This document shows, one piece after another, positions 1 to 56,992 of a DNA stretch of 56,992 nt. The stretch's first letter is position 1. The number at the start of each line of letters is the position of its first letter. The notes under the pieces are model-generated. The model did no database searches and was not told where the DNA came from. It saw only the letters and a program-made list of their open reading frames with translations. Origin of the DNA: Lentisphaerota bacterium (GTDB taxonomy: Bacteria > Verrucomicrobiota > Lentisphaeria > Victivallales > Victivallaceae); NCBI GenBank assembly GCA_015061745.1, contig SUWB01000016.1, positions 1 to 56,992 on the forward strand, read 5' to 3'. Both the position numbers and the translations under genes were made by a program.

Positions 1-969
1 GTAAGCAAAACTTGTCAAATATGTGTTTATGCTTTGCGAAAAATTGCCTCTTTCCTTGATATTTGCTGTTGCAATTCTGCCAAATGCGGGATTGTCGGTT
101 TTGCAAATGCAAAAACGGCAATCCACCAAAAGTTTTTGGCAAGGATGGATGGGGTCCGGGGAAGGAAGGGAGAACCTTTTTTCAAAAAGGGTTCCCTTCC
201 TTCCCCGGCTCCTTTCACCTTGATAGAACTTCTTGTGGTTATTGCCATTATCGCCATTCTGGCGGCTATGCTGCTGCCTGCTTTGCAGCAGGCCCGGGAA
301 CGGGCTAAGAACACCACCTGTCTCAATAACTACAAAGAGATGGGCCTCGCAACAATTCAGTATGTGGCAGACAATAAAGACTGGTATTTCACCAACTGGA
401 ACAGCGGTCTCGGCCCGGGAGCCAGCTTTAACAATTGCAACGGCGGATGGGCTATCGGAGCTCCGGTCATAGCTTCATCGTCCGGTCCCAAGAAGGGGTT
501 GCTGGCTGTTTATATAGGCCATAATTCCGATGCTTATCTCGGAGCGTGGTTCCAATCAGGAACAAAAATCATCAAAAGCCGTATTGCCTGTCCCAGTTTC
601 ACCCCGCCTGCTATGGCTTCCGGGACAACTTATTACAGTTTGATGATCTCACAATTTCTGACCGCCAACGCGGTTCATCTTGCCAAAGTATTCAGACCTG
701 CGAAGTCGGCTCTTTTCGGCGAAATATCTCACACAGGTATGGGAGGATTCTATTACGGTGATGCCAATGAAACAAGCGGTGCCAAAAAGTCTGTTCTGAC
801 TCCCAGACACAGCGGAAAACTGAATATCACCTTCTTTGACGGACACGTAAAAATGATTCCCTGGGGGGCCGTTCCTCAAAGTTCCCGTTACAAATACAAC
901 TACCGCAACGGGTTCTGGCGTGCCTGGCCTGATCCGTCATTCCCGGTATCACATTTTCTTATGTACTAA
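1..969 (+). CDS. Prepilin-like protein with H-X9-DG motif, carrying the 234-bp in-frame insert (5' partial)
   Basis: The reading frame is open from base 1, so the true start lies left of the window; 322 residues are visible. Residues 1-78 are encoded by the 234-bp repeat and end in FTLIELLV, which continues into [20 protein letters not shown], the hydrophobic N-terminal helix of type IV/type II pseudopilins. The C-terminal part has [15 protein letters not shown], an exact H-X9-DG motif as in DUF1559-type prepilin-associated proteins of Planctomycetes and Lentisphaerota. By family it should be cleaved by a prepilin peptidase just before the Phe and sit in or on the cytoplasmic membrane. It is followed after 39 bp by a secreted DUF4838 enzyme, probably in the same transcript. 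The enzyme-partner role is inference; the class is clear. Confidence 0.85.
3..236 (+). repeat. 234-bp in-frame prepilin-targeting repeat, copy 1
   Basis: This unit starts AAGCAAAACTTGTC and ends TTGATAGAACTTCTTGT. It is identical base for base to copy 2 at 10342-10575, and the two sequences differ immediately after the unit (GGTT against CGTT). It lies in frame in the prepilin gene and ends with its own FTLIELLV codons. The window begins only two bases before the unit, so the left flank is missing. Confidence 0.9.
156..208. repeat. Near-perfect palindrome inside repeat copy 1
   Basis: The left arm CCGGGGAAGGAAGGGA is mirrored by CCCTTCCTTCCCCGG, and the stem continues inward through GAACC/GGGTTC and an A/T run, with one bulged base on each arm and a 2-nt loop. 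As mRNA it would form a hairpin of about 24 bp just before the rebuilt FTLIELLV codons. It has no U-tract after it, so it is not a terminator. Confidence 0.85.
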
Positions 970-1008
970 GTTAAATTTTCTCATCAAGTCTTATAGAAAG
1001 GAACAAGT

Positions 1009-3867
1009 ATGAAAAAATTATTATTGGCGGCAGCTCTGATTTTTACAGCTGCCGTGTGGAGTTACGAATTCAAGCAGCTCCCCAGAAGCATCAAGATTTC
1101 CGGAAAGCTGGAAAAGATCACGTCTATCACTGTCGTGAAAGATGCCTACAGTCAGGAAATCAGACTGGCTGCAACTGAATTGTGCTATGCACTGAAAGAA
1201 CTTTGCAACTTTGATGTCAAAGAAAGTGCGACTCCTGTCAAAAATTCTTTCAACATCATCGTCGGCAACGGCAAACTCATCAAGGCCGCCGGGATCACTG
1301 AAGAAATGATCCCCCAGGAAGGTTTTGTTATGCTCCGCAAGGGGAACAATCTTTATATCGCCGGTACCATCGGAGCCCTTTTCGGGTCGTATGACTTTCT
1401 GGAACGCTTCGGCAATGTGCGTTATTATTTCCCCGGCAAATACGGTACTCTGATCCCCAAAGGCAAAGGACTTTATCTGCCTCAGAATATCCGTATCGTT
1501 GACCGCCCCGATTACCTTTACCGTCACCTGGTGCTGGGTAAGCCCAAATGGTTTGAAAACAGAAAAACCTATGAAGGCGGCGGCGCGATGCCCCCCATTC
1601 CCCTGCAGAACCGCCGCTGGAGAGACGGCAGAGTCCTCTATCCGCTGATCCACTCTCTGAACCAGCTGGGTTACACCCGCCGTTTCAGCAAGAGCCATCC
1701 TGAATACTTTGCCCTGATGCCCAACGGCAAACGTTACAACACCCCTGAACTGGTCTGTACGGAGCACTTCTGCTTTTCCAACAGACAGTTTATCGAAGAG
1801 GTCAAAAAAGATGCTGTCACCTTCTTTGAAGGCAAAGATCCCAAGAGCCGCGACATCCGCATCAACGGCGGAAAATACGGTTATCACTGGACTCTTGCCG
1901 GCAACTTCAAAACCGGAAAAATTTTCGGCGTGATGCCCAATGACTACATCTACTGGTGTCACTGCAAAGAGTGCGCCAAAATCGCCCCCGGAGGCCATAC
2001 CTATATCAAAGATCCTAAAGCTGTCAAAGCTGTGGGCAACAAGATTTGGGCCTTTGCCGCCGAGATCGCCAATATGGCCAAAGACAAAAATTACGGCGGT
2101 ATCGCTATGATGGCTTACAATCCTTACAATGCCGTTCCCGATATGAAGCTGCCCGACAATCTGCTGGTGCAGCTGGCTGTGACCGGTTCCACTGCCAACC
2201 CCACGGCGATGAAAAAAGCTGACGACTACCTCAATGCCTGGTGCAAGAAACTCAACAGCAAAGTCTTTGTCTGGACCTATCCCGGCAAACATATGCGTAA
2301 AGCTATCCCCGGTATCCCCGCTATGGCTCACAACCGTGTGGGGCACTGGTTCAAGGAACGCTCCGACAGGATCAACGGTGCTCTCTTTGAATGTGAATCC
2401 GATCAGTGGATCTTTGCTCACCTCAACTGCTATATGTTCCTCCGGGTTTCCTGGGACAACTCCATTGATGTGAAGGCCGTCCTCAAGGAGTACTTTGACC
2501 GGATGTTCGGCAAAGGTTCTGCTGAAATGCAGAAAGTCTACGACGAACTGGAGCGTCTCTGGTGCGACAAAGTCGTGGGCGATACGATGGACTCCCCCAT
2601 CGGTCCTCTGACCCGTATTCCTATCGACATCGAATTGTGGAACGAGATCTACTCCCCCAAAAAACTTGCTGAACTTGAAAAGCTGGTCGCCACCGCCGTG
2701 AAAAAATGCGGCAAGGACAAAGAAGCCGCAGCCCGCTGCCGCTTTATGGGCGACAAACTGGTTGGCCCCCTGAAAGATGCCGAACAGCTTTTCCGCCGCA
2801 ATCAGGATTCAGTGCAGGATTGGAGCTGCCGCCTCAACGAAAAAATCCATTTGCGTCCCTATCATATCGACTGGAATGAAGTCAGCACCGTGGTGACTGC
2901 CAAAGAAAACAAAGATTCTTTCGTCTTCCGTTATGAGTGTGAAGAACCCCTTATGAACAAGGTCAAGGCCGACTATGTCCCCAACAGCAGTCTGGATCTT
3001 TTCCGTGACTCTGTGGTGGAACTTTTCCTCAATCCTTCCGGTGACCGGAAAAACTATCTGCACTTCATCACCAACAGCAAGGGGCATCTTTATTCCCAGC
3101 GCAACCAGTTTGATCTCAACTTCCCCAAACGCTTAGGTGCAGTTTCCGGTGTTAAAAGCGTTACCGGCAAAACCGCCAACGGCTGGTATGCTGAATTCAC
3201 CGTCCCCAAGAAGGTGCTGGGCAATTACGACAAAAAAGGTTTCCCTGTGAACTTTGCCCGGAACCGTGCCCTGAACGGAATGGTCGTCGGAAAAGATTAC
3301 AAAGAAAACTATTACCACTGGGGCCCCACCCCCGGACGGGCTTTCCACCAGGTGGAACGTTTCGGTACTCTGAAGCTTGACAAAGCCCCCGCTCCCATTG
3401 TCCGGGACGGAGATTTTACAGAAAACACGATCAAACGCAGCCACGTTCTCGGCCCCTGGATCATCTGGCGTTCACAGAAAAAGACTCCTCAGAATCAGCC
3501 TGTGGAATTGGATAAAAAGATCTTCATCACCGGCGGCAGCAGTGTCCATATGAAAAGCACCGGCGGCAAGATCGGACTCTTTCAGGAAGCACAGAATCTG
3601 AAGCCGAACAAGAAATATATGTTCTCTTTCTTTGTCCGTACCAAAGATGTCCAAACCGGTCTTTCTATGGGGGTTGCTCCCAGAGTGGTCTGGAAAGACA
3701 ACGGTATGCGTCCCTTCCCCCCTGTTTCCGGAACCCGTCCGTGGCACCGGGTGGCAGTGGAATTCAAGACCCCTGCCAAACTGCCGGCCAAGCCCTGGAT
3801 CTATATCTGGTTCTGGGGCAAAGGTGAAGCGTGGGTCGACCACGTTTCAATCAATGAACTGCCTTGA
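1009..3867 (+). CDS. Secreted DUF4838 protein, putative glycoside hydrolase with CBM9-like and galactose-binding-like C-terminal domains
   Basis: 952 residues with a Sec signal peptide (MKKLLLAAALIFTAAVWS). Residues ~25-160 resemble the alpha/beta N-terminal domain found before GH67-like and DUF4838 barrels. Residues ~180-560 are the DUF4838 region, with the typical aromatic/cysteine stretch PNDYIYWCHCKECAKI. Residues ~605-790 look like a CBM9-type domain, and ~795-952 like a CBM4/9-type jelly roll ending in GEAWVDHVSINEL. DUF4838 is associated with polysaccharide breakdown, but its reaction is not known from sequence alone. The start has a good ribosome site (AAAGGAAC) 6 bp upstream. It is probably co-transcribed with the preceding prepilin and followed by a double terminator. 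A distant relative lies at 20666-23629. Confidence 0.82.
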   Translation: MKKLLLAAALIFTAAVWSYEFKQLPRSIKISGKLEKITSITVVKDAYSQEIRLAATELCYALKELCNFDVKESATPVKNSFNIIVGNGKLIKAAGITEEMIPQEGFVMLRKGNNLYIAGTIGALFGSYDFLERFGNVRYYFPGKYGTLIPKGKGLYLPQNIRIVDRPDYLYRHLVLGKPKWFENRKTYEGGGAMPPIPLQNRRWRDGRVLYPLIHSLNQLGYTRRFSKSHPEYFALMPNGKRYNTPELVCTEHFCFSNRQFIEEVKKDAVTFFEGKDPKSRDIRINGGKYGYHWTLAGNFKTGKIFGVMPNDYIYWCHCKECAKIAPGGHTYIKDPKAVKAVGNKIWAFAAEIANMAKDKNYGGIAMMAYNPYNAVPDMKLPDNLLVQLAVTGSTANPTAMKKADDYLNAWCKKLNSKVFVWTYPGKHMRKAIPGIPAMAHNRVGHWFKERSDRINGALFECESDQWIFAHLNCYMFLRVSWDNSIDVKAVLKEYFDRMFGKGSAEMQKVYDELERLWCDKVVGDTMDSPIGPLTRIPIDIELWNEIYSPKKLAELEKLVATAVKKCGKDKEAAARCRFMGDKLVGPLKDAEQLFRRNQDSVQDWSCRLNEKIHLRPYHIDWNEVSTVVTAKENKDSFVFRYECEEPLMNKVKADYVPNSSLDLFRDSVVELFLNPSGDRKNYLHFITNSKGHLYSQRNQFDLNFPKRLGAVSGVKSVTGKTANGWYAEFTVPKKVLGNYDKKGFPVNFARNRALNGMVVGKDYKENYYHWGPTPGRAFHQVERFGTLKLDKAPAPIVRDGDFTENTIKRSHVLGPWIIWRSQKKTPQNQPVELDKKIFITGGSSVHMKSTGGKIGLFQEAQNLKPNKKYMFSFFVRTKDVQTGLSMGVAPRVVWKDNGMRPFPPVSGTRPWHRVAVEFKTPAKLPAKPWIYIWFWGKGEAWVDHVSINELP

Positions 3868-3908
3868 AAAAGAACACTTTTTTGAACTGATCTGATTCAA
3901 AAAACACA

Positions 3909-3983
3909 AAGCCGTTTCCCGCCATTTTTCCGGCGTTGGAAACGGCTTTTTTAACGGTACATTTTTATGTGCCGTTTTTTTTT
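3909..3983 (+). terminator. Tandem pair of intrinsic terminators
   Basis: Stem AAGCCGTTTCC (3909-3919) pairs with GGAAACGGCTT (3938-3948) and runs into T6. A second hairpin follows: AACGGTACA (3953-3961) with TGTGCCGTT (3968-3976, one G-U pair), followed by a T-tract to 3983. Both face the DUF4838 gene end and isolate it from the regulator-promoter copy that follows. Confidence 0.85.
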
Positions 3984-4000
3984 GCCGGAAAATACAAGAT

Positions 4001-4096
4001 TTATCGTATAAATGGGTTGACATTTGTGTTTAATGGTGTATTTTAAACAACATTGACTAAAAATAATACCAGATAAACAATACTGGAATTTTTCTT
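4001..4096 (+). promoter_or_regulatory. Duplicated promoter/operator of the GntR/LacI regulator (copy 1)
   Basis: About 96 bp match 5082-5177, the region directly upstream of the regulator gene, with only a few differences. The shared core has TTGACA (4017-4022), a 16-bp spacer and TATTTT as -10. The spacer/-10 area carries the inverted repeat TGTTTAA-N9-TTAAACA (4027-4049), a plausible operator. Here it lies upstream of a regulator remnant and the lipoprotein gene. Confidence 0.7.
4027..4049. promoter_or_regulatory. Candidate operator, perfect inverted repeat TGTTTAA-N9-TTAAACA
   Basis: A 7-bp perfect inverted repeat overlaps the proposed -10 element. The same repeat is conserved at 5108-5130. 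A site that overlaps the core promoter fits repression by the neighbouring GntR/LacI protein, which would then control both itself and the lipoprotein. That assignment is inferred from position. Confidence 0.55.
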
Positions 4097-4240
4097 ATGA
4101 ATAGCGGCAATTATGTTTCAATGAATATCCCCGGCAAACGTTTTCTGCTGCTCATCGGCGGCAGTACGGAACAATTGGGAATCGTTGAACAATATCTTTC
4201 TTCTCTGCTCCGGCAAAATCTGGCCGATGCGGGACATTAA
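4097..4240 (+). pseudogene. 47-codon remnant of the GntR/LacI regulator gene (internal deletion)
   Basis: The frame reads [20 protein letters not shown] and continues to QNLADAGH before a stop. It matches the start (ATGAAT) and then codons from about residue 64 to 107 of the regulator at 5178-6314. The DNA-binding helix-turn-helix coding part is deleted in frame, and the copy breaks off in the effector domain. The nucleotide match to the parent is near perfect, so the duplication is recent. It most likely is a dead leftover; an intact short reading frame behind an intact promoter means a small leader peptide cannot be excluded. The lipoprotein start lies 40 bp downstream. Confidence 0.75.
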
Positions 4241-4280
4241 CTGATCATTACCTTTTTGTGTAAATTATTGGAGAAAAATT

Positions 4281-5066
4281 ATGAAGAGAATCTTTGCTGC
4301 CTGTGCGTTGGCACTCCTTGCCTCCGGTTGTTCCTGTTGGTGCGGGAATGAGAACAAATCCGAACCGGAAACAATAATCGCAGTCAAAACAACTGAAAAA
4401 ATCACTCTGGACGGCAAACTTGATGAAGCCGCCTGGAAAAACGCCCCGGAACACCTTACCCATTTTATAGATACCTCTGGCAACTTGCCGGAACTGGAAC
4501 GCAAAAGTATACTGGCAGATAAGTTTGAAGCAGCCGGAATTAAAGTTCTTTACGATGACAAATATCTCTACGTCGGTGCGGTGATGCACGATGAAGATGT
4601 AGTTTCCCTGAATAAAAAAGGTCAGAATCAGACTTTCCTTTACCGTGAAGCCGACACGCTGGAAATCTTTATGTGGCCGGTTCAGGGACAGCATTATTGG
4701 GAACTCTACGTCACGCCCACCAACAACAAAACCTCGTTTTTCTTTCCTTCCGGTGGGATGACCTTTATGCCTTCACTTATGGCAGATGCCCCGATTATGC
4801 CCGGTTATGAAGTTGCTGCGACCATTCAAGGTACCCTTAATGATCACAGCGACCGCGACAAAGGATGGACGACCGAAGTACGCATCCCGCTTAAGGAAAT
4901 CAACGCTAAAGGCATTAAATTCGCTCCGGGGCAGGAGTGGAAAATATTATTTTCGCGTTACAATTATTCGCACTTTTTTTACACCAGACAGAACTCGGCG
5001 TACCCCAAACTCCCGTTTTGCAACTTTCACTTGCGCAACTACTATGCGCCGGTGGTATTCAAATGA
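4281..5066 (+). CDS. CBM9-like domain lipoprotein
   Basis: 261 residues. The N-terminus MKRIFAACALALLASGC is a lipoprotein signal with Cys17 as the modified residue, so the protein should be anchored to a membrane outside the cytoplasm. Residues ~32-250 have the CBM9-like pattern: ITLDGKLDEAAW near the start, YLYVGAVMHDEDV in the middle, then DTLEIFMWP and WTTEVRIPLKEI. This domain type binds sugars or sits beside hydrolases; no catalytic domain is present. It is probably a surface glycan-binding protein for the pathway controlled by the next regulator. It is preceded by a copy of the regulator's promoter, suggesting shared control. There is a GGAG ribosome site 8 bp before the start. Confidence 0.75.
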   Translation: MKRIFAACALALLASGCSCWCGNENKSEPETIIAVKTTEKITLDGKLDEAAWKNAPEHLTHFIDTSGNLPELERKSILADKFEAAGIKVLYDDKYLYVGAVMHDEDVVSLNKKGQNQTFLYREADTLEIFMWPVQGQHYWELYVTPTNNKTSFFFPSGGMTFMPSLMADAPIMPGYEVAATIQGTLNDHSDRDKGWTTEVRIPLKEINAKGIKFAPGQEWKILFSRYNYSHFFYTRQNSAYPKLPFCNFHLRNYYAPVVFK

Positions 5067-5081
5067 TCTAAAATGCAAAAA

Positions 5082-5177
5082 TTATCGTATAAAGGGGTTG
5101 ACATTTGTGTTTAATGGTGTATTTTAAACAGCGTTGACTAAAAATAATACCAGATAAACAATATTGGAATTTTTCTT
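5082..5177 (+). promoter_or_regulatory. Promoter/operator of the GntR/LacI regulator (copy 2)
   Basis: TTGACA at 5098-5103, a 16-bp spacer and TATTTT at 5120-5125 form a sigma-70-like promoter. The inverted repeat TGTTTAA-N9-TTAAACA (5108-5130) overlaps it. No clear Shine-Dalgarno precedes the ATG at 5178. The segment is copied at 4001-4096. Confidence 0.65.
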
Positions 5178-6314
5178 ATGAATAAAAGCAGTTTTACTTA
5201 TAAAGAGATCCTCCGCCGCATCCACAACGGTATCTATCGCCCGGGTGAAAAACTGCCCGGTGAAATCGCCTTTGCCGGGGAGTTGGGGATTTCCCGGGTC
5301 ACTTTGCGGATCGCTCTGAAACAGCTGGTCAGTGAGGGGATCGTTGAAAGTTACGGACGCAGCGGCAATTATGTTTCAATGAATATCCCCGGCAAACGTT
5401 TTCTGCTGCTCATCGGCGGCAGTACGGAACAATTGGGAATCGTTGAACAATATCTTTCTTCTCTGCTCCGGCAAAATCTCGCCAATGCGGGACACCAGCT
5501 GGAGCTGCTGGCTGTCAGTGCTCTGGAAAATATATCTCTGGAAGAGTGGAACGCTATGCTGGCAGAAAGCCGTATCGAAGGCGTCTTTCTGGGAGCAAAT
5601 TACGCACCGGAAGATTCTGCTATGCTTCATCTGTTCAATCATACAGCTGTTCCTATGATCGCTGTTCACGGCTGTGAAAAAAGCAGCATATACCATTTTC
5701 CGAAGGTGAGCGGAGGCGGAAAAGAGTGCTTTATGGATGGCGTCCGGTATCTTGCTTCCCTGGGGCACCGGCGGGTTTGTACCATCTTTTCCGAAAACAA
5801 CACCCGGGGAATTGAATTGGAGCTTTACAGGGAATTTCTGCAATGCAACGGATTGAGTGATGATCCGGGACTGATTATGAGGCTTTCTCTCAGTGAAACA
5901 AAGACCGCTGTCCGGCGGCAGCTGCTGGGCCCTGAACCGCCGACAGCGTTTATGTGTTTCTGTGATGCCCGTGCTATGCAGGTTTATGCCGCCGCCCGTG
6001 AATTGGGGATGCGTATCCCCGGACAGATTTCTGTGATGGGAATGTCCGGATATTCTGAAAGACTCTTTGCTATGCCCAGATTGAGTATGGCCAATTTCCG
6101 TTACGATCTTATTTGTGCAGAAGCCGTCAAACTGATGCTCCGTTCTGCAGAATGGTTCGGACCGGGAATGGAAAAAATATACATTACCGTTCCCCATTCC
6201 ATTGAGCCTTACGGCAGTACGGGCCCCGCTCCGGGGAGCGTGAATGGTGAACTGTCGCTGACTGCCGTATCACGTATTTTCTCGACAGGACTATATATTA
6301 CTGGCGAAGAATAA
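5178..6314 (+). CDS. GntR-type HTH regulator with LacI-like sugar-binding domain
   Basis: 378 residues. Residues ~5-70 are a GntR winged helix: [20 protein letters not shown] followed by [21 protein letters not shown]. Residues ~75-345 are a LacI/periplasmic-binding-type effector domain ([40 protein letters not shown]). This architecture is that of AraR-like sugar-responsive repressors. It precedes the prepilin/hydrolase pairs at 6362-14290 in the same direction and probably controls them, and also the lipoprotein at 4281, whose upstream region repeats its own promoter. Its last ~60 bp and the following leader are duplicated almost unchanged at ~10185-10288. Confidence 0.85.
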
Positions 6315-6361
6315 GTTTTTTTCCGGACATATTTTATAACGTGAAAAAGAAAGGAAAAGTT

Positions 6362-7039
6362 ATGATGCACAAAAGATTGCCGGAAAATCTATTCACCCTT
6401 ATCGAATTGCTTGTCGTTATTGCCATTATTGCGATTCTGGCAGCAATGCTTCTTCCTGCTTTGCAGCAGGCCAGGGACAAAGCAAAAGCCACCAAATGTA
6501 TCAACAATCTGAAACAGATCGGTCACGGATTTATGAATTACGGTGAAGATTCCGGCTGGCTGGGATACGGCAATTATCAAACCTACGGATACAGTTCCAA
6601 GATCCGCTACTGGGGGCTTATGTGTGATACTACGACCCAGGTTTCTCTTAAATATGTCAATTACAAATGGCTTCCAAACGGCAAGGCTTCAGGACTGATG
6701 GCGTGTCCGTCACAGGAAGCCAAACACGACAGTTCCGGCTGGGGAAATGTGCATTATGCCATTTCCGGTCCTCTGAGCTCTCAGGATGTGATCAAAGCAG
6801 CAGCAGACACAGCACACGCCCTTTTCAAACCTATCCACATCAAACAGCCCTCTGCCGGTTTTTACATCACGGGCAAGCGGATTACACGCACTATGGCTCA
6901 TCAGGGAGACGGGGCCAATCTGCCGCCCAACCGTCATCATCAGCACGACGGAGCTTTCTTTTTCGATCAGCACGTCGCATTGATCCGGGTGTTTCCCGTC
7001 AAGCAGGACATCTTGCCCGACTGGTGGACCGTGAAATAA
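6362..7039 (+). CDS. Prepilin-like protein without the insert (empty site)
   Basis: 225 residues. [10 protein letters not shown] is a short basic leader before [20 protein letters not shown], the pseudopilin helix. I chose the ATG at 6362 because AAAGGAAAAG ends 2 bp before it; an in-frame GTG at 6341 would put that ribosome site inside the gene. The C-terminus has [18 protein letters not shown], a variant of the H-X9-DG motif. It lies 42 bp before the large CBM9/hydrolase-like gene. It is the uninterrupted paralogue of 10289-11209, so it shows what the target looks like without the 234-bp repeat. Confidence 0.85.
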
Positions 7040-7081
7040 TATTTTCTTTTTTACTCCAATATTGTTTAAGGATATTCAAAA

Positions 7082-10000
7082 ATGACCAAAACTTTTTCCA
7101 TTCTCTTTTTGGCAGGACTTTCTCTGCTTGCCGCTGCGGAACAGGTGTATCCCGTCTTTTTCAAGCAGGATCCCGGTATCGTTATTGACGGAAATTTGAG
7201 CAGAGACGACTGGAGCGATATCAAAAACGAAAGAAAGCTGCTTCCCGGCAGAGGAAAGGAAGGAAAAGGCAGGGCTTTTTCTTTCAAAGGAGAAAAAGAT
7301 ATTTCTGCCTCAGTAAAGTTTGCCTACCGGTATGACGGTCTTTATTTGGGATTCAAAGTAACTGACGACAAACACCGTCAGAAGTGTACCGGAGCCTCAG
7401 CGTTCAAAGGCGACCACGTGGAACTGCTTCTCGATCTTCAGCCGACTCTGGCAGGCAAGGAAACAAAGTTCGGTCCCAAACAGTTTCAACTTCTGTTTTC
7501 ACCGGGCTCTTTTGACGGAAAGATCAAGCCGGAAAGTTATATGTACAAACCTGTCAAGCAGAATCTTTCTCTTCCTGTCGCTGCATTAAAAACTCCTGAC
7601 GGCTACACGCTTGAAGCCTTTATTCCCTGGAGTGTTCTGGGATTGAAAAAACAACCCGGAACACAGTTGGAAAGAACAATTGCTTTCGATATCCTTGTGT
7701 CCGATACCGATGGAGAAGCTCCTTATCAGGAAAAATATCTTTTTATGGGTAAAGCTCCTTTTGCTTTGCAGCGGGGACGGCTCTGTCTTGCTTACCTCAG
7801 TGATTCCCGGGGAACGCTCCCTTCCGGGATCGCTGATGCCGGAGAAAAAGTGCTGGCCAGAGAACTCCGGCTTGATGCCGATAAAAAGAAAGCTCTTTTT
7901 ACCTTTGATTGTGAAAATATTGCCGGAGCGGTCCCTGTGCTCAAGTTGACTGCATTCAACAACAGTTCCAACCGGGATTATGCCGGATGTGCCTCTCTGC
8001 TTTTTATCAAGGTCAACGGCAAAAATATCAACGCCGGAATGCTGAGAAACAAACCCAGTCAGGTCATACAGAAAAACGGCAAAAAATACAACTTCGTTTC
8101 CGCTGGGGGGGCAGTTACACTTCCTTACCTGAAAAACTGGCAGGCACTCCCTGCATACGGCCAGAGGAATTACATCTTCCGCGACCGTCAGGATTGGTGT
8201 AATTTTGAATTCGATGTGTCGAAACTGGTCAGAAAAGGTAAAAACAGTGTTACTGCGGAAGTTATGGTTTTTAAAGGCGGAAAAGTTTATCCTGTGACCA
8301 TCAAAAATCTTTCATTCGCCTTTTCCGGAACTCCGTCAAAGGTGAAAAAAGGAGCCCCCACAGGGGCGCTCCCGGTGGTCGTTCCGGCAAAGGTACAGAC
8401 CACACAGGCAAAGTTTTCATTTGACAACGGCAAAAAAGAAATATCTGTTGATCACAGAGGAGAAAAGTACACCGTCAGAAGTTTCTGGACCATTCCGGAG
8501 GGAAAATTTGTTACAGCAGACAATAAATATTTTACCGTCAAACGTGAAATACTCCGCAAAAAAGAGTTGATCGTTCTGAAAGACACCATCAGAAACATCT
8601 CCGGCAACGATCTGCCTGTAAAGCATTTCCACGAAATCACCGCCCCGGCAGAAAGTACATTTCACCTCAACAGCTTTGAAGTCAGCAAAAGTATGCGGGA
8701 TTTTGTCGCCAATCATAGCAACAGTTCCACCTTTGTGAAGCAGAAAAAAGGCGGTATCGGTCTTTTCCCGCTGGATGATGTGACCCGTGTTCACGCTGAA
8801 AATTATGTCAAGTCAGATACCACAGCCGGCCTTGCCGACAGAACCCTTGTCCTGCCCCCCGGAAAAAGTATCACGACTGAAATCGCTCTGATCCCCTCAA
8901 AAGCAGATTACTTTGACTTTCTTAATATCCTGCGTCGTGAACTGGATGTGAATTTTACCATCAAAGGAACTTTGATCCCCCTCAATAACTGGTGGTTCTA
9001 TGTCAATGTGTGGAACAATTACAAAGACCGGGCCAAAGCAGTGCGGCAGCTCCGGGATATCATCAAGTATTCCGGTGCTCACTATGCGTGGGCGTTCCTT
9101 GGTTTCAGCGGTACCAATATGAATATCGCTATTGACGGCAGCGGCAGACCGCTTCACCCCAGAGAGTATCACGCAAGAGATATGAAGTCCTCGGAAAAAC
9201 TTCATTCACTTCTTGCCGAAGCTGCTCCCGGATTGAGTACCAGTGTCTATTATCACTGCTTTATTGACTACTATCGCGAATCTGAAAAACTTTATGCCGA
9301 AGATGCCGTCATCAATGCCTACGGACAGAAAGAGTCATATTTCAGGACCAACAATCCCAATAAGTCATCGGGTATTTATATGCCCACTCTCACCAATAAG
9401 TTCGGCAGGGCCTGTGCAAAGCGCATCGATACGATCCTGAAGGATTTTCATCCGGCAAATGCTCACTTTTACTGGGATGAATTCACCTCTTGCAAAGTCG
9501 CTTACAGTTACAATCCCCGTCACTGGGACGGCCTTTCCGGTGATATCGATCCCAAGACCCACAAGCTGCTGCGGAAAAAAAGCTCTCTCTGTCTGATGTC
9601 CGGGGATTTCCGGCACGCTATGGTGAAAAAAATCAAAGCAGCCGGCGAAGATGTGATGGTCAACAGCCAGCCCCGGCTCCGCAGATTGATGAAAGAAAAA
9701 TTGATGTCATTTACCGAAACCGCCCAGATCGACAACTGTGCCCGGGTCCAGGTCTACACCCCCATTCAGTTGGGAAACCATCTGGTTGGGAAAAATGCTG
9801 CCGATCCGGCTGTCATCTACCATCAGATGCTGGAAGGTCTTGACTTCGGCGTCCTCTATTATTACTATCATATCCGCTATGTGCCTGATCATCATACGCT
9901 GACTCAATATATGTTCCCCATTACGCCGCTTGAACTTCACAAAGGGTATATCATCGGAAAAGAAAAGATCATTACAAAAGTCAGCGGTCTCTATGGGTGG

Positions 10001-10150
10001 GATGACGCTTCAAAGCACGAAGTCCACGTTTACGATGACAAAGGGTGGCCAGCCAAAGATTTCAAGGCTCCCTGCAAGGTCGTGAAGGGCAAAACATATA
10101 CAGAACTCAGATTGCCGGAAGATTATTCTGCAGTCATCATAAGGAAGTAA
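7082..10150 (+). CDS. Large secreted protein: CBM9-like domain plus C-terminal hydrolase-like domain (copy A)
   Basis: 1022 residues with signal peptide MTKTFSILFLAGLSLLAAA. Residues ~25-230 are CBM9-like (IVIDGNLSRDDW; DGLYLGFKVTDD; GDHVELLLDL). Residues ~270-430 look like a beta-sandwich, and ~450-620 like the beta-sandwich domain that often precedes barrel hydrolases. Residues ~630-1000 hold a probable TIM barrel with acidic/aromatic motifs such as HFYWDEF and MVNSQPRLRR. I cannot assign a CAZy family; a glycoside hydrolase role is inferred from layout and neighbours. The paralogue at 11231-14290 keeps these motifs. The prepilin at 6362 immediately precedes it. Confidence 0.72.
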   Translation: MTKTFSILFLAGLSLLAAAEQVYPVFFKQDPGIVIDGNLSRDDWSDIKNERKLLPGRGKEGKGRAFSFKGEKDISASVKFAYRYDGLYLGFKVTDDKHRQKCTGASAFKGDHVELLLDLQPTLAGKETKFGPKQFQLLFSPGSFDGKIKPESYMYKPVKQNLSLPVAALKTPDGYTLEAFIPWSVLGLKKQPGTQLERTIAFDILVSDTDGEAPYQEKYLFMGKAPFALQRGRLCLAYLSDSRGTLPSGIADAGEKVLARELRLDADKKKALFTFDCENIAGAVPVLKLTAFNNSSNRDYAGCASLLFIKVNGKNINAGMLRNKPSQVIQKNGKKYNFVSAGGAVTLPYLKNWQALPAYGQRNYIFRDRQDWCNFEFDVSKLVRKGKNSVTAEVMVFKGGKVYPVTIKNLSFAFSGTPSKVKKGAPTGALPVVVPAKVQTTQAKFSFDNGKKEISVDHRGEKYTVRSFWTIPEGKFVTADNKYFTVKREILRKKELIVLKDTIRNISGNDLPVKHFHEITAPAESTFHLNSFEVSKSMRDFVANHSNSSTFVKQKKGGIGLFPLDDVTRVHAENYVKSDTTAGLADRTLVLPPGKSITTEIALIPSKADYFDFLNILRRELDVNFTIKGTLIPLNNWWFYVNVWNNYKDRAKAVRQLRDIIKYSGAHYAWAFLGFSGTNMNIAIDGSGRPLHPREYHARDMKSSEKLHSLLAEAAPGLSTSVYYHCFIDYYRESEKLYAEDAVINAYGQKESYFRTNNPNKSSGIYMPTLTNKFGRACAKRIDTILKDFHPANAHFYWDEFTSCKVAYSYNPRHWDGLSGDIDPKTHKLLRKKSSLCLMSGDFRHAMVKKIKAAGEDVMVNSQPRLRRLMKEKLMSFTETAQIDNCARVQVYTPIQLGNHLVGKNAADPAVIYHQMLEGLDFGVLYYYYHIRYVPDHHTLTQYMFPITPLELHKGYIIGKEKIITKVSGLYGWDDASKHEVHVYDDKGWPAKDFKAPCKVVKGKTYTELRLPEDYSAVIIRK

Positions 10151-10288
10151 AAATGGTAGAAATCAGTGATTATAATGCTGCCGCTGACTGCCGTATCACG
10201 TATTTTCTCGACAGGACTATATATTACTGGCGAAAAATAAGTTTTTTTTCCGGACATATTTTATAACGTGAAAAAGAAAGGAAAAGTT
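10151..10288 (+). other. Fusion junction of the tandem duplication (GH28 start joined to regulator 3' end)
   Basis: Bases 10151-10183 match the ribosome site and first codons of the GH28 gene (compare 14291-14323: MVEIRDYNAA). From about 10185 to 10288 the sequence matches 6256-6361, the end of the regulator gene plus the prepilin leader, with about one substitution and one extra T. The switch occurs within a short shared CGCTGAC-like stretch. The resulting short frame ([20 protein letters not shown]...) is a chimera without function that I can see. Confidence 0.8.
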
Positions 10289-11209
10289 ATGACGAACAAA
10301 AGATTGCCGGAACATCTGTTCACCCTGATCGAATTACTTGTAAGCAAAACTTGTCAAATATGTGTTTATGCTTTGCGAAAAATTGCCTCTTTCCTTGATA
10401 TTTGCTGTTGCAATTCTGCCAAATGCGGGATTGTCGGTTTTGCAAATGCAAAAACGGCAATCCACCAAAAGTTTTTGGCAAGGATGGATGGGGTCCGGGG
10501 AAGGAAGGGAGAACCTTTTTTCAAAAAGGGTTCCCTTCCTTCCCCGGCTCCTTTCACCTTGATAGAACTTCTTGTCGTTATTGCCATCATTGCCATCCTT
10601 GCCGCTATGCTGCTGCCCGCTTTGCAACAGGCAAGAGGCAGGGCACACACCGTCAAGTGTATGAACAATCTGAAACAGATCGGTCACGGTTTTATGAACT
10701 ATGCCGAAGATACCGCCTGGCTCGGCTCCAATCACGAGGGGCTTTACGGCTATGAGAAGACCCAGTACTGGTTTGCCCTTATGAGCAGGAGCAACAATTT
10801 GACATCCAGCGGTAAAGTTTCTCTCGGATATCTGGATTATCCCTGGCTTGCCAACGGAAAAGCTCACAGTTATATGGAGTGCCCTTCCCAGGCTCCCGTA
10901 CACATCAGCAATGGCCGGGGCAATGTCCATTACACCATATCTGGTGCCGTTGCCAGGTCTGCTGCTGTGAAAGCGGCGGGGATCCCCGACCTTAAACTTT
11001 TCAAGCCCGGCCGCTTGACGAAACCCTCCAGTTCCTTCTATCTGGCGGATAAGATACCGAATAAAGCCACGGTCGATCAGGGAGACTCCGGCAGTCTGCC
11101 TCCCAACCGGCACAATATGCACGACAATGTATTTTACTTTGATCAGCACGTCGGTTCGATCCGTGTTTTTCCTGCCGGAATCGTTGCTCCTGCGTGGAAT
11201 GTATACTGA
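10289..11209 (+). CDS. Prepilin-like protein with 234-bp in-frame insert (filled site)
   Basis: 306 residues. [18 protein letters not shown] is followed by 78 residues from the repeat ([16 protein letters not shown] onward), which end in a second FTLIELLV and then [20 protein letters not shown]. Without the insert the protein would align end to end with 6362-7039. The first FTLIELLV now runs into a Cys-rich, charged segment and cannot form the usual helix; the second can. The ATG at 10289 has AAAGGAAAAG upstream; a GTG at 10268 is the alternative. [18 protein letters not shown] is the degenerate H-X9-DG end. It lies 21 bp before the copy B hydrolase-like gene. Confidence 0.85.
10342..10575 (+). 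repeat. 234-bp in-frame prepilin-targeting repeat, copy 2
   Basis: Identical to copy 1. The left flank is the host gene's own target, ending GAATTACTTGT, while the unit's right end carries a different version, GATAGAACTTCTTGT. Since the two differ in sequence, the right-hand copy came with the element and is not a fresh target duplication. The insert adds 78 codons and keeps the frame. Confidence 0.92.
10495..10547. repeat. Near-perfect palindrome inside repeat copy 2
   Basis: Same hairpin as at 156-208: arms CCGGGGAAGGAAGGGA and CCCTTCCTTCCCCGG with a tight TC loop. A second, smaller inverted repeat (GCAAAAAC with GTTTTTGGC) lies just upstream within the unit. Confidence 0.85.
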
Positions 11210-11230
11210 AAATCTAAAAAAGGTGTTTTT

Positions 11231-14200
11231 ATGAAAAAATTTTTACTTATCTTTTTGTTTCTTTCAGCGGCTTTTTTGAGTGGTGCAGAAAAGGTCATTC
11301 CCATCTGTTTCAAGCAGGACCCTGGTATCGTCATTGACGGCCGTCTTTCCAGAACCGACTGGGCGGATATTAAATATGAAGTGACCTTTGCACCCGGCAG
11401 AGGCAAGCAGGGCGGCTATAAGATTTTCAAATTCAAGGGGCCGCAGGATATTTCCGGTTCCGTGAAGGTTGCTTACCGGGCGGACGGACTTTATTTCGGG
11501 TTCAACGTTGTTGATGATGTGCATAAACAGAAATGCACCGGGCGCACCGCATTCAAAGGGGATCACGTGGAACTTTTTTTGGACCTCGAACCTCTTTTTG
11601 CCGGTAAAACAACAGCTTTCGGTAAAAAACAGTTCCAGATCCTCTTTTCTCCGGGGGCTTTTGACGGGAAAATCAAGCCGGAAATTTTTATGTATCATCC
11701 GGTGAAACAAAATCTGACCACCCCTGTGGCGGCGGTCAAAACCCCCGCCGGCTACTCTCTTGAAGCCTTTCTGCCCTGGAGCGTTTTCGGATTGAAAGCT
11801 GCTCCCTCCACATCCACCGGCAAGCTTATTGCTATGGATTTTCTTATTTCCGACACCGATGGTGAAGAACCTGTCCAGGAAAAATTCCTTTACGCCGGAA
11901 AAAGTCCTTACACTATGGCAAGAGGGCGGATGCTCAACTTCTATCTTTCCGACTCCCGGGGAACTCTGCCGGCTGATCTTAACGTTTCCGGAAAAATCAA
12001 CTTCTGCAAAGATCTGCTGCTTGACGGTAAAACACCTGAAAAAGTATATTCCTTTGATTTTACACCTGTTGCCGGTGCGACTCCTGTACTCAATTTCTAT
12101 GGCTGGAACGTTACCGCTGGAAGAAACTATGCCGGTTACGGCGGTGTCCTCAAGATCGAAGTCAACGGAAAAGCCGTTGCTGCCCGGATGCTCCGGAATA
12201 AACCTGAACAGGCTGTTATGAAGAACGGTAAACAGTATTTTTTCTTTTCTTCCGACAGCCGCCTGATACTTCCTTATATCAAAAATCACGCCGTTCTTCC
12301 CGGCCCCAAGTCCAGATATTATATCTTTCGGGATCAGGAAGATTGGTGTGGGTTTGAGTTGGATATATCTTCTCTGCTCCGGAAAGGAAAGAATATTATC
12401 AAGATTTCCATTCCTGTTAAGAAAAAAATCTATCCGGTTATGATCCGTGAACTTTATTTCTCTCTTTCAGCTGTCCCTTCCAAAAGGAAAGCCCCGGCTC
12501 CTACTGGTAAGATCCCTGTGATCGTTCCCGGCAGCAAGGTGGTAAAAAGTCAGTTCATCTCCAATAAAAATCAGACCGGATTGAGTGTAACTGTTGAAGG
12601 TGAAAAATATCAGGTCAGAAGTTATTGGAGTATCCCTGAAGGAAAATTCGTTTCCGGAAGTAATAAATATTTCACTCTGTCCCGTAAGATCATCCGCAAA
12701 AAAGAACTTTTTGTACTGCAGGATACCATTACAAATATTTCCGGAAAAGATCTTCCTGTCAAACATTATCACGAGATCACAGCTCCTGAAAGTGCCAAGT
12801 TCTACCTCAACAGCTTTGAAGTGAGTAAGACCTTCCGGGATTTTGTCGCCAATCATAACAACAGCTCCACCTTTGTGAAACAGCCCAAAAGCGGACTCGG
12901 ACTTTTCCCTCTCGATGATGTGACCCGTGTCCACGCTGAAAATTATGTCAAAAGCTCCACCACCGCCGGATTGGCTGACCGTTCCCTCGTGCTTGAACCG
13001 GGGAAAAAACTGACTACTGAGATCGCCGTCATCCCTTCACAGGCCGATTACTTTGATTTTCTCAACATTCTGCGCCGGGAGCTGGATGTAAACTTTCTTA
13101 TCAAGGGAAGCAACATCCCTATGGGGTTCTGGTGGCTTTACGTCAATGTGTGGTATTATCCCAAAGATCAGGCAAAAGTTGTCCGGCAGCTCCGGGATAT
13201 CGTCAAGTATACCGATTCCCATTATGTGATGGGGGGGTACAGTTACAGCGGAACCACTTATGGTTGCGGTATCGATGCACATAACCGCTTGAAACATCCA
13301 AGAGAATATAAAGCACAAAATGATGCTACCGGTAAAAAGTTGATGAATTATCTGAAAAAGGCAGCTCCCGGAGCCTGTTTTGGCGGCTATTATCACTGTT
13401 TTATCGACTATTGGCCCGAGGCGGAAAAATGGTATGCTGACGAGGCGGTGATCAATGCTTCCGGAGAACGGGAACAGTATTTCAGGATCAAGCATCCCAA
13501 TAAGTCTTCCGGCATTTATATACCGACGCTTCATAACAAGTTCGGTAAGGGATGTGAAAAACAAATCGATATGATTCTGAAAAAATACAAAACCGGAAAC
13601 GATTTTTTCTACTGGGATGAGTTCATCGAGTGTAAAGTCAGTTACAGTTACAGTCCCAAATACTGGGACGGAGTTTCCGGAGACATCGATCCCAAAACTC
13701 ACAAGCTGCTGCGGAAAAAAAGCTCTCTGTGTCTTATGTCCGGTGATTTCCGTCACGCTATGGTGAAAAAGATCAAGGCTGCCAACTTTGATGTTATGGT
13801 CAACAGTCAGCCCCGGCTCCGCCGGATTATGAATGAAAAGATCCTTTCTTTCACTGAAACTGCCCATATCGACAACTGCTCCCGGGTTCAGGTCTACACT
13901 CCTATCCAGTTGGGCAACCATCTTGTCGGTAAACGGGCGGAAGATCCGGCTGTCATCTACCGGCAGATGCTGGAAGGGCTTGACTTCGGCGTTCTCTATT
14001 ATTACTATACCATTCGCTATATCCCTGATCATCATACGCTGACTCAATATATGTTCCCTATTACGCCGCTTGAACTTCACAAAGGGTATATCATCGGAAA
14101 AGAAAAGATCATTACAAAAGTCAGCGGTCTTTACGGCTGGAATGATGCTTCAAAGCACGAAGTCCACGTTTACGATGACAAAGGGTGGCCCGCCAAAGAT

Positions 14201-14290
14201 TTCAAAGCCCCTTTCAAAACAGTGAAGGGCAGAACATATACAGAACTCAGACTGCCGGAAGATTTTTCTGCTGTCATCATAAGGAAGTAA
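11231..14290 (+). CDS. Large secreted protein: CBM9-like domain plus C-terminal hydrolase-like domain (copy B)
   Basis: 1019 residues with a signal peptide ending near SAAFLSGAE. It is collinear with the protein at 7082-10150: CBM9-like residues ~25-230, beta-sandwich regions, then the probable barrel with FFYWDEF and MVNSQPRLRR. Most of the DNA differs clearly from copy A, but the last ~290 bp are much more alike (one ~100-bp stretch has a single difference), which suggests gene conversion or a recombination edge. The catalytic family is unknown. The stop codon is 2 bp before the GH28 start, so the two are translated from one transcript. Confidence 0.72.
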   Translation: MKKFLLIFLFLSAAFLSGAEKVIPICFKQDPGIVIDGRLSRTDWADIKYEVTFAPGRGKQGGYKIFKFKGPQDISGSVKVAYRADGLYFGFNVVDDVHKQKCTGRTAFKGDHVELFLDLEPLFAGKTTAFGKKQFQILFSPGAFDGKIKPEIFMYHPVKQNLTTPVAAVKTPAGYSLEAFLPWSVFGLKAAPSTSTGKLIAMDFLISDTDGEEPVQEKFLYAGKSPYTMARGRMLNFYLSDSRGTLPADLNVSGKINFCKDLLLDGKTPEKVYSFDFTPVAGATPVLNFYGWNVTAGRNYAGYGGVLKIEVNGKAVAARMLRNKPEQAVMKNGKQYFFFSSDSRLILPYIKNHAVLPGPKSRYYIFRDQEDWCGFELDISSLLRKGKNIIKISIPVKKKIYPVMIRELYFSLSAVPSKRKAPAPTGKIPVIVPGSKVVKSQFISNKNQTGLSVTVEGEKYQVRSYWSIPEGKFVSGSNKYFTLSRKIIRKKELFVLQDTITNISGKDLPVKHYHEITAPESAKFYLNSFEVSKTFRDFVANHNNSSTFVKQPKSGLGLFPLDDVTRVHAENYVKSSTTAGLADRSLVLEPGKKLTTEIAVIPSQADYFDFLNILRRELDVNFLIKGSNIPMGFWWLYVNVWYYPKDQAKVVRQLRDIVKYTDSHYVMGGYSYSGTTYGCGIDAHNRLKHPREYKAQNDATGKKLMNYLKKAAPGACFGGYYHCFIDYWPEAEKWYADEAVINASGEREQYFRIKHPNKSSGIYIPTLHNKFGKGCEKQIDMILKKYKTGNDFFYWDEFIECKVSYSYSPKYWDGVSGDIDPKTHKLLRKKSSLCLMSGDFRHAMVKKIKAANFDVMVNSQPRLRRIMNEKILSFTETAHIDNCSRVQVYTPIQLGNHLVGKRAEDPAVIYRQMLEGLDFGVLYYYYTIRYIPDHHTLTQYMFPITPLELHKGYIIGKEKIITKVSGLYGWNDASKHEVHVYDDKGWPAKDFKAPFKTVKGRTYTELRLPEDFSAVIIRK

Positions 14291-14292
14291 AA

Positions 14293-15513
14293 ATGGTAGA
14301 GATCAGAGATTACAATGCTGCCGGTGACGGCATTGCCAACGATACAGCAGCTGTACAGGCAGCTCTGGATTCCGGCGAGGTGGTTCATTTTACGTCCGGA
14401 ACATATCTGTGCGGGACGCTTTATATGCGTTCCAACGGAGGAATCCATCTTGATGAAGGAGCAACGCTTCTTGCCATTCCCGGTAAAGAAAACTACAATG
14501 CAGATGATTTTTCCCCGAGAAACCGGGTTTTTGTCAGTGAAAAAGTTTCAGGAGCTCATTTGATCATTGCTGAAGAATGCGAAAATATTTCCATCACAGG
14601 CAAAGGGAAAATCGCAGGTAATTTCAAAAGCGTTTTCGATCTGACTCAGACCGACGAACGCTGGCGGCCCCATTATCCCCGGCCGGAATGGCGTATGGCA
14701 CAGATGATTTTTCTGGCCGCATGCCGGAATGTGATTGTCAAAGATGTGACCCTGTGCGACTCCCAGTACTGGACCTGCTTTCTGCTTGACTGCGAAAATG
14801 TGGTCATTTCCGGAGTGAAAGTGAGAGCTGACCGTATGGTGATCAATGCCGACGGTCTTGATATCGACTGCTGCCGCAATGTAAAAATCGACAACTGCGA
14901 CATTGATTGCGGCGATGACTGTATCGCTCTGCGGGCCAATGAAAGACACGCTCTGCGGAATTCTCCCTGTGACAATATCGTTGTTGAAAATTGCCGGCTC
15001 CGCAGTCCTGCCTGTGCTGTCAGAGTGGGGGTGGGCAACGGCACTTTACGCAACTGTCATTTGAAAAATCTGCAGATCTATGATTCATCCGTCGGAATTG
15101 GTATTTGCCCCAGTTATACACCGGGCTCCTGTGTCAATGTGGAAAATATCCTTTTTGAAGATGTGACTTTTGAAGGCGAACAGGCCTTTTTGATGCTTCC
15201 CCATTGGGGAACAGTTCTCAATGCAGATGACCCCGAAATCAAACCGGTCAGGAACATTACGCTGCGGAACTTCAAAGGAAAATGTCACAGAAGCAGCCTG
15301 ATTGCCGCCCCGGCAGAAAAAGGCGTGTTCAGCAGTTTCAATCTGGAAAATGTCACTCTTTCTCTGGCTGAAGTGACCGGCACCATTTCTCAATACCGCT
15401 GGCCTTTTGAGGAAAACGGCGTTCTGAATGTTTACCGTATGCCGGAACTTGACACCAACGGGTTGACAGCTGAATCTGACGGAACGCTCCCTGCTGTGCT
15501 CCACCGTCCGTAA
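14293..15513 (+). CDS. GH28-family (polygalacturonase-like) protein, no signal peptide
   Basis: 406 residues. The start at 14293 follows the previous stop by 2 bp and has AAGGAAG upstream. The protein is a right-handed beta-helix with the GH28 motifs NADGLDID (about residue 184) and CGDDCIAL (about residue 205), which hold the catalytic aspartates. The usual GHG motif is not recognisable; VGVGNG is in its place, and no RIK is seen, so activity or specificity may differ from classical polygalacturonase. There is no signal peptide, so it should act in the cytoplasm on imported oligosaccharides. It is co-transcribed with the copy B hydrolase-like gene. A copy of its first codons survives at 10153-10183. 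Confidence 0.8.
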   Translation: MVEIRDYNAAGDGIANDTAAVQAALDSGEVVHFTSGTYLCGTLYMRSNGGIHLDEGATLLAIPGKENYNADDFSPRNRVFVSEKVSGAHLIIAEECENISITGKGKIAGNFKSVFDLTQTDERWRPHYPRPEWRMAQMIFLAACRNVIVKDVTLCDSQYWTCFLLDCENVVISGVKVRADRMVINADGLDIDCCRNVKIDNCDIDCGDDCIALRANERHALRNSPCDNIVVENCRLRSPACAVRVGVGNGTLRNCHLKNLQIYDSSVGIGICPSYTPGSCVNVENILFEDVTFEGEQAFLMLPHWGTVLNADDPEIKPVRNITLRNFKGKCHRSSLIAAPAEKGVFSSFNLENVTLSLAEVTGTISQYRWPFEENGVLNVYRMPELDTNGLTAESDGTLPAVLHRP

Positions 15514-15519
15514 AAGCAG

Positions 15520-16359
15520 TCACTCTTTTTCCGGGCCGGAGCCCTCTTTTCTGGCTCTGCCCGGAGTGGTGTGGCGGAATTTGCTGTAGATCCGGGTGAA
15601 GTAATGGGGATCATCGTATCCTGACAGCAAAGCTGCTTCTGAAATCGAAAGCGAGGGATCATCTTTCCAAAGCTTTTCAGCGTGAGCCAATCTTTTTTCA
15701 ATAAGCAGTTTTTTGAAAGAAGTCTGGTAATTGTCGTGGAGAAAATGGGTCAGTCCGGACTCGCTCATATTGAGAAATCTGGCAGCCTGCTTCAAAGTGG
15801 GTTTCATCTGCAGGTGTGAGTCAAGAAAAGTCAGCAGCCTCTGGTAGCGGAAGTCTCCTGAATAGGAGATCAGTTCCTTTGAAATGATGTAGTCAATAAG
15901 AATATTGATCACATCTTCCAAACTGGCACTGGATTCTGCATCAAAGAAAGGCAGAGACTCAAATGCCTTGACCGCCTGGGGATCACTTTTGACACAGGCC
16001 GGAGGCTCTTTTGACGTGCGGAACTGTCCGAAAACTACAAATCCCGCCACTTCCCCCAAAACCTTTACCGGCGCAATGATCTCATTCAATCCGGCGTGGC
16101 AGCGGTAGGAAAGTGTTTTGCCTGATTCCAGGCAGCGGCTTTGCATTTCAAGGTCGAGAGCGACACATTTGGCCACACCGAAAAATTTTTCCTGCATAAT
16201 GGTGCAATAGCCGGTGTTGCCGCAGCTTCTGCCCCGTTTCAATATCTTGCCCTGACGGGAAAAAAACACCACCTGAATATTCATCGCTGCGGCAAAACTG
16301 TCCAGCAGACGGCAGACTTCCTGACTCAAAAGAACTTCCAAAGTTATTTCGTGCGGCAT
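15520..16359 (-). CDS. AraC-family regulator with PocR-like sensor domain
   Basis: 279 residues. Residues ~8-150 resemble the PocR ligand/redox-sensing domain: it has several cysteines (RGRSCGNTGYCTIM; FFGVAKCVAL; YRCHAGLNEIIAPV) and a GFVVFGQF core. Residues ~180-275 are the two-helix-turn-helix AraC domain (LNMSESGLTHFLHDNY; LSGYDDPHYFTRIYSKFR). It is divergent from the oxidoreductase/isomerase pair at 16519, with a shared 159-bp region that has 13-bp direct repeats. The most likely role is activation of that pair. Its end is 6 bp from the GH28 stop, convergent, with no terminator between. Confidence 0.85.
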   Translation of the reverse strand: MPHEITLEVLLSQEVCRLLDSFAAAMNIQVVFFSRQGKILKRGRSCGNTGYCTIMQEKFFGVAKCVALDLEMQSRCLESGKTLSYRCHAGLNEIIAPVKVLGEVAGFVVFGQFRTSKEPPACVKSDPQAVKAFESLPFFDAESSASLEDVINILIDYIISKELISYSGDFRYQRLLTFLDSHLQMKPTLKQAARFLNMSESGLTHFLHDNYQTSFKKLLIEKRLAHAEKLWKDDPSLSISEAALLSGYDDPHYFTRIYSKFRHTTPGRARKEGSGPEKE

Positions 16360-16394
16360 AATGTGTTTCCCTCAAATAAATGTTGTAATTGTGT

Positions 16395-16443
16395 AAAATA
16401 GCACGTTTTTGCTGAAAAATCCACCGTAAAGCCGAAAAATCCA
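16395..16443. promoter_or_regulatory. Direct-repeat operator and candidate extended -10 of the PocR-AraC gene
   Basis: GCTGAAAAATCCA (16411-16423) and GCCGAAAAATCCA (16431-16443) are 13-bp direct repeats 20 bp apart, two helical turns, as expected for an AraC-family dimer on one DNA face. Read on the minus strand, GTGCTATTTT (16404-16395) is an extended -10 for the regulator gene, and the first repeat overlaps its -35 position. Confidence 0.55.
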
Positions 16444-16473
16444 TTGTTTTTTCGGTGTTTTTCTTTTATACTA

Positions 16474-16479
16474 TATAAT
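16474..16479 (+). promoter_or_regulatory. -10 element of the oxidoreductase/isomerase operon
   Basis: A consensus TATAAT lies 40 bp before the ATG at 16519. No good -35 is seen at 16-18 bp upstream; instead the direct repeats end 30 bp upstream, which fits a promoter that needs an activator. Confidence 0.5.
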
Positions 16480-16518
16480 GACATATTGTACAAATTTTAC
16501 AGGAAAGAGTATTGATTT

Positions 16519-17571
16519 ATGAAAGAAGTCAGAGTTGGTCTTGTCGGCTTGGGTTTTATGGGTTCGACCCATTTCAGAATCCACAACAGTATGCCCGGTG
16601 TAAAGGTCGTTGCCCTTGCGGATATCGATCCTGTCAAACGGCAGGGGGATATTTCTTCCGTAGTGGGAAATATCGGCGGCGGAGATAACTCCAAGCCCCT
16701 GGATCTTACAGGCGTTGAAGTCTTTGACAATGGTTTTGATATGATTGCAAAGTGCGATCTGGATATGGTCGATATCTGCGTCCCCACCGTGTGGCACGCT
16801 GACCTTATTACGGCTGCGTTGGACAAAGGGCTCAATGTTTTCTGCGAAAAACCCCTCTGCCGCAATATTGACGAGTTGAAAAAACTCAAAGAAAAGATCG
16901 CAGAAAGCAAAAGCTTCATCAATATCGGTATGTGTGTCAGAGCGTGGCCCGAATATGACACTGCCAAACAGATCCTCGACTCCGGCAGTGTCGGTGAAGT
17001 TCTGACTGCCAATTTCCGCCGTCTTTCCCCCAGAGTTCACGGCAACTCCTGGAACGACTGGTATCTGAACGATGAACTTTCTGCAGGAGTTGCTTATGAC
17101 ACCCATTTGCACGACAGTGATTTTGTCCGTTATCTTTTCGGCCGTCCTGTCAGCGTGACCAGTATCGGTGTCAGAGGGGCTGTGACTGAAAATACTCACG
17201 ATCATATTTTCACCTCTTACAATATGGGGGACAAACGCTTCATCACTGCTGAATGCGGCTGGTGTGCCGCCCCCCAGGTCCCCTTTGAAATGAGTTTCCA
17301 GATCGTCTGCGAAAAAGCGACTTTGAAATTTGACCACAGCGGATTCCACGTTTTCTGGAACGACGGCAGAATCGACACGCCGGACACCGGAGATGCCGCA
17401 CTCCCCACCGGCTGGCACCGGGAGTTGAAATACTTTACCGATTGTGTCCGGGACGGCATCACGCCTGACAAGTTCCAGACTCCTCAGAGTGTTTTTGACG
17501 GCGTGGTTCTTGCTCTTACTGAAATCAAAGCCGCCGACTGCGGCAAAACTTTGGAGGTTGAATATGTATAA
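16519..17571 (+). CDS. Gfo/Idh/MocA-family NAD(P)-dependent oxidoreductase
   Basis: 350 residues. GLVGLGFMGSTH at residues 6-17 is the Rossmann dinucleotide motif, and FCEKPLCRN (~residues 112-120) is the family's Lys/Pro motif. The C-terminal half is the alpha/beta oligomerisation/substrate domain, with AYDTHLHDSDFVRYLFG. Family members oxidise or reduce sugars and inositols; the substrate is not visible. Ribosome site AGGAAAG is 11 bp before the start. It overlaps the isomerase start by 8 bp, so the pair is translationally coupled, a standard pair for oxidising a sugar and isomerising the keto product. No signal peptide: cytoplasmic. Confidence 0.88.
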   Translation: MKEVRVGLVGLGFMGSTHFRIHNSMPGVKVVALADIDPVKRQGDISSVVGNIGGGDNSKPLDLTGVEVFDNGFDMIAKCDLDMVDICVPTVWHADLITAALDKGLNVFCEKPLCRNIDELKKLKEKIAESKSFINIGMCVRAWPEYDTAKQILDSGSVGEVLTANFRRLSPRVHGNSWNDWYLNDELSAGVAYDTHLHDSDFVRYLFGRPVSVTSIGVRGAVTENTHDHIFTSYNMGDKRFITAECGWCAAPQVPFEMSFQIVCEKATLKFDHSGFHVFWNDGRIDTPDTGDAALPTGWHRELKYFTDCVRDGITPDKFQTPQSVFDGVVLALTEIKAADCGKTLEVEYV

Positions 17572-18427
17572 GGCTCTCAATTACTGGGTTTACGGCGGAT
17601 TTTCCGGAGAAAAGACTCCGTATGAATTTATTGACTTTGCCGCAGCTCAAGGCCTTGACGGCATTGAAATGACTGTGGGAGACTGCATCAATATTGATAT
17701 CACTCAGGAAGAATGTGCAAAAATCGCCGCTTACGCCGCAAGCAAAAAAATCGGTCTGCGGACAATGGCGACCGGTTTTTACTGGGGATGTTCTCTGAGT
17801 TCTCCGGATGAAGCCGAAAGAGCTCAGGCTGTTGAATTCACCCGTAAATATATCCAGATCGCCAACTGGCTCGGCGTGGAAACGATCCTTGTGATCCCCG
17901 GCGATACCCGGGTGCCCTGGGATGAATCCCGTCCGGTGGTCAGCTACAAGGATGTGTGGGAATATGCCAAACGTTCCATTGACGAAGTCACACCTCTGGC
18001 CGAAGAACTCAATGTCAATCTGGCATTGGAAAATGTGTGGAACCGTTTTCTTTTCTCACCTATGGAGTGGAAATTCTTTTTGGATCAGTTTGCTTCAAAG
18101 CGGGTCGGCATCTACTTTGACCTTGCCAACTGCTGCATTTACTGCCGTCCCCAGGATTATATTGAGATTCTCAAAGAGCGTGTTCTGGCTATCCACGTCA
18201 AAAACTTCTCAGAAAACGATTGTGCCGGCGGTCTCCACGGCTTCGGTGATGATCTGCTTGAAGGTATGGTGGACTTTGCCGCTGTTCAGAAAACTCTTGA
18301 AAGCATCAACTACAAAGGTGCTCTCACCGCTGAAATGGTGCCTTTCTCACGGCTGCCCGATATGGTGCTGCCCGATGAAGAACTGGCCATTGTCACCTGT
18401 CAGAAATTGAAAACACTTTTTCTCTGA
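17564..18427 (+). CDS. Sugar phosphate isomerase/epimerase (xylose isomerase-like TIM barrel)
   Basis: 287 residues. I start at the ATG at 17564, which overlaps the oxidoreductase stop and has TTGGAGG 6 bp upstream; the open frame extends further left only as a shadow. The barrel shows LDGIEMTVGD, NLALENVWN, VGIYFDLANC, AIHVKNFS and LTAEMV, matching the metal-binding positions of the AP-endonuclease-2/xylose-isomerase fold. The substrate is unknown. It forms an operon with the oxidoreductase and ends at a strong bidirectional terminator. Confidence 0.85.
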   Translation: MYKALNYWVYGGFSGEKTPYEFIDFAAAQGLDGIEMTVGDCINIDITQEECAKIAAYAASKKIGLRTMATGFYWGCSLSSPDEAERAQAVEFTRKYIQIANWLGVETILVIPGDTRVPWDESRPVVSYKDVWEYAKRSIDEVTPLAEELNVNLALENVWNRFLFSPMEWKFFLDQFASKRVGIYFDLANCCIYCRPQDYIEILKERVLAIHVKNFSENDCAGGLHGFGDDLLEGMVDFAAVQKTLESINYKGALTAEMVPFSRLPDMVLPDEELAIVTCQKLKTLFL

Positions 18428-18446
18428 CAAATAAATTCCCAATATA

Positions 18447-18493
18447 AAAAGATATTATGAGAGACACAAAAGGTCTCTCATAATATCTTTTTT
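18447..18493. terminator. Bidirectional terminator hairpin between convergent genes
   Basis: AAAAGATATTATGAGAGAC pairs perfectly with GTCTCTCATAATATCTTTT around a short CACAAAAG loop region. An A-run on the left and a T-run on the right let it work on both strands, for the isomerase (+) and the prepilin (-). A closely similar hairpin is found at 56867-56907. Confidence 0.85.
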
Positions 18494-18571
18494 GTATCGT
18501 CAAAAACTGATGTTGAAAAATTGACAACTTCAATGGCTGCACAGCACTGTCAGCCGGGATATCTCATTTTT

Positions 18572-19285
18572 TTAATTCTGCCACCTGTTGTTGTAGCTGC
18601 CGTTTTCTTCACGGATAACTGTCCAGAAGCCCTGCTTGTAGTGGCCTACAACAGCGTTGATTTTAGACATAAGTACAGGAGTGGCACGGCCGTCGTAGAA
18701 TGTGACCATAGAAGTTGAACCTCCCTGATGACGGTAATGGAGTCTGGCACAGTCTCCGGATTCGCTGAAATCAGGAGAGACCAGTCGGTTGTTGTTGGGT
18801 TCGACTTCTCCGTAGTTGGCAGAGCGGGAAGGGGCAACGACCCGACTCAGTTTGATGTAATTTGTGTAACCGCTCTGATTGATGCCGACAGCATTGGTCA
18901 AACTTGTGGCAAGTCCCAGCATTTCACTTGTGACATTGGGACAGAGAAATCTGCTCCGTCTTTTGGTTCCGCCGTGGCCACCCCAGAGGAATGCACCATT
19001 TTCCGCACCGACATAGGGGGCAAGATAGCTTTTTTCCACCAGGGGATGTGACCAGGAACGGTGATTCGGATCAGAAGACTTTGCGTTCTGATAGTTGTGA
19101 AAGAAATCATTGTTGTCCTGCACATAGGATTGCGCTGTCAGCCCCAAAGTTTTCATATTGTTGAGGCAGCTGGCGGTACGGCCTCTTTCCCGGGCTTGCT
19201 GCAAAGCCGGCAGAAGCATTGCTGCCAATATGGCAATAATAGCGATAACAACGAGAAGTTCAATCAGAGTGAATTGTTTTTTCAT
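18572..19285 (-). CDS. Prepilin-like protein without the insert
   Basis: 237 residues. The start at 19285 has AAAGGAG 10 bp upstream; a longer open frame to the right is only overlap with the sialidase-like gene. [20 protein letters not shown] is the typical pseudopilin N-terminus with a four-residue leader. The C-terminal part has [18 protein letters not shown], an H-DG motif with a spacing of 11. It follows the sialidase-like gene by 22 bp, so here the prepilin is second, not first, in the unit. Another empty-site control for the 234-bp repeat. Confidence 0.87.
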
Positions 19286-19307
19286 ATCGCAATTTTCTCC
19301 TTTTTTT

Positions 19308-20420
19308 TTAAAAAGTGATGCGTGCAAAGAGGGTATCGCCCAGGTAGTCTGCGTACCAGCGTTCTTCACCTGCGGAAACAATGGCTTCGTTGTCAGAAAT
19401 GGCAATGGCCTGGAAATTGCCCATACCGGCGGCGTGGTCGCCTTCGTCAAGCATAGGCAGAACAATATTTTCGGAACTTCTGACAAGTTCGTTTTTTTCG
19501 TTGACTTCAGCAATGTAAAGGGGAGCTCTGAAGCGTGTGACGTGAGAATTTGAACCGTTGCCCCGGGTGTAGACCAGATGCAGTTTTCCGCCGCAATAGA
19601 GGAAATGCTGCTGGGTGGAGGACATTTCAAGTTTTTCGCCGTCGTCAAACTGCCAGGCTTTGATAGGCCCCCAATTCAGGCCGTCGGCACTTTCTGAAAC
19701 ATAACCGCAGCCGTCCTCAGCACGGATCGTCATTAAAACCCGGTCCCCCAGATCGACGATTGAGGGTTCCAGAAGCCCCCGGTCGACGGGGAGTTCAAGA
19801 ACGTTGCCCTTTTCGATGAATTCCAGCTTTTCACCGTCGTAGAAAAATCTTGTGGAACAGACACACCGGTCACGGCGGCCGAAAACACCGAAGGTAAGGG
19901 GGATGAAAACTTCATTTTTCCCTCTGAAAAACCACTGGGAGCTGCCGCAGGAACACATAGAACACTTTTCAAAGCCGGGAACCACCAACCTTTCCCGGGT
20001 GCGGATCCATTCGCCTTTGGCGTTGCGGATCGCCCAGACAGGATAACGGCAGACAACCGGTCCCTTGTTTTCTTCCCAGTCGCCCAGGGAGTCAAAAAGA
20101 GCTCCGTCTTTGTAATAGACATTGTGTCCGATGGCAAGAACTGTGTCAGTGGGAGCGTGATAATAAGGCACAACGTCGCACACGCCTTCTGAAATATCCT
20201 CTACGCAAGGCTGCCAGTCCAGACCGGGAATGCCCACAGGAGTGCTCCAATTTTTTCCGTCAAAGATCGATTCGTGCACGGGCCCGTAAAAATCGCTGCC
20301 GTCGGCACTCTGCAGTGACATAAAAAGAGTGCCGTCACCGAGCTTGCAGCAGCGGGTGTGAAACCAGGAAGTTCCTTTCCCGGAACGGTTTTCAAAGATA
20401 ACTGAACGTTCAATTTTCAT
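19308..20420 (-). CDS. Sialidase-like beta-propeller protein (copy 1)
   Basis: 370 residues. I start at MKIERSVIF (20420); AAGGGG lies upstream. The sequence has repeated propeller strands ([51 protein letters not shown]) like BNR/Asp-box sialidases and related glycosidases. No signal peptide, so it is probably cytoplasmic. A sialidase label is family-level only; other exo-glycosidases or phosphorylases use the same fold. It has exactly the same length as its paralogue at 23677-24789, and both share an identical 47-bp upstream element. It forms a unit with the prepilin at 18572. Confidence 0.62.
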
Positions 20421-20466
20421 TATGGACAAAACCCCTTTTTCTGGATCAATAAAATCTTTTTGTACA

Positions 20467-20472
20467 ATTATA
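20467..20472 (-). promoter_or_regulatory. -10 element of sialidase-like copy 1
   Basis: Minus-strand TATAAT lies 47 bp before the ATG at 20420. The conserved 47-bp element ends 22 bp upstream of it, so the element occupies the activator/-35 area. Confidence 0.5.
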
Positions 20473-20493
20473 TATTTTATTCATAAAATTGCG

Positions 20494-20540
20494 AAAAAAA
20501 AGTCTTAAATGTGCTATTTTGTATACAAATGTAACAATAT
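20494..20540. promoter_or_regulatory. 47-bp conserved upstream element, copy 1
   Basis: These 47 bp are identical to 24860-24906. The core contains the palindrome TTGTATACAA and a GTGCTATTTT box. Both copies lie about 70-120 bp upstream of the two sialidase-like genes. The AraC regulator divergent from copy 2 (24978) is the likely binder. Confidence 0.7.
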
Positions 20541-20581
20541 CGTTTTTTTTGTTCCGCAATTGATATGAATATGGAGAAAGT

Positions 20582-20629
20582 AAAAAAACAGTTGGGAGGC
20601 CGCCGCAAATTTCCGCAGCTTCCCAACTG
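20582..20629 (-). terminator. Terminator of the DUF4838 gene
   Basis: On the minus strand CAGTTGGGAAG pairs with CCTCCCAACTG around a 19-nt loop, followed by a run of seven T's. It lies 37 bp after the DUF4838 stop codon. Confidence 0.85.
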
Positions 20630-20665
20630 GTACAGTTTACTTTGTCATTTCCGGTGACATCTGTG

Positions 20666-23629
20666 TCAATATTTCTTTTCGTGCCGGATCTTGAATTCGT
20701 GGAGACGAACTTCACCGATCCCCCGGACACCAACGGAGGGAAGGAAGGTTTCAACTCCTCTGAGGAAATCGGCATCAGGCCCGAAGGTGAAAGAGTATTC
20801 CTGAGGTTTATCCGTCAGCTTGATGAGTCCCTGACGTCCCCGGTTGATGACCCATTTTTTCTTGTCATAAAGTCCGGCTCCCATTTCAATGTTGCCTTTG
20901 CCGGAAACTTTGATGGTCATAGTGACTCTGTCATTGGCAGAGGCAAAACGGAATGCAGGGTCCCGCTTTTTTACAGAGGAATACACGTGCTTGTTGGTGC
21001 CGCCGTAAACCAGCACTTTGCCGTCAAATCTGTATTTGAGTTTGCCGGAAGGATAGGCCAGCCAGTATTTGGGCAGCCGTTTGCTTTTTCCGAAGTCGTC
21101 ACTCAAAACATACTCTTTGACTTCAACTTTCTGAGGCTGATTTTTGCCGAGGGTAATGATTCCCAATCCCGTACGGGAAACGAAGCTGCCGTCCAAAGGC
21201 TGATTCCAGGTGTAGTGTCCTTTCTGGGAGTCCGCAGAGTACCCGATCTGCATATAGACCTTTTTCTGCTTCATAACGTCAGCACCGAAATCGCTGAAGG
21301 GAATGAAAAGATCAGCTTCCCAGACAGGACCCTTGCGGCGGGAAACGTGAGACCAGCTGCCGTTCCATTTGGGATTTTCTTTCAACTTGCCACCGGCATC
21401 GAAATGGACTTCAGAGTCATACTTTGAAACGCTCTGGAAGTTGAAAATAATGTGCCGTCCTTTGCCATTGGGATCGGCAAAGAAAGAAATGTCAAAACTG
21501 GGATAGTACCAGGCACCGCCGTCCCGTTTGATTTTTGCACCGTCTGCCACAGGATCAGCAATGGTGCTGAGTTTGAAAAGAAGTCCCTTGTCGTTGAAAC
21601 CTACTTTGAAAGAGGCGGCGATCTCTTTTGTCCCTCTGTTTTTGGGGCGCAGAGTCCAGCTTTCAGCTTTGGCCCAGGCGGCATCTTTGAAGTCTTTGAC
21701 TTTGATGGCTTCAGCGTTGCGTCTGGCACTGCGGGCGAGGGCGGCGTCCACTTCAAAGATTCCGCCGAAACGGCCCCGCATATAGCCGCCGGCTTTCATC
21801 AGGGCAAGAGAAGCCCAGTTGAAGCACACAGTTCTGTTAACATAGCCGGGACGTCTGGGGCTTTCGGGCAATGTGGCAAGGAAACTGTTTCTTGCGGCCA
21901 CGGCATCCAGCATCTTTGAGAAATTGGCATCGTTGGGGTTGGCATCGTATACCTTTTTGGCGTTGCAGATGGCAGCGGCACGGCGGAGATATTCGTATTC
22001 GATTTTCAAAGGTTCCAATTCAGGATTTTTGGGGTCGCAGAGAGCAACAGCCTTGAAGAAAAGACGGTCAAGTTCTTTCATCGCTTCAGCCGGGTAACGC
22101 TTCTGCCAGAAAGGAATGGTAAGAACACGCAAATTGGCGTGGGCTTCCAGCTGGCTCCAGTCATCATTGACGGGATTGGGGAGCTTTTCAACTTTCAAAC
22201 GGGAGTCAAGATATTTGAAGAAGGCTTTGAAAGCAGGGCCTGCTTTGGGACCGAAGGTGTAAAGACAGTATTCGGTCAGAAGTGTGTCTGCGGGGATGTC
22301 TTTGTCGCCCAGCCATTTGCCGTAGGCATAATACCAGGGGCCTTCAAGAGAGGGGGCGGAAAACTGTCCGCAGTTGTAGATGCCCCGGATATTGTAGCCG
22401 TACAAAGAGGCGGCACACTTCTGCAAAGTCTCAAAATCCTGAGCCGGTGAAAATCCGTTGGCCTTGTAGCAGCCGAAGAAGTAAGTCCAGGAAATGATCC
22501 CCTGAATGTTGAATTTCTGCCACTGGGCAAGCACTTTTTTTGACGGAGGAGCCACGTCGATGACCACATTGGGGGAGGGGAACTTTTTGAAAGTTTTGGG
22601 CAGCACTTGAGTGTTGCCGTAGCACATAATACTGATCTTGGTCTTGGGGGAGTCCTTATAAAGTCTCGCTGCAAGATCACGGTGGAAGCACCAGAGTTTT
22701 TCACTCCACTCTTTGGTGTTGTACCAGGCTTCGCACTCTTTACATTCGCAGGGTTTGAAACCGTCGCTGGCACCTACTTCAATGAGGTGGGCTCCTGTTT
22801 TGGCCCGGGAAAGAAGTTCCTGATAGATCAATTCCTGCACCTTTTTATTGGACAGGCAATAGTGGGGCTGACGGCCGCCAGGACAGAAATAGCGTTTGCC
22901 GTTGATAAGAGCAAAGTATTCAGGATTGGTTTTGTAGTATTTCGCCTGGGGAATGGCGGTGGCGTGGCTGTGGGCATTGAGTTTGATGCCGCCGTAGGGG
23001 ATCCAGTTGTTGGCAATGTCATACCACAGACCCAAACTTGCGCCGGTGGTGCTCATAAACTGAGGACGGTTCCGGTAGAAATATTTGTCGGAAAGAACGA
23101 TCTTTTTCTGGGGGTAGGTCACAATTCCGGGGTGGATGGAGTCGGAGTATTTCCGGTAGTGCATCACCCGGGTGTTGACGAACTTTTCAGCAAAAGTCGT
23201 TACCCCTTTGAGGGTTCCGAGCATTGTGTGGGAATGGGATTTGTTGTTGGAAAAGGGACTGGGAATGTCTCTGCCGTAGATATAAACGTTTTTGTTTTTG
23301 ACGGCAATGGCGTGTTCCCAGAAATCAAACTTTTCAGAAGTGAGTCCCACTTTTTTCAAGGCTTTGGTGTTGCCCACAAAGATAGCGGGAGTCTTGCCGT
23401 TGAACGCGGATTCTTTGACGATTTTCAGCTGGGCCCCTGAAGCCTTTTTGATGGTGTGCTGAATGAATTCTCCGCCAAGTTTGATGTAGTTGTCAATGTA
23501 CTTGTCACCGGAACCGTCAGGGATGACGATGGTATAAGCACTTTTGGCTCCGTCGGCAATGGTGATGTTTGCCGCGGCAAGTGACAGACCGAATAAGGCT
23601 GTCAATACGAAAACAATTGATTTTTTCAT
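20666..23629 (-). CDS. Secreted DUF4838 protein, putative glycoside hydrolase with CBM9-like C-terminus
   Basis: 987 residues with signal peptide MKKSIVFVLTALFGLSLAAA. Residues ~25-165 are the alpha/beta N-terminal domain. Residues ~185-560 form the DUF4838 region, with IEVGASDGFKPCECKECEAW as its signature and VNDDWSQLEAHANLRVL after it. Residues ~655-830 look like CBM9, and the C-terminal ~130 residues form another beta-rich domain. The ribosome site AAAGGAG is 9 bp upstream. It follows the sialidase-like copy 2 by 47 bp and ends at a strong terminator. It is a distant paralogue of 1009-3867. The exact reaction is unknown. Confidence 0.82.
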   Translation of the reverse strand: MKKSIVFVLTALFGLSLAAANITIADGAKSAYTIVIPDGSGDKYIDNYIKLGGEFIQHTIKKASGAQLKIVKESAFNGKTPAIFVGNTKALKKVGLTSEKFDFWEHAIAVKNKNVYIYGRDIPSPFSNNKSHSHTMLGTLKGVTTFAEKFVNTRVMHYRKYSDSIHPGIVTYPQKKIVLSDKYFYRNRPQFMSTTGASLGLWYDIANNWIPYGGIKLNAHSHATAIPQAKYYKTNPEYFALINGKRYFCPGGRQPHYCLSNKKVQELIYQELLSRAKTGAHLIEVGASDGFKPCECKECEAWYNTKEWSEKLWCFHRDLAARLYKDSPKTKISIMCYGNTQVLPKTFKKFPSPNVVIDVAPPSKKVLAQWQKFNIQGIISWTYFFGCYKANGFSPAQDFETLQKCAASLYGYNIRGIYNCGQFSAPSLEGPWYYAYGKWLGDKDIPADTLLTEYCLYTFGPKAGPAFKAFFKYLDSRLKVEKLPNPVNDDWSQLEAHANLRVLTIPFWQKRYPAEAMKELDRLFFKAVALCDPKNPELEPLKIEYEYLRRAAAICNAKKVYDANPNDANFSKMLDAVAARNSFLATLPESPRRPGYVNRTVCFNWASLALMKAGGYMRGRFGGIFEVDAALARSARRNAEAIKVKDFKDAAWAKAESWTLRPKNRGTKEIAASFKVGFNDKGLLFKLSTIADPVADGAKIKRDGGAWYYPSFDISFFADPNGKGRHIIFNFQSVSKYDSEVHFDAGGKLKENPKWNGSWSHVSRRKGPVWEADLFIPFSDFGADVMKQKKVYMQIGYSADSQKGHYTWNQPLDGSFVSRTGLGIITLGKNQPQKVEVKEYVLSDDFGKSKRLPKYWLAYPSGKLKYRFDGKVLVYGGTNKHVYSSVKKRDPAFRFASANDRVTMTIKVSGKGNIEMGAGLYDKKKWVINRGRQGLIKLTDKPQEYSFTFGPDADFLRGVETFLPSVGVRGIGEVRLHEFKIRHEKKY

Positions 23630-23676
23630 AACTTATTACTCCTTTACACTGTTGTTTGTGTTGAATTCCTTTTATC

Positions 23677-24789
23677 TTAAAATGTGATACGAGCTACCAG
23701 AGTGTTGCCCCGGAATTGGTCGTAGCCCCGTTCTTCACCCACGGAGACAATGGCTTCATTGTCAGAAATGGCGACAGCCTGGAAATTTCCCATACCGGGG
23801 GCGTGATCTCCTTCGTCCAGCATCGGCAGGACAATTTCTTCACTTGCTTTGACAAGTTTCAGATCGTCGTTGACTTCGGCGATGTAAAGGGGAGCTCTGA
23901 AACGCACAACGTGGGAATTGGTGCCGTTGGCCCGGGTGTAGACCAGATGCAGCTTGCCGCCGCAATAGAGAAAATGCTGCTGAGTGGAGGACATTTCAGG
24001 TGTTTCACCGTCATCAAACTGCCAGGTTTTGATTTCACCCCAGTGGAGTCCGTCGGCACTTTCAACGACGTGGCCGCAGCCGTCTTCGGCACGGAGCGTC
24101 ATCAGGACGCGGTCTCCCATATCCACGAGAGAGGGTTCCATAATACCTCTGTTAATGGGCCATTCGAGGGTGTTGCCCTTTTCCGCAAACTCCAGTTTTT
24201 CGCCGTCGTAGAAAAATCTGGTGGTGAAAATCTGTCCGTCCCGGCGGCCGAAAGGTGCAAAGGAGAAGGGGATGAACACATCGTTCTGTCCCCGGAAAAA
24301 CCACTGGGAACTGCCGCAGGTGTACACCGCTGAAGTTTCAAGGCCGGGAATGAGCACTTTTTGCCGGTTACGGGGCCATTCCCCTTTGGCATTGCGTACC
24401 GACCAGACGGGATAACGCTGCACCTTGGGGCCAGTCGGTTTTTCCCAGTGTCCGAGGGAATCATAAAGAGCCCCGTTTCTGTAGTAAACGTTGTGACCGA
24501 TGGCAAGAACCGTATCGGTGGGGGCGTGATAGTAGGGGACCACGTCGCAGACACCTTCCAAAAGCTCTTCCACACAAGGTTTCCAGTCCAGATCGGGAAT
24601 CCCCACAGGAGTACTCCAGTTCTGACCGTCAAAAATGGATTCGTGTACGGGGCCGTAGTAGTCTCCACCGCCGATGCTCTGCATAGACATAAAAAGCGTT
24701 CCGTCACCGATTTTGCAACACCGGGTATGGAACCAGGAGGTGTTTTCTCCGGAACGGTTGTTCCAGATGACTGATCGTTCTATTTTCAT
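23677..24789 (-). CDS. Sialidase-like beta-propeller protein (copy 2)
   Basis: 370 residues, same length and pattern as 19308-20420 ([51 protein letters not shown]). The start is the ATG at 24789 before KIERSVIWNN; the open frame extends upstream without a better site. No signal peptide. It is first in a unit with the DUF4838 enzyme and divergent from an AraC regulator. The fold suggests an exo-acting glycosidase or a relative; the substrate is unknown. Confidence 0.62.
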   Translation of the reverse strand: MKIERSVIWNNRSGENTSWFHTRCCKIGDGTLFMSMQSIGGGDYYGPVHESIFDGQNWSTPVGIPDLDWKPCVEELLEGVCDVVPYYHAPTDTVLAIGHNVYYRNGALYDSLGHWEKPTGPKVQRYPVWSVRNAKGEWPRNRQKVLIPGLETSAVYTCGSSQWFFRGQNDVFIPFSFAPFGRRDGQIFTTRFFYDGEKLEFAEKGNTLEWPINRGIMEPSLVDMGDRVLMTLRAEDGCGHVVESADGLHWGEIKTWQFDDGETPEMSSTQQHFLYCGGKLHLVYTRANGTNSHVVRFRAPLYIAEVNDDLKLVKASEEIVLPMLDEGDHAPGMGNFQAVAISDNEAIVSVGEERGYDQFRGNTLVARITF

Positions 24790-24839
24790 AAATGCTGAAA
24801 TCCTCAGTAAAAAGTGAAAAAAACAATACACTTTTCTAT

Positions 24840-24845
24840 ATTATA
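24840..24845 (-). promoter_or_regulatory. -10 element of sialidase-like copy 2
   Basis: Minus-strand TATAAT lies 51 bp before the start at 24789. The conserved 47-bp element starts 15 bp upstream and so covers the -35 zone. Confidence 0.5.
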
Positions 24846-24859
24846 ATCATATTTTTATT

Positions 24860-24906
24860 AAAAAAAAGTCTTAAATGTGCTATTTTGTATACAAATGTAA
24901 CAATAT
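24860..24906. promoter_or_regulatory. 47-bp conserved upstream element, copy 2
   Basis: Identical to 20494-20540. Here it lies in the 188-bp divergent region between the sialidase-like gene (-) and the AraC gene (+). On the plus strand GTGCTATTTT (24877-24886) could be the extended -10 of the AraC gene, and the palindrome TTGTATACAA follows directly. Confidence 0.7.
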
Positions 24907-24977
24907 GATTAAATATTGTCCATAAAATGATTTGCAAAAGCAGCTGAGAACATATATATTACCTGCAGGAACAGACG

Positions 24978-25841
24978 ATGATACAGAAAAAGGGCCGCAG
25001 GAGGAAAAACTTGAAGCATAATCAACAGGAAATCGCAGAGATTTTATCAAAAATCATTCTGCCTGAAAAAGTGGAGTATCTTTATTCCTCTGCCTCTCCC
25101 CTGGATAAACCTGTTCACGGTATTCCCCGGCTCAATCTGCTTCTGAAAGAACATTTGAATTTGCAGCTGTACGAAAATGGAAAATTTTTTCACCGTCAGC
25201 TGGAAGCCCCCTGTTTTTACTATTGTACCGCTTCAGGCTATCAATGGGCGGCAGAAGGGCCGGAACAGAATCGGCAGGCGATCAGTTTTTGTTACTTCAA
25301 GGAGTATATCCGTGTGGTGATCGTCAATTCTGCCACTGACATCATTTATTACCACTCTCCGTCTCCACTTTCGAGTGGAGGGTTTATGCTTCTTGGGGCC
25401 CTTGAGCATTTGCAGCGGGAATCTGTATCCGCAGAAATCGTGCTGCATCTTATGAAAGCTCTTTTTACTCTCACTGTTGACCAGATTTGCAATATGGAAG
25501 GAAACTATGCCCCCCGGCTCAACCGGAACTGGGGAAAGATCAATTCCTATCTGCGGGCTCACCGGGCAGAAAATATTTCCCGGGAAAAACTGGCTGAGCA
25601 GTTTCATCTTTCTCCCGGCTCTCTTTCCCGGATGGCTAAAAAGTATACCGGTATGGAGTTCACAAGATTGCGGCTCATTTATAAACTGGAACTGGCAGAT
25701 GAACTGCTCCGTTCGACGGATATGACCGCTGATGAGATCGCGGCCCGGTGCGGATTCAACTACACAAGTTATTTTTACCGCTGTTTCTATCATCATTTCG
25801 GAATCACTCCCCGGCAACGCCGGGAAGGGAACGTTGAATAA
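24978..25841 (+). CDS. AraC-family transcriptional regulator
   Basis: 287 residues. The N-terminal ~170 residues have no motif I can name but look like an AraC cupin-like sensor. Residues ~185-283 hold the double helix-turn-helix (SREKLAEQFHLSPGSLSRMA; ADEIAARCGFNYTSYFYRCF; HHFGITPRQRR). It is divergent from the sialidase-like/DUF4838 unit and probably controls it and its sister unit, since both carry the same 47-bp element. uvrC starts only 9 bp after its stop. Confidence 0.83.
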   Translation: MIQKKGRRRKNLKHNQQEIAEILSKIILPEKVEYLYSSASPLDKPVHGIPRLNLLLKEHLNLQLYENGKFFHRQLEAPCFYYCTASGYQWAAEGPEQNRQAISFCYFKEYIRVVIVNSATDIIYYHSPSPLSSGGFMLLGALEHLQRESVSAEIVLHLMKALFTLTVDQICNMEGNYAPRLNRNWGKINSYLRAHRAENISREKLAEQFHLSPGSLSRMAKKYTGMEFTRLRLIYKLELADELLRSTDMTADEIAARCGFNYTSYFYRCFYHHFGITPRQRREGNVE

Positions 25842-25850
25842 TGCCGGAGT

Positions 25851-27326
25851 TTGAAATTGGACATTTCTGAATATCATCCCGGGGATATCCCCGCCAAACC
25901 CGGAGTTTATGTCTTCCGGGATCGTTTCGGCGAAGTGATCTATGTGGGCAAAGCCAGCAACTTGCGCCGCCGGCTGGGGAATTATTTTCAGCCGGCCCGC
26001 AGCCGTACTGCTGACCCCAAATTGCGTTCCCTCATCCACAGTATTGCCCAATGGAACTTTGAAGTCGTCCGCAGTGACGATGAAGCTCTGATCCTGGAGT
26101 CCCGGCTCATTAAAGCCTATGCCCCCAGATACAATATTCTTATGCGGGACGATAAACGGTATCTGCTTTTGAAACTGGATATGTCAGAAAAGTTCCCCAC
26201 TTTGCGCTGCGCCCGTTTCAAAGCAGGGGACAATGCCAGATATTTCGGTCCTTTCCCCCACGGAACGGCTTTGAAAAGCACTCTTGAGTATCTGCTTCAG
26301 CGTTTCAAACTCAGGGCGTGCAAGGATGAAAACCCCGATGAAGAAAGCTGCAAACGCTGCCTGAAACGGATTATGAAAGATTGTTCCGCTCCCTGCCGGG
26401 GAAACATTACCGGAGAAGCCTATGGAAAATTACTCAACTCCGCCCTTGAGGTCCTCGACGGAAATATCGCTCCTCTGGAAGAAGAACTGGAAGAAAAAAT
26501 GCGTGCCTTTGCCGCCGAACTGAAATTTGAACAGGCCGCCCGTTACCGGGAAATATTGCAGAATTTGAGAGCGGTCTTTTCACGGAAAAACCGATCTTTT
26601 GAAAATCCTGAACTGCCGGGTGTTCCCACGGGTATGGGGGCCGTCAAAGCCCTTCAGGAAGCTCTTAAATTGCCCAAGCCCCCCCGGCTGATCTGGGGAT
26701 TTGATATTTCCAATACCTTTGGAACGCTGGCTGTTTCCGGAATGGTGGTTTTCAGGGACGGTAAGCCTGACCGTTCAAGTTACCGGACATTCAACATCAA
26801 AACCGTTGAGGGAATTGATGACTTCAGTATGATTGCTGAAGCTGTGAAACGGCAGTTTTCAAGAGTGTTGAGCGAAGGTGGCGAGTTGTGCGATCTGCTT
26901 TTGATCGACGGCGGCAAGGGACAGCTGGGAGCGGCCATACGGGTGCTGTATGAATTGCAGTGTCCGGTGCTGCCGGTGCTGGGACTGGCAGAAAAAAATG
27001 AGGAGATTTTTCTGCCGGGACGCAGTGAACCTCTGATCCTTTCACGGCACGATGCTGCTTTGCGGCTTTTGCAGAGTGTCCGTGATGAAACCCACCGCTA
27101 TTCCATTACCCGCCACCGGAAAAGGAGAGATAAACTCCTTGCTTCATCGGTGCTTGATTCCATTCCCGGCATCGGCGAAAAAAGGCGTAATCTTATATTG
27201 CAGACTTTCGGCTCTGTGTCGGCGTTGAAAAAATTGACTCCTGAGCAGATCCGGGAGAAATGTCCGGAATTGGGAGAAAAACTTTCGGAAGCCATATTCT
27301 CCTTTTTTGCCCGGCGGCAGGGATAA
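25851..27326 (+). CDS. uvrC: UvrC, excinuclease ABC subunit C (short form)
   Basis: 491 residues, about 100 shorter than typical UvrC. The GIY-YIG nuclease (GVYVFRDRFGEVIYVGKA, residues ~18-36) makes the 3' cut. A cysteine cluster (CKDENPDEESCKRC; CSAPC) follows, then a UVR helix pair (~200-235) and the RNase H-like 5' nuclease with GFDISN, LLIDGGKGQL and the catalytic-type HRYSITRHRKRR. The tandem HhH end (SIPGIGEKRRNLILQTFG) binds DNA. The protein acts with UvrA/UvrB in nucleotide excision repair. The start is a TTG (25851 or 25857); an ATG at 25841 is out of frame. It is placed right after an AraC gene, so it may be read through from it. Confidence 0.88.
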   Translation: MKLDISEYHPGDIPAKPGVYVFRDRFGEVIYVGKASNLRRRLGNYFQPARSRTADPKLRSLIHSIAQWNFEVVRSDDEALILESRLIKAYAPRYNILMRDDKRYLLLKLDMSEKFPTLRCARFKAGDNARYFGPFPHGTALKSTLEYLLQRFKLRACKDENPDEESCKRCLKRIMKDCSAPCRGNITGEAYGKLLNSALEVLDGNIAPLEEELEEKMRAFAAELKFEQAARYREILQNLRAVFSRKNRSFENPELPGVPTGMGAVKALQEALKLPKPPRLIWGFDISNTFGTLAVSGMVVFRDGKPDRSSYRTFNIKTVEGIDDFSMIAEAVKRQFSRVLSEGGELCDLLLIDGGKGQLGAAIRVLYELQCPVLPVLGLAEKNEEIFLPGRSEPLILSRHDAALRLLQSVRDETHRYSITRHRKRRDKLLASSVLDSIPGIGEKRRNLILQTFGSVSALKKLTPEQIREKCPELGEKLSEAIFSFFARRQG

Positions 27327-27330
27327 AAAA

Positions 27331-27371
27331 TGCCGCAGCCTTTTGACGGCGTGCGGCGTATTCTTCTTTTG
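27331..27371. terminator. Weak hairpin between convergent uvrC and gdhA
   Basis: GCCGCA (27332-27337) pairs with TGCGGC (27352-27357). A-rich sequence on the left and T-rich on the right could let it act on both genes. The stem is short, so this is tentative. Confidence 0.4.
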
Positions 27372-27387
27372 GATTTCCCAAGCGTTA

Positions 27388-28731
27388 TCAGATACCCAGG
27401 TCGATCATAGCGTCGGCCACTTTTCTGAAGCCTGCAATATTAGCTCCCATAACGTAGTTGTCGGGATCGTTGAATTCCCGGGCCGCTTCTCTTGCTGCAT
27501 TGTGGATATTGATCATAATATCGTGGAGTCGGTTGTCCACAGATTCCCGGGTCCAGCCGATACGCATAGCATTCTGACTCATTTCCAGACCGCTGGTGGC
27601 GACACCGCCTGCGTTGGAGGCTTTTCCGGGAGCAAAGAGAAGTTTGCTTGCCTGCAGGAAAGCTGTTGCTTCAAGAGTTGTCGGCATATTGGCACCTTCG
27701 CAGACGGCGTGACATCCGTTGGCCACAAGAGCTTTGGCATCGGCAAGGTCGAGTTCGTTCTGGGTGGCACAGGGCAGGGCGATGTCGCACTTGGCAAGCT
27801 GCCAGGGACGGCGGCCTTCGTAATATCTGGCAGTAGGATATTTTGCCACATATTCCCGGATCCTGCCCCGGCGGACATTTTTCAGTTCCATAACAAAGGC
27901 AAGTTTTTCTTCGTCAATGCCGTCAGGGTCGATGATAGCTCCGTTGGAGTCGGAAAGAGAGATCACTTTTCCCCCCAGCTGCTGCACCTTTTGGGCGGCA
28001 TACTGGGCGACGTTGCCTGAGCCGGAGATCAATACGGAACGCTTCTGGAAGTCCATACCCCGGGTTTTGAGCATTTCTGAAGCAAAGTAGACACAGCCGT
28101 AGCCGGTCGCTTCGGGACGGATCAAGCTGCCGCCCCAGTTGATGCCTTTGCCCGTGAGCACGCTGTCATAAGCGTTGGCAAGTTTTTTGTACTGACCGAA
28201 AAGAAAACCGATCTCACGGCTGCCCACACCGATATCTCCTGCGGGAACGTCTGTGGAAGGTCCGATGTGGCGGTAAAGTTCGCGCATAAAGTTCTGGCAA
28301 AAGGTCATAATTTCACGTTCAGACTTGCCTTTGGGGTCGAAATCAGCTCCCCCCTTGCCGCCGCCCATAGGCAGCGTGGTCAGACTGTTTTTGAAAATCT
28401 GTTCAAAACCCAGAAATTTGAGGATGCTCAAATTGACGGAAGGGTGGAAACGCAATCCCCCTTTGAAAGGGCCGATAGCACTGTTGAACTGGACACGGTA
28501 GCCGATGTTGACCTGGATCTCTCCATTGTCATCAAGCCACGGGATCTGGAATATGATGACCCGCTCCGGGATGACCATACGCTCAAGGATCTTGTTCTTT
28601 TCATATTTTTTCTGACGGTCAAGGAGCATAGAAAGTGAGCCCAAAACCTCAGTTACACTTTGAATAAACTCGGGCTCGTGAGGGTTGTCCCGTCTCAGAT
28701 TTTCCAGAACTCTGGCAGCATAAACGTTCAT
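27388..28731 (-). CDS. gdhA: NADP-type glutamate dehydrogenase
   Basis: 447 residues, the usual length of hexameric GdhA. It interconverts 2-oxoglutarate plus ammonia and glutamate in the cytoplasm. The ELFV dehydrogenase N-domain has PMGGGKGGADFDPKGKSE with the catalytic lysine, then GPSTDVPAGDIGVG. The Rossmann domain follows (ISGSGNVAQYAAQKVQQLG). The C-terminal part has GANIAGFRKVADAM. It is transcribed alone from its own sigma-70 promoter and is divergent from a glycosyltransferase cluster. Confidence 0.95.
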   Translation of the reverse strand: MNVYAARVLENLRRDNPHEPEFIQSVTEVLGSLSMLLDRQKKYEKNKILERMVIPERVIIFQIPWLDDNGEIQVNIGYRVQFNSAIGPFKGGLRFHPSVNLSILKFLGFEQIFKNSLTTLPMGGGKGGADFDPKGKSEREIMTFCQNFMRELYRHIGPSTDVPAGDIGVGSREIGFLFGQYKKLANAYDSVLTGKGINWGGSLIRPEATGYGCVYFASEMLKTRGMDFQKRSVLISGSGNVAQYAAQKVQQLGGKVISLSDSNGAIIDPDGIDEEKLAFVMELKNVRRGRIREYVAKYPTARYYEGRRPWQLAKCDIALPCATQNELDLADAKALVANGCHAVCEGANMPTTLEATAFLQASKLLFAPGKASNAGGVATSGLEMSQNAMRIGWTRESVDNRLHDIMINIHNAAREAAREFNDPDNYVMGANIAGFRKVADAMIDLGI

Positions 28732-28775
28732 AGTATTGTATTCATCCTTTCAGTTGCAGCAAAAAACATCTTCAT

Positions 28776-28804
28776 AATATAATCCGCTTTTGTATTATTT
28801 TCAA
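28776..28804 (-). promoter_or_regulatory. gdhA promoter
   Basis: On the minus strand TTGAAA (28804-28799), a 17-bp spacer and TATATT (28781-28776) make a good sigma-70 promoter 45 bp before the gdhA start. Confidence 0.65.
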
Positions 28805-28943
28805 GAGGAGTATATGTAGTATGATACAAAAAAAGCGGAATTTTATCTTCCCATTCTTCCGGAACTTGCTTTTAATTGGGAATGGTGATATATTATTGAG
28901 TATTGACTTTATGAAAAACAATCTTTGGTGTAAAGGGGCATTT

Positions 28944-29732
28944 ATGACGAAATTTCAGTGGAAAACGGCAGTGAAAAACTGTTACTGTTTCCTGAAGACC
29001 AACCGGTTTGCCGGAGCATCCGGGCTTTTGCTGTTGACTGCCGCCGTTCACCTGTGGGCTCAGAGTCTGGTGCCTGTCTGGGAACGGGATTCTATTACCT
29101 ATGTGACTGCCGCAACTCACTGGGCAGCAACAGGGGAATATCTTTTGCCGGTATTTCCGCCTTTGCCCTGTTTTATGGTCAAAGTTTTGATCCAATTGGG
29201 ACTTCAACCTGAAACTGCGGCAAAGTGTTTTACATTTTTGACCGGTTTGCCTGTGCCATTGCTGGGATATCTCATCGCTATGAAAATGACCGGCAACCGC
29301 CGTGTGGCACGTTATACGGCATTTATGCTGATTTTTCATCCGATGCTTATTTACTTTTCCGTTCAGCCGCTCCGGGATAGTGCTTATATCCTTTTTGTTT
29401 CCTTGTTGACTCTGGCGGCGGTGGATGCTGTAAAAAAGCAAACAGTTGTTCCCTGGCTCCTTTGCGCTCTCTGGAGTGCCTTCAGCTGGGCGTGCCGCTT
29501 TGAAACACTGGAGTTTTTCCTGCTTCTTCCTCTGGTGGCCGCTGTCAGAGTGTGGCAAAAAAGTTATCCGTGGAAAAGGGCACTCCTGCATTTGATGACC
29601 TATTGGGTCTGTTCAATCGTGCTGTGGATCGTTCTGACTGTGGCGACTGGAGGCCGGGAGGTCTTTGTAAGTCAGTATAACACCTATATCAAACACAAAC
29701 TTACTCTGTTGGTCCAAAGATGGAAAAATTGA
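28944..29732 (+). CDS. Membrane glycosyltransferase, N-terminal half (PMT/ArnT-like), likely split by a frameshift
   Basis: 262 residues. I start at the ATG at 28944, which has AAAGGGG 5 bp upstream; an earlier in-frame ATG at 28821 lacks a ribosome site. Several membrane helices and an early acidic motif in the first loop (WERDSITYVTAATHWAATG) fit GT39/GT83-type transferases that use polyprenyl-phosphate sugars. It ends within the A-run GGAAAAATT, and the next frame starts 13 bp before this stop and continues with further helices. Read together they give a ~635-residue protein comparable in layout to the transferase at 53795-55429. Either a real frameshift, a sequencing slip, or a coupled two-part enzyme. 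Confidence 0.65.
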   Translation: MTKFQWKTAVKNCYCFLKTNRFAGASGLLLLTAAVHLWAQSLVPVWERDSITYVTAATHWAATGEYLLPVFPPLPCFMVKVLIQLGLQPETAAKCFTFLTGLPVPLLGYLIAMKMTGNRRVARYTAFMLIFHPMLIYFSVQPLRDSAYILFVSLLTLAAVDAVKKQTVVPWLLCALWSAFSWACRFETLEFFLLLPLVAAVRVWQKSYPWKRALLHLMTYWVCSIVLWIVLTVATGGREVFVSQYNTYIKHKLTLLVQRWKN

Positions 29733-30856
29733 TCAAAGAACTCTGCCGTACATTCTTTCAACAATTGCCCAATGGCTTGAGTCTGATTTTTGCTATTGGG
29801 GTTGTGGTCTGCCTGGTTTTTGTTATCCCCAAGCGCAAACATCATAATCCATTGTATTTGAGCTTCTGGGCCGCTGTTTTGTTTATGATTTTCTGGCGTC
29901 TGGTGGTGGGATTGGTGGCTGTCCGTTATGTTTCTGTCCTGATTATTCCGGCAGTGATGATGACTGCCTTTGTGGGATTCCGGGCAGAAAGCTGGTGGCG
30001 GTGGCTGCGCAGGAAATATGATTTTCTGCCCCGCTGGGTGGGGCCTTTTGCATCAAAATTGCTGCTTTACGGCTGTTCCGCCGGAGCGTTGGCTATGGCT
30101 GTATACACCTGCTGTGCCAAACAGGATTTTTACGTGACAAGCCACCGCATCATCAAAGAATACAAGCAGACAGATCCTTCTGTCAGGGTATTGACGCAGA
30201 CAGATGAAAAAGATCGTATCCTTTACTATACCGGTGTTGCCCCTTTGCCCCTCAAAGATAACACCAAAGAGGAAATAAAAAAGCATTTCCGCAGTGTCGA
30301 AGCCAATAGAAATCTGCTTGTGATCGTACGCGACCGCCCCAAATACAGCCGCATCGAATTTACTCAGAAAGAACTGCCGCCCGGGGCCAGTTGGGTGCTT
30401 TTCCGCCGGGTCAGCCGGAGTACGGGCCGTAAGAGCAAAAACAAGGAGCTTAATGTGTATGTTTACAAGACTCCTGTGAAAGCTGTGCCCTGTGACAAGG
30501 AGTTTCCCTTATCCGGTGCAAAAAACAATCTGGCTGTCAATCAGGGCCCAATTTCCCTTGCGGCCGGAAAAAAATTTGTGAATGTCCGGATGCTCCGTGT
30601 GCCGGAACCCGGAAACTATACATTGGAATTTTTTGTCAAAGGACGCCCCGGTACGGTCGTGGAAGTTGTTTCTTTTGACGGAAAAGCAAAGGGAAAATGG
30701 CATCGGAAATTGCGTTTCACGCTTCCTGATGAAAAACTTTACCGCTGTTCAAGCATCGTAACTGCTGCCGGCGGTTCTTTCAAGGCAGGCGTAAAAGTCA
30801 GTGCCGGCAGTGCCGTGCTGAATGAGTTGTGCCTGACTCCGTTGCAGATGAAGTAA
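29720..30856 (+). CDS. C-terminal half of the split membrane glycosyltransferase
   Basis: 378 residues. Residues ~15-140 contain about four membrane helices (SLIFAIGVVVCLVFVI; VRYVSVLIIPAVMMTAFVGF; LLLYGCSAGALAMAVYT). The remainder is a soluble, probably external domain that ends in a beta-rich carbohydrate-binding-like fold (PEPGNYTLEFFVKGRPG). It lacks the N-terminal catalytic loops, so on its own it is unlikely to be a transferase. It overlaps the upstream frame by 13 bp and precedes the rhamnosidase by 24 bp. Confidence 0.6.
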   Translation: MEKLIKELCRTFFQQLPNGLSLIFAIGVVVCLVFVIPKRKHHNPLYLSFWAAVLFMIFWRLVVGLVAVRYVSVLIIPAVMMTAFVGFRAESWWRWLRRKYDFLPRWVGPFASKLLLYGCSAGALAMAVYTCCAKQDFYVTSHRIIKEYKQTDPSVRVLTQTDEKDRILYYTGVAPLPLKDNTKEEIKKHFRSVEANRNLLVIVRDRPKYSRIEFTQKELPPGASWVLFRRVSRSTGRKSKNKELNVYVYKTPVKAVPCDKEFPLSGAKNNLAVNQGPISLAAGKKFVNVRMLRVPEPGNYTLEFFVKGRPGTVVEVVSFDGKAKGKWHRKLRFTLPDEKLYRCSSIVTAAGGSFKAGVKVSAGSAVLNELCLTPLQMK

Positions 30857-30880
30857 ATACAGCAAAGAAGGTGTCGTATT

Positions 30881-33430
30881 ATGAGCAGAATCACCGGAAT
30901 GATGACCGAATACAAGGTCGCTCCCCTCGGAATGGATGAAAGTGCCCCCCGGTTTTTTTACCGGATCGAAGGGGGCAATGTTATGCAGCAGAGCTACCGT
31001 ATCAAAGTCAGAACAAAAGCCGGCGTTCCTGTGTGGGATTCCGGCGTCGTCGCCAGCAGCGATACTGTGCAGATCGTTTATGAGGGACGGGCCCTTGCTC
31101 CTTTTACCGGCTATTTCTGGCAGGTGGAATCCACCCTCAATACCGGGGAAACCATTACCGGAGATGAGGGATTTTTTGAAACAGGTTTTATGGGAACCGC
31201 CTGGAAAGCCCAGTGGATCGGCTCTTATGCCGGTGAAAGTTTTATGCGTCCGGTGCAGTTGTTGAAACGCTCCTTTTCTTTTGACGGCACTTCTGCTGAA
31301 TCAGTCCGCCTTGCCATAACCGCTTTAGGTGTCTATCAGGCGGAACTGAACGGTCAAAAGGTGGGAACGGATTTGCTGACACCCGGGTGGACAGATTATT
31401 ATTCCCGGGTGCAATATCAGGTCTACGATCTATCTTCTCTGCTCCGCAAAGGAGAAAATGAACTTGCCGTCTACCTCGGCGAAGGCTGGTATTGCGGCCG
31501 CATTTCCCGGATGCTCAATAATGACCGTCCCACTTTCGGGGAACATCCGATGCTGCTGGCTGAAATACGCAGAGATGATGAAACTCTCCTTGTGACAGAT
31601 GAAAAATGGAGCTCTTTTGTTTCTCCTTACCGTTATTCCGATATTTACGACGGCGAAAAATATGACGGAACCCGCCTGACTCCCACAGGAGAGGTGAGTC
31701 CTGAATTGGAATCCGGAGCCCCGGTGAAAGTCTTTGCAGCCCCCGCTGCCCGGGTGGAGTGGAATTCCGGAGCTTACGTCAGAGAAGTTGCCTGTCTGAA
31801 ACCGGTTTCCGTCCTCCGGAAAGCCAACGGAGTCATTCAAGTCGATTTCGGGCAGAACTTTGCCGGGAAAGAAAGAATACGCCTTCATCGTCCCGGCAGA
31901 GGGGCTGTCATTACCATACGCCACGGCGAAATGCTCAACAGCGACGGAACGCTTTATACGGCCAATCTCCGTTCCGCAGAGGCAACGACCACCTATATTA
32001 CTGCCGGACTGGAAGAAGAACTCTACGAGCCCCTTTTCACATTCTACGGATTCCGTTATGTGGAAATCAGCGGTTGGCCGGGAGAATTTGAAAAAGAGAG
32101 CATCGACGGCGTTGTCATATCTTCTGATCTGCCGGAAACGGGACATTTCAGCTGTTCAAATCATCTGGTGAATATGCTTTTTTCAAATATCCAATGGGGG
32201 CAGCGCAGCAACTTTGTCGATGTGCCCACGGATTGCCCCCAGAGGGATGAAAAACTGGGTTGGACCGGGGATACGCAGGTTTTTTCAAATACTGCAACGT
32301 ACAACAGTTTTGCCCCTGAGTTTTATACCAAGTACATTGCCGATCTCAACGCTTCCCGGGTCGGTGTGTTTTATCCTCAGTTTGTTCCGCTGCCCTACCG
32401 TCCGAAGCCCGGATACGGTTTTATCAACTCTCCCCGGGAACTGGGGTTCCACAACTTTTCAACGGGCTGGGGGGATGCGGGATTTATTGTGCCGTTTCAA
32501 ATGTTCCGCAAGTACGGCGATGTAAGAGTGATCAAAAAGTATCTGCCCAATATGGTTGAATGTCTGGACCGGATCATTGAAGTGTGCAAAACGGCTCCCA
32601 TTGTCAGCTGTACACGCTATGGCGACTGGCTCAATCTGGATGATCCCACACCGCCGGAACTGCTGAGCACGGCTTACTTTGCCGGTATGAACCGCCTCTG
32701 CGGTCAGATGGCGGCACTGGTTGGCGAAAAGGTCATTGCTTCAGAGCGGATGGCCAAATATGAGTGGATCAAAGAGGCTTTTATCAAAGAGTTTTACACC
32801 TCTGATATGCGTTTCAAAGGGGAATCCCAGACCTCAAAACTGCTGGCACTGCACTTTGATCTGACGCCCGATCAGCGGGATCTCTGGGCACTGGTGGTGG
32901 AGTCACTTCTCAATGATATCGAGAAAAAGAGAAAAATGCATTTGTCAACAGGATTCCTGGGAACACCGCTTCTGCTGCCGGTGCTGACTAAAGTGGAAGC
33001 TCTTGATACGGCTTACAGACTTCTGCTTCAAAGTTCCTATCCCTCCTGGCTTTATCCTGTGACCCAGGGGGCAACGACGATGTGGGAACGCTGGAACTCC
33101 TGGAATCACGAAACCGGATTCGGCGATGTGCGTATGAACTCATTTAATCATTACGCCTACGGTGCTGTTGCGGAGTGGTTCTATGAAGATATTTGCGGTA
33201 TAAAACCTGATCCCACTTTCAAGCGTTTCAAATTAGAGCCCCGTTTCGGCCGTTTTCTCGACCGTGCTGAAGCGGAATATGATTCCATTTACGGCAAAGT
33301 CGTTTCCAAATGGCAGAGAATGGGCGGGGATTATTTATATGAATTCGTTATCCCTCCCAATACAGAAGCCCTTGTCCGGGGCGAACTTTACGGGCCGGGA
33401 AGTTATCAACTTGAAATCAAACACTACTGA
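30881..33430 (+). CDS. Alpha-L-rhamnosidase, GH78 family
   Basis: 849 residues, typical for GH78. N-terminal beta-sandwich domains (residues ~1-330) include the Bac_rhamnosid_N region (ALGVYQAELNGQKVGTDLL). The (alpha/alpha)6 catalytic domain follows with DCPQRDEKLGWTGDTQVF (about residue 450), which holds the general acid of the family, and GATTMWERWNSWN later. The C-terminal beta domain ends in PPNTEALVRGE. It hydrolyses terminal alpha-L-rhamnose from pectin side chains or glycosides. There is no signal peptide, so it acts on imported substrates. It sits in a plus-strand operon with a glycosyltransferase, an acyltransferase and dinB. Confidence 0.9.
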   Translation: MSRITGMMTEYKVAPLGMDESAPRFFYRIEGGNVMQQSYRIKVRTKAGVPVWDSGVVASSDTVQIVYEGRALAPFTGYFWQVESTLNTGETITGDEGFFETGFMGTAWKAQWIGSYAGESFMRPVQLLKRSFSFDGTSAESVRLAITALGVYQAELNGQKVGTDLLTPGWTDYYSRVQYQVYDLSSLLRKGENELAVYLGEGWYCGRISRMLNNDRPTFGEHPMLLAEIRRDDETLLVTDEKWSSFVSPYRYSDIYDGEKYDGTRLTPTGEVSPELESGAPVKVFAAPAARVEWNSGAYVREVACLKPVSVLRKANGVIQVDFGQNFAGKERIRLHRPGRGAVITIRHGEMLNSDGTLYTANLRSAEATTTYITAGLEEELYEPLFTFYGFRYVEISGWPGEFEKESIDGVVISSDLPETGHFSCSNHLVNMLFSNIQWGQRSNFVDVPTDCPQRDEKLGWTGDTQVFSNTATYNSFAPEFYTKYIADLNASRVGVFYPQFVPLPYRPKPGYGFINSPRELGFHNFSTGWGDAGFIVPFQMFRKYGDVRVIKKYLPNMVECLDRIIEVCKTAPIVSCTRYGDWLNLDDPTPPELLSTAYFAGMNRLCGQMAALVGEKVIASERMAKYEWIKEAFIKEFYTSDMRFKGESQTSKLLALHFDLTPDQRDLWALVVESLLNDIEKKRKMHLSTGFLGTPLLLPVLTKVEALDTAYRLLLQSSYPSWLYPVTQGATTMWERWNSWNHETGFGDVRMNSFNHYAYGAVAEWFYEDICGIKPDPTFKRFKLEPRFGRFLDRAEAEYDSIYGKVVSKWQRMGGDYLYEFVIPPNTEALVRGELYGPGSYQLEIKHY

Positions 33431-33442
33431 AAAACTGTCACT

Positions 33443-34465
33443 ATGTTCAAAAAAATACGCTGGAGTCTGGAATTTGTTATCGTATATATCCCCTATCAGC
33501 TGCTCCGGCTGCTGCCCTGGCCTTTGATGCGGGCAGTGGCCTGGTGTCTGGGATTGGGAATGTATCTGCTCCCCGGAGCACGGAAACTGGTAAAAGCAAA
33601 TATTCACGCTGCTATGCCGGAATTGTCTGAAGCTGAAGTCAAAAGAATCGCACGGAAATCCTTTGATCACCTCTGCTGGAATCTGGTTGAGTATGTCTGG
33701 ATGACCGGCAAAGAAAAACGTATCCGCCGCTGCTGTGAAGTTGAGGAAAAGACCTTGAAAAAACTTAAAAGTTTGGTCCGGGACAATGTGCGGATCATTT
33801 ATGTCAATCCGCATCTGGGCAGTTGGGAGGCTTCAGGGCTTATGTCCCCTTATTATGCAGGAGTCAATATCGCCGCCATTGCCAAGCCTTTGCGGAATCC
33901 TTATTTGAACAGTTTTTTCAATACGGGGAACCGGGAAAATACATCCGGATTGCGGATCATCTTTTCCAAAGGGGCTATGCGGGCTGCTATTCAGGCTTTG
34001 AAAGAAGGTATGGGGGTCGGCACACTGATCGACCAGAATACCAGAGTCCGGGACGGCGGCGTGTTTGTCAACTTTTTCGGATTGCCTGTTCCCAGCAGTA
34101 CGGCTCCTGCCGTTCTCAAAAGTTACTGCGACCAGAAAGGTATGCCCAGCCGTATCATTATCGGATGCAGTTTGAGAAAGAAAAACGGCAAAGTTATGGG
34201 AGAGGGGTGGGAGCTGCCCAAACCTTTTGAAGAATATGCTTCTCATACTGAGGTCTTGCAGGATTTGATGACTGTTTCAGAAAAAATCATCAGAGAAAAT
34301 CCCGAACAATATTTGTGGATGTACCGCCGTTTTCAGTATATCCCGGAAAATGTGACCGCCGAACAGCGCAAGCGTTATCCCTGGTATGCCATAGAGCCGG
34401 GAAAGAATTTCTATCTCAAAGTCCGGGAGCGCAAAGCAGATACCGATGGGGAAACTTGCGCATAA
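33443..34465 (+). CDS. Lipid A biosynthesis acyltransferase (LpxL/HtrB-like)
   Basis: 340 residues. An N-terminal membrane anchor (LEFVIVYIPYQLLRLLPWPL) is followed by the LPLAT domain. NPHLGSWEASG contains the H-X4-E catalytic motif of LpxL/LpxM enzymes, and GVGTLIDQNTR plus VNFFGLPVPSSTAPAVL are the usual downstream blocks. It transfers an acyl chain from acyl-ACP to the lipid A precursor at the inner membrane, which fits a Gram-negative PVC bacterium. It overlaps the dinB start by 20 bp. Confidence 0.88.
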   Translation: MFKKIRWSLEFVIVYIPYQLLRLLPWPLMRAVAWCLGLGMYLLPGARKLVKANIHAAMPELSEAEVKRIARKSFDHLCWNLVEYVWMTGKEKRIRRCCEVEEKTLKKLKSLVRDNVRIIYVNPHLGSWEASGLMSPYYAGVNIAAIAKPLRNPYLNSFFNTGNRENTSGLRIIFSKGAMRAAIQALKEGMGVGTLIDQNTRVRDGGVFVNFFGLPVPSSTAPAVLKSYCDQKGMPSRIIIGCSLRKKNGKVMGEGWELPKPFEEYASHTEVLQDLMTVSEKIIRENPEQYLWMYRRFQYIPENVTAEQRKRYPWYAIEPGKNFYLKVRERKADTDGETCA

Positions 34466-35537
34466 AACGGTGCTCCACATTGATATGGACGCTTTTTTTG
34501 CTTCCATAGAAGAACGTGACCGGCCCGAACTCAGAGGAAAAGCCGTTATTGTAGGCGGTTCTCCGGAACGCCGGGGGGTGGTGTCCACTTGTTCTTATGA
34601 AGCCCGGAAATACGGAGTCCACTCTGCAATGCCTTCAAGAACGGCCTTGCGTCTCTGTCCCAAAGGTATATTGATCCGGCCCAATCACCGTAAATACAGT
34701 GCCGTTTCCCGGCAGATCAGAGAGATTTTTTACGCTGTGACCGAATTGGTGGAACCGGTTTCCATTGACGAAGCCTATTTGGATATCACGCACAACAAAC
34801 TGGAATTGGATTCAGCACGGGAAATCGCCCTGTTCATAAAAAATGCCATCCGCGAAAAGACCGGGCTGACCTGTTCGGCAGGAGTGGCTCCAAATAAATT
34901 TCTGTCAAAAATCGCTTCAGATTTTCAAAAGCCTGACGGCCTGACTGTTATTGATCCCGAAAAAGCCGCCGCATTTCTGGATGAACTGCCCATCAGAAAA
35001 TTTCACGGTATCGGCAATGTGACTGCCGACCGCCTGGAAAGTATGAATATCCGCACAGGGGCCGAGCTGAAACTCCTGGATCTTGAAACATTGCAGCTGC
35101 TTTTCGGAAAAGCAGGCGAATTTTATTATCATATTGTCCGGGGCGTGGATGACCGGCCGGTGGAATCAGGGAGTGAACCCAAATCCATCAGTAAAGAGAT
35201 GACGCTGCTTGAAGATTGCAGCGATGTACGGCAGTTGCGGATTCTTGTCCGGGCATTGGCAAGAAAAACCGCCCGGCGCGCTCTGCTTAAAGGATATTGC
35301 GGGCTCAACGTCACCTTGAAAATCAAGTATGCCGATTTTCAGACTGTGACCCGCACCGTTTCCCTTGAAAACCCCACTGTCAACGGAGAAACAATAGGCG
35401 ACTGTGCCGTGGAACTTTTGAAAAAAACTTCCGCAGGCGTGCGCCCCGTCCGTCTGGTGGGGGTGGGACTGGGAGCACTTCAAGTCATCGGTACTCCCCG
35501 TTTGGAACAGCTTAAATTGCCTTTCAGAGATTCTTGA
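34446..35537 (+). CDS. dinB: DNA polymerase IV
   Basis: 363 residues. HIDMDAFFASIEE (residues ~11-23) and SIDEAYLDIT (~108-117) hold the catalytic acids of Y-family polymerases. Fingers, palm and thumb are followed by a little-finger domain (ISKEMTLLEDC onward), and the length is normal. It bypasses DNA lesions in the cytoplasm. It is last in the plus-strand operon, overlapping the acyltransferase by 20 bp, and its end overlaps the convergent ATPase gene by 14 bp. I see no LexA-type box nearby. Confidence 0.95.
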   Translation: MGKLAHKTVLHIDMDAFFASIEERDRPELRGKAVIVGGSPERRGVVSTCSYEARKYGVHSAMPSRTALRLCPKGILIRPNHRKYSAVSRQIREIFYAVTELVEPVSIDEAYLDITHNKLELDSAREIALFIKNAIREKTGLTCSAGVAPNKFLSKIASDFQKPDGLTVIDPEKAAAFLDELPIRKFHGIGNVTADRLESMNIRTGAELKLLDLETLQLLFGKAGEFYYHIVRGVDDRPVESGSEPKSISKEMTLLEDCSDVRQLRILVRALARKTARRALLKGYCGLNVTLKIKYADFQTVTRTVSLENPTVNGETIGDCAVELLKKTSAGVRPVRLVGVGLGALQVIGTPRLEQLKLPFRDS

Positions 35538-36816
35538 GCCGTTCTTTCAGCAGATTTTTGATGTATTCTTCACCGTAGAGAGAACGCATAAGCTCAATAT
35601 TGAACTCGTAAAAAAGTTCCGGATCAGGACGGGTAATCATCGGTCCCATAGCAATTTCCACAATGGTTCTGCGTTTGTTGACATTTTTCTGATAGATATT
35701 CAGATAACGCATAAGAGTCCGAGGCGAAAGTTCTGTGAACTTGTGCTGTCCGAACTCCTCTGTGTAGTCGGCGGCAATGAGGGAAACAATGTTCCCCGGC
35801 AGGGATTTCAAACCGAAGTCAAGCAGAAAATCCTCCACCATTTCCATACAGCGTATCTCGTCAAAGACCGGAAAACTCACCCGGCGGCCCCGGGAAAGGA
35901 TACTGGGGGGAAATTCATAGTTGGCCGACAGCACCACATTCACATTGTCAGGCAGCGTGAAAGCTCCCCCCACGTGAGTACGGAACTTGTACCAGTTGAC
36001 ACTTCTGGGGTCAATATCATCAAAGAATACTACGAATTTCAAATCTTTTCGTGCTGTAAGGGGTTCCATCAAAGCGTGCCAGTCTTCTTCCAGAGCCTCA
36101 GGCTCAGGCAGGATAAGGACGATGTTTTCCTCGGCAAGAGCATAGGAAACGGTCATACTTGTCTTGCCATACCCGGGAAGACTGTTGATGAGGAGAGGAA
36201 TATTGGAAATGCCGGAACTGTACTTTTTGAAATGATCCTGAAAACTGCTCCGGACTCCGGGAAAGCCAAAGAATTTTTCCACAGGTTTGGCAGAGTCAGC
36301 CTTCACCGGAACAAAACGGTTGCCGATGAAACGGAATACTCTGCCTTTCAGAAAACGGTCTGCCTGACCTATGGCCCGGAGCAAGGATTCCGGAGCCATA
36401 AATTCTTTGAGGCTGCTGAAAAGTTCCCGGGCCCCCGGAAGAACTCCGGAGTCAGGCAGTGTATCCCGGACAGATTGGAGGACTTCAAAAAAGGCAATGG
36501 TTTCTCCGATCAGGAAAAGATCGTCCTTTTTTTCCAAAGCAGCCTGCCCGGGAATAATTCCGGCATTGGTGAAACTATCAAAAAGAGCACTGAAAAGCTC
36601 TCCTTGTGTCCTGTCGCCCCAACGGCGGTATATTTCATTGAAATAGTCGGCACAAGAGGCTTCATTTCCATTACCGGTGAAGGCATCAATGAGCCCCTTG
36701 AGCTGCCGCAGAAAGGGATTGTCTGCCGTTTTGAGTTTTCCGTCTCCCCCCGGGGTGGTAAAAAGAAGACGGAACAGCAGGGCTGCCCGGGTTTGCTGTT
36801 CCTGAAGTGAGTTCAT
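35524..36816 (-). CDS. AAA-type ATPase, DUF815-like
   Basis: 430 residues. The ATG at 36816 overlaps the upstream stop (TGATG), so the two are coupled. Residues ~1-170 are helical without known motifs. Around residue 210, NSLPGYGKTSM is a Walker A motif, and FVVFFDDID is Walker B. ANYEFPPSILSRGRR may be sensor/arginine-finger region. The layout matches the DUF815 family of single AAA ATPases, whose function is unknown. It follows an amidohydrolase and a membrane acyltransferase fusion in one operon. The function cannot be stated. Confidence 0.7.
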   Translation of the reverse strand: MNSLQEQQTRAALLFRLLFTTPGGDGKLKTADNPFLRQLKGLIDAFTGNGNEASCADYFNEIYRRWGDRTQGELFSALFDSFTNAGIIPGQAALEKKDDLFLIGETIAFFEVLQSVRDTLPDSGVLPGARELFSSLKEFMAPESLLRAIGQADRFLKGRVFRFIGNRFVPVKADSAKPVEKFFGFPGVRSSFQDHFKKYSSGISNIPLLINSLPGYGKTSMTVSYALAEENIVLILPEPEALEEDWHALMEPLTARKDLKFVVFFDDIDPRSVNWYKFRTHVGGAFTLPDNVNVVLSANYEFPPSILSRGRRVSFPVFDEIRCMEMVEDFLLDFGLKSLPGNIVSLIAADYTEEFGQHKFTELSPRTLMRYLNIYQKNVNKRRTIVEIAMGPMITRPDPELFYEFNIELMRSLYGEEYIKNLLKERLKNL

Positions 36817-37613
36817 CACATCCCCATAAGGCGTTTGAAGTTACCGGCAAAAATAGCAGCATTTTCATCATCGGTCAGGCGTTCATACAGAACTCCTGCT
36901 ACATACATTCCGGGGTTGCGGATGGGGAAGTCGGTACCGAAAAACAGTTTTTCTTTACCCGCCCAGTTGATGCCCCGCCGGAGCATTCCCCAGGTGTTGG
37001 GGCCGGAACCGGAAATATCCAGCCCCGCATTGGGATATTGGGCGACAAGACGCATACGGGCCTCATATTCATCATTGCTTGCTGTGGGATGAGCGATGAT
37101 CAGTTTCAAATCGGGGAAGTTTTTAAGGATGATTCTGGCATCATCAAGATTGCCCAAATGAAGATTGACCACCATACCCAGCTGATTTGCCAGATCCCAC
37201 ATCGGCATCATTTCAGAACAGGCGTAGCTGGAATAGTTCATCATATAGGCCACAAGTTCGCCGATCAAACGGACATTTTCTTTGTGATACATATAGTCGA
37301 TTTCTTCCAGAGACTCTTTGACGAACCAGGGGTGCACACAAATACCGGGAATAAAAAATCCGTCGGTGCGATCACGTCCTTCAAGGGCTTTCACGTTCAA
37401 GCCGTGGAGCGTTTCCCAGGTTGTTTGGTCCTTGCCCAAACGGAAGGCAACCGATCCGGCTGCCTGTGAGATACCGGTTCCTTTAAGGACATTCACAAAC
37501 ACTTCATCCGGCGTTTCTCCTGCGTAATTGTTTCCTTCAAGGTAGCTGTGAAAAGAAGAAGGGTGAATGTGAGCATCAATGATTTCATATCCGGGATTGG
37601 TAAAATCGAACAT
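36816..37613 (-). CDS. Amidohydrolase-family TIM-barrel metal-dependent hydrolase
   Basis: 265 residues. IIDAHIHPSSFHSY near the N-terminus is the HxH metal-binding motif of the amidohydrolase-2 family. VVNLHLGNLDD, LIIAHPTASNDE and LFFGTDFPIRNPG supply the later His and Asp ligands. Members hydrolyse or decarboxylate small cyclic acids, including lactones. The substrate is unknown. Cytoplasmic. A CAGGAG site lies 7 bp upstream; it stands 23 bp after the acyltransferase fusion and overlaps the ATPase start. Confidence 0.82.
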   Translation of the reverse strand: MFDFTNPGYEIIDAHIHPSSFHSYLEGNNYAGETPDEVFVNVLKGTGISQAAGSVAFRLGKDQTTWETLHGLNVKALEGRDRTDGFFIPGICVHPWFVKESLEEIDYMYHKENVRLIGELVAYMMNYSSYACSEMMPMWDLANQLGMVVNLHLGNLDDARIILKNFPDLKLIIAHPTASNDEYEARMRLVAQYPNAGLDISGSGPNTWGMLRRGINWAGKEKLFFGTDFPIRNPGMYVAGVLYERLTDDENAAIFAGNFKRLMGM

Positions 37614-37636
37614 TTTTTTTCTCCTGTAAAATTAGT

Positions 37637-40600
37637 TTATTCCACCGGATCATCGTAGAGCCGGCTTAATGTTGCAAGACGGTGTAAATCCAACTTTCCG
37701 CTGCCCAGCATAGGCAGATCGTCAACTTTGATAAAATTGTCTGCGTGGGGGATCCAGAGGTTGGGAAGTTTTTTCTCCCGGAGCTGTTTGACAAGAGCTC
37801 CCGGATTGACCAGCGTTTCATCACTGTAAAAGACCAGCAGTTTTTCCCCTCTGCGGGCATCATTTGCCCCGCCGACGGCAATAATGCGGCGGTCGGGCTT
37901 GAGAATATCATTCAATTCCCGTTCCACCAGTTCGTGGGGCACCATTTCTCCTGCAATCTTGCTGAAACGGGTATAGCGGCCCGTCAGAGTGATGAATCCA
38001 TACCGGTCCATATGGCCGATGTCACCTGTGATATACCAGCCGTTGCGGATGACTTCAGCAGTTTTTTCAGGATCGTTGAGATATCCTTTCATAACGATGG
38101 CTCCTTTGACGATAAGGAGTCCGTCACAGTTTTCCGGTCTGAGTTCAAAGGTTTCCGGATCAACGATCTTGACGCAGACTCCGGTCAGGGCAGGGCCGAT
38201 ACTGCCGTGCTTTGCCACCTTGACTCCCAGATCAGAAACCGATGTTGCCACATTGATGGAAACAATGGGCGAAAGCTCTGTGCTGCCGAATCCTTCGGCA
38301 ATGGCGAGTCCGGTCATTTCAAGATATTTTTCAGCAATGTCGGAACGGAGTTTTTCCGCTCCGGCCACTGTGAGACGGACACTTTTGAAATCTTCAGGTT
38401 TTGCTCCCCGCATATAGATTTGCAAAAATCCCGGCGTCGTCATAAGAACGGTGATCTGCTGTTCACGCAGAACTGCTGCTGCCATTTTTGCATCCAGAGC
38501 ATTGGGGATCATAACCACTCTTGCTCCTGTGAGCATCGGCAGCCAGAGGCAGGTGTTCATACCGAAAGAGTGGAACAAAGGCAGATTTCCGAGAATCCGG
38601 TCGTGACGGTGCCAGTCGGTGGTTTTGATGACCGCCGCCACATCGCCGTTGATATTGTGATGAGTCAGCATAATCCCTTTGGGGGTACCGGTGGAACCGC
38701 TGGAAAAAATCAGAACTGCGACTTTGTTCACATCATCCCAGCTTGCCGGAGCCAGAAGCCGCATAAGTTCCCGGCTGGAAAGAACTCTCAAAACAAGATG
38801 CCACAGGAAACGTTTGATTTTTCCGCCGTAACGGGATTTGATGTCCTCAATAAAGATCATTTCGGAAAGAGGAGCGATCTTTTGTTTCTCAATGAAACTT
38901 TTTGAAGTGATGATGTGACGTATCCCCGCAGTTGCAACGGCACTTTTGATTGACTCAGGAGAGGCCGTGTAGTTGAGCATCGCAGGGGTTCTGTCCGTAA
39001 GCTGGACGCCGATGATAGATGTGACAGCATCAATACTGTTGGGGAGCATCACCCCCATATACACCTCGTCTGAGTGACAGATCCGCCTGAGATAGCGGCT
39101 GATCATAATGGCTTCAACAGCATTTTCCGCAGCTCCCGGCAGATGAAATTCTTTACCGTCATATTCCCCCACGATACAGCGGTTGGGGAACCGGCGGCCC
39201 AGAAAAAGTGCCTGAGAGTGGAAGGGCTTTTCTTCCGGCAGAGGAGCCAGTTCCGTTTCTGCGGCAAGTTCAGACATTGCAATGCGTATTTCATAAGCGT
39301 TGCTCTGCCGGGGCAGGGGATTGCCTATGGTTACTGAGGCCGGGTGGGGAGAACAGCCGAAGCGGCGGAACTTGAATTTGCCCCGGTAACAGGAAAATAT
39401 ACTGCCCCAGGTCATACCGATGTGCAGGGGAATGAGGGGAACGTCGATTTCAGGAGGCAGCAGCAGAGACATACCGTCCTTAAAGGCCGACATCGTACCG
39501 TTCCGGGTGATATCGCCTTCGGGGAAGACGCAAATAAGTTCTCCTTTGCGGAAAAGAGTATGGGCAGTTTCCAGAAAAGATTTGAGTTTTTTGGGGCCGT
39601 TTGGAACTTCCACCAGACCGGCAGATTTGAGCAGCGGACGCAAAAAGGGAATGGCATTGTAATAATTTTCGTCCATCATAAAACGCACCGGACGTGAGGT
39701 ACAGGCGGTGACAAAAAGCATATCCATAAATGAGGCCCGGTTGGCAATGAGCAATGCGGGACCTTCTTCCGGGATCTTTTCAGCGTGCCACACTTTGAGG
39801 CGGTAAAAGGTCAGCATCAGCAGTTTTGTGAACATCCGCAGCAGACATTGGGGGATGAGCAGAAAGAAGATGACTCCTACGGCAAAGGTCACGCCTCCCA
39901 GCCCTGCTGCTACCGGGAATATGGCGATTTTATTAATATACATCAGTCCTGAAAGAAAAATCGCCGTCAGCAGAATAATGCCGAATGGCAGATAGAACCA
40001 GGAAAAAAAGGCACTGCGCAACTCTTTGCGGACAAAGAATTTCTGGTAGGATTGCAGAGGAATCAGGGCGATTCCGGCAAAGAAGCCGAAAAGCAGCAGC
40101 AGCATTCCTAAAAGGCAGCTTTCAATGATTTCATCTTTGAAAAAAGGCAACAGACCGATGGCAAATGAACACAAGGTCATCATCAATGCCGCCGGGGGGA
40201 TAAGACCGATTTCTGCATTGTTCCGGCAAAGTCCCGCCCCCAGAATGAATCCTGCCGCAGCTCCGGCAAGAGGGGCTGTCATAACCGCATATTCAAGAAC
40301 AGGCGAGGCAACTCCCTGAGAGAGCGTAATATATTGGACCGCCAGAGAGGCCGCAAAAATAATGGAACCGAAAAGGTAACTTTCGCCGATACCGGTCAAA
40401 AGCAGTTCCCGTCCCCTTTCTTCGCGGCGGATGACTGCCAGCCAGGTTTTGGGAAGTCCGGAAAAACGCAATCTGGGCAGCGGAGCAAGGGTGGGACGCA
40501 GACGGGTGGCCGCTGAAAGGGAGATAAAGGCCAGCCCCAGCAGAAATATTCCTGTCGCTCCGGGGGGGAAGTGCAGTTCTGCGGCAGCTGCCGCTCCGGT

Positions 40601-41092
40601 GACACCGGCAATAATGCCTGCAAATGTGGTACTTTCAGTTACGGCTCCTGCAAGGGGGAGAGAGGATTTTTCAACGGTTTCAGCAATATATATCCGCTGG
40701 GCCGAACGGTAAGCGGCACAGATCATTCCCGACAGGACGACCATTGCCAGCAGCAGAATGATCCACGGCAGCGTCAGACCGGCTCCCGGAACAAGAAAGA
40801 GGACTGCTGTTCCCATTCCCATAAGAAGGAAAAGAGCCAACTGAGAAAAAGTAATGGTATTTCTGCTTGAAAAACGGCTGGTGAAGTACCGGGTGAGAAA
40901 AGGCATAAAAAGGTAAGGCAGCGTAAAAAGGGCTCCCGTAAGAAGCATATCCAACGCCTGACGGCTGAAAAGCGGAGCCACACGATGTCCGACCAAAGCT
41001 GTATAAGAACAGAAACAGGTCGTTATCAGCGTACTCAGCAAATTGACTGACCCGGCTGCGGTCAGTACAGATTTGTTTTCAGAATTTGTCAT
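37637..41092 (-). CDS. MFS - PlsC-like acyltransferase - acyl-CoA/ACP synthetase fusion (LplT-Aas-like)
   Basis: 1151 residues with three parts. Residues ~1-410 form a 12-helix MFS transporter like LplT. Residues ~425-620 are an LPLAT domain, with FPEGDITRNG as the second motif. Residues ~690-1140 are an AMP-binding enzyme (FSSGSTGTPKGIML; GFGSTELSPI; YITGDIGHMDRYGFI). Such fusions move lysophospholipids across the inner membrane and re-acylate them. The acyltransferase motif reads NRASFMD where the family has N-H-x-S-x-x-D: the catalytic His is Arg (codon CGG), so this domain may be inactive or altered. It heads an operon with the amidohydrolase and the AAA ATPase. Confidence 0.82.
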   Translation of the reverse strand: MTNSENKSVLTAAGSVNLLSTLITTCFCSYTALVGHRVAPLFSRQALDMLLTGALFTLPYLFMPFLTRYFTSRFSSRNTITFSQLALFLLMGMGTAVLFLVPGAGLTLPWIILLLAMVVLSGMICAAYRSAQRIYIAETVEKSSLPLAGAVTESTTFAGIIAGVTGAAAAAELHFPPGATGIFLLGLAFISLSAATRLRPTLAPLPRLRFSGLPKTWLAVIRREERGRELLLTGIGESYLFGSIIFAASLAVQYITLSQGVASPVLEYAVMTAPLAGAAAGFILGAGLCRNNAEIGLIPPAALMMTLCSFAIGLLPFFKDEIIESCLLGMLLLLFGFFAGIALIPLQSYQKFFVRKELRSAFFSWFYLPFGIILLTAIFLSGLMYINKIAIFPVAAGLGGVTFAVGVIFFLLIPQCLLRMFTKLLMLTFYRLKVWHAEKIPEEGPALLIANRASFMDMLFVTACTSRPVRFMMDENYYNAIPFLRPLLKSAGLVEVPNGPKKLKSFLETAHTLFRKGELICVFPEGDITRNGTMSAFKDGMSLLLPPEIDVPLIPLHIGMTWGSIFSCYRGKFKFRRFGCSPHPASVTIGNPLPRQSNAYEIRIAMSELAAETELAPLPEEKPFHSQALFLGRRFPNRCIVGEYDGKEFHLPGAAENAVEAIMISRYLRRICHSDEVYMGVMLPNSIDAVTSIIGVQLTDRTPAMLNYTASPESIKSAVATAGIRHIITSKSFIEKQKIAPLSEMIFIEDIKSRYGGKIKRFLWHLVLRVLSSRELMRLLAPASWDDVNKVAVLIFSSGSTGTPKGIMLTHHNINGDVAAVIKTTDWHRHDRILGNLPLFHSFGMNTCLWLPMLTGARVVMIPNALDAKMAAAVLREQQITVLMTTPGFLQIYMRGAKPEDFKSVRLTVAGAEKLRSDIAEKYLEMTGLAIAEGFGSTELSPIVSINVATSVSDLGVKVAKHGSIGPALTGVCVKIVDPETFELRPENCDGLLIVKGAIVMKGYLNDPEKTAEVIRNGWYITGDIGHMDRYGFITLTGRYTRFSKIAGEMVPHELVERELNDILKPDRRIIAVGGANDARRGEKLLVFYSDETLVNPGALVKQLREKKLPNLWIPHADNFIKVDDLPMLGSGKLDLHRLATLSRLYDDPVE

Positions 41093-41125
41093 CTTGTATA
41101 TTTTCTGTATGAAAAGTCATTATAT

Positions 41126-41154
41126 AATATAGCACACAAAGATATTTTTTCAAA
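41126..41154 (-). promoter_or_regulatory. Promoter of the MFS-acyltransferase-synthetase operon
   Basis: Minus-strand TTTGAA (41154-41149), 17-bp spacer, TATATT (41131-41126), with TGTGC just before the -10 (extended -10). It lies 34 bp before the start at 41092. The 13-mer TGTGCTATATTAT is repeated upstream of valS. Confidence 0.6.
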
Positions 41155-41225
41155 CGTTCAGAAAATTTTGAGGGAAACCGTTTTAAAGGAGAAAAGGAAA
41201 AATTTTCCCCTGAGAAAGTCCTTTA

Positions 41226-43388
41226 TCAGTTGTTCTGCTTTGACCGAAGTTCTTTGAGTCGCTTGCTTAAAAGAGAATAACGCCGTTCCCGGCGGTTGTT
41301 GGAAATGGCGATTTCCACTGCCTGACGGTCGGCAACGAGGACGAGCAGTTTTTTTGCCCGGGTCATAGCGGTATAGAGCAGATTTCTTCTGAGCATCATA
41401 TAGTGGCACTTCAAAAGAGAGAGGATGACGCAGGGGTATTCTCCGCCCTGGGATTTATGGACTGTAATGGCGTAAGCGTGACTCAGCTGGTCGGTTTCAT
41501 CGAAAGCGTATTCGACACTTCTTTCGCCGTTGTCAAAGGCACAGAAAAATTTTCTGTTTTCGCTGTCGATCTTTTCAATGATCCCCACATCGCCGTTGAA
41601 AACATTTTTGTCGTAATTGTTGGAACGCTGCATAATTTTATCGCCCAGGGAGAAACTTCTTTCCCCGAAACGGAAGGATTCGACCTTTTCCCCCAGCAGT
41701 CTTTTCGCAAGGAGCGGATTAAGTCTGAAAACCCCCGCATCTCCCCGGTTCATCGGCGTAAGGATCTGGATATCTTTGACCGGATCGAAGCCGAAACGTT
41801 CGGGGATCCTTTCAGCGGCCATTTTTTCGATCAATTCTTCCGCCCGTGCGGGGTCGCCGGGATCGATCCAGTAAAAATCAAGCTCTTTGTCCTTCTGCGG
41901 AGCAGGAGCAACAGGCATATATCCCTTTATGACCCGATGAGCGTTGGCAATGATCGAACTTTCAGAGGCTTGACGGAAAACTCTTGTTAAATGGGTGACG
42001 GCAAAAAATCCGCTGCTGATGAAGTCGGCAAGGACGGTTCCCGCTCCCACTGAAGGGAGCTGATCGGCATCACCTACCAGTACGACCGCACAGCCGGAAG
42101 GCACTGCTGCAAAGAGGGCTTCTGCCAGAACAAGGTCAAGCATTGAGACTTCATCGGCAATGAGCAGATCACATTCAAGCTTATGGCTTTCGTCAAAGGC
42201 AAACGCATTGCTCCGGGGATCGTAGATCAAAAGGCGGTGGATCGTTTTGGCTTCCAGACCGGACGATTCGGAAAGACGTTTTGCCGCTCTGCCGGTGGGG
42301 GCTGCCAGAGCGATTTTCAATTTCGCTTTTTTGGCAAGCTTGACGATTTCCCCCATAACGGTGGTTTTACCTACACCGGGGCCCCCTGTGACAATGGAAA
42401 GCGGAGCGTGCTTTACTGTTTCCACCGCTTGAAACTGCTCAGGAGCAAGTTTTGCAACAACAGCTTGCGGCAGTTCGCCCATTTTTTGGGCCGCAAATTT
42501 TTTGCATTTAGCCAATTCAGCGATTCTTTTGGCAAGTTTCTGTTCTGCCCGTGCGAGGTGAGGCGGGTAGATCATATCGTCAAGGAGCAAAAGCTGTTTG
42601 TGGGCAATGGCTTCGTCAACTCCTTTCCGGGCATTTTCTTCCGGAAGTTTGAGCAGTTCGGCAGTACTTCTGACGACCTCCTCAACGGGAGCACAGACGT
42701 GTCCGTGAGAGGTGAGTGTATTCATCGCAAAGACCGCCGCCGCCCGGAGACGGTCAGGAGAATCTGCTGGAATCTCAAGGGAACGGGCGATCTCGTCAGC
42801 TTTGAGAAATCCGATGCCGTCCACATCGTCGGCAAGTTTCCAGGGATTCTTTTTGACGGTATCAGGAGCATTTTCACCGTAAACTTTCAGGAGTCTTGCG
42901 CAGTATGCAGGAGTGATTCCCAAGCCCTGTAAAAAGATAAGAGACTCTCTTTCTGCGGCAGATTCTTTCCAGATGCGGCTGATTTCAGCGGCTCTTTTAG
43001 CACCGATACCGGGAACTTCTTTCAGCTTTTTGGGGAAACGGTTGAGGATCTCCATTGTTTCTTTGCCGAAGTGTTCCACAATGGCGGCAGCGTTTTTGGG
43101 CCCCAGTCCCGGAACGGCGGAACTGAGAAAACGGATCAATCCGGAGGGGCTTTCAGGCAGAGTCACCTTGCATCTTGAAATGCGGAATTCTCTCCCGTAA
43201 TCGGGGTGTGTGGCAAAGATTCCTTCAAGTTCCAGTTGTCTGCCGGCTTCTGCTCCGGGCATAGGACCGCAGACAACTTCTTCAGTGCCGTCTGCACAGC
43301 GGACAACGGCAACGGCAAAATCTCCGTTGTCGCCTTTGAATCTGAAACGGAGTATTTCTCCTTTTAGAATTGTTGGTTCTTCTGCCAT
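41226..43388 (-). CDS. recD2: RecD2-type ATP-dependent DNA helicase
   Basis: 720 residues, the length of RecD2/ExoV-like helicases found without RecBC. The N-terminal part has an OB-like region and helix-hairpin-helix segments (SSAVPGLGPKNAAAIVEHFG; VPGIGAKRAAEISRI). The helicase core begins with GGPGVGKTTVMGEI (residues ~334-347), then LLIADEVSMLD, VLVGDADQLPSVG and, near the end, HAYAITVHKSQGGEYP and TAMTRAKK. It unwinds DNA 5'-to-3' and acts in repair. Last gene of the valS operon, 9 bp after the ClC channel gene. Confidence 0.92.
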   Translation of the reverse strand: MAEEPTILKGEILRFRFKGDNGDFAVAVVRCADGTEEVVCGPMPGAEAGRQLELEGIFATHPDYGREFRISRCKVTLPESPSGLIRFLSSAVPGLGPKNAAAIVEHFGKETMEILNRFPKKLKEVPGIGAKRAAEISRIWKESAAERESLIFLQGLGITPAYCARLLKVYGENAPDTVKKNPWKLADDVDGIGFLKADEIARSLEIPADSPDRLRAAAVFAMNTLTSHGHVCAPVEEVVRSTAELLKLPEENARKGVDEAIAHKQLLLLDDMIYPPHLARAEQKLAKRIAELAKCKKFAAQKMGELPQAVVAKLAPEQFQAVETVKHAPLSIVTGGPGVGKTTVMGEIVKLAKKAKLKIALAAPTGRAAKRLSESSGLEAKTIHRLLIYDPRSNAFAFDESHKLECDLLIADEVSMLDLVLAEALFAAVPSGCAVVLVGDADQLPSVGAGTVLADFISSGFFAVTHLTRVFRQASESSIIANAHRVIKGYMPVAPAPQKDKELDFYWIDPGDPARAEELIEKMAAERIPERFGFDPVKDIQILTPMNRGDAGVFRLNPLLAKRLLGEKVESFRFGERSFSLGDKIMQRSNNYDKNVFNGDVGIIEKIDSENRKFFCAFDNGERSVEYAFDETDQLSHAYAITVHKSQGGEYPCVILSLLKCHYMMLRRNLLYTAMTRAKKLLVLVADRQAVEIAISNNRRERRYSLLSKRLKELRSKQNN

Positions 43389-43397
43389 AGAGTTGTT

Positions 43398-45227
43398 TCA
43401 GTAATTGTCCGCTTCCTGGACGAGCCTGCGGTATTTGCTGAAGATATCTTCCCGTGAAATAAAGCCCTCAAACTTGCCGCCGGGCGCACACACAGGCAGA
43501 TGTTTGGCATTGTAGCGGTCAAAGTTTGCCATTGCCCAAGCTAAGTCGTCATCGGGCGAGAGCAGACCGTGAGGGGTTTCCATCATATCGTAGATGAGCA
43601 TAAAATCATATACTGAGTGATCCAGCATTGCGTGAAGCATCCTGTCTGTACGGATGACTCCCACAAGATGAGAGTGTTCGTCCAGAACGGGATAGACCTC
43701 CGCTTTGTTTTCTTCCACCAGTTTCCGCAAAGTGCTGAGGGTGTCATCCGGAGCAAGGGGGTAGTAGTTCCGGTCGATATTCAACCTGACAGGCAGGCTT
43801 TGGAGCATCACCTGATCCCGGTCATCGTTGAGCAGATTGTTTTCGGCCAGAGCTTTCCGGTAAATGGAGTTGGGTTCCAGATGACGGGCGGCGAACCACG
43901 CCACAGCTGAAACGATCATTAAAGGCACAAGGAGCGTGTAACCCCCTGTGACTTCAGCAATGAGAAATATCCCCGTCAGGGGAGCACGCATCACTGCGGT
44001 GAAAACACCGCACATCCCAACCACAATGAAGTTGGGTTCCTGAAGCTGAATGATCCCCGTCAGATTGATAAGACGGGCAAAGGCGAATCCCGTAAAGGCT
44101 CCAATAAACATAGAAGGAGCAAAGATACCGCCGTCACCGCCGGAATCTACAGTCAGAACCGAGCCCACCACCTTGAAAAAAACTGCCGCACCGATGAGAA
44201 TCGTCAGAGTCAGCCAGTCAGGCATAATTCCCGGGGGCAGGGGGGAAAGAGCTGCAAGAGCACTCAAGTTTCCGGCAAAAAGCTGTTCGATATAGATATA
44301 TCCCTGTCCTCTGAGAATGGGAAACAGGGCCAGAAGCAGACAGAGCATCGTGCCGCCCGTAAAAAGTCTGACCCAGTGATTGCGCAGACGGCTTTTTATG
44401 ATTCCTCCCAGTTTGTAGGCACTGCGGATCACATAGACGCCGATGAGAGCACATACCAGACCGCAGATGAAGTAAAAGGGGACAGCGTTGGTTTTCCACG
44501 GTACGGTGATCGCCAGATTGAAACCGAAATGATTGGACATTACCCGGGAAACTACCGTTGCCACAGCACTGGACATAAGAATGGGCACCAGGGCTCCCAC
44601 ACTGAAAGAGGGCATCAGAACTTCAACTGCAAAGAGCACGCCGCCAATGGGACTGCTGAAACAGGCCGAGATAGCCGCTGCCGCACCGCATCCGATGAGG
44701 AGCAATCGCTGTTTCCGGTCAGTGTGGAGGAATCCGGCTGTGTTGGAACCTATGGCAGACCCCGTCAGGACGCTTGGAGCTTCCAATCCGGCAGAGCCGC
44801 CGCAGCCTACAGAAAAGGCACTTGAAAGCAAATGGGTGAGCATTTCGCTGCCGGGGATCGTAAATTTCCGCCGGTGCAGCATCAATATAAGAGGGCTCAG
44901 GCTTTTTGCGTAATTTCTGCCGCCCCATTTGTGCTGCACGCAATGGGACGCAAAAAGACCGATCAGAGGCAGAAAGAAAAAGAGTATCAATGCGCAGGTT
45001 TTCAGCAGAGGTGAACCGGAATAATGTTCAAGGCTGCTGCCGAAAGAAGAAAGCGTCTCCACGATAATGTGCATCAGAGCCACGCCGCAGGCGGCAATGA
45101 CACCGATGAAAAGGGCAATAAAAAGGGTGTTCGACCGTTCTCCGAAAGTTGTACGGAACCAGTCGGCACCGGCGATGAAAACCCGGCGCAATGCGACGCT
45201 TTTACGCAATATTTTTTTGATACGCAC
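43398..45227 (-). CDS. ClC-family chloride channel/antiporter with CBS pair
   Basis: 609 residues. About 10 membrane helices (residues ~40-440) carry ClC selectivity segments: GCGGSAGLEAPSVLTG in place of the usual GREGP block, and GGDGGIFAPSMFIG. Residues ~470-605 form two CBS domains (DTLSTLRKLVEENKAEVYPV; DDDLAWAMANFDRYNAKHLP), which bind nucleotides in relatives. It probably moves chloride or another anion, with or without proton exchange. The start is GTG at 45227 (no nearby ATG). It is the fourth gene of a five-gene operon. Confidence 0.88.
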   Translation of the reverse strand: MRIKKILRKSVALRRVFIAGADWFRTTFGERSNTLFIALFIGVIAACGVALMHIIVETLSSFGSSLEHYSGSPLLKTCALILFFFLPLIGLFASHCVQHKWGGRNYAKSLSPLILMLHRRKFTIPGSEMLTHLLSSAFSVGCGGSAGLEAPSVLTGSAIGSNTAGFLHTDRKQRLLLIGCGAAAAISACFSSPIGGVLFAVEVLMPSFSVGALVPILMSSAVATVVSRVMSNHFGFNLAITVPWKTNAVPFYFICGLVCALIGVYVIRSAYKLGGIIKSRLRNHWVRLFTGGTMLCLLLALFPILRGQGYIYIEQLFAGNLSALAALSPLPPGIMPDWLTLTILIGAAVFFKVVGSVLTVDSGGDGGIFAPSMFIGAFTGFAFARLINLTGIIQLQEPNFIVVGMCGVFTAVMRAPLTGIFLIAEVTGGYTLLVPLMIVSAVAWFAARHLEPNSIYRKALAENNLLNDDRDQVMLQSLPVRLNIDRNYYPLAPDDTLSTLRKLVEENKAEVYPVLDEHSHLVGVIRTDRMLHAMLDHSVYDFMLIYDMMETPHGLLSPDDDLAWAMANFDRYNAKHLPVCAPGGKFEGFISREDIFSKYRRLVQEADNY

Positions 45228-45236
45228 TTCTTTTTC

Positions 45237-46028
45237 TCACTGATTGAGGATCGCCCAGTAACGGCCGGAAGGATTTTTGATAAGCTTGATAGGCAGATCA
45301 AAAATGGAACTCAGATTATCCTCCGTGAGGACTTCTTCCCGTTTGCCCCGGCACATAATGTTGCCTGACTTGAGAATCATTCCCTCGTCAAAAACGCTGA
45401 GGATATCTTCAATACGCTGGGTGATGAAAATAATGGTCAGTTCGGGCATTTCTGCCGCCATTTTTTCAATTTCTCCCAACAGGAACTCTCTGCCCGGCAT
45501 ATCCAGATAGACACTGGGCTCGTCAAGGATCATCAATTCAGGCTTGGTCAGCAGTGCCCGCATAATAAGGATCTTGACCTGTTCCCCGGAGGACATTGTG
45601 AAAATCTGCTGGTCGGCCAGATGTTCTGCCCGGAAACGCTTCATCAGTACCCTGGCAGTTTCTATTTCGTGCTGCTCCGGCTCCCGGAAAAGGCCCAAAG
45701 TGCCGTCAAAACCGCTGATGACCATTTGAAGTCCTGTCCATTCGGTATCGGTGAACTGCTGCATACAGGGACTGACCCAGGCAATGCGTTTACGCAGTTC
45801 CACCAGATTGGTGGAGCCAAAACGGTTGCCCAGGATGTTGACTTCAGCACCGAAAACCGGCCAGGCATATCCCATAAGCATCTTGACAAGAGTTGTTTTG
45901 CCCGCTCCGTTGGCACCGAGGATGAAGCAGCGGCCCCCTTTGGGAACCTGCCAGCTCAAATTATGCAATATTTCTCTGCCGCCCAGATAGACGGACGCAT
46001 TTTTGATATCAACAGCCTGGGAATACAT
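45237..46028 (-). CDS. ABC-type ATP-binding protein (orphan)
   Basis: 263 residues. Walker A is GANGAGKTTL; the signature is SSGEQVKIL; Walker B is LMILDEPSVYL; the switch lies in IIFITQRIEDI. It resembles the ModF/YlmA-type stand-alone ATPases with a single domain. No membrane permease is encoded next to it, so it may pair with a distant one or act alone. It sits between tyrA and the ClC gene with 5- and 9-bp gaps. Confidence 0.82.
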   Translation of the reverse strand: MYSQAVDIKNASVYLGGREILHNLSWQVPKGGRCFILGANGAGKTTLVKMLMGYAWPVFGAEVNILGNRFGSTNLVELRKRIAWVSPCMQQFTDTEWTGLQMVISGFDGTLGLFREPEQHEIETARVLMKRFRAEHLADQQIFTMSSGEQVKILIMRALLTKPELMILDEPSVYLDMPGREFLLGEIEKMAAEMPELTIIFITQRIEDILSVFDEGMILKSGNIMCRGKREEVLTEDNLSSIFDLPIKLIKNPSGRYWAILNQ

Positions 46029-46033
46029 TTTTG

Positions 46034-46909
46034 TCAGCTCCGGTCATTTTTATATGCCATCCATTTGTCCCGGAGCTCTTTGCCCCGGGCAAATTCTTCT
46101 TGGAATTCGTCAAAGCGGCCTTCTTCAATAAGGCGGCGCAATGTAAAGTAACGTGCTTCAAATTCATCCATTGCCTTGAGGACGGCAGAAGCATTTTTTT
46201 CAGTGATTTCACGCCACATAGAAGGTGTACTTGCCGCAATACGGCAACTGTCCCGGAATCCTGTGGCACATCCGGCAAAGCGGTTGGACTGCTCTTCCGG
46301 AGTTTTTGCATCAAGAATACCTGAAGTCAATGCAGACGCCACAATGTGAAGAACGTGACTTGTTCTTGCCACAAGAGCATCGTGGTCGTTGGCATCGGTC
46401 AGGTATTTGGGGAACCCGCCGGCGGCAGACCACATATCAGCAATCATTGAAACCGCTTCAGGGTCGGCACTGCCGCCTTTGAGAATGAAAATGTCCGCAT
46501 TGGAATAAAGTGTGGGAAATGCCGCTCCGACACCGTGTTTTTCAGTCCCCGCCATCGGGTGGGAACCTGCAAAACGCACGCCCCGGGGCAGCAGAATCCT
46601 GTCTGCCGCCCGGCAGATTTCCCCTTTGAGAGAACCTACGTCAGTGACAACGGCCCCTTTGGGAAAATCCTTTGCGTGTTCAGCCATAAAGTCAATGGTG
46701 GCCTGAACCGGGATCGCCAGAACTGTGATATCCGCTTTTTGCAGCAGGACAGCTGCATCGGCACACACTTCGTCCACAGCATCAAGTTCCAGGGCCGCTG
46801 AACGGTTGTCCTCACGGCGGCCCCAGCCGATCCGGTGATAGCTCCCTTTGAGAGCCATTCCGAGTGAGCCGCCCAGAAGGCCCAGCCCTACGATACCAAC
46901 ACTCAACAT
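46034..46909 (-). CDS. tyrA: Prephenate dehydrogenase
   Basis: 291 residues, the length of single-domain TyrA. GIVGLGLLGGSLGMAL (residues ~5-20) binds NAD(P). DVGSLKGEI, GSHPMAGTEKHG and NDHDALVARTSHVLHIVAS are the family blocks, the last with the catalytic-type His. It converts prephenate to 4-hydroxyphenylpyruvate in tyrosine synthesis; use of arogenate cannot be excluded. It starts 9 bp after the valS stop without a clear Shine-Dalgarno, so it is probably coupled. Confidence 0.88.
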   Translation of the reverse strand: MLSVGIVGLGLLGGSLGMALKGSYHRIGWGRREDNRSAALELDAVDEVCADAAVLLQKADITVLAIPVQATIDFMAEHAKDFPKGAVVTDVGSLKGEICRAADRILLPRGVRFAGSHPMAGTEKHGVGAAFPTLYSNADIFILKGGSADPEAVSMIADMWSAAGGFPKYLTDANDHDALVARTSHVLHIVASALTSGILDAKTPEEQSNRFAGCATGFRDSCRIAASTPSMWREITEKNASAVLKAMDEFEARYFTLRRLIEEGRFDEFQEEFARGKELRDKWMAYKNDRS

Positions 46910-46918
46910 TGCTGAAAC

Positions 46919-49558
46919 TTATCCCAGAGTTGCCAAAAGTTCTTCAGTACGCACCTTTCTGGCTTCCAGATCAGCCAGCTGAGCACGGGCATTGGCGACC
47001 ACCTGTTCGGGGGCACTGTTGACGAATCGCTCATTGCTCAGTTTTCCGGCGGTACCGGCGATCCACTTGTTGATGTCGGCAAGTTCTTTTTTGAGCTTGG
47101 CTTTTTCAGCTTCCACGTCGATCAACCCGGCAAGAGGCAGACTGATGATACCAGCCTGACAGAGTTTTGAGGGGGCGGCACCGTTTTTGGCACTGTCAAA
47201 ACTTTCAAGTGTAAGTTCGATTTCCTCGGCATTGAGGAGCAGTTTCAGAGAATCGATCTGTCCTTTGAGACCTTCCAAAGCGGCTGCGTCAGCGGCTTTG
47301 ATGTGGAACTTCAGCTTGCGGCCGTCGGGAATATTGTAGTTGGAACGCAGGAAACGTCCGCCTTTGACCAGTTCAAATTTGGCTTCAGCAAGTTTTGCTT
47401 CGCTGTCAAAGGCAATGTTGCTGCTGACAGGCATCTGCTGGTACATAAGGAGTTCATTTTCAGCGAGCAATCCCATACGGTGAGCCAGTTCTTCGGTGAT
47501 GAAGGGCATAAAGGGATGAAGCAGTTTCAGAATACGGAAAAGAGCCCAATCCAGGACTGCCAGAGCCCGTTCCTTGTCGGCACCGCCTGCCCGCATGGGG
47601 AGTTTTTCAGCTTCCACGAACCAGTCGCAGAAGTCGCTCCAAACCAGATCGTAGAGAGCGTGAGCGGCGGTATGGAAACGGAATTTTTCAAGTTCCGCAT
47701 CAATGAAAGCAGCCGCGGCATCCAGTTTTGCGGCCATCCACTTTTCATCGGCAGAAAGGTTTTCAGGCAGAGATTCCACCACCTGACTGGGACCCTGCAT
47801 CTGGCGGAAACGGCAGGCGTTCCAGAGCTTGTTGGCAAAATTCCGGCCGATCTCACATTTTTCGTTGGAATAACGGATATCCATACCCACAGGAGCGATG
47901 TAAACGATAGAGAAGCGCAAAGCATCGGCACCGTATTCTGCGATCACATCCAGCGGGTCGGGGGAGTTGCCCAGAGATTTTGAAAGTTTCCGGCCCTTTT
48001 CGTCGCGGATGATACTGGTGAAATAGACGTTTTTGAAGGGAATCTTGCCCATAAATTCACACCCGGCCATAATCATACGGGCGACCCAGAAGAAGATGAT
48101 ATCGGGAGCGGTGACCAGATCGTTGGTGGTGTAGAAGTGATCCAGCTCAGCAGTCTTTTCGGGCCAGCCCATAATGGAGAAGGGCCACAGCCAGCTTGAG
48201 AACCAGGTGTCGAGCACATCTTCTTCCTGTCTCCACTTGCCGGGGGCGGTGGGGGCTTCGAGGCCGACATACACTTCGTTGGTGTCATCGTTGTACCAGG
48301 CAGGAATCCGGTGTCCCCACCAGAGCTGACGTGAAATACACCAATCCTGGATATTTTCCATCCAGTGGAAATAGGTTTTGCTCCACCGTTCGGGATAGAA
48401 TTTGATTTCGCCGGAACGCACCGCTTCGATAGCGGGCTTGGCAAGTTCACCCATACGGCAGAACCACTGGAAACTCACCAGTGTTTCAATGGGCACGTCG
48501 CCCCGTTCGGAGTAACCGACAGCGTGGACGATATCTTCGATCTTTTCCACCAATCCCTGTTCGGTCAGCATTGCAACGCACTTTTCTCTGGCGGCGAAAC
48601 GTTCCATACCGGCAAATTCCGGTCCGCAGAGGGCGTTCAATGTGGCATCGGGATTCATAATGTTGATGACTTCAAGATTGTTCCTGTGGCCCACTTCAAA
48701 GTCGTTGGGGTCGTGGGCGGGAGTGATCTTCACGCAGCCGGTACCTTTGGTGGGATCGGCGTGGATATCAGCGATAACAGGGATCTTGCGGTCGGTGAGG
48801 GGCAGGCAGAGCATCTTGCCGATCAGGTGTTTGTAACGTTCATCATCGGGATGAACTGCCACAGCGGTGTCACCGAACATCGTTTCGGGACGGGTGGTGG
48901 CGACAACCACATATTCGTCACTGTTTTCAACGGGGTAGCGGAAGTAGTAGAACTTTCCGGGAACATCTTTGTAGATTACCTCTTCGTCAGAAAGAGCACT
49001 CTTTGCTGCGGGGCACCAGTTGATCATACGCTGACCGCGGTAGATGTAGCCTTTGTTGTAAAGTTCGACGAAAACCTTTTTTACGGCGTCAGAAAGGCCG
49101 GCATCCATAGTGAAGCGTTCCCGTTCCCAGTCGCAGGAGCAGCCCAGAGTACGCAGCTGTTTGATGATCTTGCCGCCGAATTCCTCTTTCCACTGCCAGA
49201 CTCTTTTGATGAACTCGTCGCGGCCCAGTTCGTCCCGGGTGACGTTTTCAGTCTGTTTGAGGTATTTGACCACCCTTGCTTCGGTGGCGATACCAGCGTG
49301 GTCGGTACCGGGGAACCAGCAGACTTCAAAGCCTTTCATACGGGCACGGCGGCAGAGGATGTCCTGCAAGGTGTTGTTGAGGACGTGGCCCAGAGTAAGG
49401 ATACCCGTTACGTTGGGGGGAGGAATAACAATGGAGTAACCGGGCTTTGAGGAATTGGCTTCGCCGTGAAAGGCGTTCATTTCTTCCCATTTGGGGAACC
49501 AGTATTTTTCCACCTCGGCCGGTTCATACGCCCGGGGCAGTGCTTCAAGCTGACTCAT
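46919..49558 (-). CDS. valS: Valyl-tRNA synthetase
   Basis: 879 residues, normal for ValRS. PPNVTGILTLGHVLNNTLQD (residues ~48-67) is the HIGH region, but its first His is Thr (TLGH). KGRKLSKSLGNSPDPLDV (about residue 524) holds the KMSKS motif as KLSKS. An editing domain lies between, an anticodon-binding domain follows, and the C-terminal ~70 residues form the coiled-coil arm (VEAEKAKLKKELADINKWIA). It charges tRNA-Val in the cytoplasm. It leads the operon valS-tyrA-ABC-ClC-recD2. Confidence 0.96.
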   Translation of the reverse strand: MSQLEALPRAYEPAEVEKYWFPKWEEMNAFHGEANSSKPGYSIVIPPPNVTGILTLGHVLNNTLQDILCRRARMKGFEVCWFPGTDHAGIATEARVVKYLKQTENVTRDELGRDEFIKRVWQWKEEFGGKIIKQLRTLGCSCDWERERFTMDAGLSDAVKKVFVELYNKGYIYRGQRMINWCPAAKSALSDEEVIYKDVPGKFYYFRYPVENSDEYVVVATTRPETMFGDTAVAVHPDDERYKHLIGKMLCLPLTDRKIPVIADIHADPTKGTGCVKITPAHDPNDFEVGHRNNLEVINIMNPDATLNALCGPEFAGMERFAAREKCVAMLTEQGLVEKIEDIVHAVGYSERGDVPIETLVSFQWFCRMGELAKPAIEAVRSGEIKFYPERWSKTYFHWMENIQDWCISRQLWWGHRIPAWYNDDTNEVYVGLEAPTAPGKWRQEEDVLDTWFSSWLWPFSIMGWPEKTAELDHFYTTNDLVTAPDIIFFWVARMIMAGCEFMGKIPFKNVYFTSIIRDEKGRKLSKSLGNSPDPLDVIAEYGADALRFSIVYIAPVGMDIRYSNEKCEIGRNFANKLWNACRFRQMQGPSQVVESLPENLSADEKWMAAKLDAAAAFIDAELEKFRFHTAAHALYDLVWSDFCDWFVEAEKLPMRAGGADKERALAVLDWALFRILKLLHPFMPFITEELAHRMGLLAENELLMYQQMPVSSNIAFDSEAKLAEAKFELVKGGRFLRSNYNIPDGRKLKFHIKAADAAALEGLKGQIDSLKLLLNAEEIELTLESFDSAKNGAAPSKLCQAGIISLPLAGLIDVEAEKAKLKKELADINKWIAGTAGKLSNERFVNSAPEQVVANARAQLADLEARKVRTEELLATLG

Positions 49559-49607
49559 AAATGACCTCTTTGAATTTTTTGTTTATTAAAAAAAGTACAA
49601 TCTTCAC

Positions 49608-49620
49608 ATAATATAGCACA
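49608..49620 (-). promoter_or_regulatory. Extended -10 box upstream of valS
   Basis: Minus-strand TGTGCTATATTAT, identical to the 13-mer at 41124-41136. It lies 50 bp before valS. A TTTGAA hexamer stands too close (12 bp) for a standard -35, so an extended -10 promoter is the better reading. The rest of the 214-bp gap to the AraC gene shows nothing I can name. Confidence 0.45.
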
Positions 49621-49772
49621 TAAATGCTTCAAATTCCAGAAAATAAGCTCTGAAAAAGAGTAAAAACTCCTGATATTCTCTCTCCGGTCAAATGGAACGG
49701 GGGATCGGAAGTTGTTGAACTCCCTTTGTCCGGGGGGGGCTGCTCAAGTTGGCAAATGGGATCAGGAACTGT

Positions 49773-50684
49773 TCAGTTCTCTTTTGGGGAAGTGAGATTT
49801 TCCCGGAATTCTGTCGGAGTGCAGTTAAAAAAATCTTTGAAACTTCTTGTGAAATGTAAAGGCGTCGTGAATCCGCAGCGGAATCCGATCACTTTTACCG
49901 GGAGTGCCGTGTTTTTCAACATTTCAGCACTGTTTTTCAGCCGCAGGCGGTTCAGATATTTCAAAGGAGGAAGTGAAAAAAACTGTATGAATTTCCGCCG
50001 CAGCGTGGCGGGACTGACTCCCAGAGCATCTGCCATTTCAGAAACGGTGATCTGACGGGAAAGATTGTTGTTGAGGAACGCCAGAAGGGGCATCATTTCT
50101 GCGGGCATTTCAGGGACGGAATTTCTTTTTTCTTCGGCAAGGAGCAGCAGCAGAGAATAGATTTCTTCGGCAGCTCTTCTGTGAGAACCGTTTTCCCGGA
50201 TCAGTTTGCCGATGTGACGTATTCTTTTTTCTATTTCTCCGGGGTCGGAAGGCGTCAGGTGCAATACCCGGTCAAAGCCGAGACTTTCGCACAGTGCCGC
50301 ACAGTTGTTGCCGTTGGTAAGCAGAGTCAATTTGCGTCTTTTCTTTCCCGGTTCGGCATTGCGGATCATAACATTGCAGTGAGGTACGATAATAAAAACT
50401 TCTCCGGGGGTGAGAATAAAAGTCTCAGCGTCTGTGCGGTATTCCAGAGAGCCTTCAAGACACAGTTCAACGGAACAGAGATGATAGTTGAAGTGCTGCA
50501 GCCAGGCATCGTCATCTCTGAGTGCATCGCAAAAAAGGGTGGGGAAAAGAGGGTATGCACAATCGTTCTCCCAGTGATAACGTTCTCTGAAAACGTAATT
50601 TACGTCAGAGGTAAGGATGTCACGGGATTCTTCGTCAAAAATCATTCGTGCACTTTTTATTATATATTTTGATTGTTTTTGCAT
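49773..50684 (-). CDS. AraC-family transcriptional regulator
   Basis: 303 residues. I start at the ATG at 50684 (MQKQSKYI); an upstream TTG extension looks non-coding. The N-terminal ~170 residues resemble a cupin sensor (SVELCLEGSLEYRTDAETF; LTPGEVFIIVPHCNVMIRN). Residues ~205-300 hold the AraC domain (ISRQ-like SRQITVSEMADALGVSPATL; IGFRCGFTTPLHFTRSFKDF). It is divergent from the prepilin/beta-helix pair at 50789-53726 and is its likely activator. Confidence 0.83.
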   Translation of the reverse strand: MQKQSKYIIKSARMIFDEESRDILTSDVNYVFRERYHWENDCAYPLFPTLFCDALRDDDAWLQHFNYHLCSVELCLEGSLEYRTDAETFILTPGEVFIIVPHCNVMIRNAEPGKKRRKLTLLTNGNNCAALCESLGFDRVLHLTPSDPGEIEKRIRHIGKLIRENGSHRRAAEEIYSLLLLLAEEKRNSVPEMPAEMMPLLAFLNNNLSRQITVSEMADALGVSPATLRRKFIQFFSLPPLKYLNRLRLKNSAEMLKNTALPVKVIGFRCGFTTPLHFTRSFKDFFNCTPTEFRENLTSPKEN

Positions 50685-50709
50685 ACTATTTTTATCTTTA
50701 TACGTTGCA

Positions 50710-50739
50710 TTGAATTGCACTATACAGTATATTTTATAC
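50710..50739 (+). promoter_or_regulatory. Candidate promoter of the prepilin/beta-helix unit
   Basis: TTGAAT (50710-50715), a 17-18-bp spacer and TTATAC (50734-50739) lie 50 bp before the start at 50789. A perfect palindrome TATACAGTATA (50721-50731) sits in the spacer. Weak but well placed in the divergent region next to the AraC gene. Confidence 0.35.
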
Positions 50740-50788
50740 AACATTTAATATAAACTGCCTGATTTAATTTTACAACAGGAAAGAAAAA

Positions 50789-51832
50789 ATGAAAAGAAAA
50801 AAATTTGTCCGCTGTCTGTTTGGGGAAAGAAAATCATTTTCTTCTCTTTTCACCTTGATAGAACTTCTTGTAAGCAAAACTTGTCAAATCTGTGTTTATG
50901 TTTTGCGAAAAATTGGTGCTTGCCTTAATATTTGCCGTTGCAATTCTGCCAAATGCGGGATTGTCGGTTTTGCGGATGCAAAAACGGCAATCCACCAAAA
51001 GTTTTTGGCAAGGATGGATGGGGCCCGGGGAAGGAAGGGAGAACCTTTTTTCAAAAAGGGTTCCCTTCCTTTCCCGGCTCCTTTCACCTTGATAGAACTT
51101 CTTGTCGTGATTGCCATCATTGCTATCCTTGCGGCGATGCTGCTGCCCGCCTTGCAGCAGGCCCGGGGGCGGGCTTTGGACTCTGTCTGCAAAAATAATC
51201 TTAAACAGACCGGCAATATGATCACCTTTTATGTTGCCGACTACAAAGATATGATGCCTGATTCCAACGGCACCGATCAGGCGACGACTGCTTACTATCA
51301 CTATCTGATCCGCAATGATAATTATGTGGGGCTGGGAAAACTTGATTCATTCCGGAACAAAAACCGTTCTCTTACAGATTCGGCGATCCTTCCCGGTACC
51401 AAGCCCGGTCATTTGTACTGCCCTGCTGTGGAGCTCAACTACAAAGACTATAAAAACGCTGCCACCCGCTGGGGCGGTGACAACAGAGACAATTTGATCA
51501 ATACTTATGAATATATCAATTCCTACGTTGCCAAAACCAATCTGAACTATTACACCTATTCAGCCAACCGGACAAAGTATGCTTCTGTTGTGCGGAACTC
51601 CGGAAAGATCAACGATGTCCGGGCTCTCAATGCTCCTGTGACGACTTGTATGCTCCACGTCAAATTTGAAGGAATGCACAACGGCAATACAAATTTGCTT
51701 TATATCGACACCACTGTCAAAGGAGCCAAATTCGTTCCCTCTTACGCATTATTGGGAACAAATGTGGGCAGTTCAGGCCATATTCTTGCTGTTATTTATG
51801 ACCGCTGGACGGGAAGATCCCCTCAATTTTAA
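50789..51832 (+). CDS. Prepilin-like protein with 234-bp in-frame insert (diverged copy)
   Basis: 347 residues. A basic leader ([20 protein letters not shown]) precedes the first FTLIELLV, then 78 residues of the repeat, then the second [20 protein letters not shown] helix. The ribosome site AGGAAAG is 6 bp upstream. The C-terminal region lacks a clear H-X9-DG motif. In this gene the first target copy is identical at the DNA level to the element's own right end. The beta-helix protein follows after 19 bp, and the divergent AraC gene probably controls both. Confidence 0.85.
50872..51105 (+). repeat. 234-bp in-frame prepilin-targeting repeat, copy 3 (diverged)
   Basis: Same length, same insertion point and same phase as copies 1 and 2, with 12 substitutions and no gaps. 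Nine of the resulting codon differences change the residue (for example Ala to Val, Phe to Cys, Cys to Arg), so the peptide is not strongly conserved, whereas length and frame are. Confidence 0.92.
51025..51077. repeat. Near-perfect palindrome inside repeat copy 3
   Basis: Same hairpin as in copies 1 and 2. One change near the right base (CCTTTCCCGG for CCTTCCCCGG) weakens a single pair; the loop and inner stem are unchanged. Confidence 0.8.
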
Positions 51833-51851
51833 CATAAAGGTTTGATCTCTT

Positions 51852-53726
51852 ATGAAAAAGTTTTTTGTGTTTTTTCTCTCAGTTGCCGGAATCATCTTGA
51901 GCGGCGTTGAGACGGTCAAAGTTTCTTCTTTCGGCTTTGATGCCAAGGATTCCACTCGTTTTCTGCAAAAAGCCATAGATTCCGGAGCCCGGCAGGTCAT
52001 TGTGGATAATGTGGGCAAACCCTGGATCACGGATTCTCTGGTGCTGCGTTCCGATCTGGAACTGATTTTGGCTGACGGCGTGGTGCTGAAGGCTCTTCCC
52101 GGAAGTTTTCATCATAAAACTGCTTTTCTTTTCAAACTGGACGAACTGAAAAACGTTGTTATTCGCGGTCAGGGTAAAGCCGTGATCGAAATGAATAAAA
52201 AAGATTATCAGAACTCCAAAGTGTACCAGTGGTCGGAATGGCGTCACGCCATTTCTCTCAGAGGATGTCACAATGTGCGTATCGAAAATTTGACGGTCAA
52301 AAGTTCCGGCGGTGACGGCATTTATGTGGGACACAGCAAAGGTCCTTCACGCAATATCCTTATTGACAAGGTCATTTGTGAAGATCATCACCGTCAGGGG
52401 ATCAGTGTCATCAGTGTGGATGGTTTGATTATCAGGAACAGTGCTTTCAACTCCACCGGCGGCACTCCACCCCAGTCGGGGATCGACATTGAACCCAACC
52501 ATTTTACCAATTCCGTCCGCAATATATTGGTGGAAAATTGTGAGTTCAACAATAATACTTCAGCAGGCTTTATGATCCACCTGGGCGGTCCTGACAAGGT
52601 GTCAGATATAACGATCCGCAATTGCCGGATGCTGAACAATAGAGTGGGCTTTCAAGCCTATACCGGCGGACGGGCGGGCTCTGTTCCCTGCCGCATCAGT
52701 GTGGAAAATTGTCTTTTGGCTGACAATAAAGAGAATGCAGTTGTTCTTTATAATCAGTGGGAAAATGGCAATAAAATCCTTTTCCGCAATACCGTTTTTG
52801 ATCACAGAACCGGAAACGGCGTGCCTGTGGTGTTGGATAACGGCCGGGTCAGTTCCAATGTTACGGGAGTTCAGTTTGAAAAAGTTAAAGTCATCCCGAA
52901 ACGCAGAGATATTATGGAGTATGTGGGCAAAACCGGCTTCGGCGTTACAGGAATTTCAGGAGATATTACAATTGTCCGGGGCAAAAAAAGTGAAAAGTTT
53001 GACTTTGAAAAATTCAAAAAGAATAATAAACCTCAAGGCGAAGTGCTCAACTTCAAAAGTGCTGCACTGGATCTGAAAAAAGTCAAGGCTGTAAAAAGTG
53101 TTCAAACGCCGGTGCAGCACGGAGTCAAATTCCGCGGCAAACAGATCAAATATATTTTCTGTGCCTCGCAAGTTGGCACTTATCCCGTCAAATTCAAAGT
53201 TTCTCCTGTGGGAAAGAGCAATCTTGATACCCGGGTGGTTTTCTATGACAAGGCCGGAAACGTAATGGAATCTTTACGGTCAAAGGAAAGAGAGTTTACC
53301 CATATCCTGAAGATCCGTACTCCCGGTGTTTATCTGTGCACCATCAATACCGGCCGTCACGGAGTTTCTGTTTCCTCTGAATTGCCCGGAGGAGCTGTGG
53401 CTCAGGATCGTTTGCCTATGGTGCACGGGAGCAATTTCAAACTCTACTTTTATGTTCCTGCCGGTGTTAAAGGATTCAGTGTGGAAGTTGCCGCTTCCCG
53501 CACAGAATATGTGACCGTAGCGATTCTTGATCCTGCGGGGAAAAAGGCCGCCGGAAAAGAAAAGATCAACAACACTGCTGCTTTGGAAGTCAAAGTGCCT
53601 GATTCCGCAAAAGGAGGCGTCTGGGCCGTTAATATCCGTAACGCCGTGGAAGATTACCAGCTGCGTCTGAGTGCACCTTTGACGCCGGTGCTTTCACCCT
53701 CGCCGGAATATGTCGTGACAGAATAA
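51852..53726 (+). CDS. Secreted right-handed beta-helix protein (pectate-lyase-like)
   Basis: 624 residues with signal peptide MKKFFVFFLSVAGIILSGVE. Residues ~25-360 form a parallel beta-helix with regular repeats (NVRIENLTVKSSGGDGIYVG; RNILIDKVICEDHHRQG; DGLIIRNSAFNSTGG; VRNILVENCEFNNNTSAGF). The first ~60 residues carry the short repeat typical of pectate-lyase superfamily proteins. Residues ~400-620 are beta-sandwich-like and end close to the stop without a membrane anchor. Catalytic residues cannot be assigned, so lyase or GH28-like action is possible. It is 19 bp after the prepilin. Confidence 0.75.
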   Translation: MKKFFVFFLSVAGIILSGVETVKVSSFGFDAKDSTRFLQKAIDSGARQVIVDNVGKPWITDSLVLRSDLELILADGVVLKALPGSFHHKTAFLFKLDELKNVVIRGQGKAVIEMNKKDYQNSKVYQWSEWRHAISLRGCHNVRIENLTVKSSGGDGIYVGHSKGPSRNILIDKVICEDHHRQGISVISVDGLIIRNSAFNSTGGTPPQSGIDIEPNHFTNSVRNILVENCEFNNNTSAGFMIHLGGPDKVSDITIRNCRMLNNRVGFQAYTGGRAGSVPCRISVENCLLADNKENAVVLYNQWENGNKILFRNTVFDHRTGNGVPVVLDNGRVSSNVTGVQFEKVKVIPKRRDIMEYVGKTGFGVTGISGDITIVRGKKSEKFDFEKFKKNNKPQGEVLNFKSAALDLKKVKAVKSVQTPVQHGVKFRGKQIKYIFCASQVGTYPVKFKVSPVGKSNLDTRVVFYDKAGNVMESLRSKEREFTHILKIRTPGVYLCTINTGRHGVSVSSELPGGAVAQDRLPMVHGSNFKLYFYVPAGVKGFSVEVAASRTEYVTVAILDPAGKKAAGKEKINNTAALEVKVPDSAKGGVWAVNIRNAVEDYQLRLSAPLTPVLSPSPEYVVTE

Positions 53727-53794
53727 GTCCGGCTTTGAGCAGAAGTTGTTTCTGTTTTGTCCTGTTGTATAGAGGGGCTCACCTTGTGTTTTTC

Positions 53795-55429
53795 TCACTT
53801 TTCCCGGAAAGGAAAAATTTGAAACAGAAGTTCTCCCTGAGGGGTCTGAAACACCTGCTTTATCAAGAAATTTTCCCGTAAGGTAAAATAAGTTGCCCGG
53901 GTTAACGCATTTAAGGCATTACCGGTTATGTAAACCGGAATTTTTCCGGAAAGAGATCCTGCGATGAGTTGTTGGGGCGATTCTTCCAGGACTTTGGGGA
54001 AGAAATCAATTTTTCCGGAAGCGTTATGGAGATATTCTGCCCTGTGGACCAGAATATTCTCCGGCCTGGGAACGGGATCGGTGATACTTTTTCGCAAAGC
54101 TATCTTGTTGGCATATTCGTGCTGCCTGGAGGCGGGCAGCTGCTTTCTGCCAGGGTGGTGAACAAAGAAAAGTTCCACGCGTCCCGGATCATAATTGTGG
54201 ATCAAAAGTGCCTGCTTGGGGAGAACTTTTGAGAAATGGCGCAAGGCTGTTATTTCCTTGCCGCAGTAATCCTGTTGAGGGAAGAAGAAGGCGATCAGCA
54301 TCAATTCAATGCCGATCAGCCAGGCTGCCTTTGTGATTCCGTCATCAGTGAAAATATTTAATGCTCTCAAGATTCCCAGAGTGCTTCTGAGCAATAACCA
54401 TACAAACAACGATATGACGGGCAAGAAAAATCGCATACAGAAATAACAGTGAGGGAAATAAAGCAGTGTCAGAATCAGGAATTGCAAAAATATAAAACAG
54501 CATTCCGCTTTGAAAGCACGACTGCAGGGCAGGGATTTTTTTCGGCAAAGCAAACAGAAAGTTCCTGCTGAGAGTATGGCTGCTCCAAGTATGAGAATAC
54601 CCCGTCCCCATTTCAGTGAATCGATGATGTTGCGGGGAATATAACTGAACGAAAAAAGAAGTTCCGGAAAATCATAAGGGACCGGCGTGTGAAAATGATA
54701 GCCGCTGCGTGAAGGCGAACCGAACACCTGACAGTTAAATATGGCAGAAAAAAGAGTTGTCAACAAAGAAGGCAGGAGCAGAAAGATCCAACTGGATATG
54801 AAGATATTTTTTTGCCGTTTGCACAAGGTGAACAAAAACCACGCTGCCGGCAGAAGCATAGGATAACCCGTCATACGCAAAGAACCGCAAATGGCCGCTG
54901 CAATGCCGTACAAAAGAAAAAGTTTCGGCACGTTTTTTTCTAAATCTATCATATTCCTGAAAAGCCACAGCATAATAAAAAGCAATGCTGAATAGGGGAT
55001 TTCTGTCATAACTGAACCGCAATATTCCAGAAAACAGGGGACCATAAACAGTAAAGCACAGGTAAGTGCTGTTCCGCCGTACTCTTTGTCTTTGTGAAAA
55101 AGCAGCACGGCAAAAAGCATAAGTATCATTGCCCAGAATCCAATGGCTGCACCGGCTGCTTCAGGAGTTGGCGACAAAAGGAGAAAGGGCATCAGAAGAA
55201 CAGACAGTGATGGGGAATAGCGGGACGGGAAAAATTCTCCATTGAGCGTAAAACCGAAATTGAATCCCCGGCACATTCGTAAAGCTCCGGTGAAGGGTTC
55301 TACACTGTCAGGCGTGGAACTCAGCAGAATACCGGGAGAAAATCCGGTAATCAAACGCAAAAGAAAAATAAAAAGAACTAACGCCGGTAAAACTAAAGAG
55401 AATAACTTTTCCTGCTTTACGGTCAACAT
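53795..55429 (-). CDS. Integral membrane glycosyltransferase-like protein (PMT/ArnT-type)
   Basis: 544 residues. About ten membrane helices occupy residues ~10-395, with acidic residues in the first external loop (SSTPDSVEPFTGALRM) where GT39/GT83 enzymes keep their catalytic Asp. The C-terminal ~150 residues are a soluble domain. It most likely transfers a sugar from a polyprenyl-phosphate donor to a lipid or protein outside the membrane; the substrate is unknown. It has the same organisation as the split pair at 28944-30856. Its stop is 68 bp from the convergent beta-helix gene, and I see no clear terminator between them. Confidence 0.68.
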   Translation of the reverse strand: MLTVKQEKLFSLVLPALVLFIFLLRLITGFSPGILLSSTPDSVEPFTGALRMCRGFNFGFTLNGEFFPSRYSPSLSVLLMPFLLLSPTPEAAGAAIGFWAMILMLFAVLLFHKDKEYGGTALTCALLFMVPCFLEYCGSVMTEIPYSALLFIMLWLFRNMIDLEKNVPKLFLLYGIAAAICGSLRMTGYPMLLPAAWFLFTLCKRQKNIFISSWIFLLLPSLLTTLFSAIFNCQVFGSPSRSGYHFHTPVPYDFPELLFSFSYIPRNIIDSLKWGRGILILGAAILSAGTFCLLCRKKSLPCSRAFKAECCFIFLQFLILTLLYFPHCYFCMRFFLPVISLFVWLLLRSTLGILRALNIFTDDGITKAAWLIGIELMLIAFFFPQQDYCGKEITALRHFSKVLPKQALLIHNYDPGRVELFFVHHPGRKQLPASRQHEYANKIALRKSITDPVPRPENILVHRAEYLHNASGKIDFFPKVLEESPQQLIAGSLSGKIPVYITGNALNALTRATYFTLRENFLIKQVFQTPQGELLFQIFPFREK

Positions 55430-55462
55430 TGTCTCTGTCCTGTAAGTTATAGATGAAAATGT

Positions 55463-55491
55463 AAATCTTTATAAAATCTTTTTACAAGATT
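55463..55491 (-). promoter_or_regulatory. Candidate promoter of the membrane glycosyltransferase
   Basis: On the minus strand CAGACA, a 17-bp spacer and TATAAA lie about 35 bp before the start at 55429. The spacer contains the inverted repeat AATCTT-N5-AAGATT, a possible operator. Confidence 0.4.
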
Positions 55492-55535
55492 GTCTGCGAT
55501 TGCCATTGAATACAAATCGTAATAAAGGCGTCGTG

Positions 55536-56873
55536 TTAAAATTCTCCTGTGTTGAACCGGGCGGAAGCCGTCAAAGGTGACTGTTCAATAACTGCTCCTG
55601 AGAAACCGAAAGGCACCTGCATAAAACTTTCGCACCAGGCGGCGGTATCAACACTTCTGTTGTATGGCCACTGGGGGTATTGTTTGCCATATTCATCCAC
55701 GGCACCGATCCAGTTTTTGTTGGGGTGTCCGTAGCCGCCGAAACATCTGCCGTATTCGCCGCTGCTTCTGTGAGAGGGACCCAGAAGATTGCGCAGAGAG
55801 GTAAAGAGTTCCAGTTCAAGCAGATTTTTTCCCTGCCTGACACCTTGAAGTTCGCAAGTATAGGGCGGCATATAGACAATGCCCTGTTCCACGCCGTTGA
55901 GACGGACTTTCAGGGCGGCGGTATTCAAATGTTCAAAGCGGAGTCTGAAAAGATTTGCTGTTTCATTGACTTCAAACTCTTGTGAAAGAACCATTTTCCC
56001 TGCGTAAAAAGGATATCCTCCGGCAGTCAGTTCAGCCGCAGCGGTGTTCTGTTCCGGAGCAAGAGAAAATTCACGGTTGAGCCGTACCACACCGGGACAA
56101 CGGGTGAATTCCCGTAAAGAACGCACCGCAAAATCGCCGATCAGAAAAGGAGCTTCAAGTTCAACCCCTTTTAAATGCTGGAAAAGTTCAGTAACCCCCC
56201 TGGCAGGTTTTTCCAGGGGTTCAAAAAATCGTTTGAGTTCCAGAATATTGCCCCCTTGAAGCAAGGGGGGCAGGGGGACAGTTTCAAACTCTCTGGCCCG
56301 GAAAAAGCCGGAAACACAGGGCGGAACACTTTGACCGTTCAGGAAGATTTCAAAATTCCCGGGTTCTTCAAGAACAAGTGAGGTGTTGGTAAAAGGTGCT
56401 TCTGAACGGATCTCAAAACGCAGGGAAATGCTGCCTTTGTATTTTTCTGCGGTGAGTATTTCGTGGACAGCCAGAACAGGCAGGTCGACCGACCATTCGG
56501 TGTCCTGTTCTCTTTTGAAACGGACAAATTCCAGAACAAGGGCGTTGGGATCCCGGCGTTCAAGATGCCAATTGTCAGAAAGACACTGCACAGAAAAGTT
56601 CCTGATACACTTTCCGTCGGGCTCTTTTCCTGAAAAAATCAGCCGCAGAGCTCCCCCCGCCGGGATCTCAAAGGTACAGGAAGGCTCTGAAAGAGTCCCG
56701 TCGCTGTTAAGAAGTGAGGCACTTTTTTTCAGGGAAACAGTATGTTTTTGTGTACAGTCTGTGTTAAAAACAAAGAGCAGTTCGTCGCCGGTGCTTTGTT
56801 TCCGTGTAAAGTTGAGCAGCAGAGATGCAAGAGCATCGCTTTCAATTTCAAGAGGACGGTACTCAGAAAGATA
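55536..56873 (-). pseudogene. 5'-truncated glycoside hydrolase, C-terminal galactose-binding-like domains
   Basis: 445 residues are open and protein-like up to a TAA at 56876-56874. No ATG exists in the first ~95 codons; the only internal start is a GTG at 56591, but plausible protein sequence (ELLFVFNTDC; FEIPAGGALRLIFSG) runs on upstream of it, so the gene is cut. What remains looks like the end of a large GH2/GH106-type enzyme: a beta domain, then a galactose-binding-like fold (NFEIFLNGQSVPP) and another (LKVRLNGVEQGIVYMPPYTC). The catalytic domain is missing. The break falls at a hairpin that is repeated from 18447-18493. Confidence 0.65.
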
Positions 56874-56907
56874 TTATGAGAGACACAAGAGGTCTCTCAT
56901 TTTTTTG
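56867..56907 (+). terminator. Terminator-like hairpin, second copy of the 18447 sequence
   Basis: AAAGATATTATGAGAGACAC followed by GTCTCTCAT and a T-run. The inner stem (TATGAGAGAC/GTCTCTCAT) matches 18447-18493, but the outer right arm is replaced by T's. It faces the plus strand, where no gene ends nearby, so it probably arrived with a rearrangement that removed the start of the hydrolase gene. The remaining 85 bp to the window end show no feature I recognise. Confidence 0.6.
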
Positions 56908-56992
56908 CACTGAAAACAAAAAGTGGTTTGCCTCTTGATAAAAATGGATTTATGTTAAATCCGAGAACAAACCGAAGTCGCATACTGCGCTT

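Follow-up and report, generated by a model that had tools for sequence, protein, structure and literature searches.

Three prepilin genes in a 56,992-nt stretch of a Lentisphaerota bacterium genome (contig SUWB01000016.1, positions 1 to 56,992; hereafter the window) carry the same 234-bp unit inside the codons for their FTLIELLV motif, and each gene stays open across it. The locus therefore raises the question of what such a unit is, how it came to lie at one codon of one gene family, and how its hosts tolerate it.

Results

The three copies lie on the + strand at 3..236, 10342..10575 and 50872..51105. Each is 234 bp long; copy 2 is identical to copy 1, and copy 3 matches copy 2 at 95%. As the preliminary description of this DNA had stated, all three are in frame and open and split a Val codon after its second base. 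Its further statement that each follows FTLIELLV stands for copies 2 and 3, whose left-hand motif codons occupy 10319..10341 (+, up to the GT) and 50849..50871 (+), but not visibly for copy 1, which begins two bases from the contig edge and has lost its left flank except for GT. The left motif of copy 2 is like that of the empty neighbour gene and unlike the element's own, while that of copy 3 is identical to the element's own there. At its right end every copy carries FTLIELLV codons, at 214..236, 10553..10575 and 51083..51105 (all +), which are near-invariant among 41 copies. The host genes are 1..969 (+, 5' end missing), 10268..11209 (+) and 50789..51832 (+). The model of the prepilin N-terminal methylation domain, TIGR02532, falls on the right-hand motif (23.3 bits, cut-off 16.3), covering residues 96-116 in the host of copy 2, where the alignment begins at the element-borne motif, and residues 99-119 in the host of copy 3. 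By pattern, the window contains five prepilin genes, three filled and two empty; the empty ones are a paralogue of the 10268 gene at 6341..7039 (+) and a DUF1559 prepilin at 18572..19648 (-).

The 234-bp unit folds far better than its shuffles (single-strand DNA z -8.0, RNA z -7.6). Inverted-repeat and folding analysis place the main hairpin of copy 2 at 10495..10547 (+), with equivalents at 156-208 and 51025-51077 in copies 1 and 3, and folding analysis places a second hairpin at 10428..10463 (+).

Other features of the window deserve mention. Downstream of each of its four + strand prepilins stands a large gene (1009-3867, 7082-10150, 11231-14290 and 51852-53726), the assignments being DUF4838/GH67N, CBM9-like (two) and beta-helix, and a pairing of pilin gene and enzyme gene seems likely here. 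Repeats of 141 and 147 nt lie in and around two ORFs at 3989-5501. A 34-nt terminator-like hairpin repeat with T runs occurs at 18448-18481 and 56867-56900, the two copies being 97% alike.

Copies across the genome

We searched the window's own genome (G000; 75 contigs, 3.1 Mb, 92% complete) with the 234-bp unit, here called type 1. Among the 91 matches listed (40 of 97 first-look candidates scored), 41 are long copies and the remainder are hairpin self-matches or short ends. Their flanks place every one of the 41 within a prepilin gene, in the orientation of that host gene, in frame, and open through to the right-hand FTLIELLV, which is far beyond chance. The length of 234 bp is extrapolated for the 41, and one copy, L040, is really 195 bp long. 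The left flank is visible in 40 copies, of which 30 have an intact FTLIELLV (L040 included, its true border being taken) and 10 a decayed remnant of it. Directly 3' of the long copies stands the ordinary helix VIAIIAIL in 37 cases and another cassette in four. A search with the 125-bp hairpin core (E 10, 40 of 74 candidates scored) returned only such copies together with L103 and L274, the latter at a contig edge. These two belong to seven further partial or edge copies (L078, L091, L103, L104, L118, L119 and L274), and all seven sit in prepilin leaders. No copy outside a prepilin was seen in G000 among the candidates scored, 40 of 97 and 40 of 74, a coverage that may miss copies. Sampled away from the known copies, 20 of 20 stretches totalling 400 kb (~13% of G000) gave no match to types 1-4 at E 0.01. 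The preliminary description had anticipated many matches, and had proposed a unit targeted to the motif, dedicated to prepilins and restoring the motif with its own right end; the flanks bear this out. All of these assemblies are draft metagenomes, in which near-identical repeats could misjoin some left and right flanks, and the evidence on spread and borders comes from a single genome and its 41 copies; two relatives, G016 and G020, support it less strongly.

Borders of the unit

The motifs of 25 empty prepilins were compared base by base with those at the left of 40 copies and at the right of 41. Silent sites of the left motifs vary as they do in empty prepilins. The right motifs are almost invariant except at -12, -6 and -3, and their differences track the element body (r 0.25, p 0.0007, 32 copies). 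Host sequence is variable from the first base 3' of GT. Similarity between elements is unrelated to that of their right flanks (r -0.01, 37 copies), and identity over the right 60 nt is 0.776 for near-identical element pairs versus 0.787 for all pairs. For the left motif the correlation with the element is -0.01 in 32 copies, leaving aside the hybrid or odd-left L016, L028, L038 and L040; with these four included it is 0.57 (p 0.003). Because the left motifs are like empty ones, the right motifs near-invariant and the flanks not co-inherited with the element, the borders of type 1 are exact: it enters after GT and brings the right-hand motif with it. Gene conversion with long tracts is rejected for type 1, since near-identical elements do not share their flanks. 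The left and right bases at -3 differ in 15 of 36 copies, and a 2-bp duplication of GT would be indistinguishable from none. A target duplication of more than 4 bp is not supported, as T stands at -5 in six left motifs against C in every right one, and the right motif has T at -6 in 33 of 36 copies regardless of the left. Terminal inverted repeats, a MITE feature, were not seen by eye at the ends of type 1. The right end of the type-2 cassettes of G016 has four variable silent sites within its final 12 nt (14 copies read, 13 used), and the border there is less clear.

Movement among hosts

Across 37 copies, element similarity does not follow host similarity (Mantel r -0.11, p 0.875), and in three cases two 100% identical copies sit in hosts that are 28-30% alike. 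For these reasons we conclude that the type-1 unit moves and has spread repeatedly and independently among unrelated prepilins. Vertical descent, which the preliminary description had named as one way its proposal could fail, is rejected by the Mantel test. The two neighbouring genes of the window, 6341 (empty) and 10268 (filled), have a common promoter region and leader; their left 100 nt are 93% identical without gaps, their right 150 nt are 80% identical, and the insert in 10268 relative to 6341 is exactly 234 bp.

A family of cassettes

In the stretches fetched from G000, 93 FTLIELLV prepilins were found by pattern, and another listing gives 98 matches. Signature words place type 1 in 46 of the 93 and some cassette in 63. 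The single dedicated element of the preliminary description is thus one of several cassette types, although the rule it had recognized holds for all of them: each type is preceded by one FTLIELLV and closes with a motif of its own. We delimited 97 cassettes of 108-306 bp, 64 of them in G000; all 97 are multiples of 3 by construction, and this was not used as evidence. Type 1 is marked by a protein signature of 16 letters, type 2 by ..ASASYPNGVLHIFRRKMLHT..CFIRSA, type 3 by TTAQQNC..RTSR..FTQSA with a further form beginning SAACKV, and type 4 by KRSHLCCDRV..RQVKLYS. Type 5, marked by ..FFSREKKFSLSPAH, is found in relatives, which have other types too. A left end of ~18 nt (AGCAAAACTTGTCAAAT or similar) is common to types 1, 2 and 5 and part of type 3; type 4 and the remaining type 3 have other left ends. 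Cassettes also stack, in the orders 3-2-1 in L005, 4-1 in L031, 1-4 in L039 and 1-3 in L041, and L016, L038 and L040 are hybrids.

Of the order's 137 genomes, 32 gave matches to a type-2 query; they represent 9 of 48 genera, and G016 alone has at least 45 matches (45 of 79 candidates scored). A type-3 query, run against 387 genomes sampled from the phylum, matched 18, every one of them belonging to the window's order. Among named assemblies, the type-1 query gave 18 loci: two belong to a Lentisphaeria bacterium from sheep colon, and the other 16, more distant, to one from roe-deer colon. Viral contigs yielded no relative of types 1 and 2, and plasmids none of type 1; a further viral scan gave prepilin-like matches (80 loci), mostly to the prepilin helix of the query. 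Rfam returned only matches below gathering scores, nearly all to hairpin families. As a separate observation, one G020 prepilin (L044) is 95.8% identical to one of G000 (L012), where other compared pairs reach at most 71%, bar a 27-residue stretch; this likeness may reflect recent transfer or misbinning.

Constraint on motif, frame and peptide

The motif is intact at the right end of 41 of 41 copies and at the left of 30 of 40 (p 0.0005). Outside the last eight codons, the distinct changes in 38 copies comprise 23 silent and 60 replacing, versus 22.5 and 57.7 at random; the absence of stops from the body, against 2.8 expected, is a weak deficit (P 0.04). The last eight codons (Pro plus FTLIELL) have 6 silent and 2 replacing distinct changes, or 33 and 2 counted per copy. 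The left motif is therefore under relaxed constraint and the cassette body in near-neutral drift. Two deletions in L119, of 23 bp and 1 bp, jointly keep the frame. One listed type-2 match, G016:C43, contains an internal stop. The leader ends in exactly FTLIELLV in 93 of the 93 pattern-found prepilins. Taken together, what counts seems to be the reading frame and the right motif, and not the cassette peptide. Judged from sequence, this pattern would fit a protein translated from an upstream start and processed at its right-hand motif. A start inside the element, at the ATG of RMDG, is unlikely, as no Shine-Dalgarno sequence was seen by eye at a proper distance and the double deletion of L119 keeps the upstream frame. 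The residue before F is seldom Gly in these prepilins (by eye), which counts against cutting by the peptidase.

Hairpins and possible origin

In other species of the genus, relatives of the two-hairpin core occur at ten loci with no prepilin motif near and apparently in intergenic positions, as judged by eye (L045, L046, L047, L050, L053, L054, L058, L063, L067 and L071). Because of these relatives, type 1 may be a dispersed palindrome of the ordinary kind that ended up ahead of FTLIELLV. The first FTLIELLV codons are themselves the 3' arm of a hairpin in types 2-4 and several plain leaders, and no hairpin was seen near the motif of type 5. The arms co-vary in some cases (GGTGAAGC/GCTTCACC, GGTAAAGC/GCTTTACC and TGTGAAGC/GCTTCACA). 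Leaders without a full cassette (L100, L102, L105, L108, L126 and others) likewise have a palindrome with an FTL-codon arm and matching changes in both arms. The main hairpin of L039 (G000:C33:12803-13036) has its top in the opposite orientation to that of the window copy, as strand switching within the hairpin would produce.

Search for an enzyme

Profiles PF01797, PF00589, PF00078, PF01548 and PF00239 were run against 34 genomes of the genus. Beyond full-length tyrosine recombinases, this search yielded no enzyme candidate shared by the cassette-rich G000, G016 and G020. In G000, the Y1 transposase is present only as C-terminal fragments at C59 and C62, and IS110 only as a contig-edge fragment; no RVT_1 reverse transcriptase or serine recombinase was found. 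Its tyrosine recombinases are two full-length, Xer-like proteins plus two partial matches on C74. The integron integrase IntI was not found in G000, where TIGR02249 gave 139 and 123 bits against a cut-off of 265. In G016 the profiles gave a single Y1 match, a single serine recombinase and eight matches to tyrosine recombinases. G020 (87% complete, with many cassettes) has two tyrosine recombinases and no Y1, RVT_1, IS110 or serine recombinase match. Either the enzyme has been lost, is missing from the draft or is of another class, or the host's own recombination acts.

Discussion

We think it probable that these units are non-autonomous palindromic cassettes inserted site-specifically at the FTLIELLV codons of prepilin genes. 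A cassette would enter after the GT of the last FTLIELLV codon, and its own right-end motif would rebuild FTLIELLV beside the rest of the prepilin helix with the frame kept. Prepilin peptidase would then cut before the right-hand motif, leaving the cassette in the discarded leader and the mature pilin unchanged, and it is this expected removal that would make the cassettes tolerable. The movement itself would have been catalysed in trans by a site-specific recombinase or a single-strand transposase, and a circle intermediate, if present, should join the FTLIELLV codons to AAGCAAAAC. That unlike cassettes obey the same rule and stack suggests that the motif DNA is the attachment site. We favour this, by inference, over a transposase binding both ends, since the FTLIELLV end is common to all cassettes and the left end only to part of them; for types 1, 2, 5 and part of 3, which have that left end in common, an end-binding transposase explains the data equally well.

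Cassettes could also be copied between prepilins by homology, through RecA or template switching over FTLIELLV and its flanking codons and with no dedicated enzyme. Some 93 prepilins have these codons in common, no enzyme was found, and the hybrids L016, L038 and L040 as well as the variable last 12 nt of type 2 in G016 are what such copying could leave behind. In type 1, however, nothing of a donor is carried over into the right flank or the left motif, and the border falls at GT; we regard this explanation as unlikely. Transposition of the HUH type (IS200/IS605- or REP-like) by a Y1 enzyme since lost, cutting after TTGT or TGGT without duplication, would account for the strong hairpins, for FTLIELLV codons forming the 3' hairpin arm in types 2-4, for the left end common to types 1, 2 and 5 and for the Y1 fragments in G000. 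Against it, G020 is rich in cassettes and has no Y1 match, three Y1 loci of relatives lack inverted repeats and ten lack a LIELL motif, and no copies were seen at other TTGT sites in searches that scored part of the candidates, so that we consider it quite improbable.

It is very doubtful that selection spreads the cassettes as leader modules useful to the host, with hairpins that regulate pilin expression or a long leader that has a role. A cassette signature in 63 of 93 prepilins and the keeping of arrays would agree with such a benefit, but the peptide drifts as at random, L119 tolerates an internal deletion, and the similarity of copies is unrelated to the host. Hardly credible at all is that the copies arose by gene duplication and vertical descent, or that they are an artefact of assembly. 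Draft contigs do finish in these repeats, at the window start and at L078 and L118; yet the Mantel correlation is absent, the empty neighbour matches on both flanks, and the same rule is found in the separate assemblies G016 and G020.

It is rare for mobile DNA to persist within genes. A place ahead of the signal motif, in the part that processing would take off the protein, seems a cheap niche for it in a family of ~93 members in G000. Such insertion would explain the long, odd prepilin leaders of G000 and its relatives. It also provides a natural setting in which to see how prepilin peptidase handles leaders 100 to 200 residues long, and it points to a site-specific mechanism that reads a 23-nt coding motif. 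A stronger version, which we put forward tentatively as possible but short of probable, is a recombination system with a protein motif as its attachment site. In it, cassettes of varied content would shuttle between dozens of prepilin genes and restore the motif in each, escaping selection since the leader peptidase of the protein itself would take their product away. This would be an integron-like cassette economy run inside coding sequence and across a whole gene family.

Comparison with known systems

In integrons, unlike cassettes are inserted at a common site, have a copy of it at their 3' end and build up arrays. The cassettes described here do the same. Integron cassettes have attC with R'/R'' boxes; here, hairpins adjoin the site in types 2-4. 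The cassettes differ from those of integrons in that the site is protein-coding, the cassettes have no gene of their own, the arrays lie inside one reading frame, and no IntI was found in G000 (92% complete). Integrative elements that restore tRNA genes carry the end of their target and rebuild it. Our cassettes also rebuild their target, but with no integrase gene inside, at a prepilin motif and as units of 108-306 bp. Inteins are mobile inserts at conserved motifs, harmless as they are removed from the protein; the cassettes likewise are mobile inserts at a conserved motif whose product would be removed, here by leader cleavage, although with no splicing and no endonuclease inside.

PARCELs are palindromic coding repeats spread among membrane proteins; they are 25-residue domains in tandem tracts (PMC2996958), whereas here the insert stands in front of a signal motif. 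In the open-licence PMC literature we found no description of prepilin-leader cassettes of this kind. The preliminary description had likened the unit to Rickettsia palindromic elements (RPE). These are short palindromic repeats, many of them in frame in protein genes, to which they add a peptide (PMC10969869). The comparison is apt as regards an in-frame palindrome: type 1 is palindromic, has many copies (41 long ones) and is in frame in all 41, at 234 bp somewhat longer than the ~150 bp of RPE. It fails as regards the hosts, since RPE are described in many unrelated genes and all 41 long copies here, from searches that scored part of their candidates, lie in prepilins, at one codon of one gene family; the cassettes, moreover, carry the motif that they interrupt and form tandem arrays. 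We file them with the in-gene palindromic elements.
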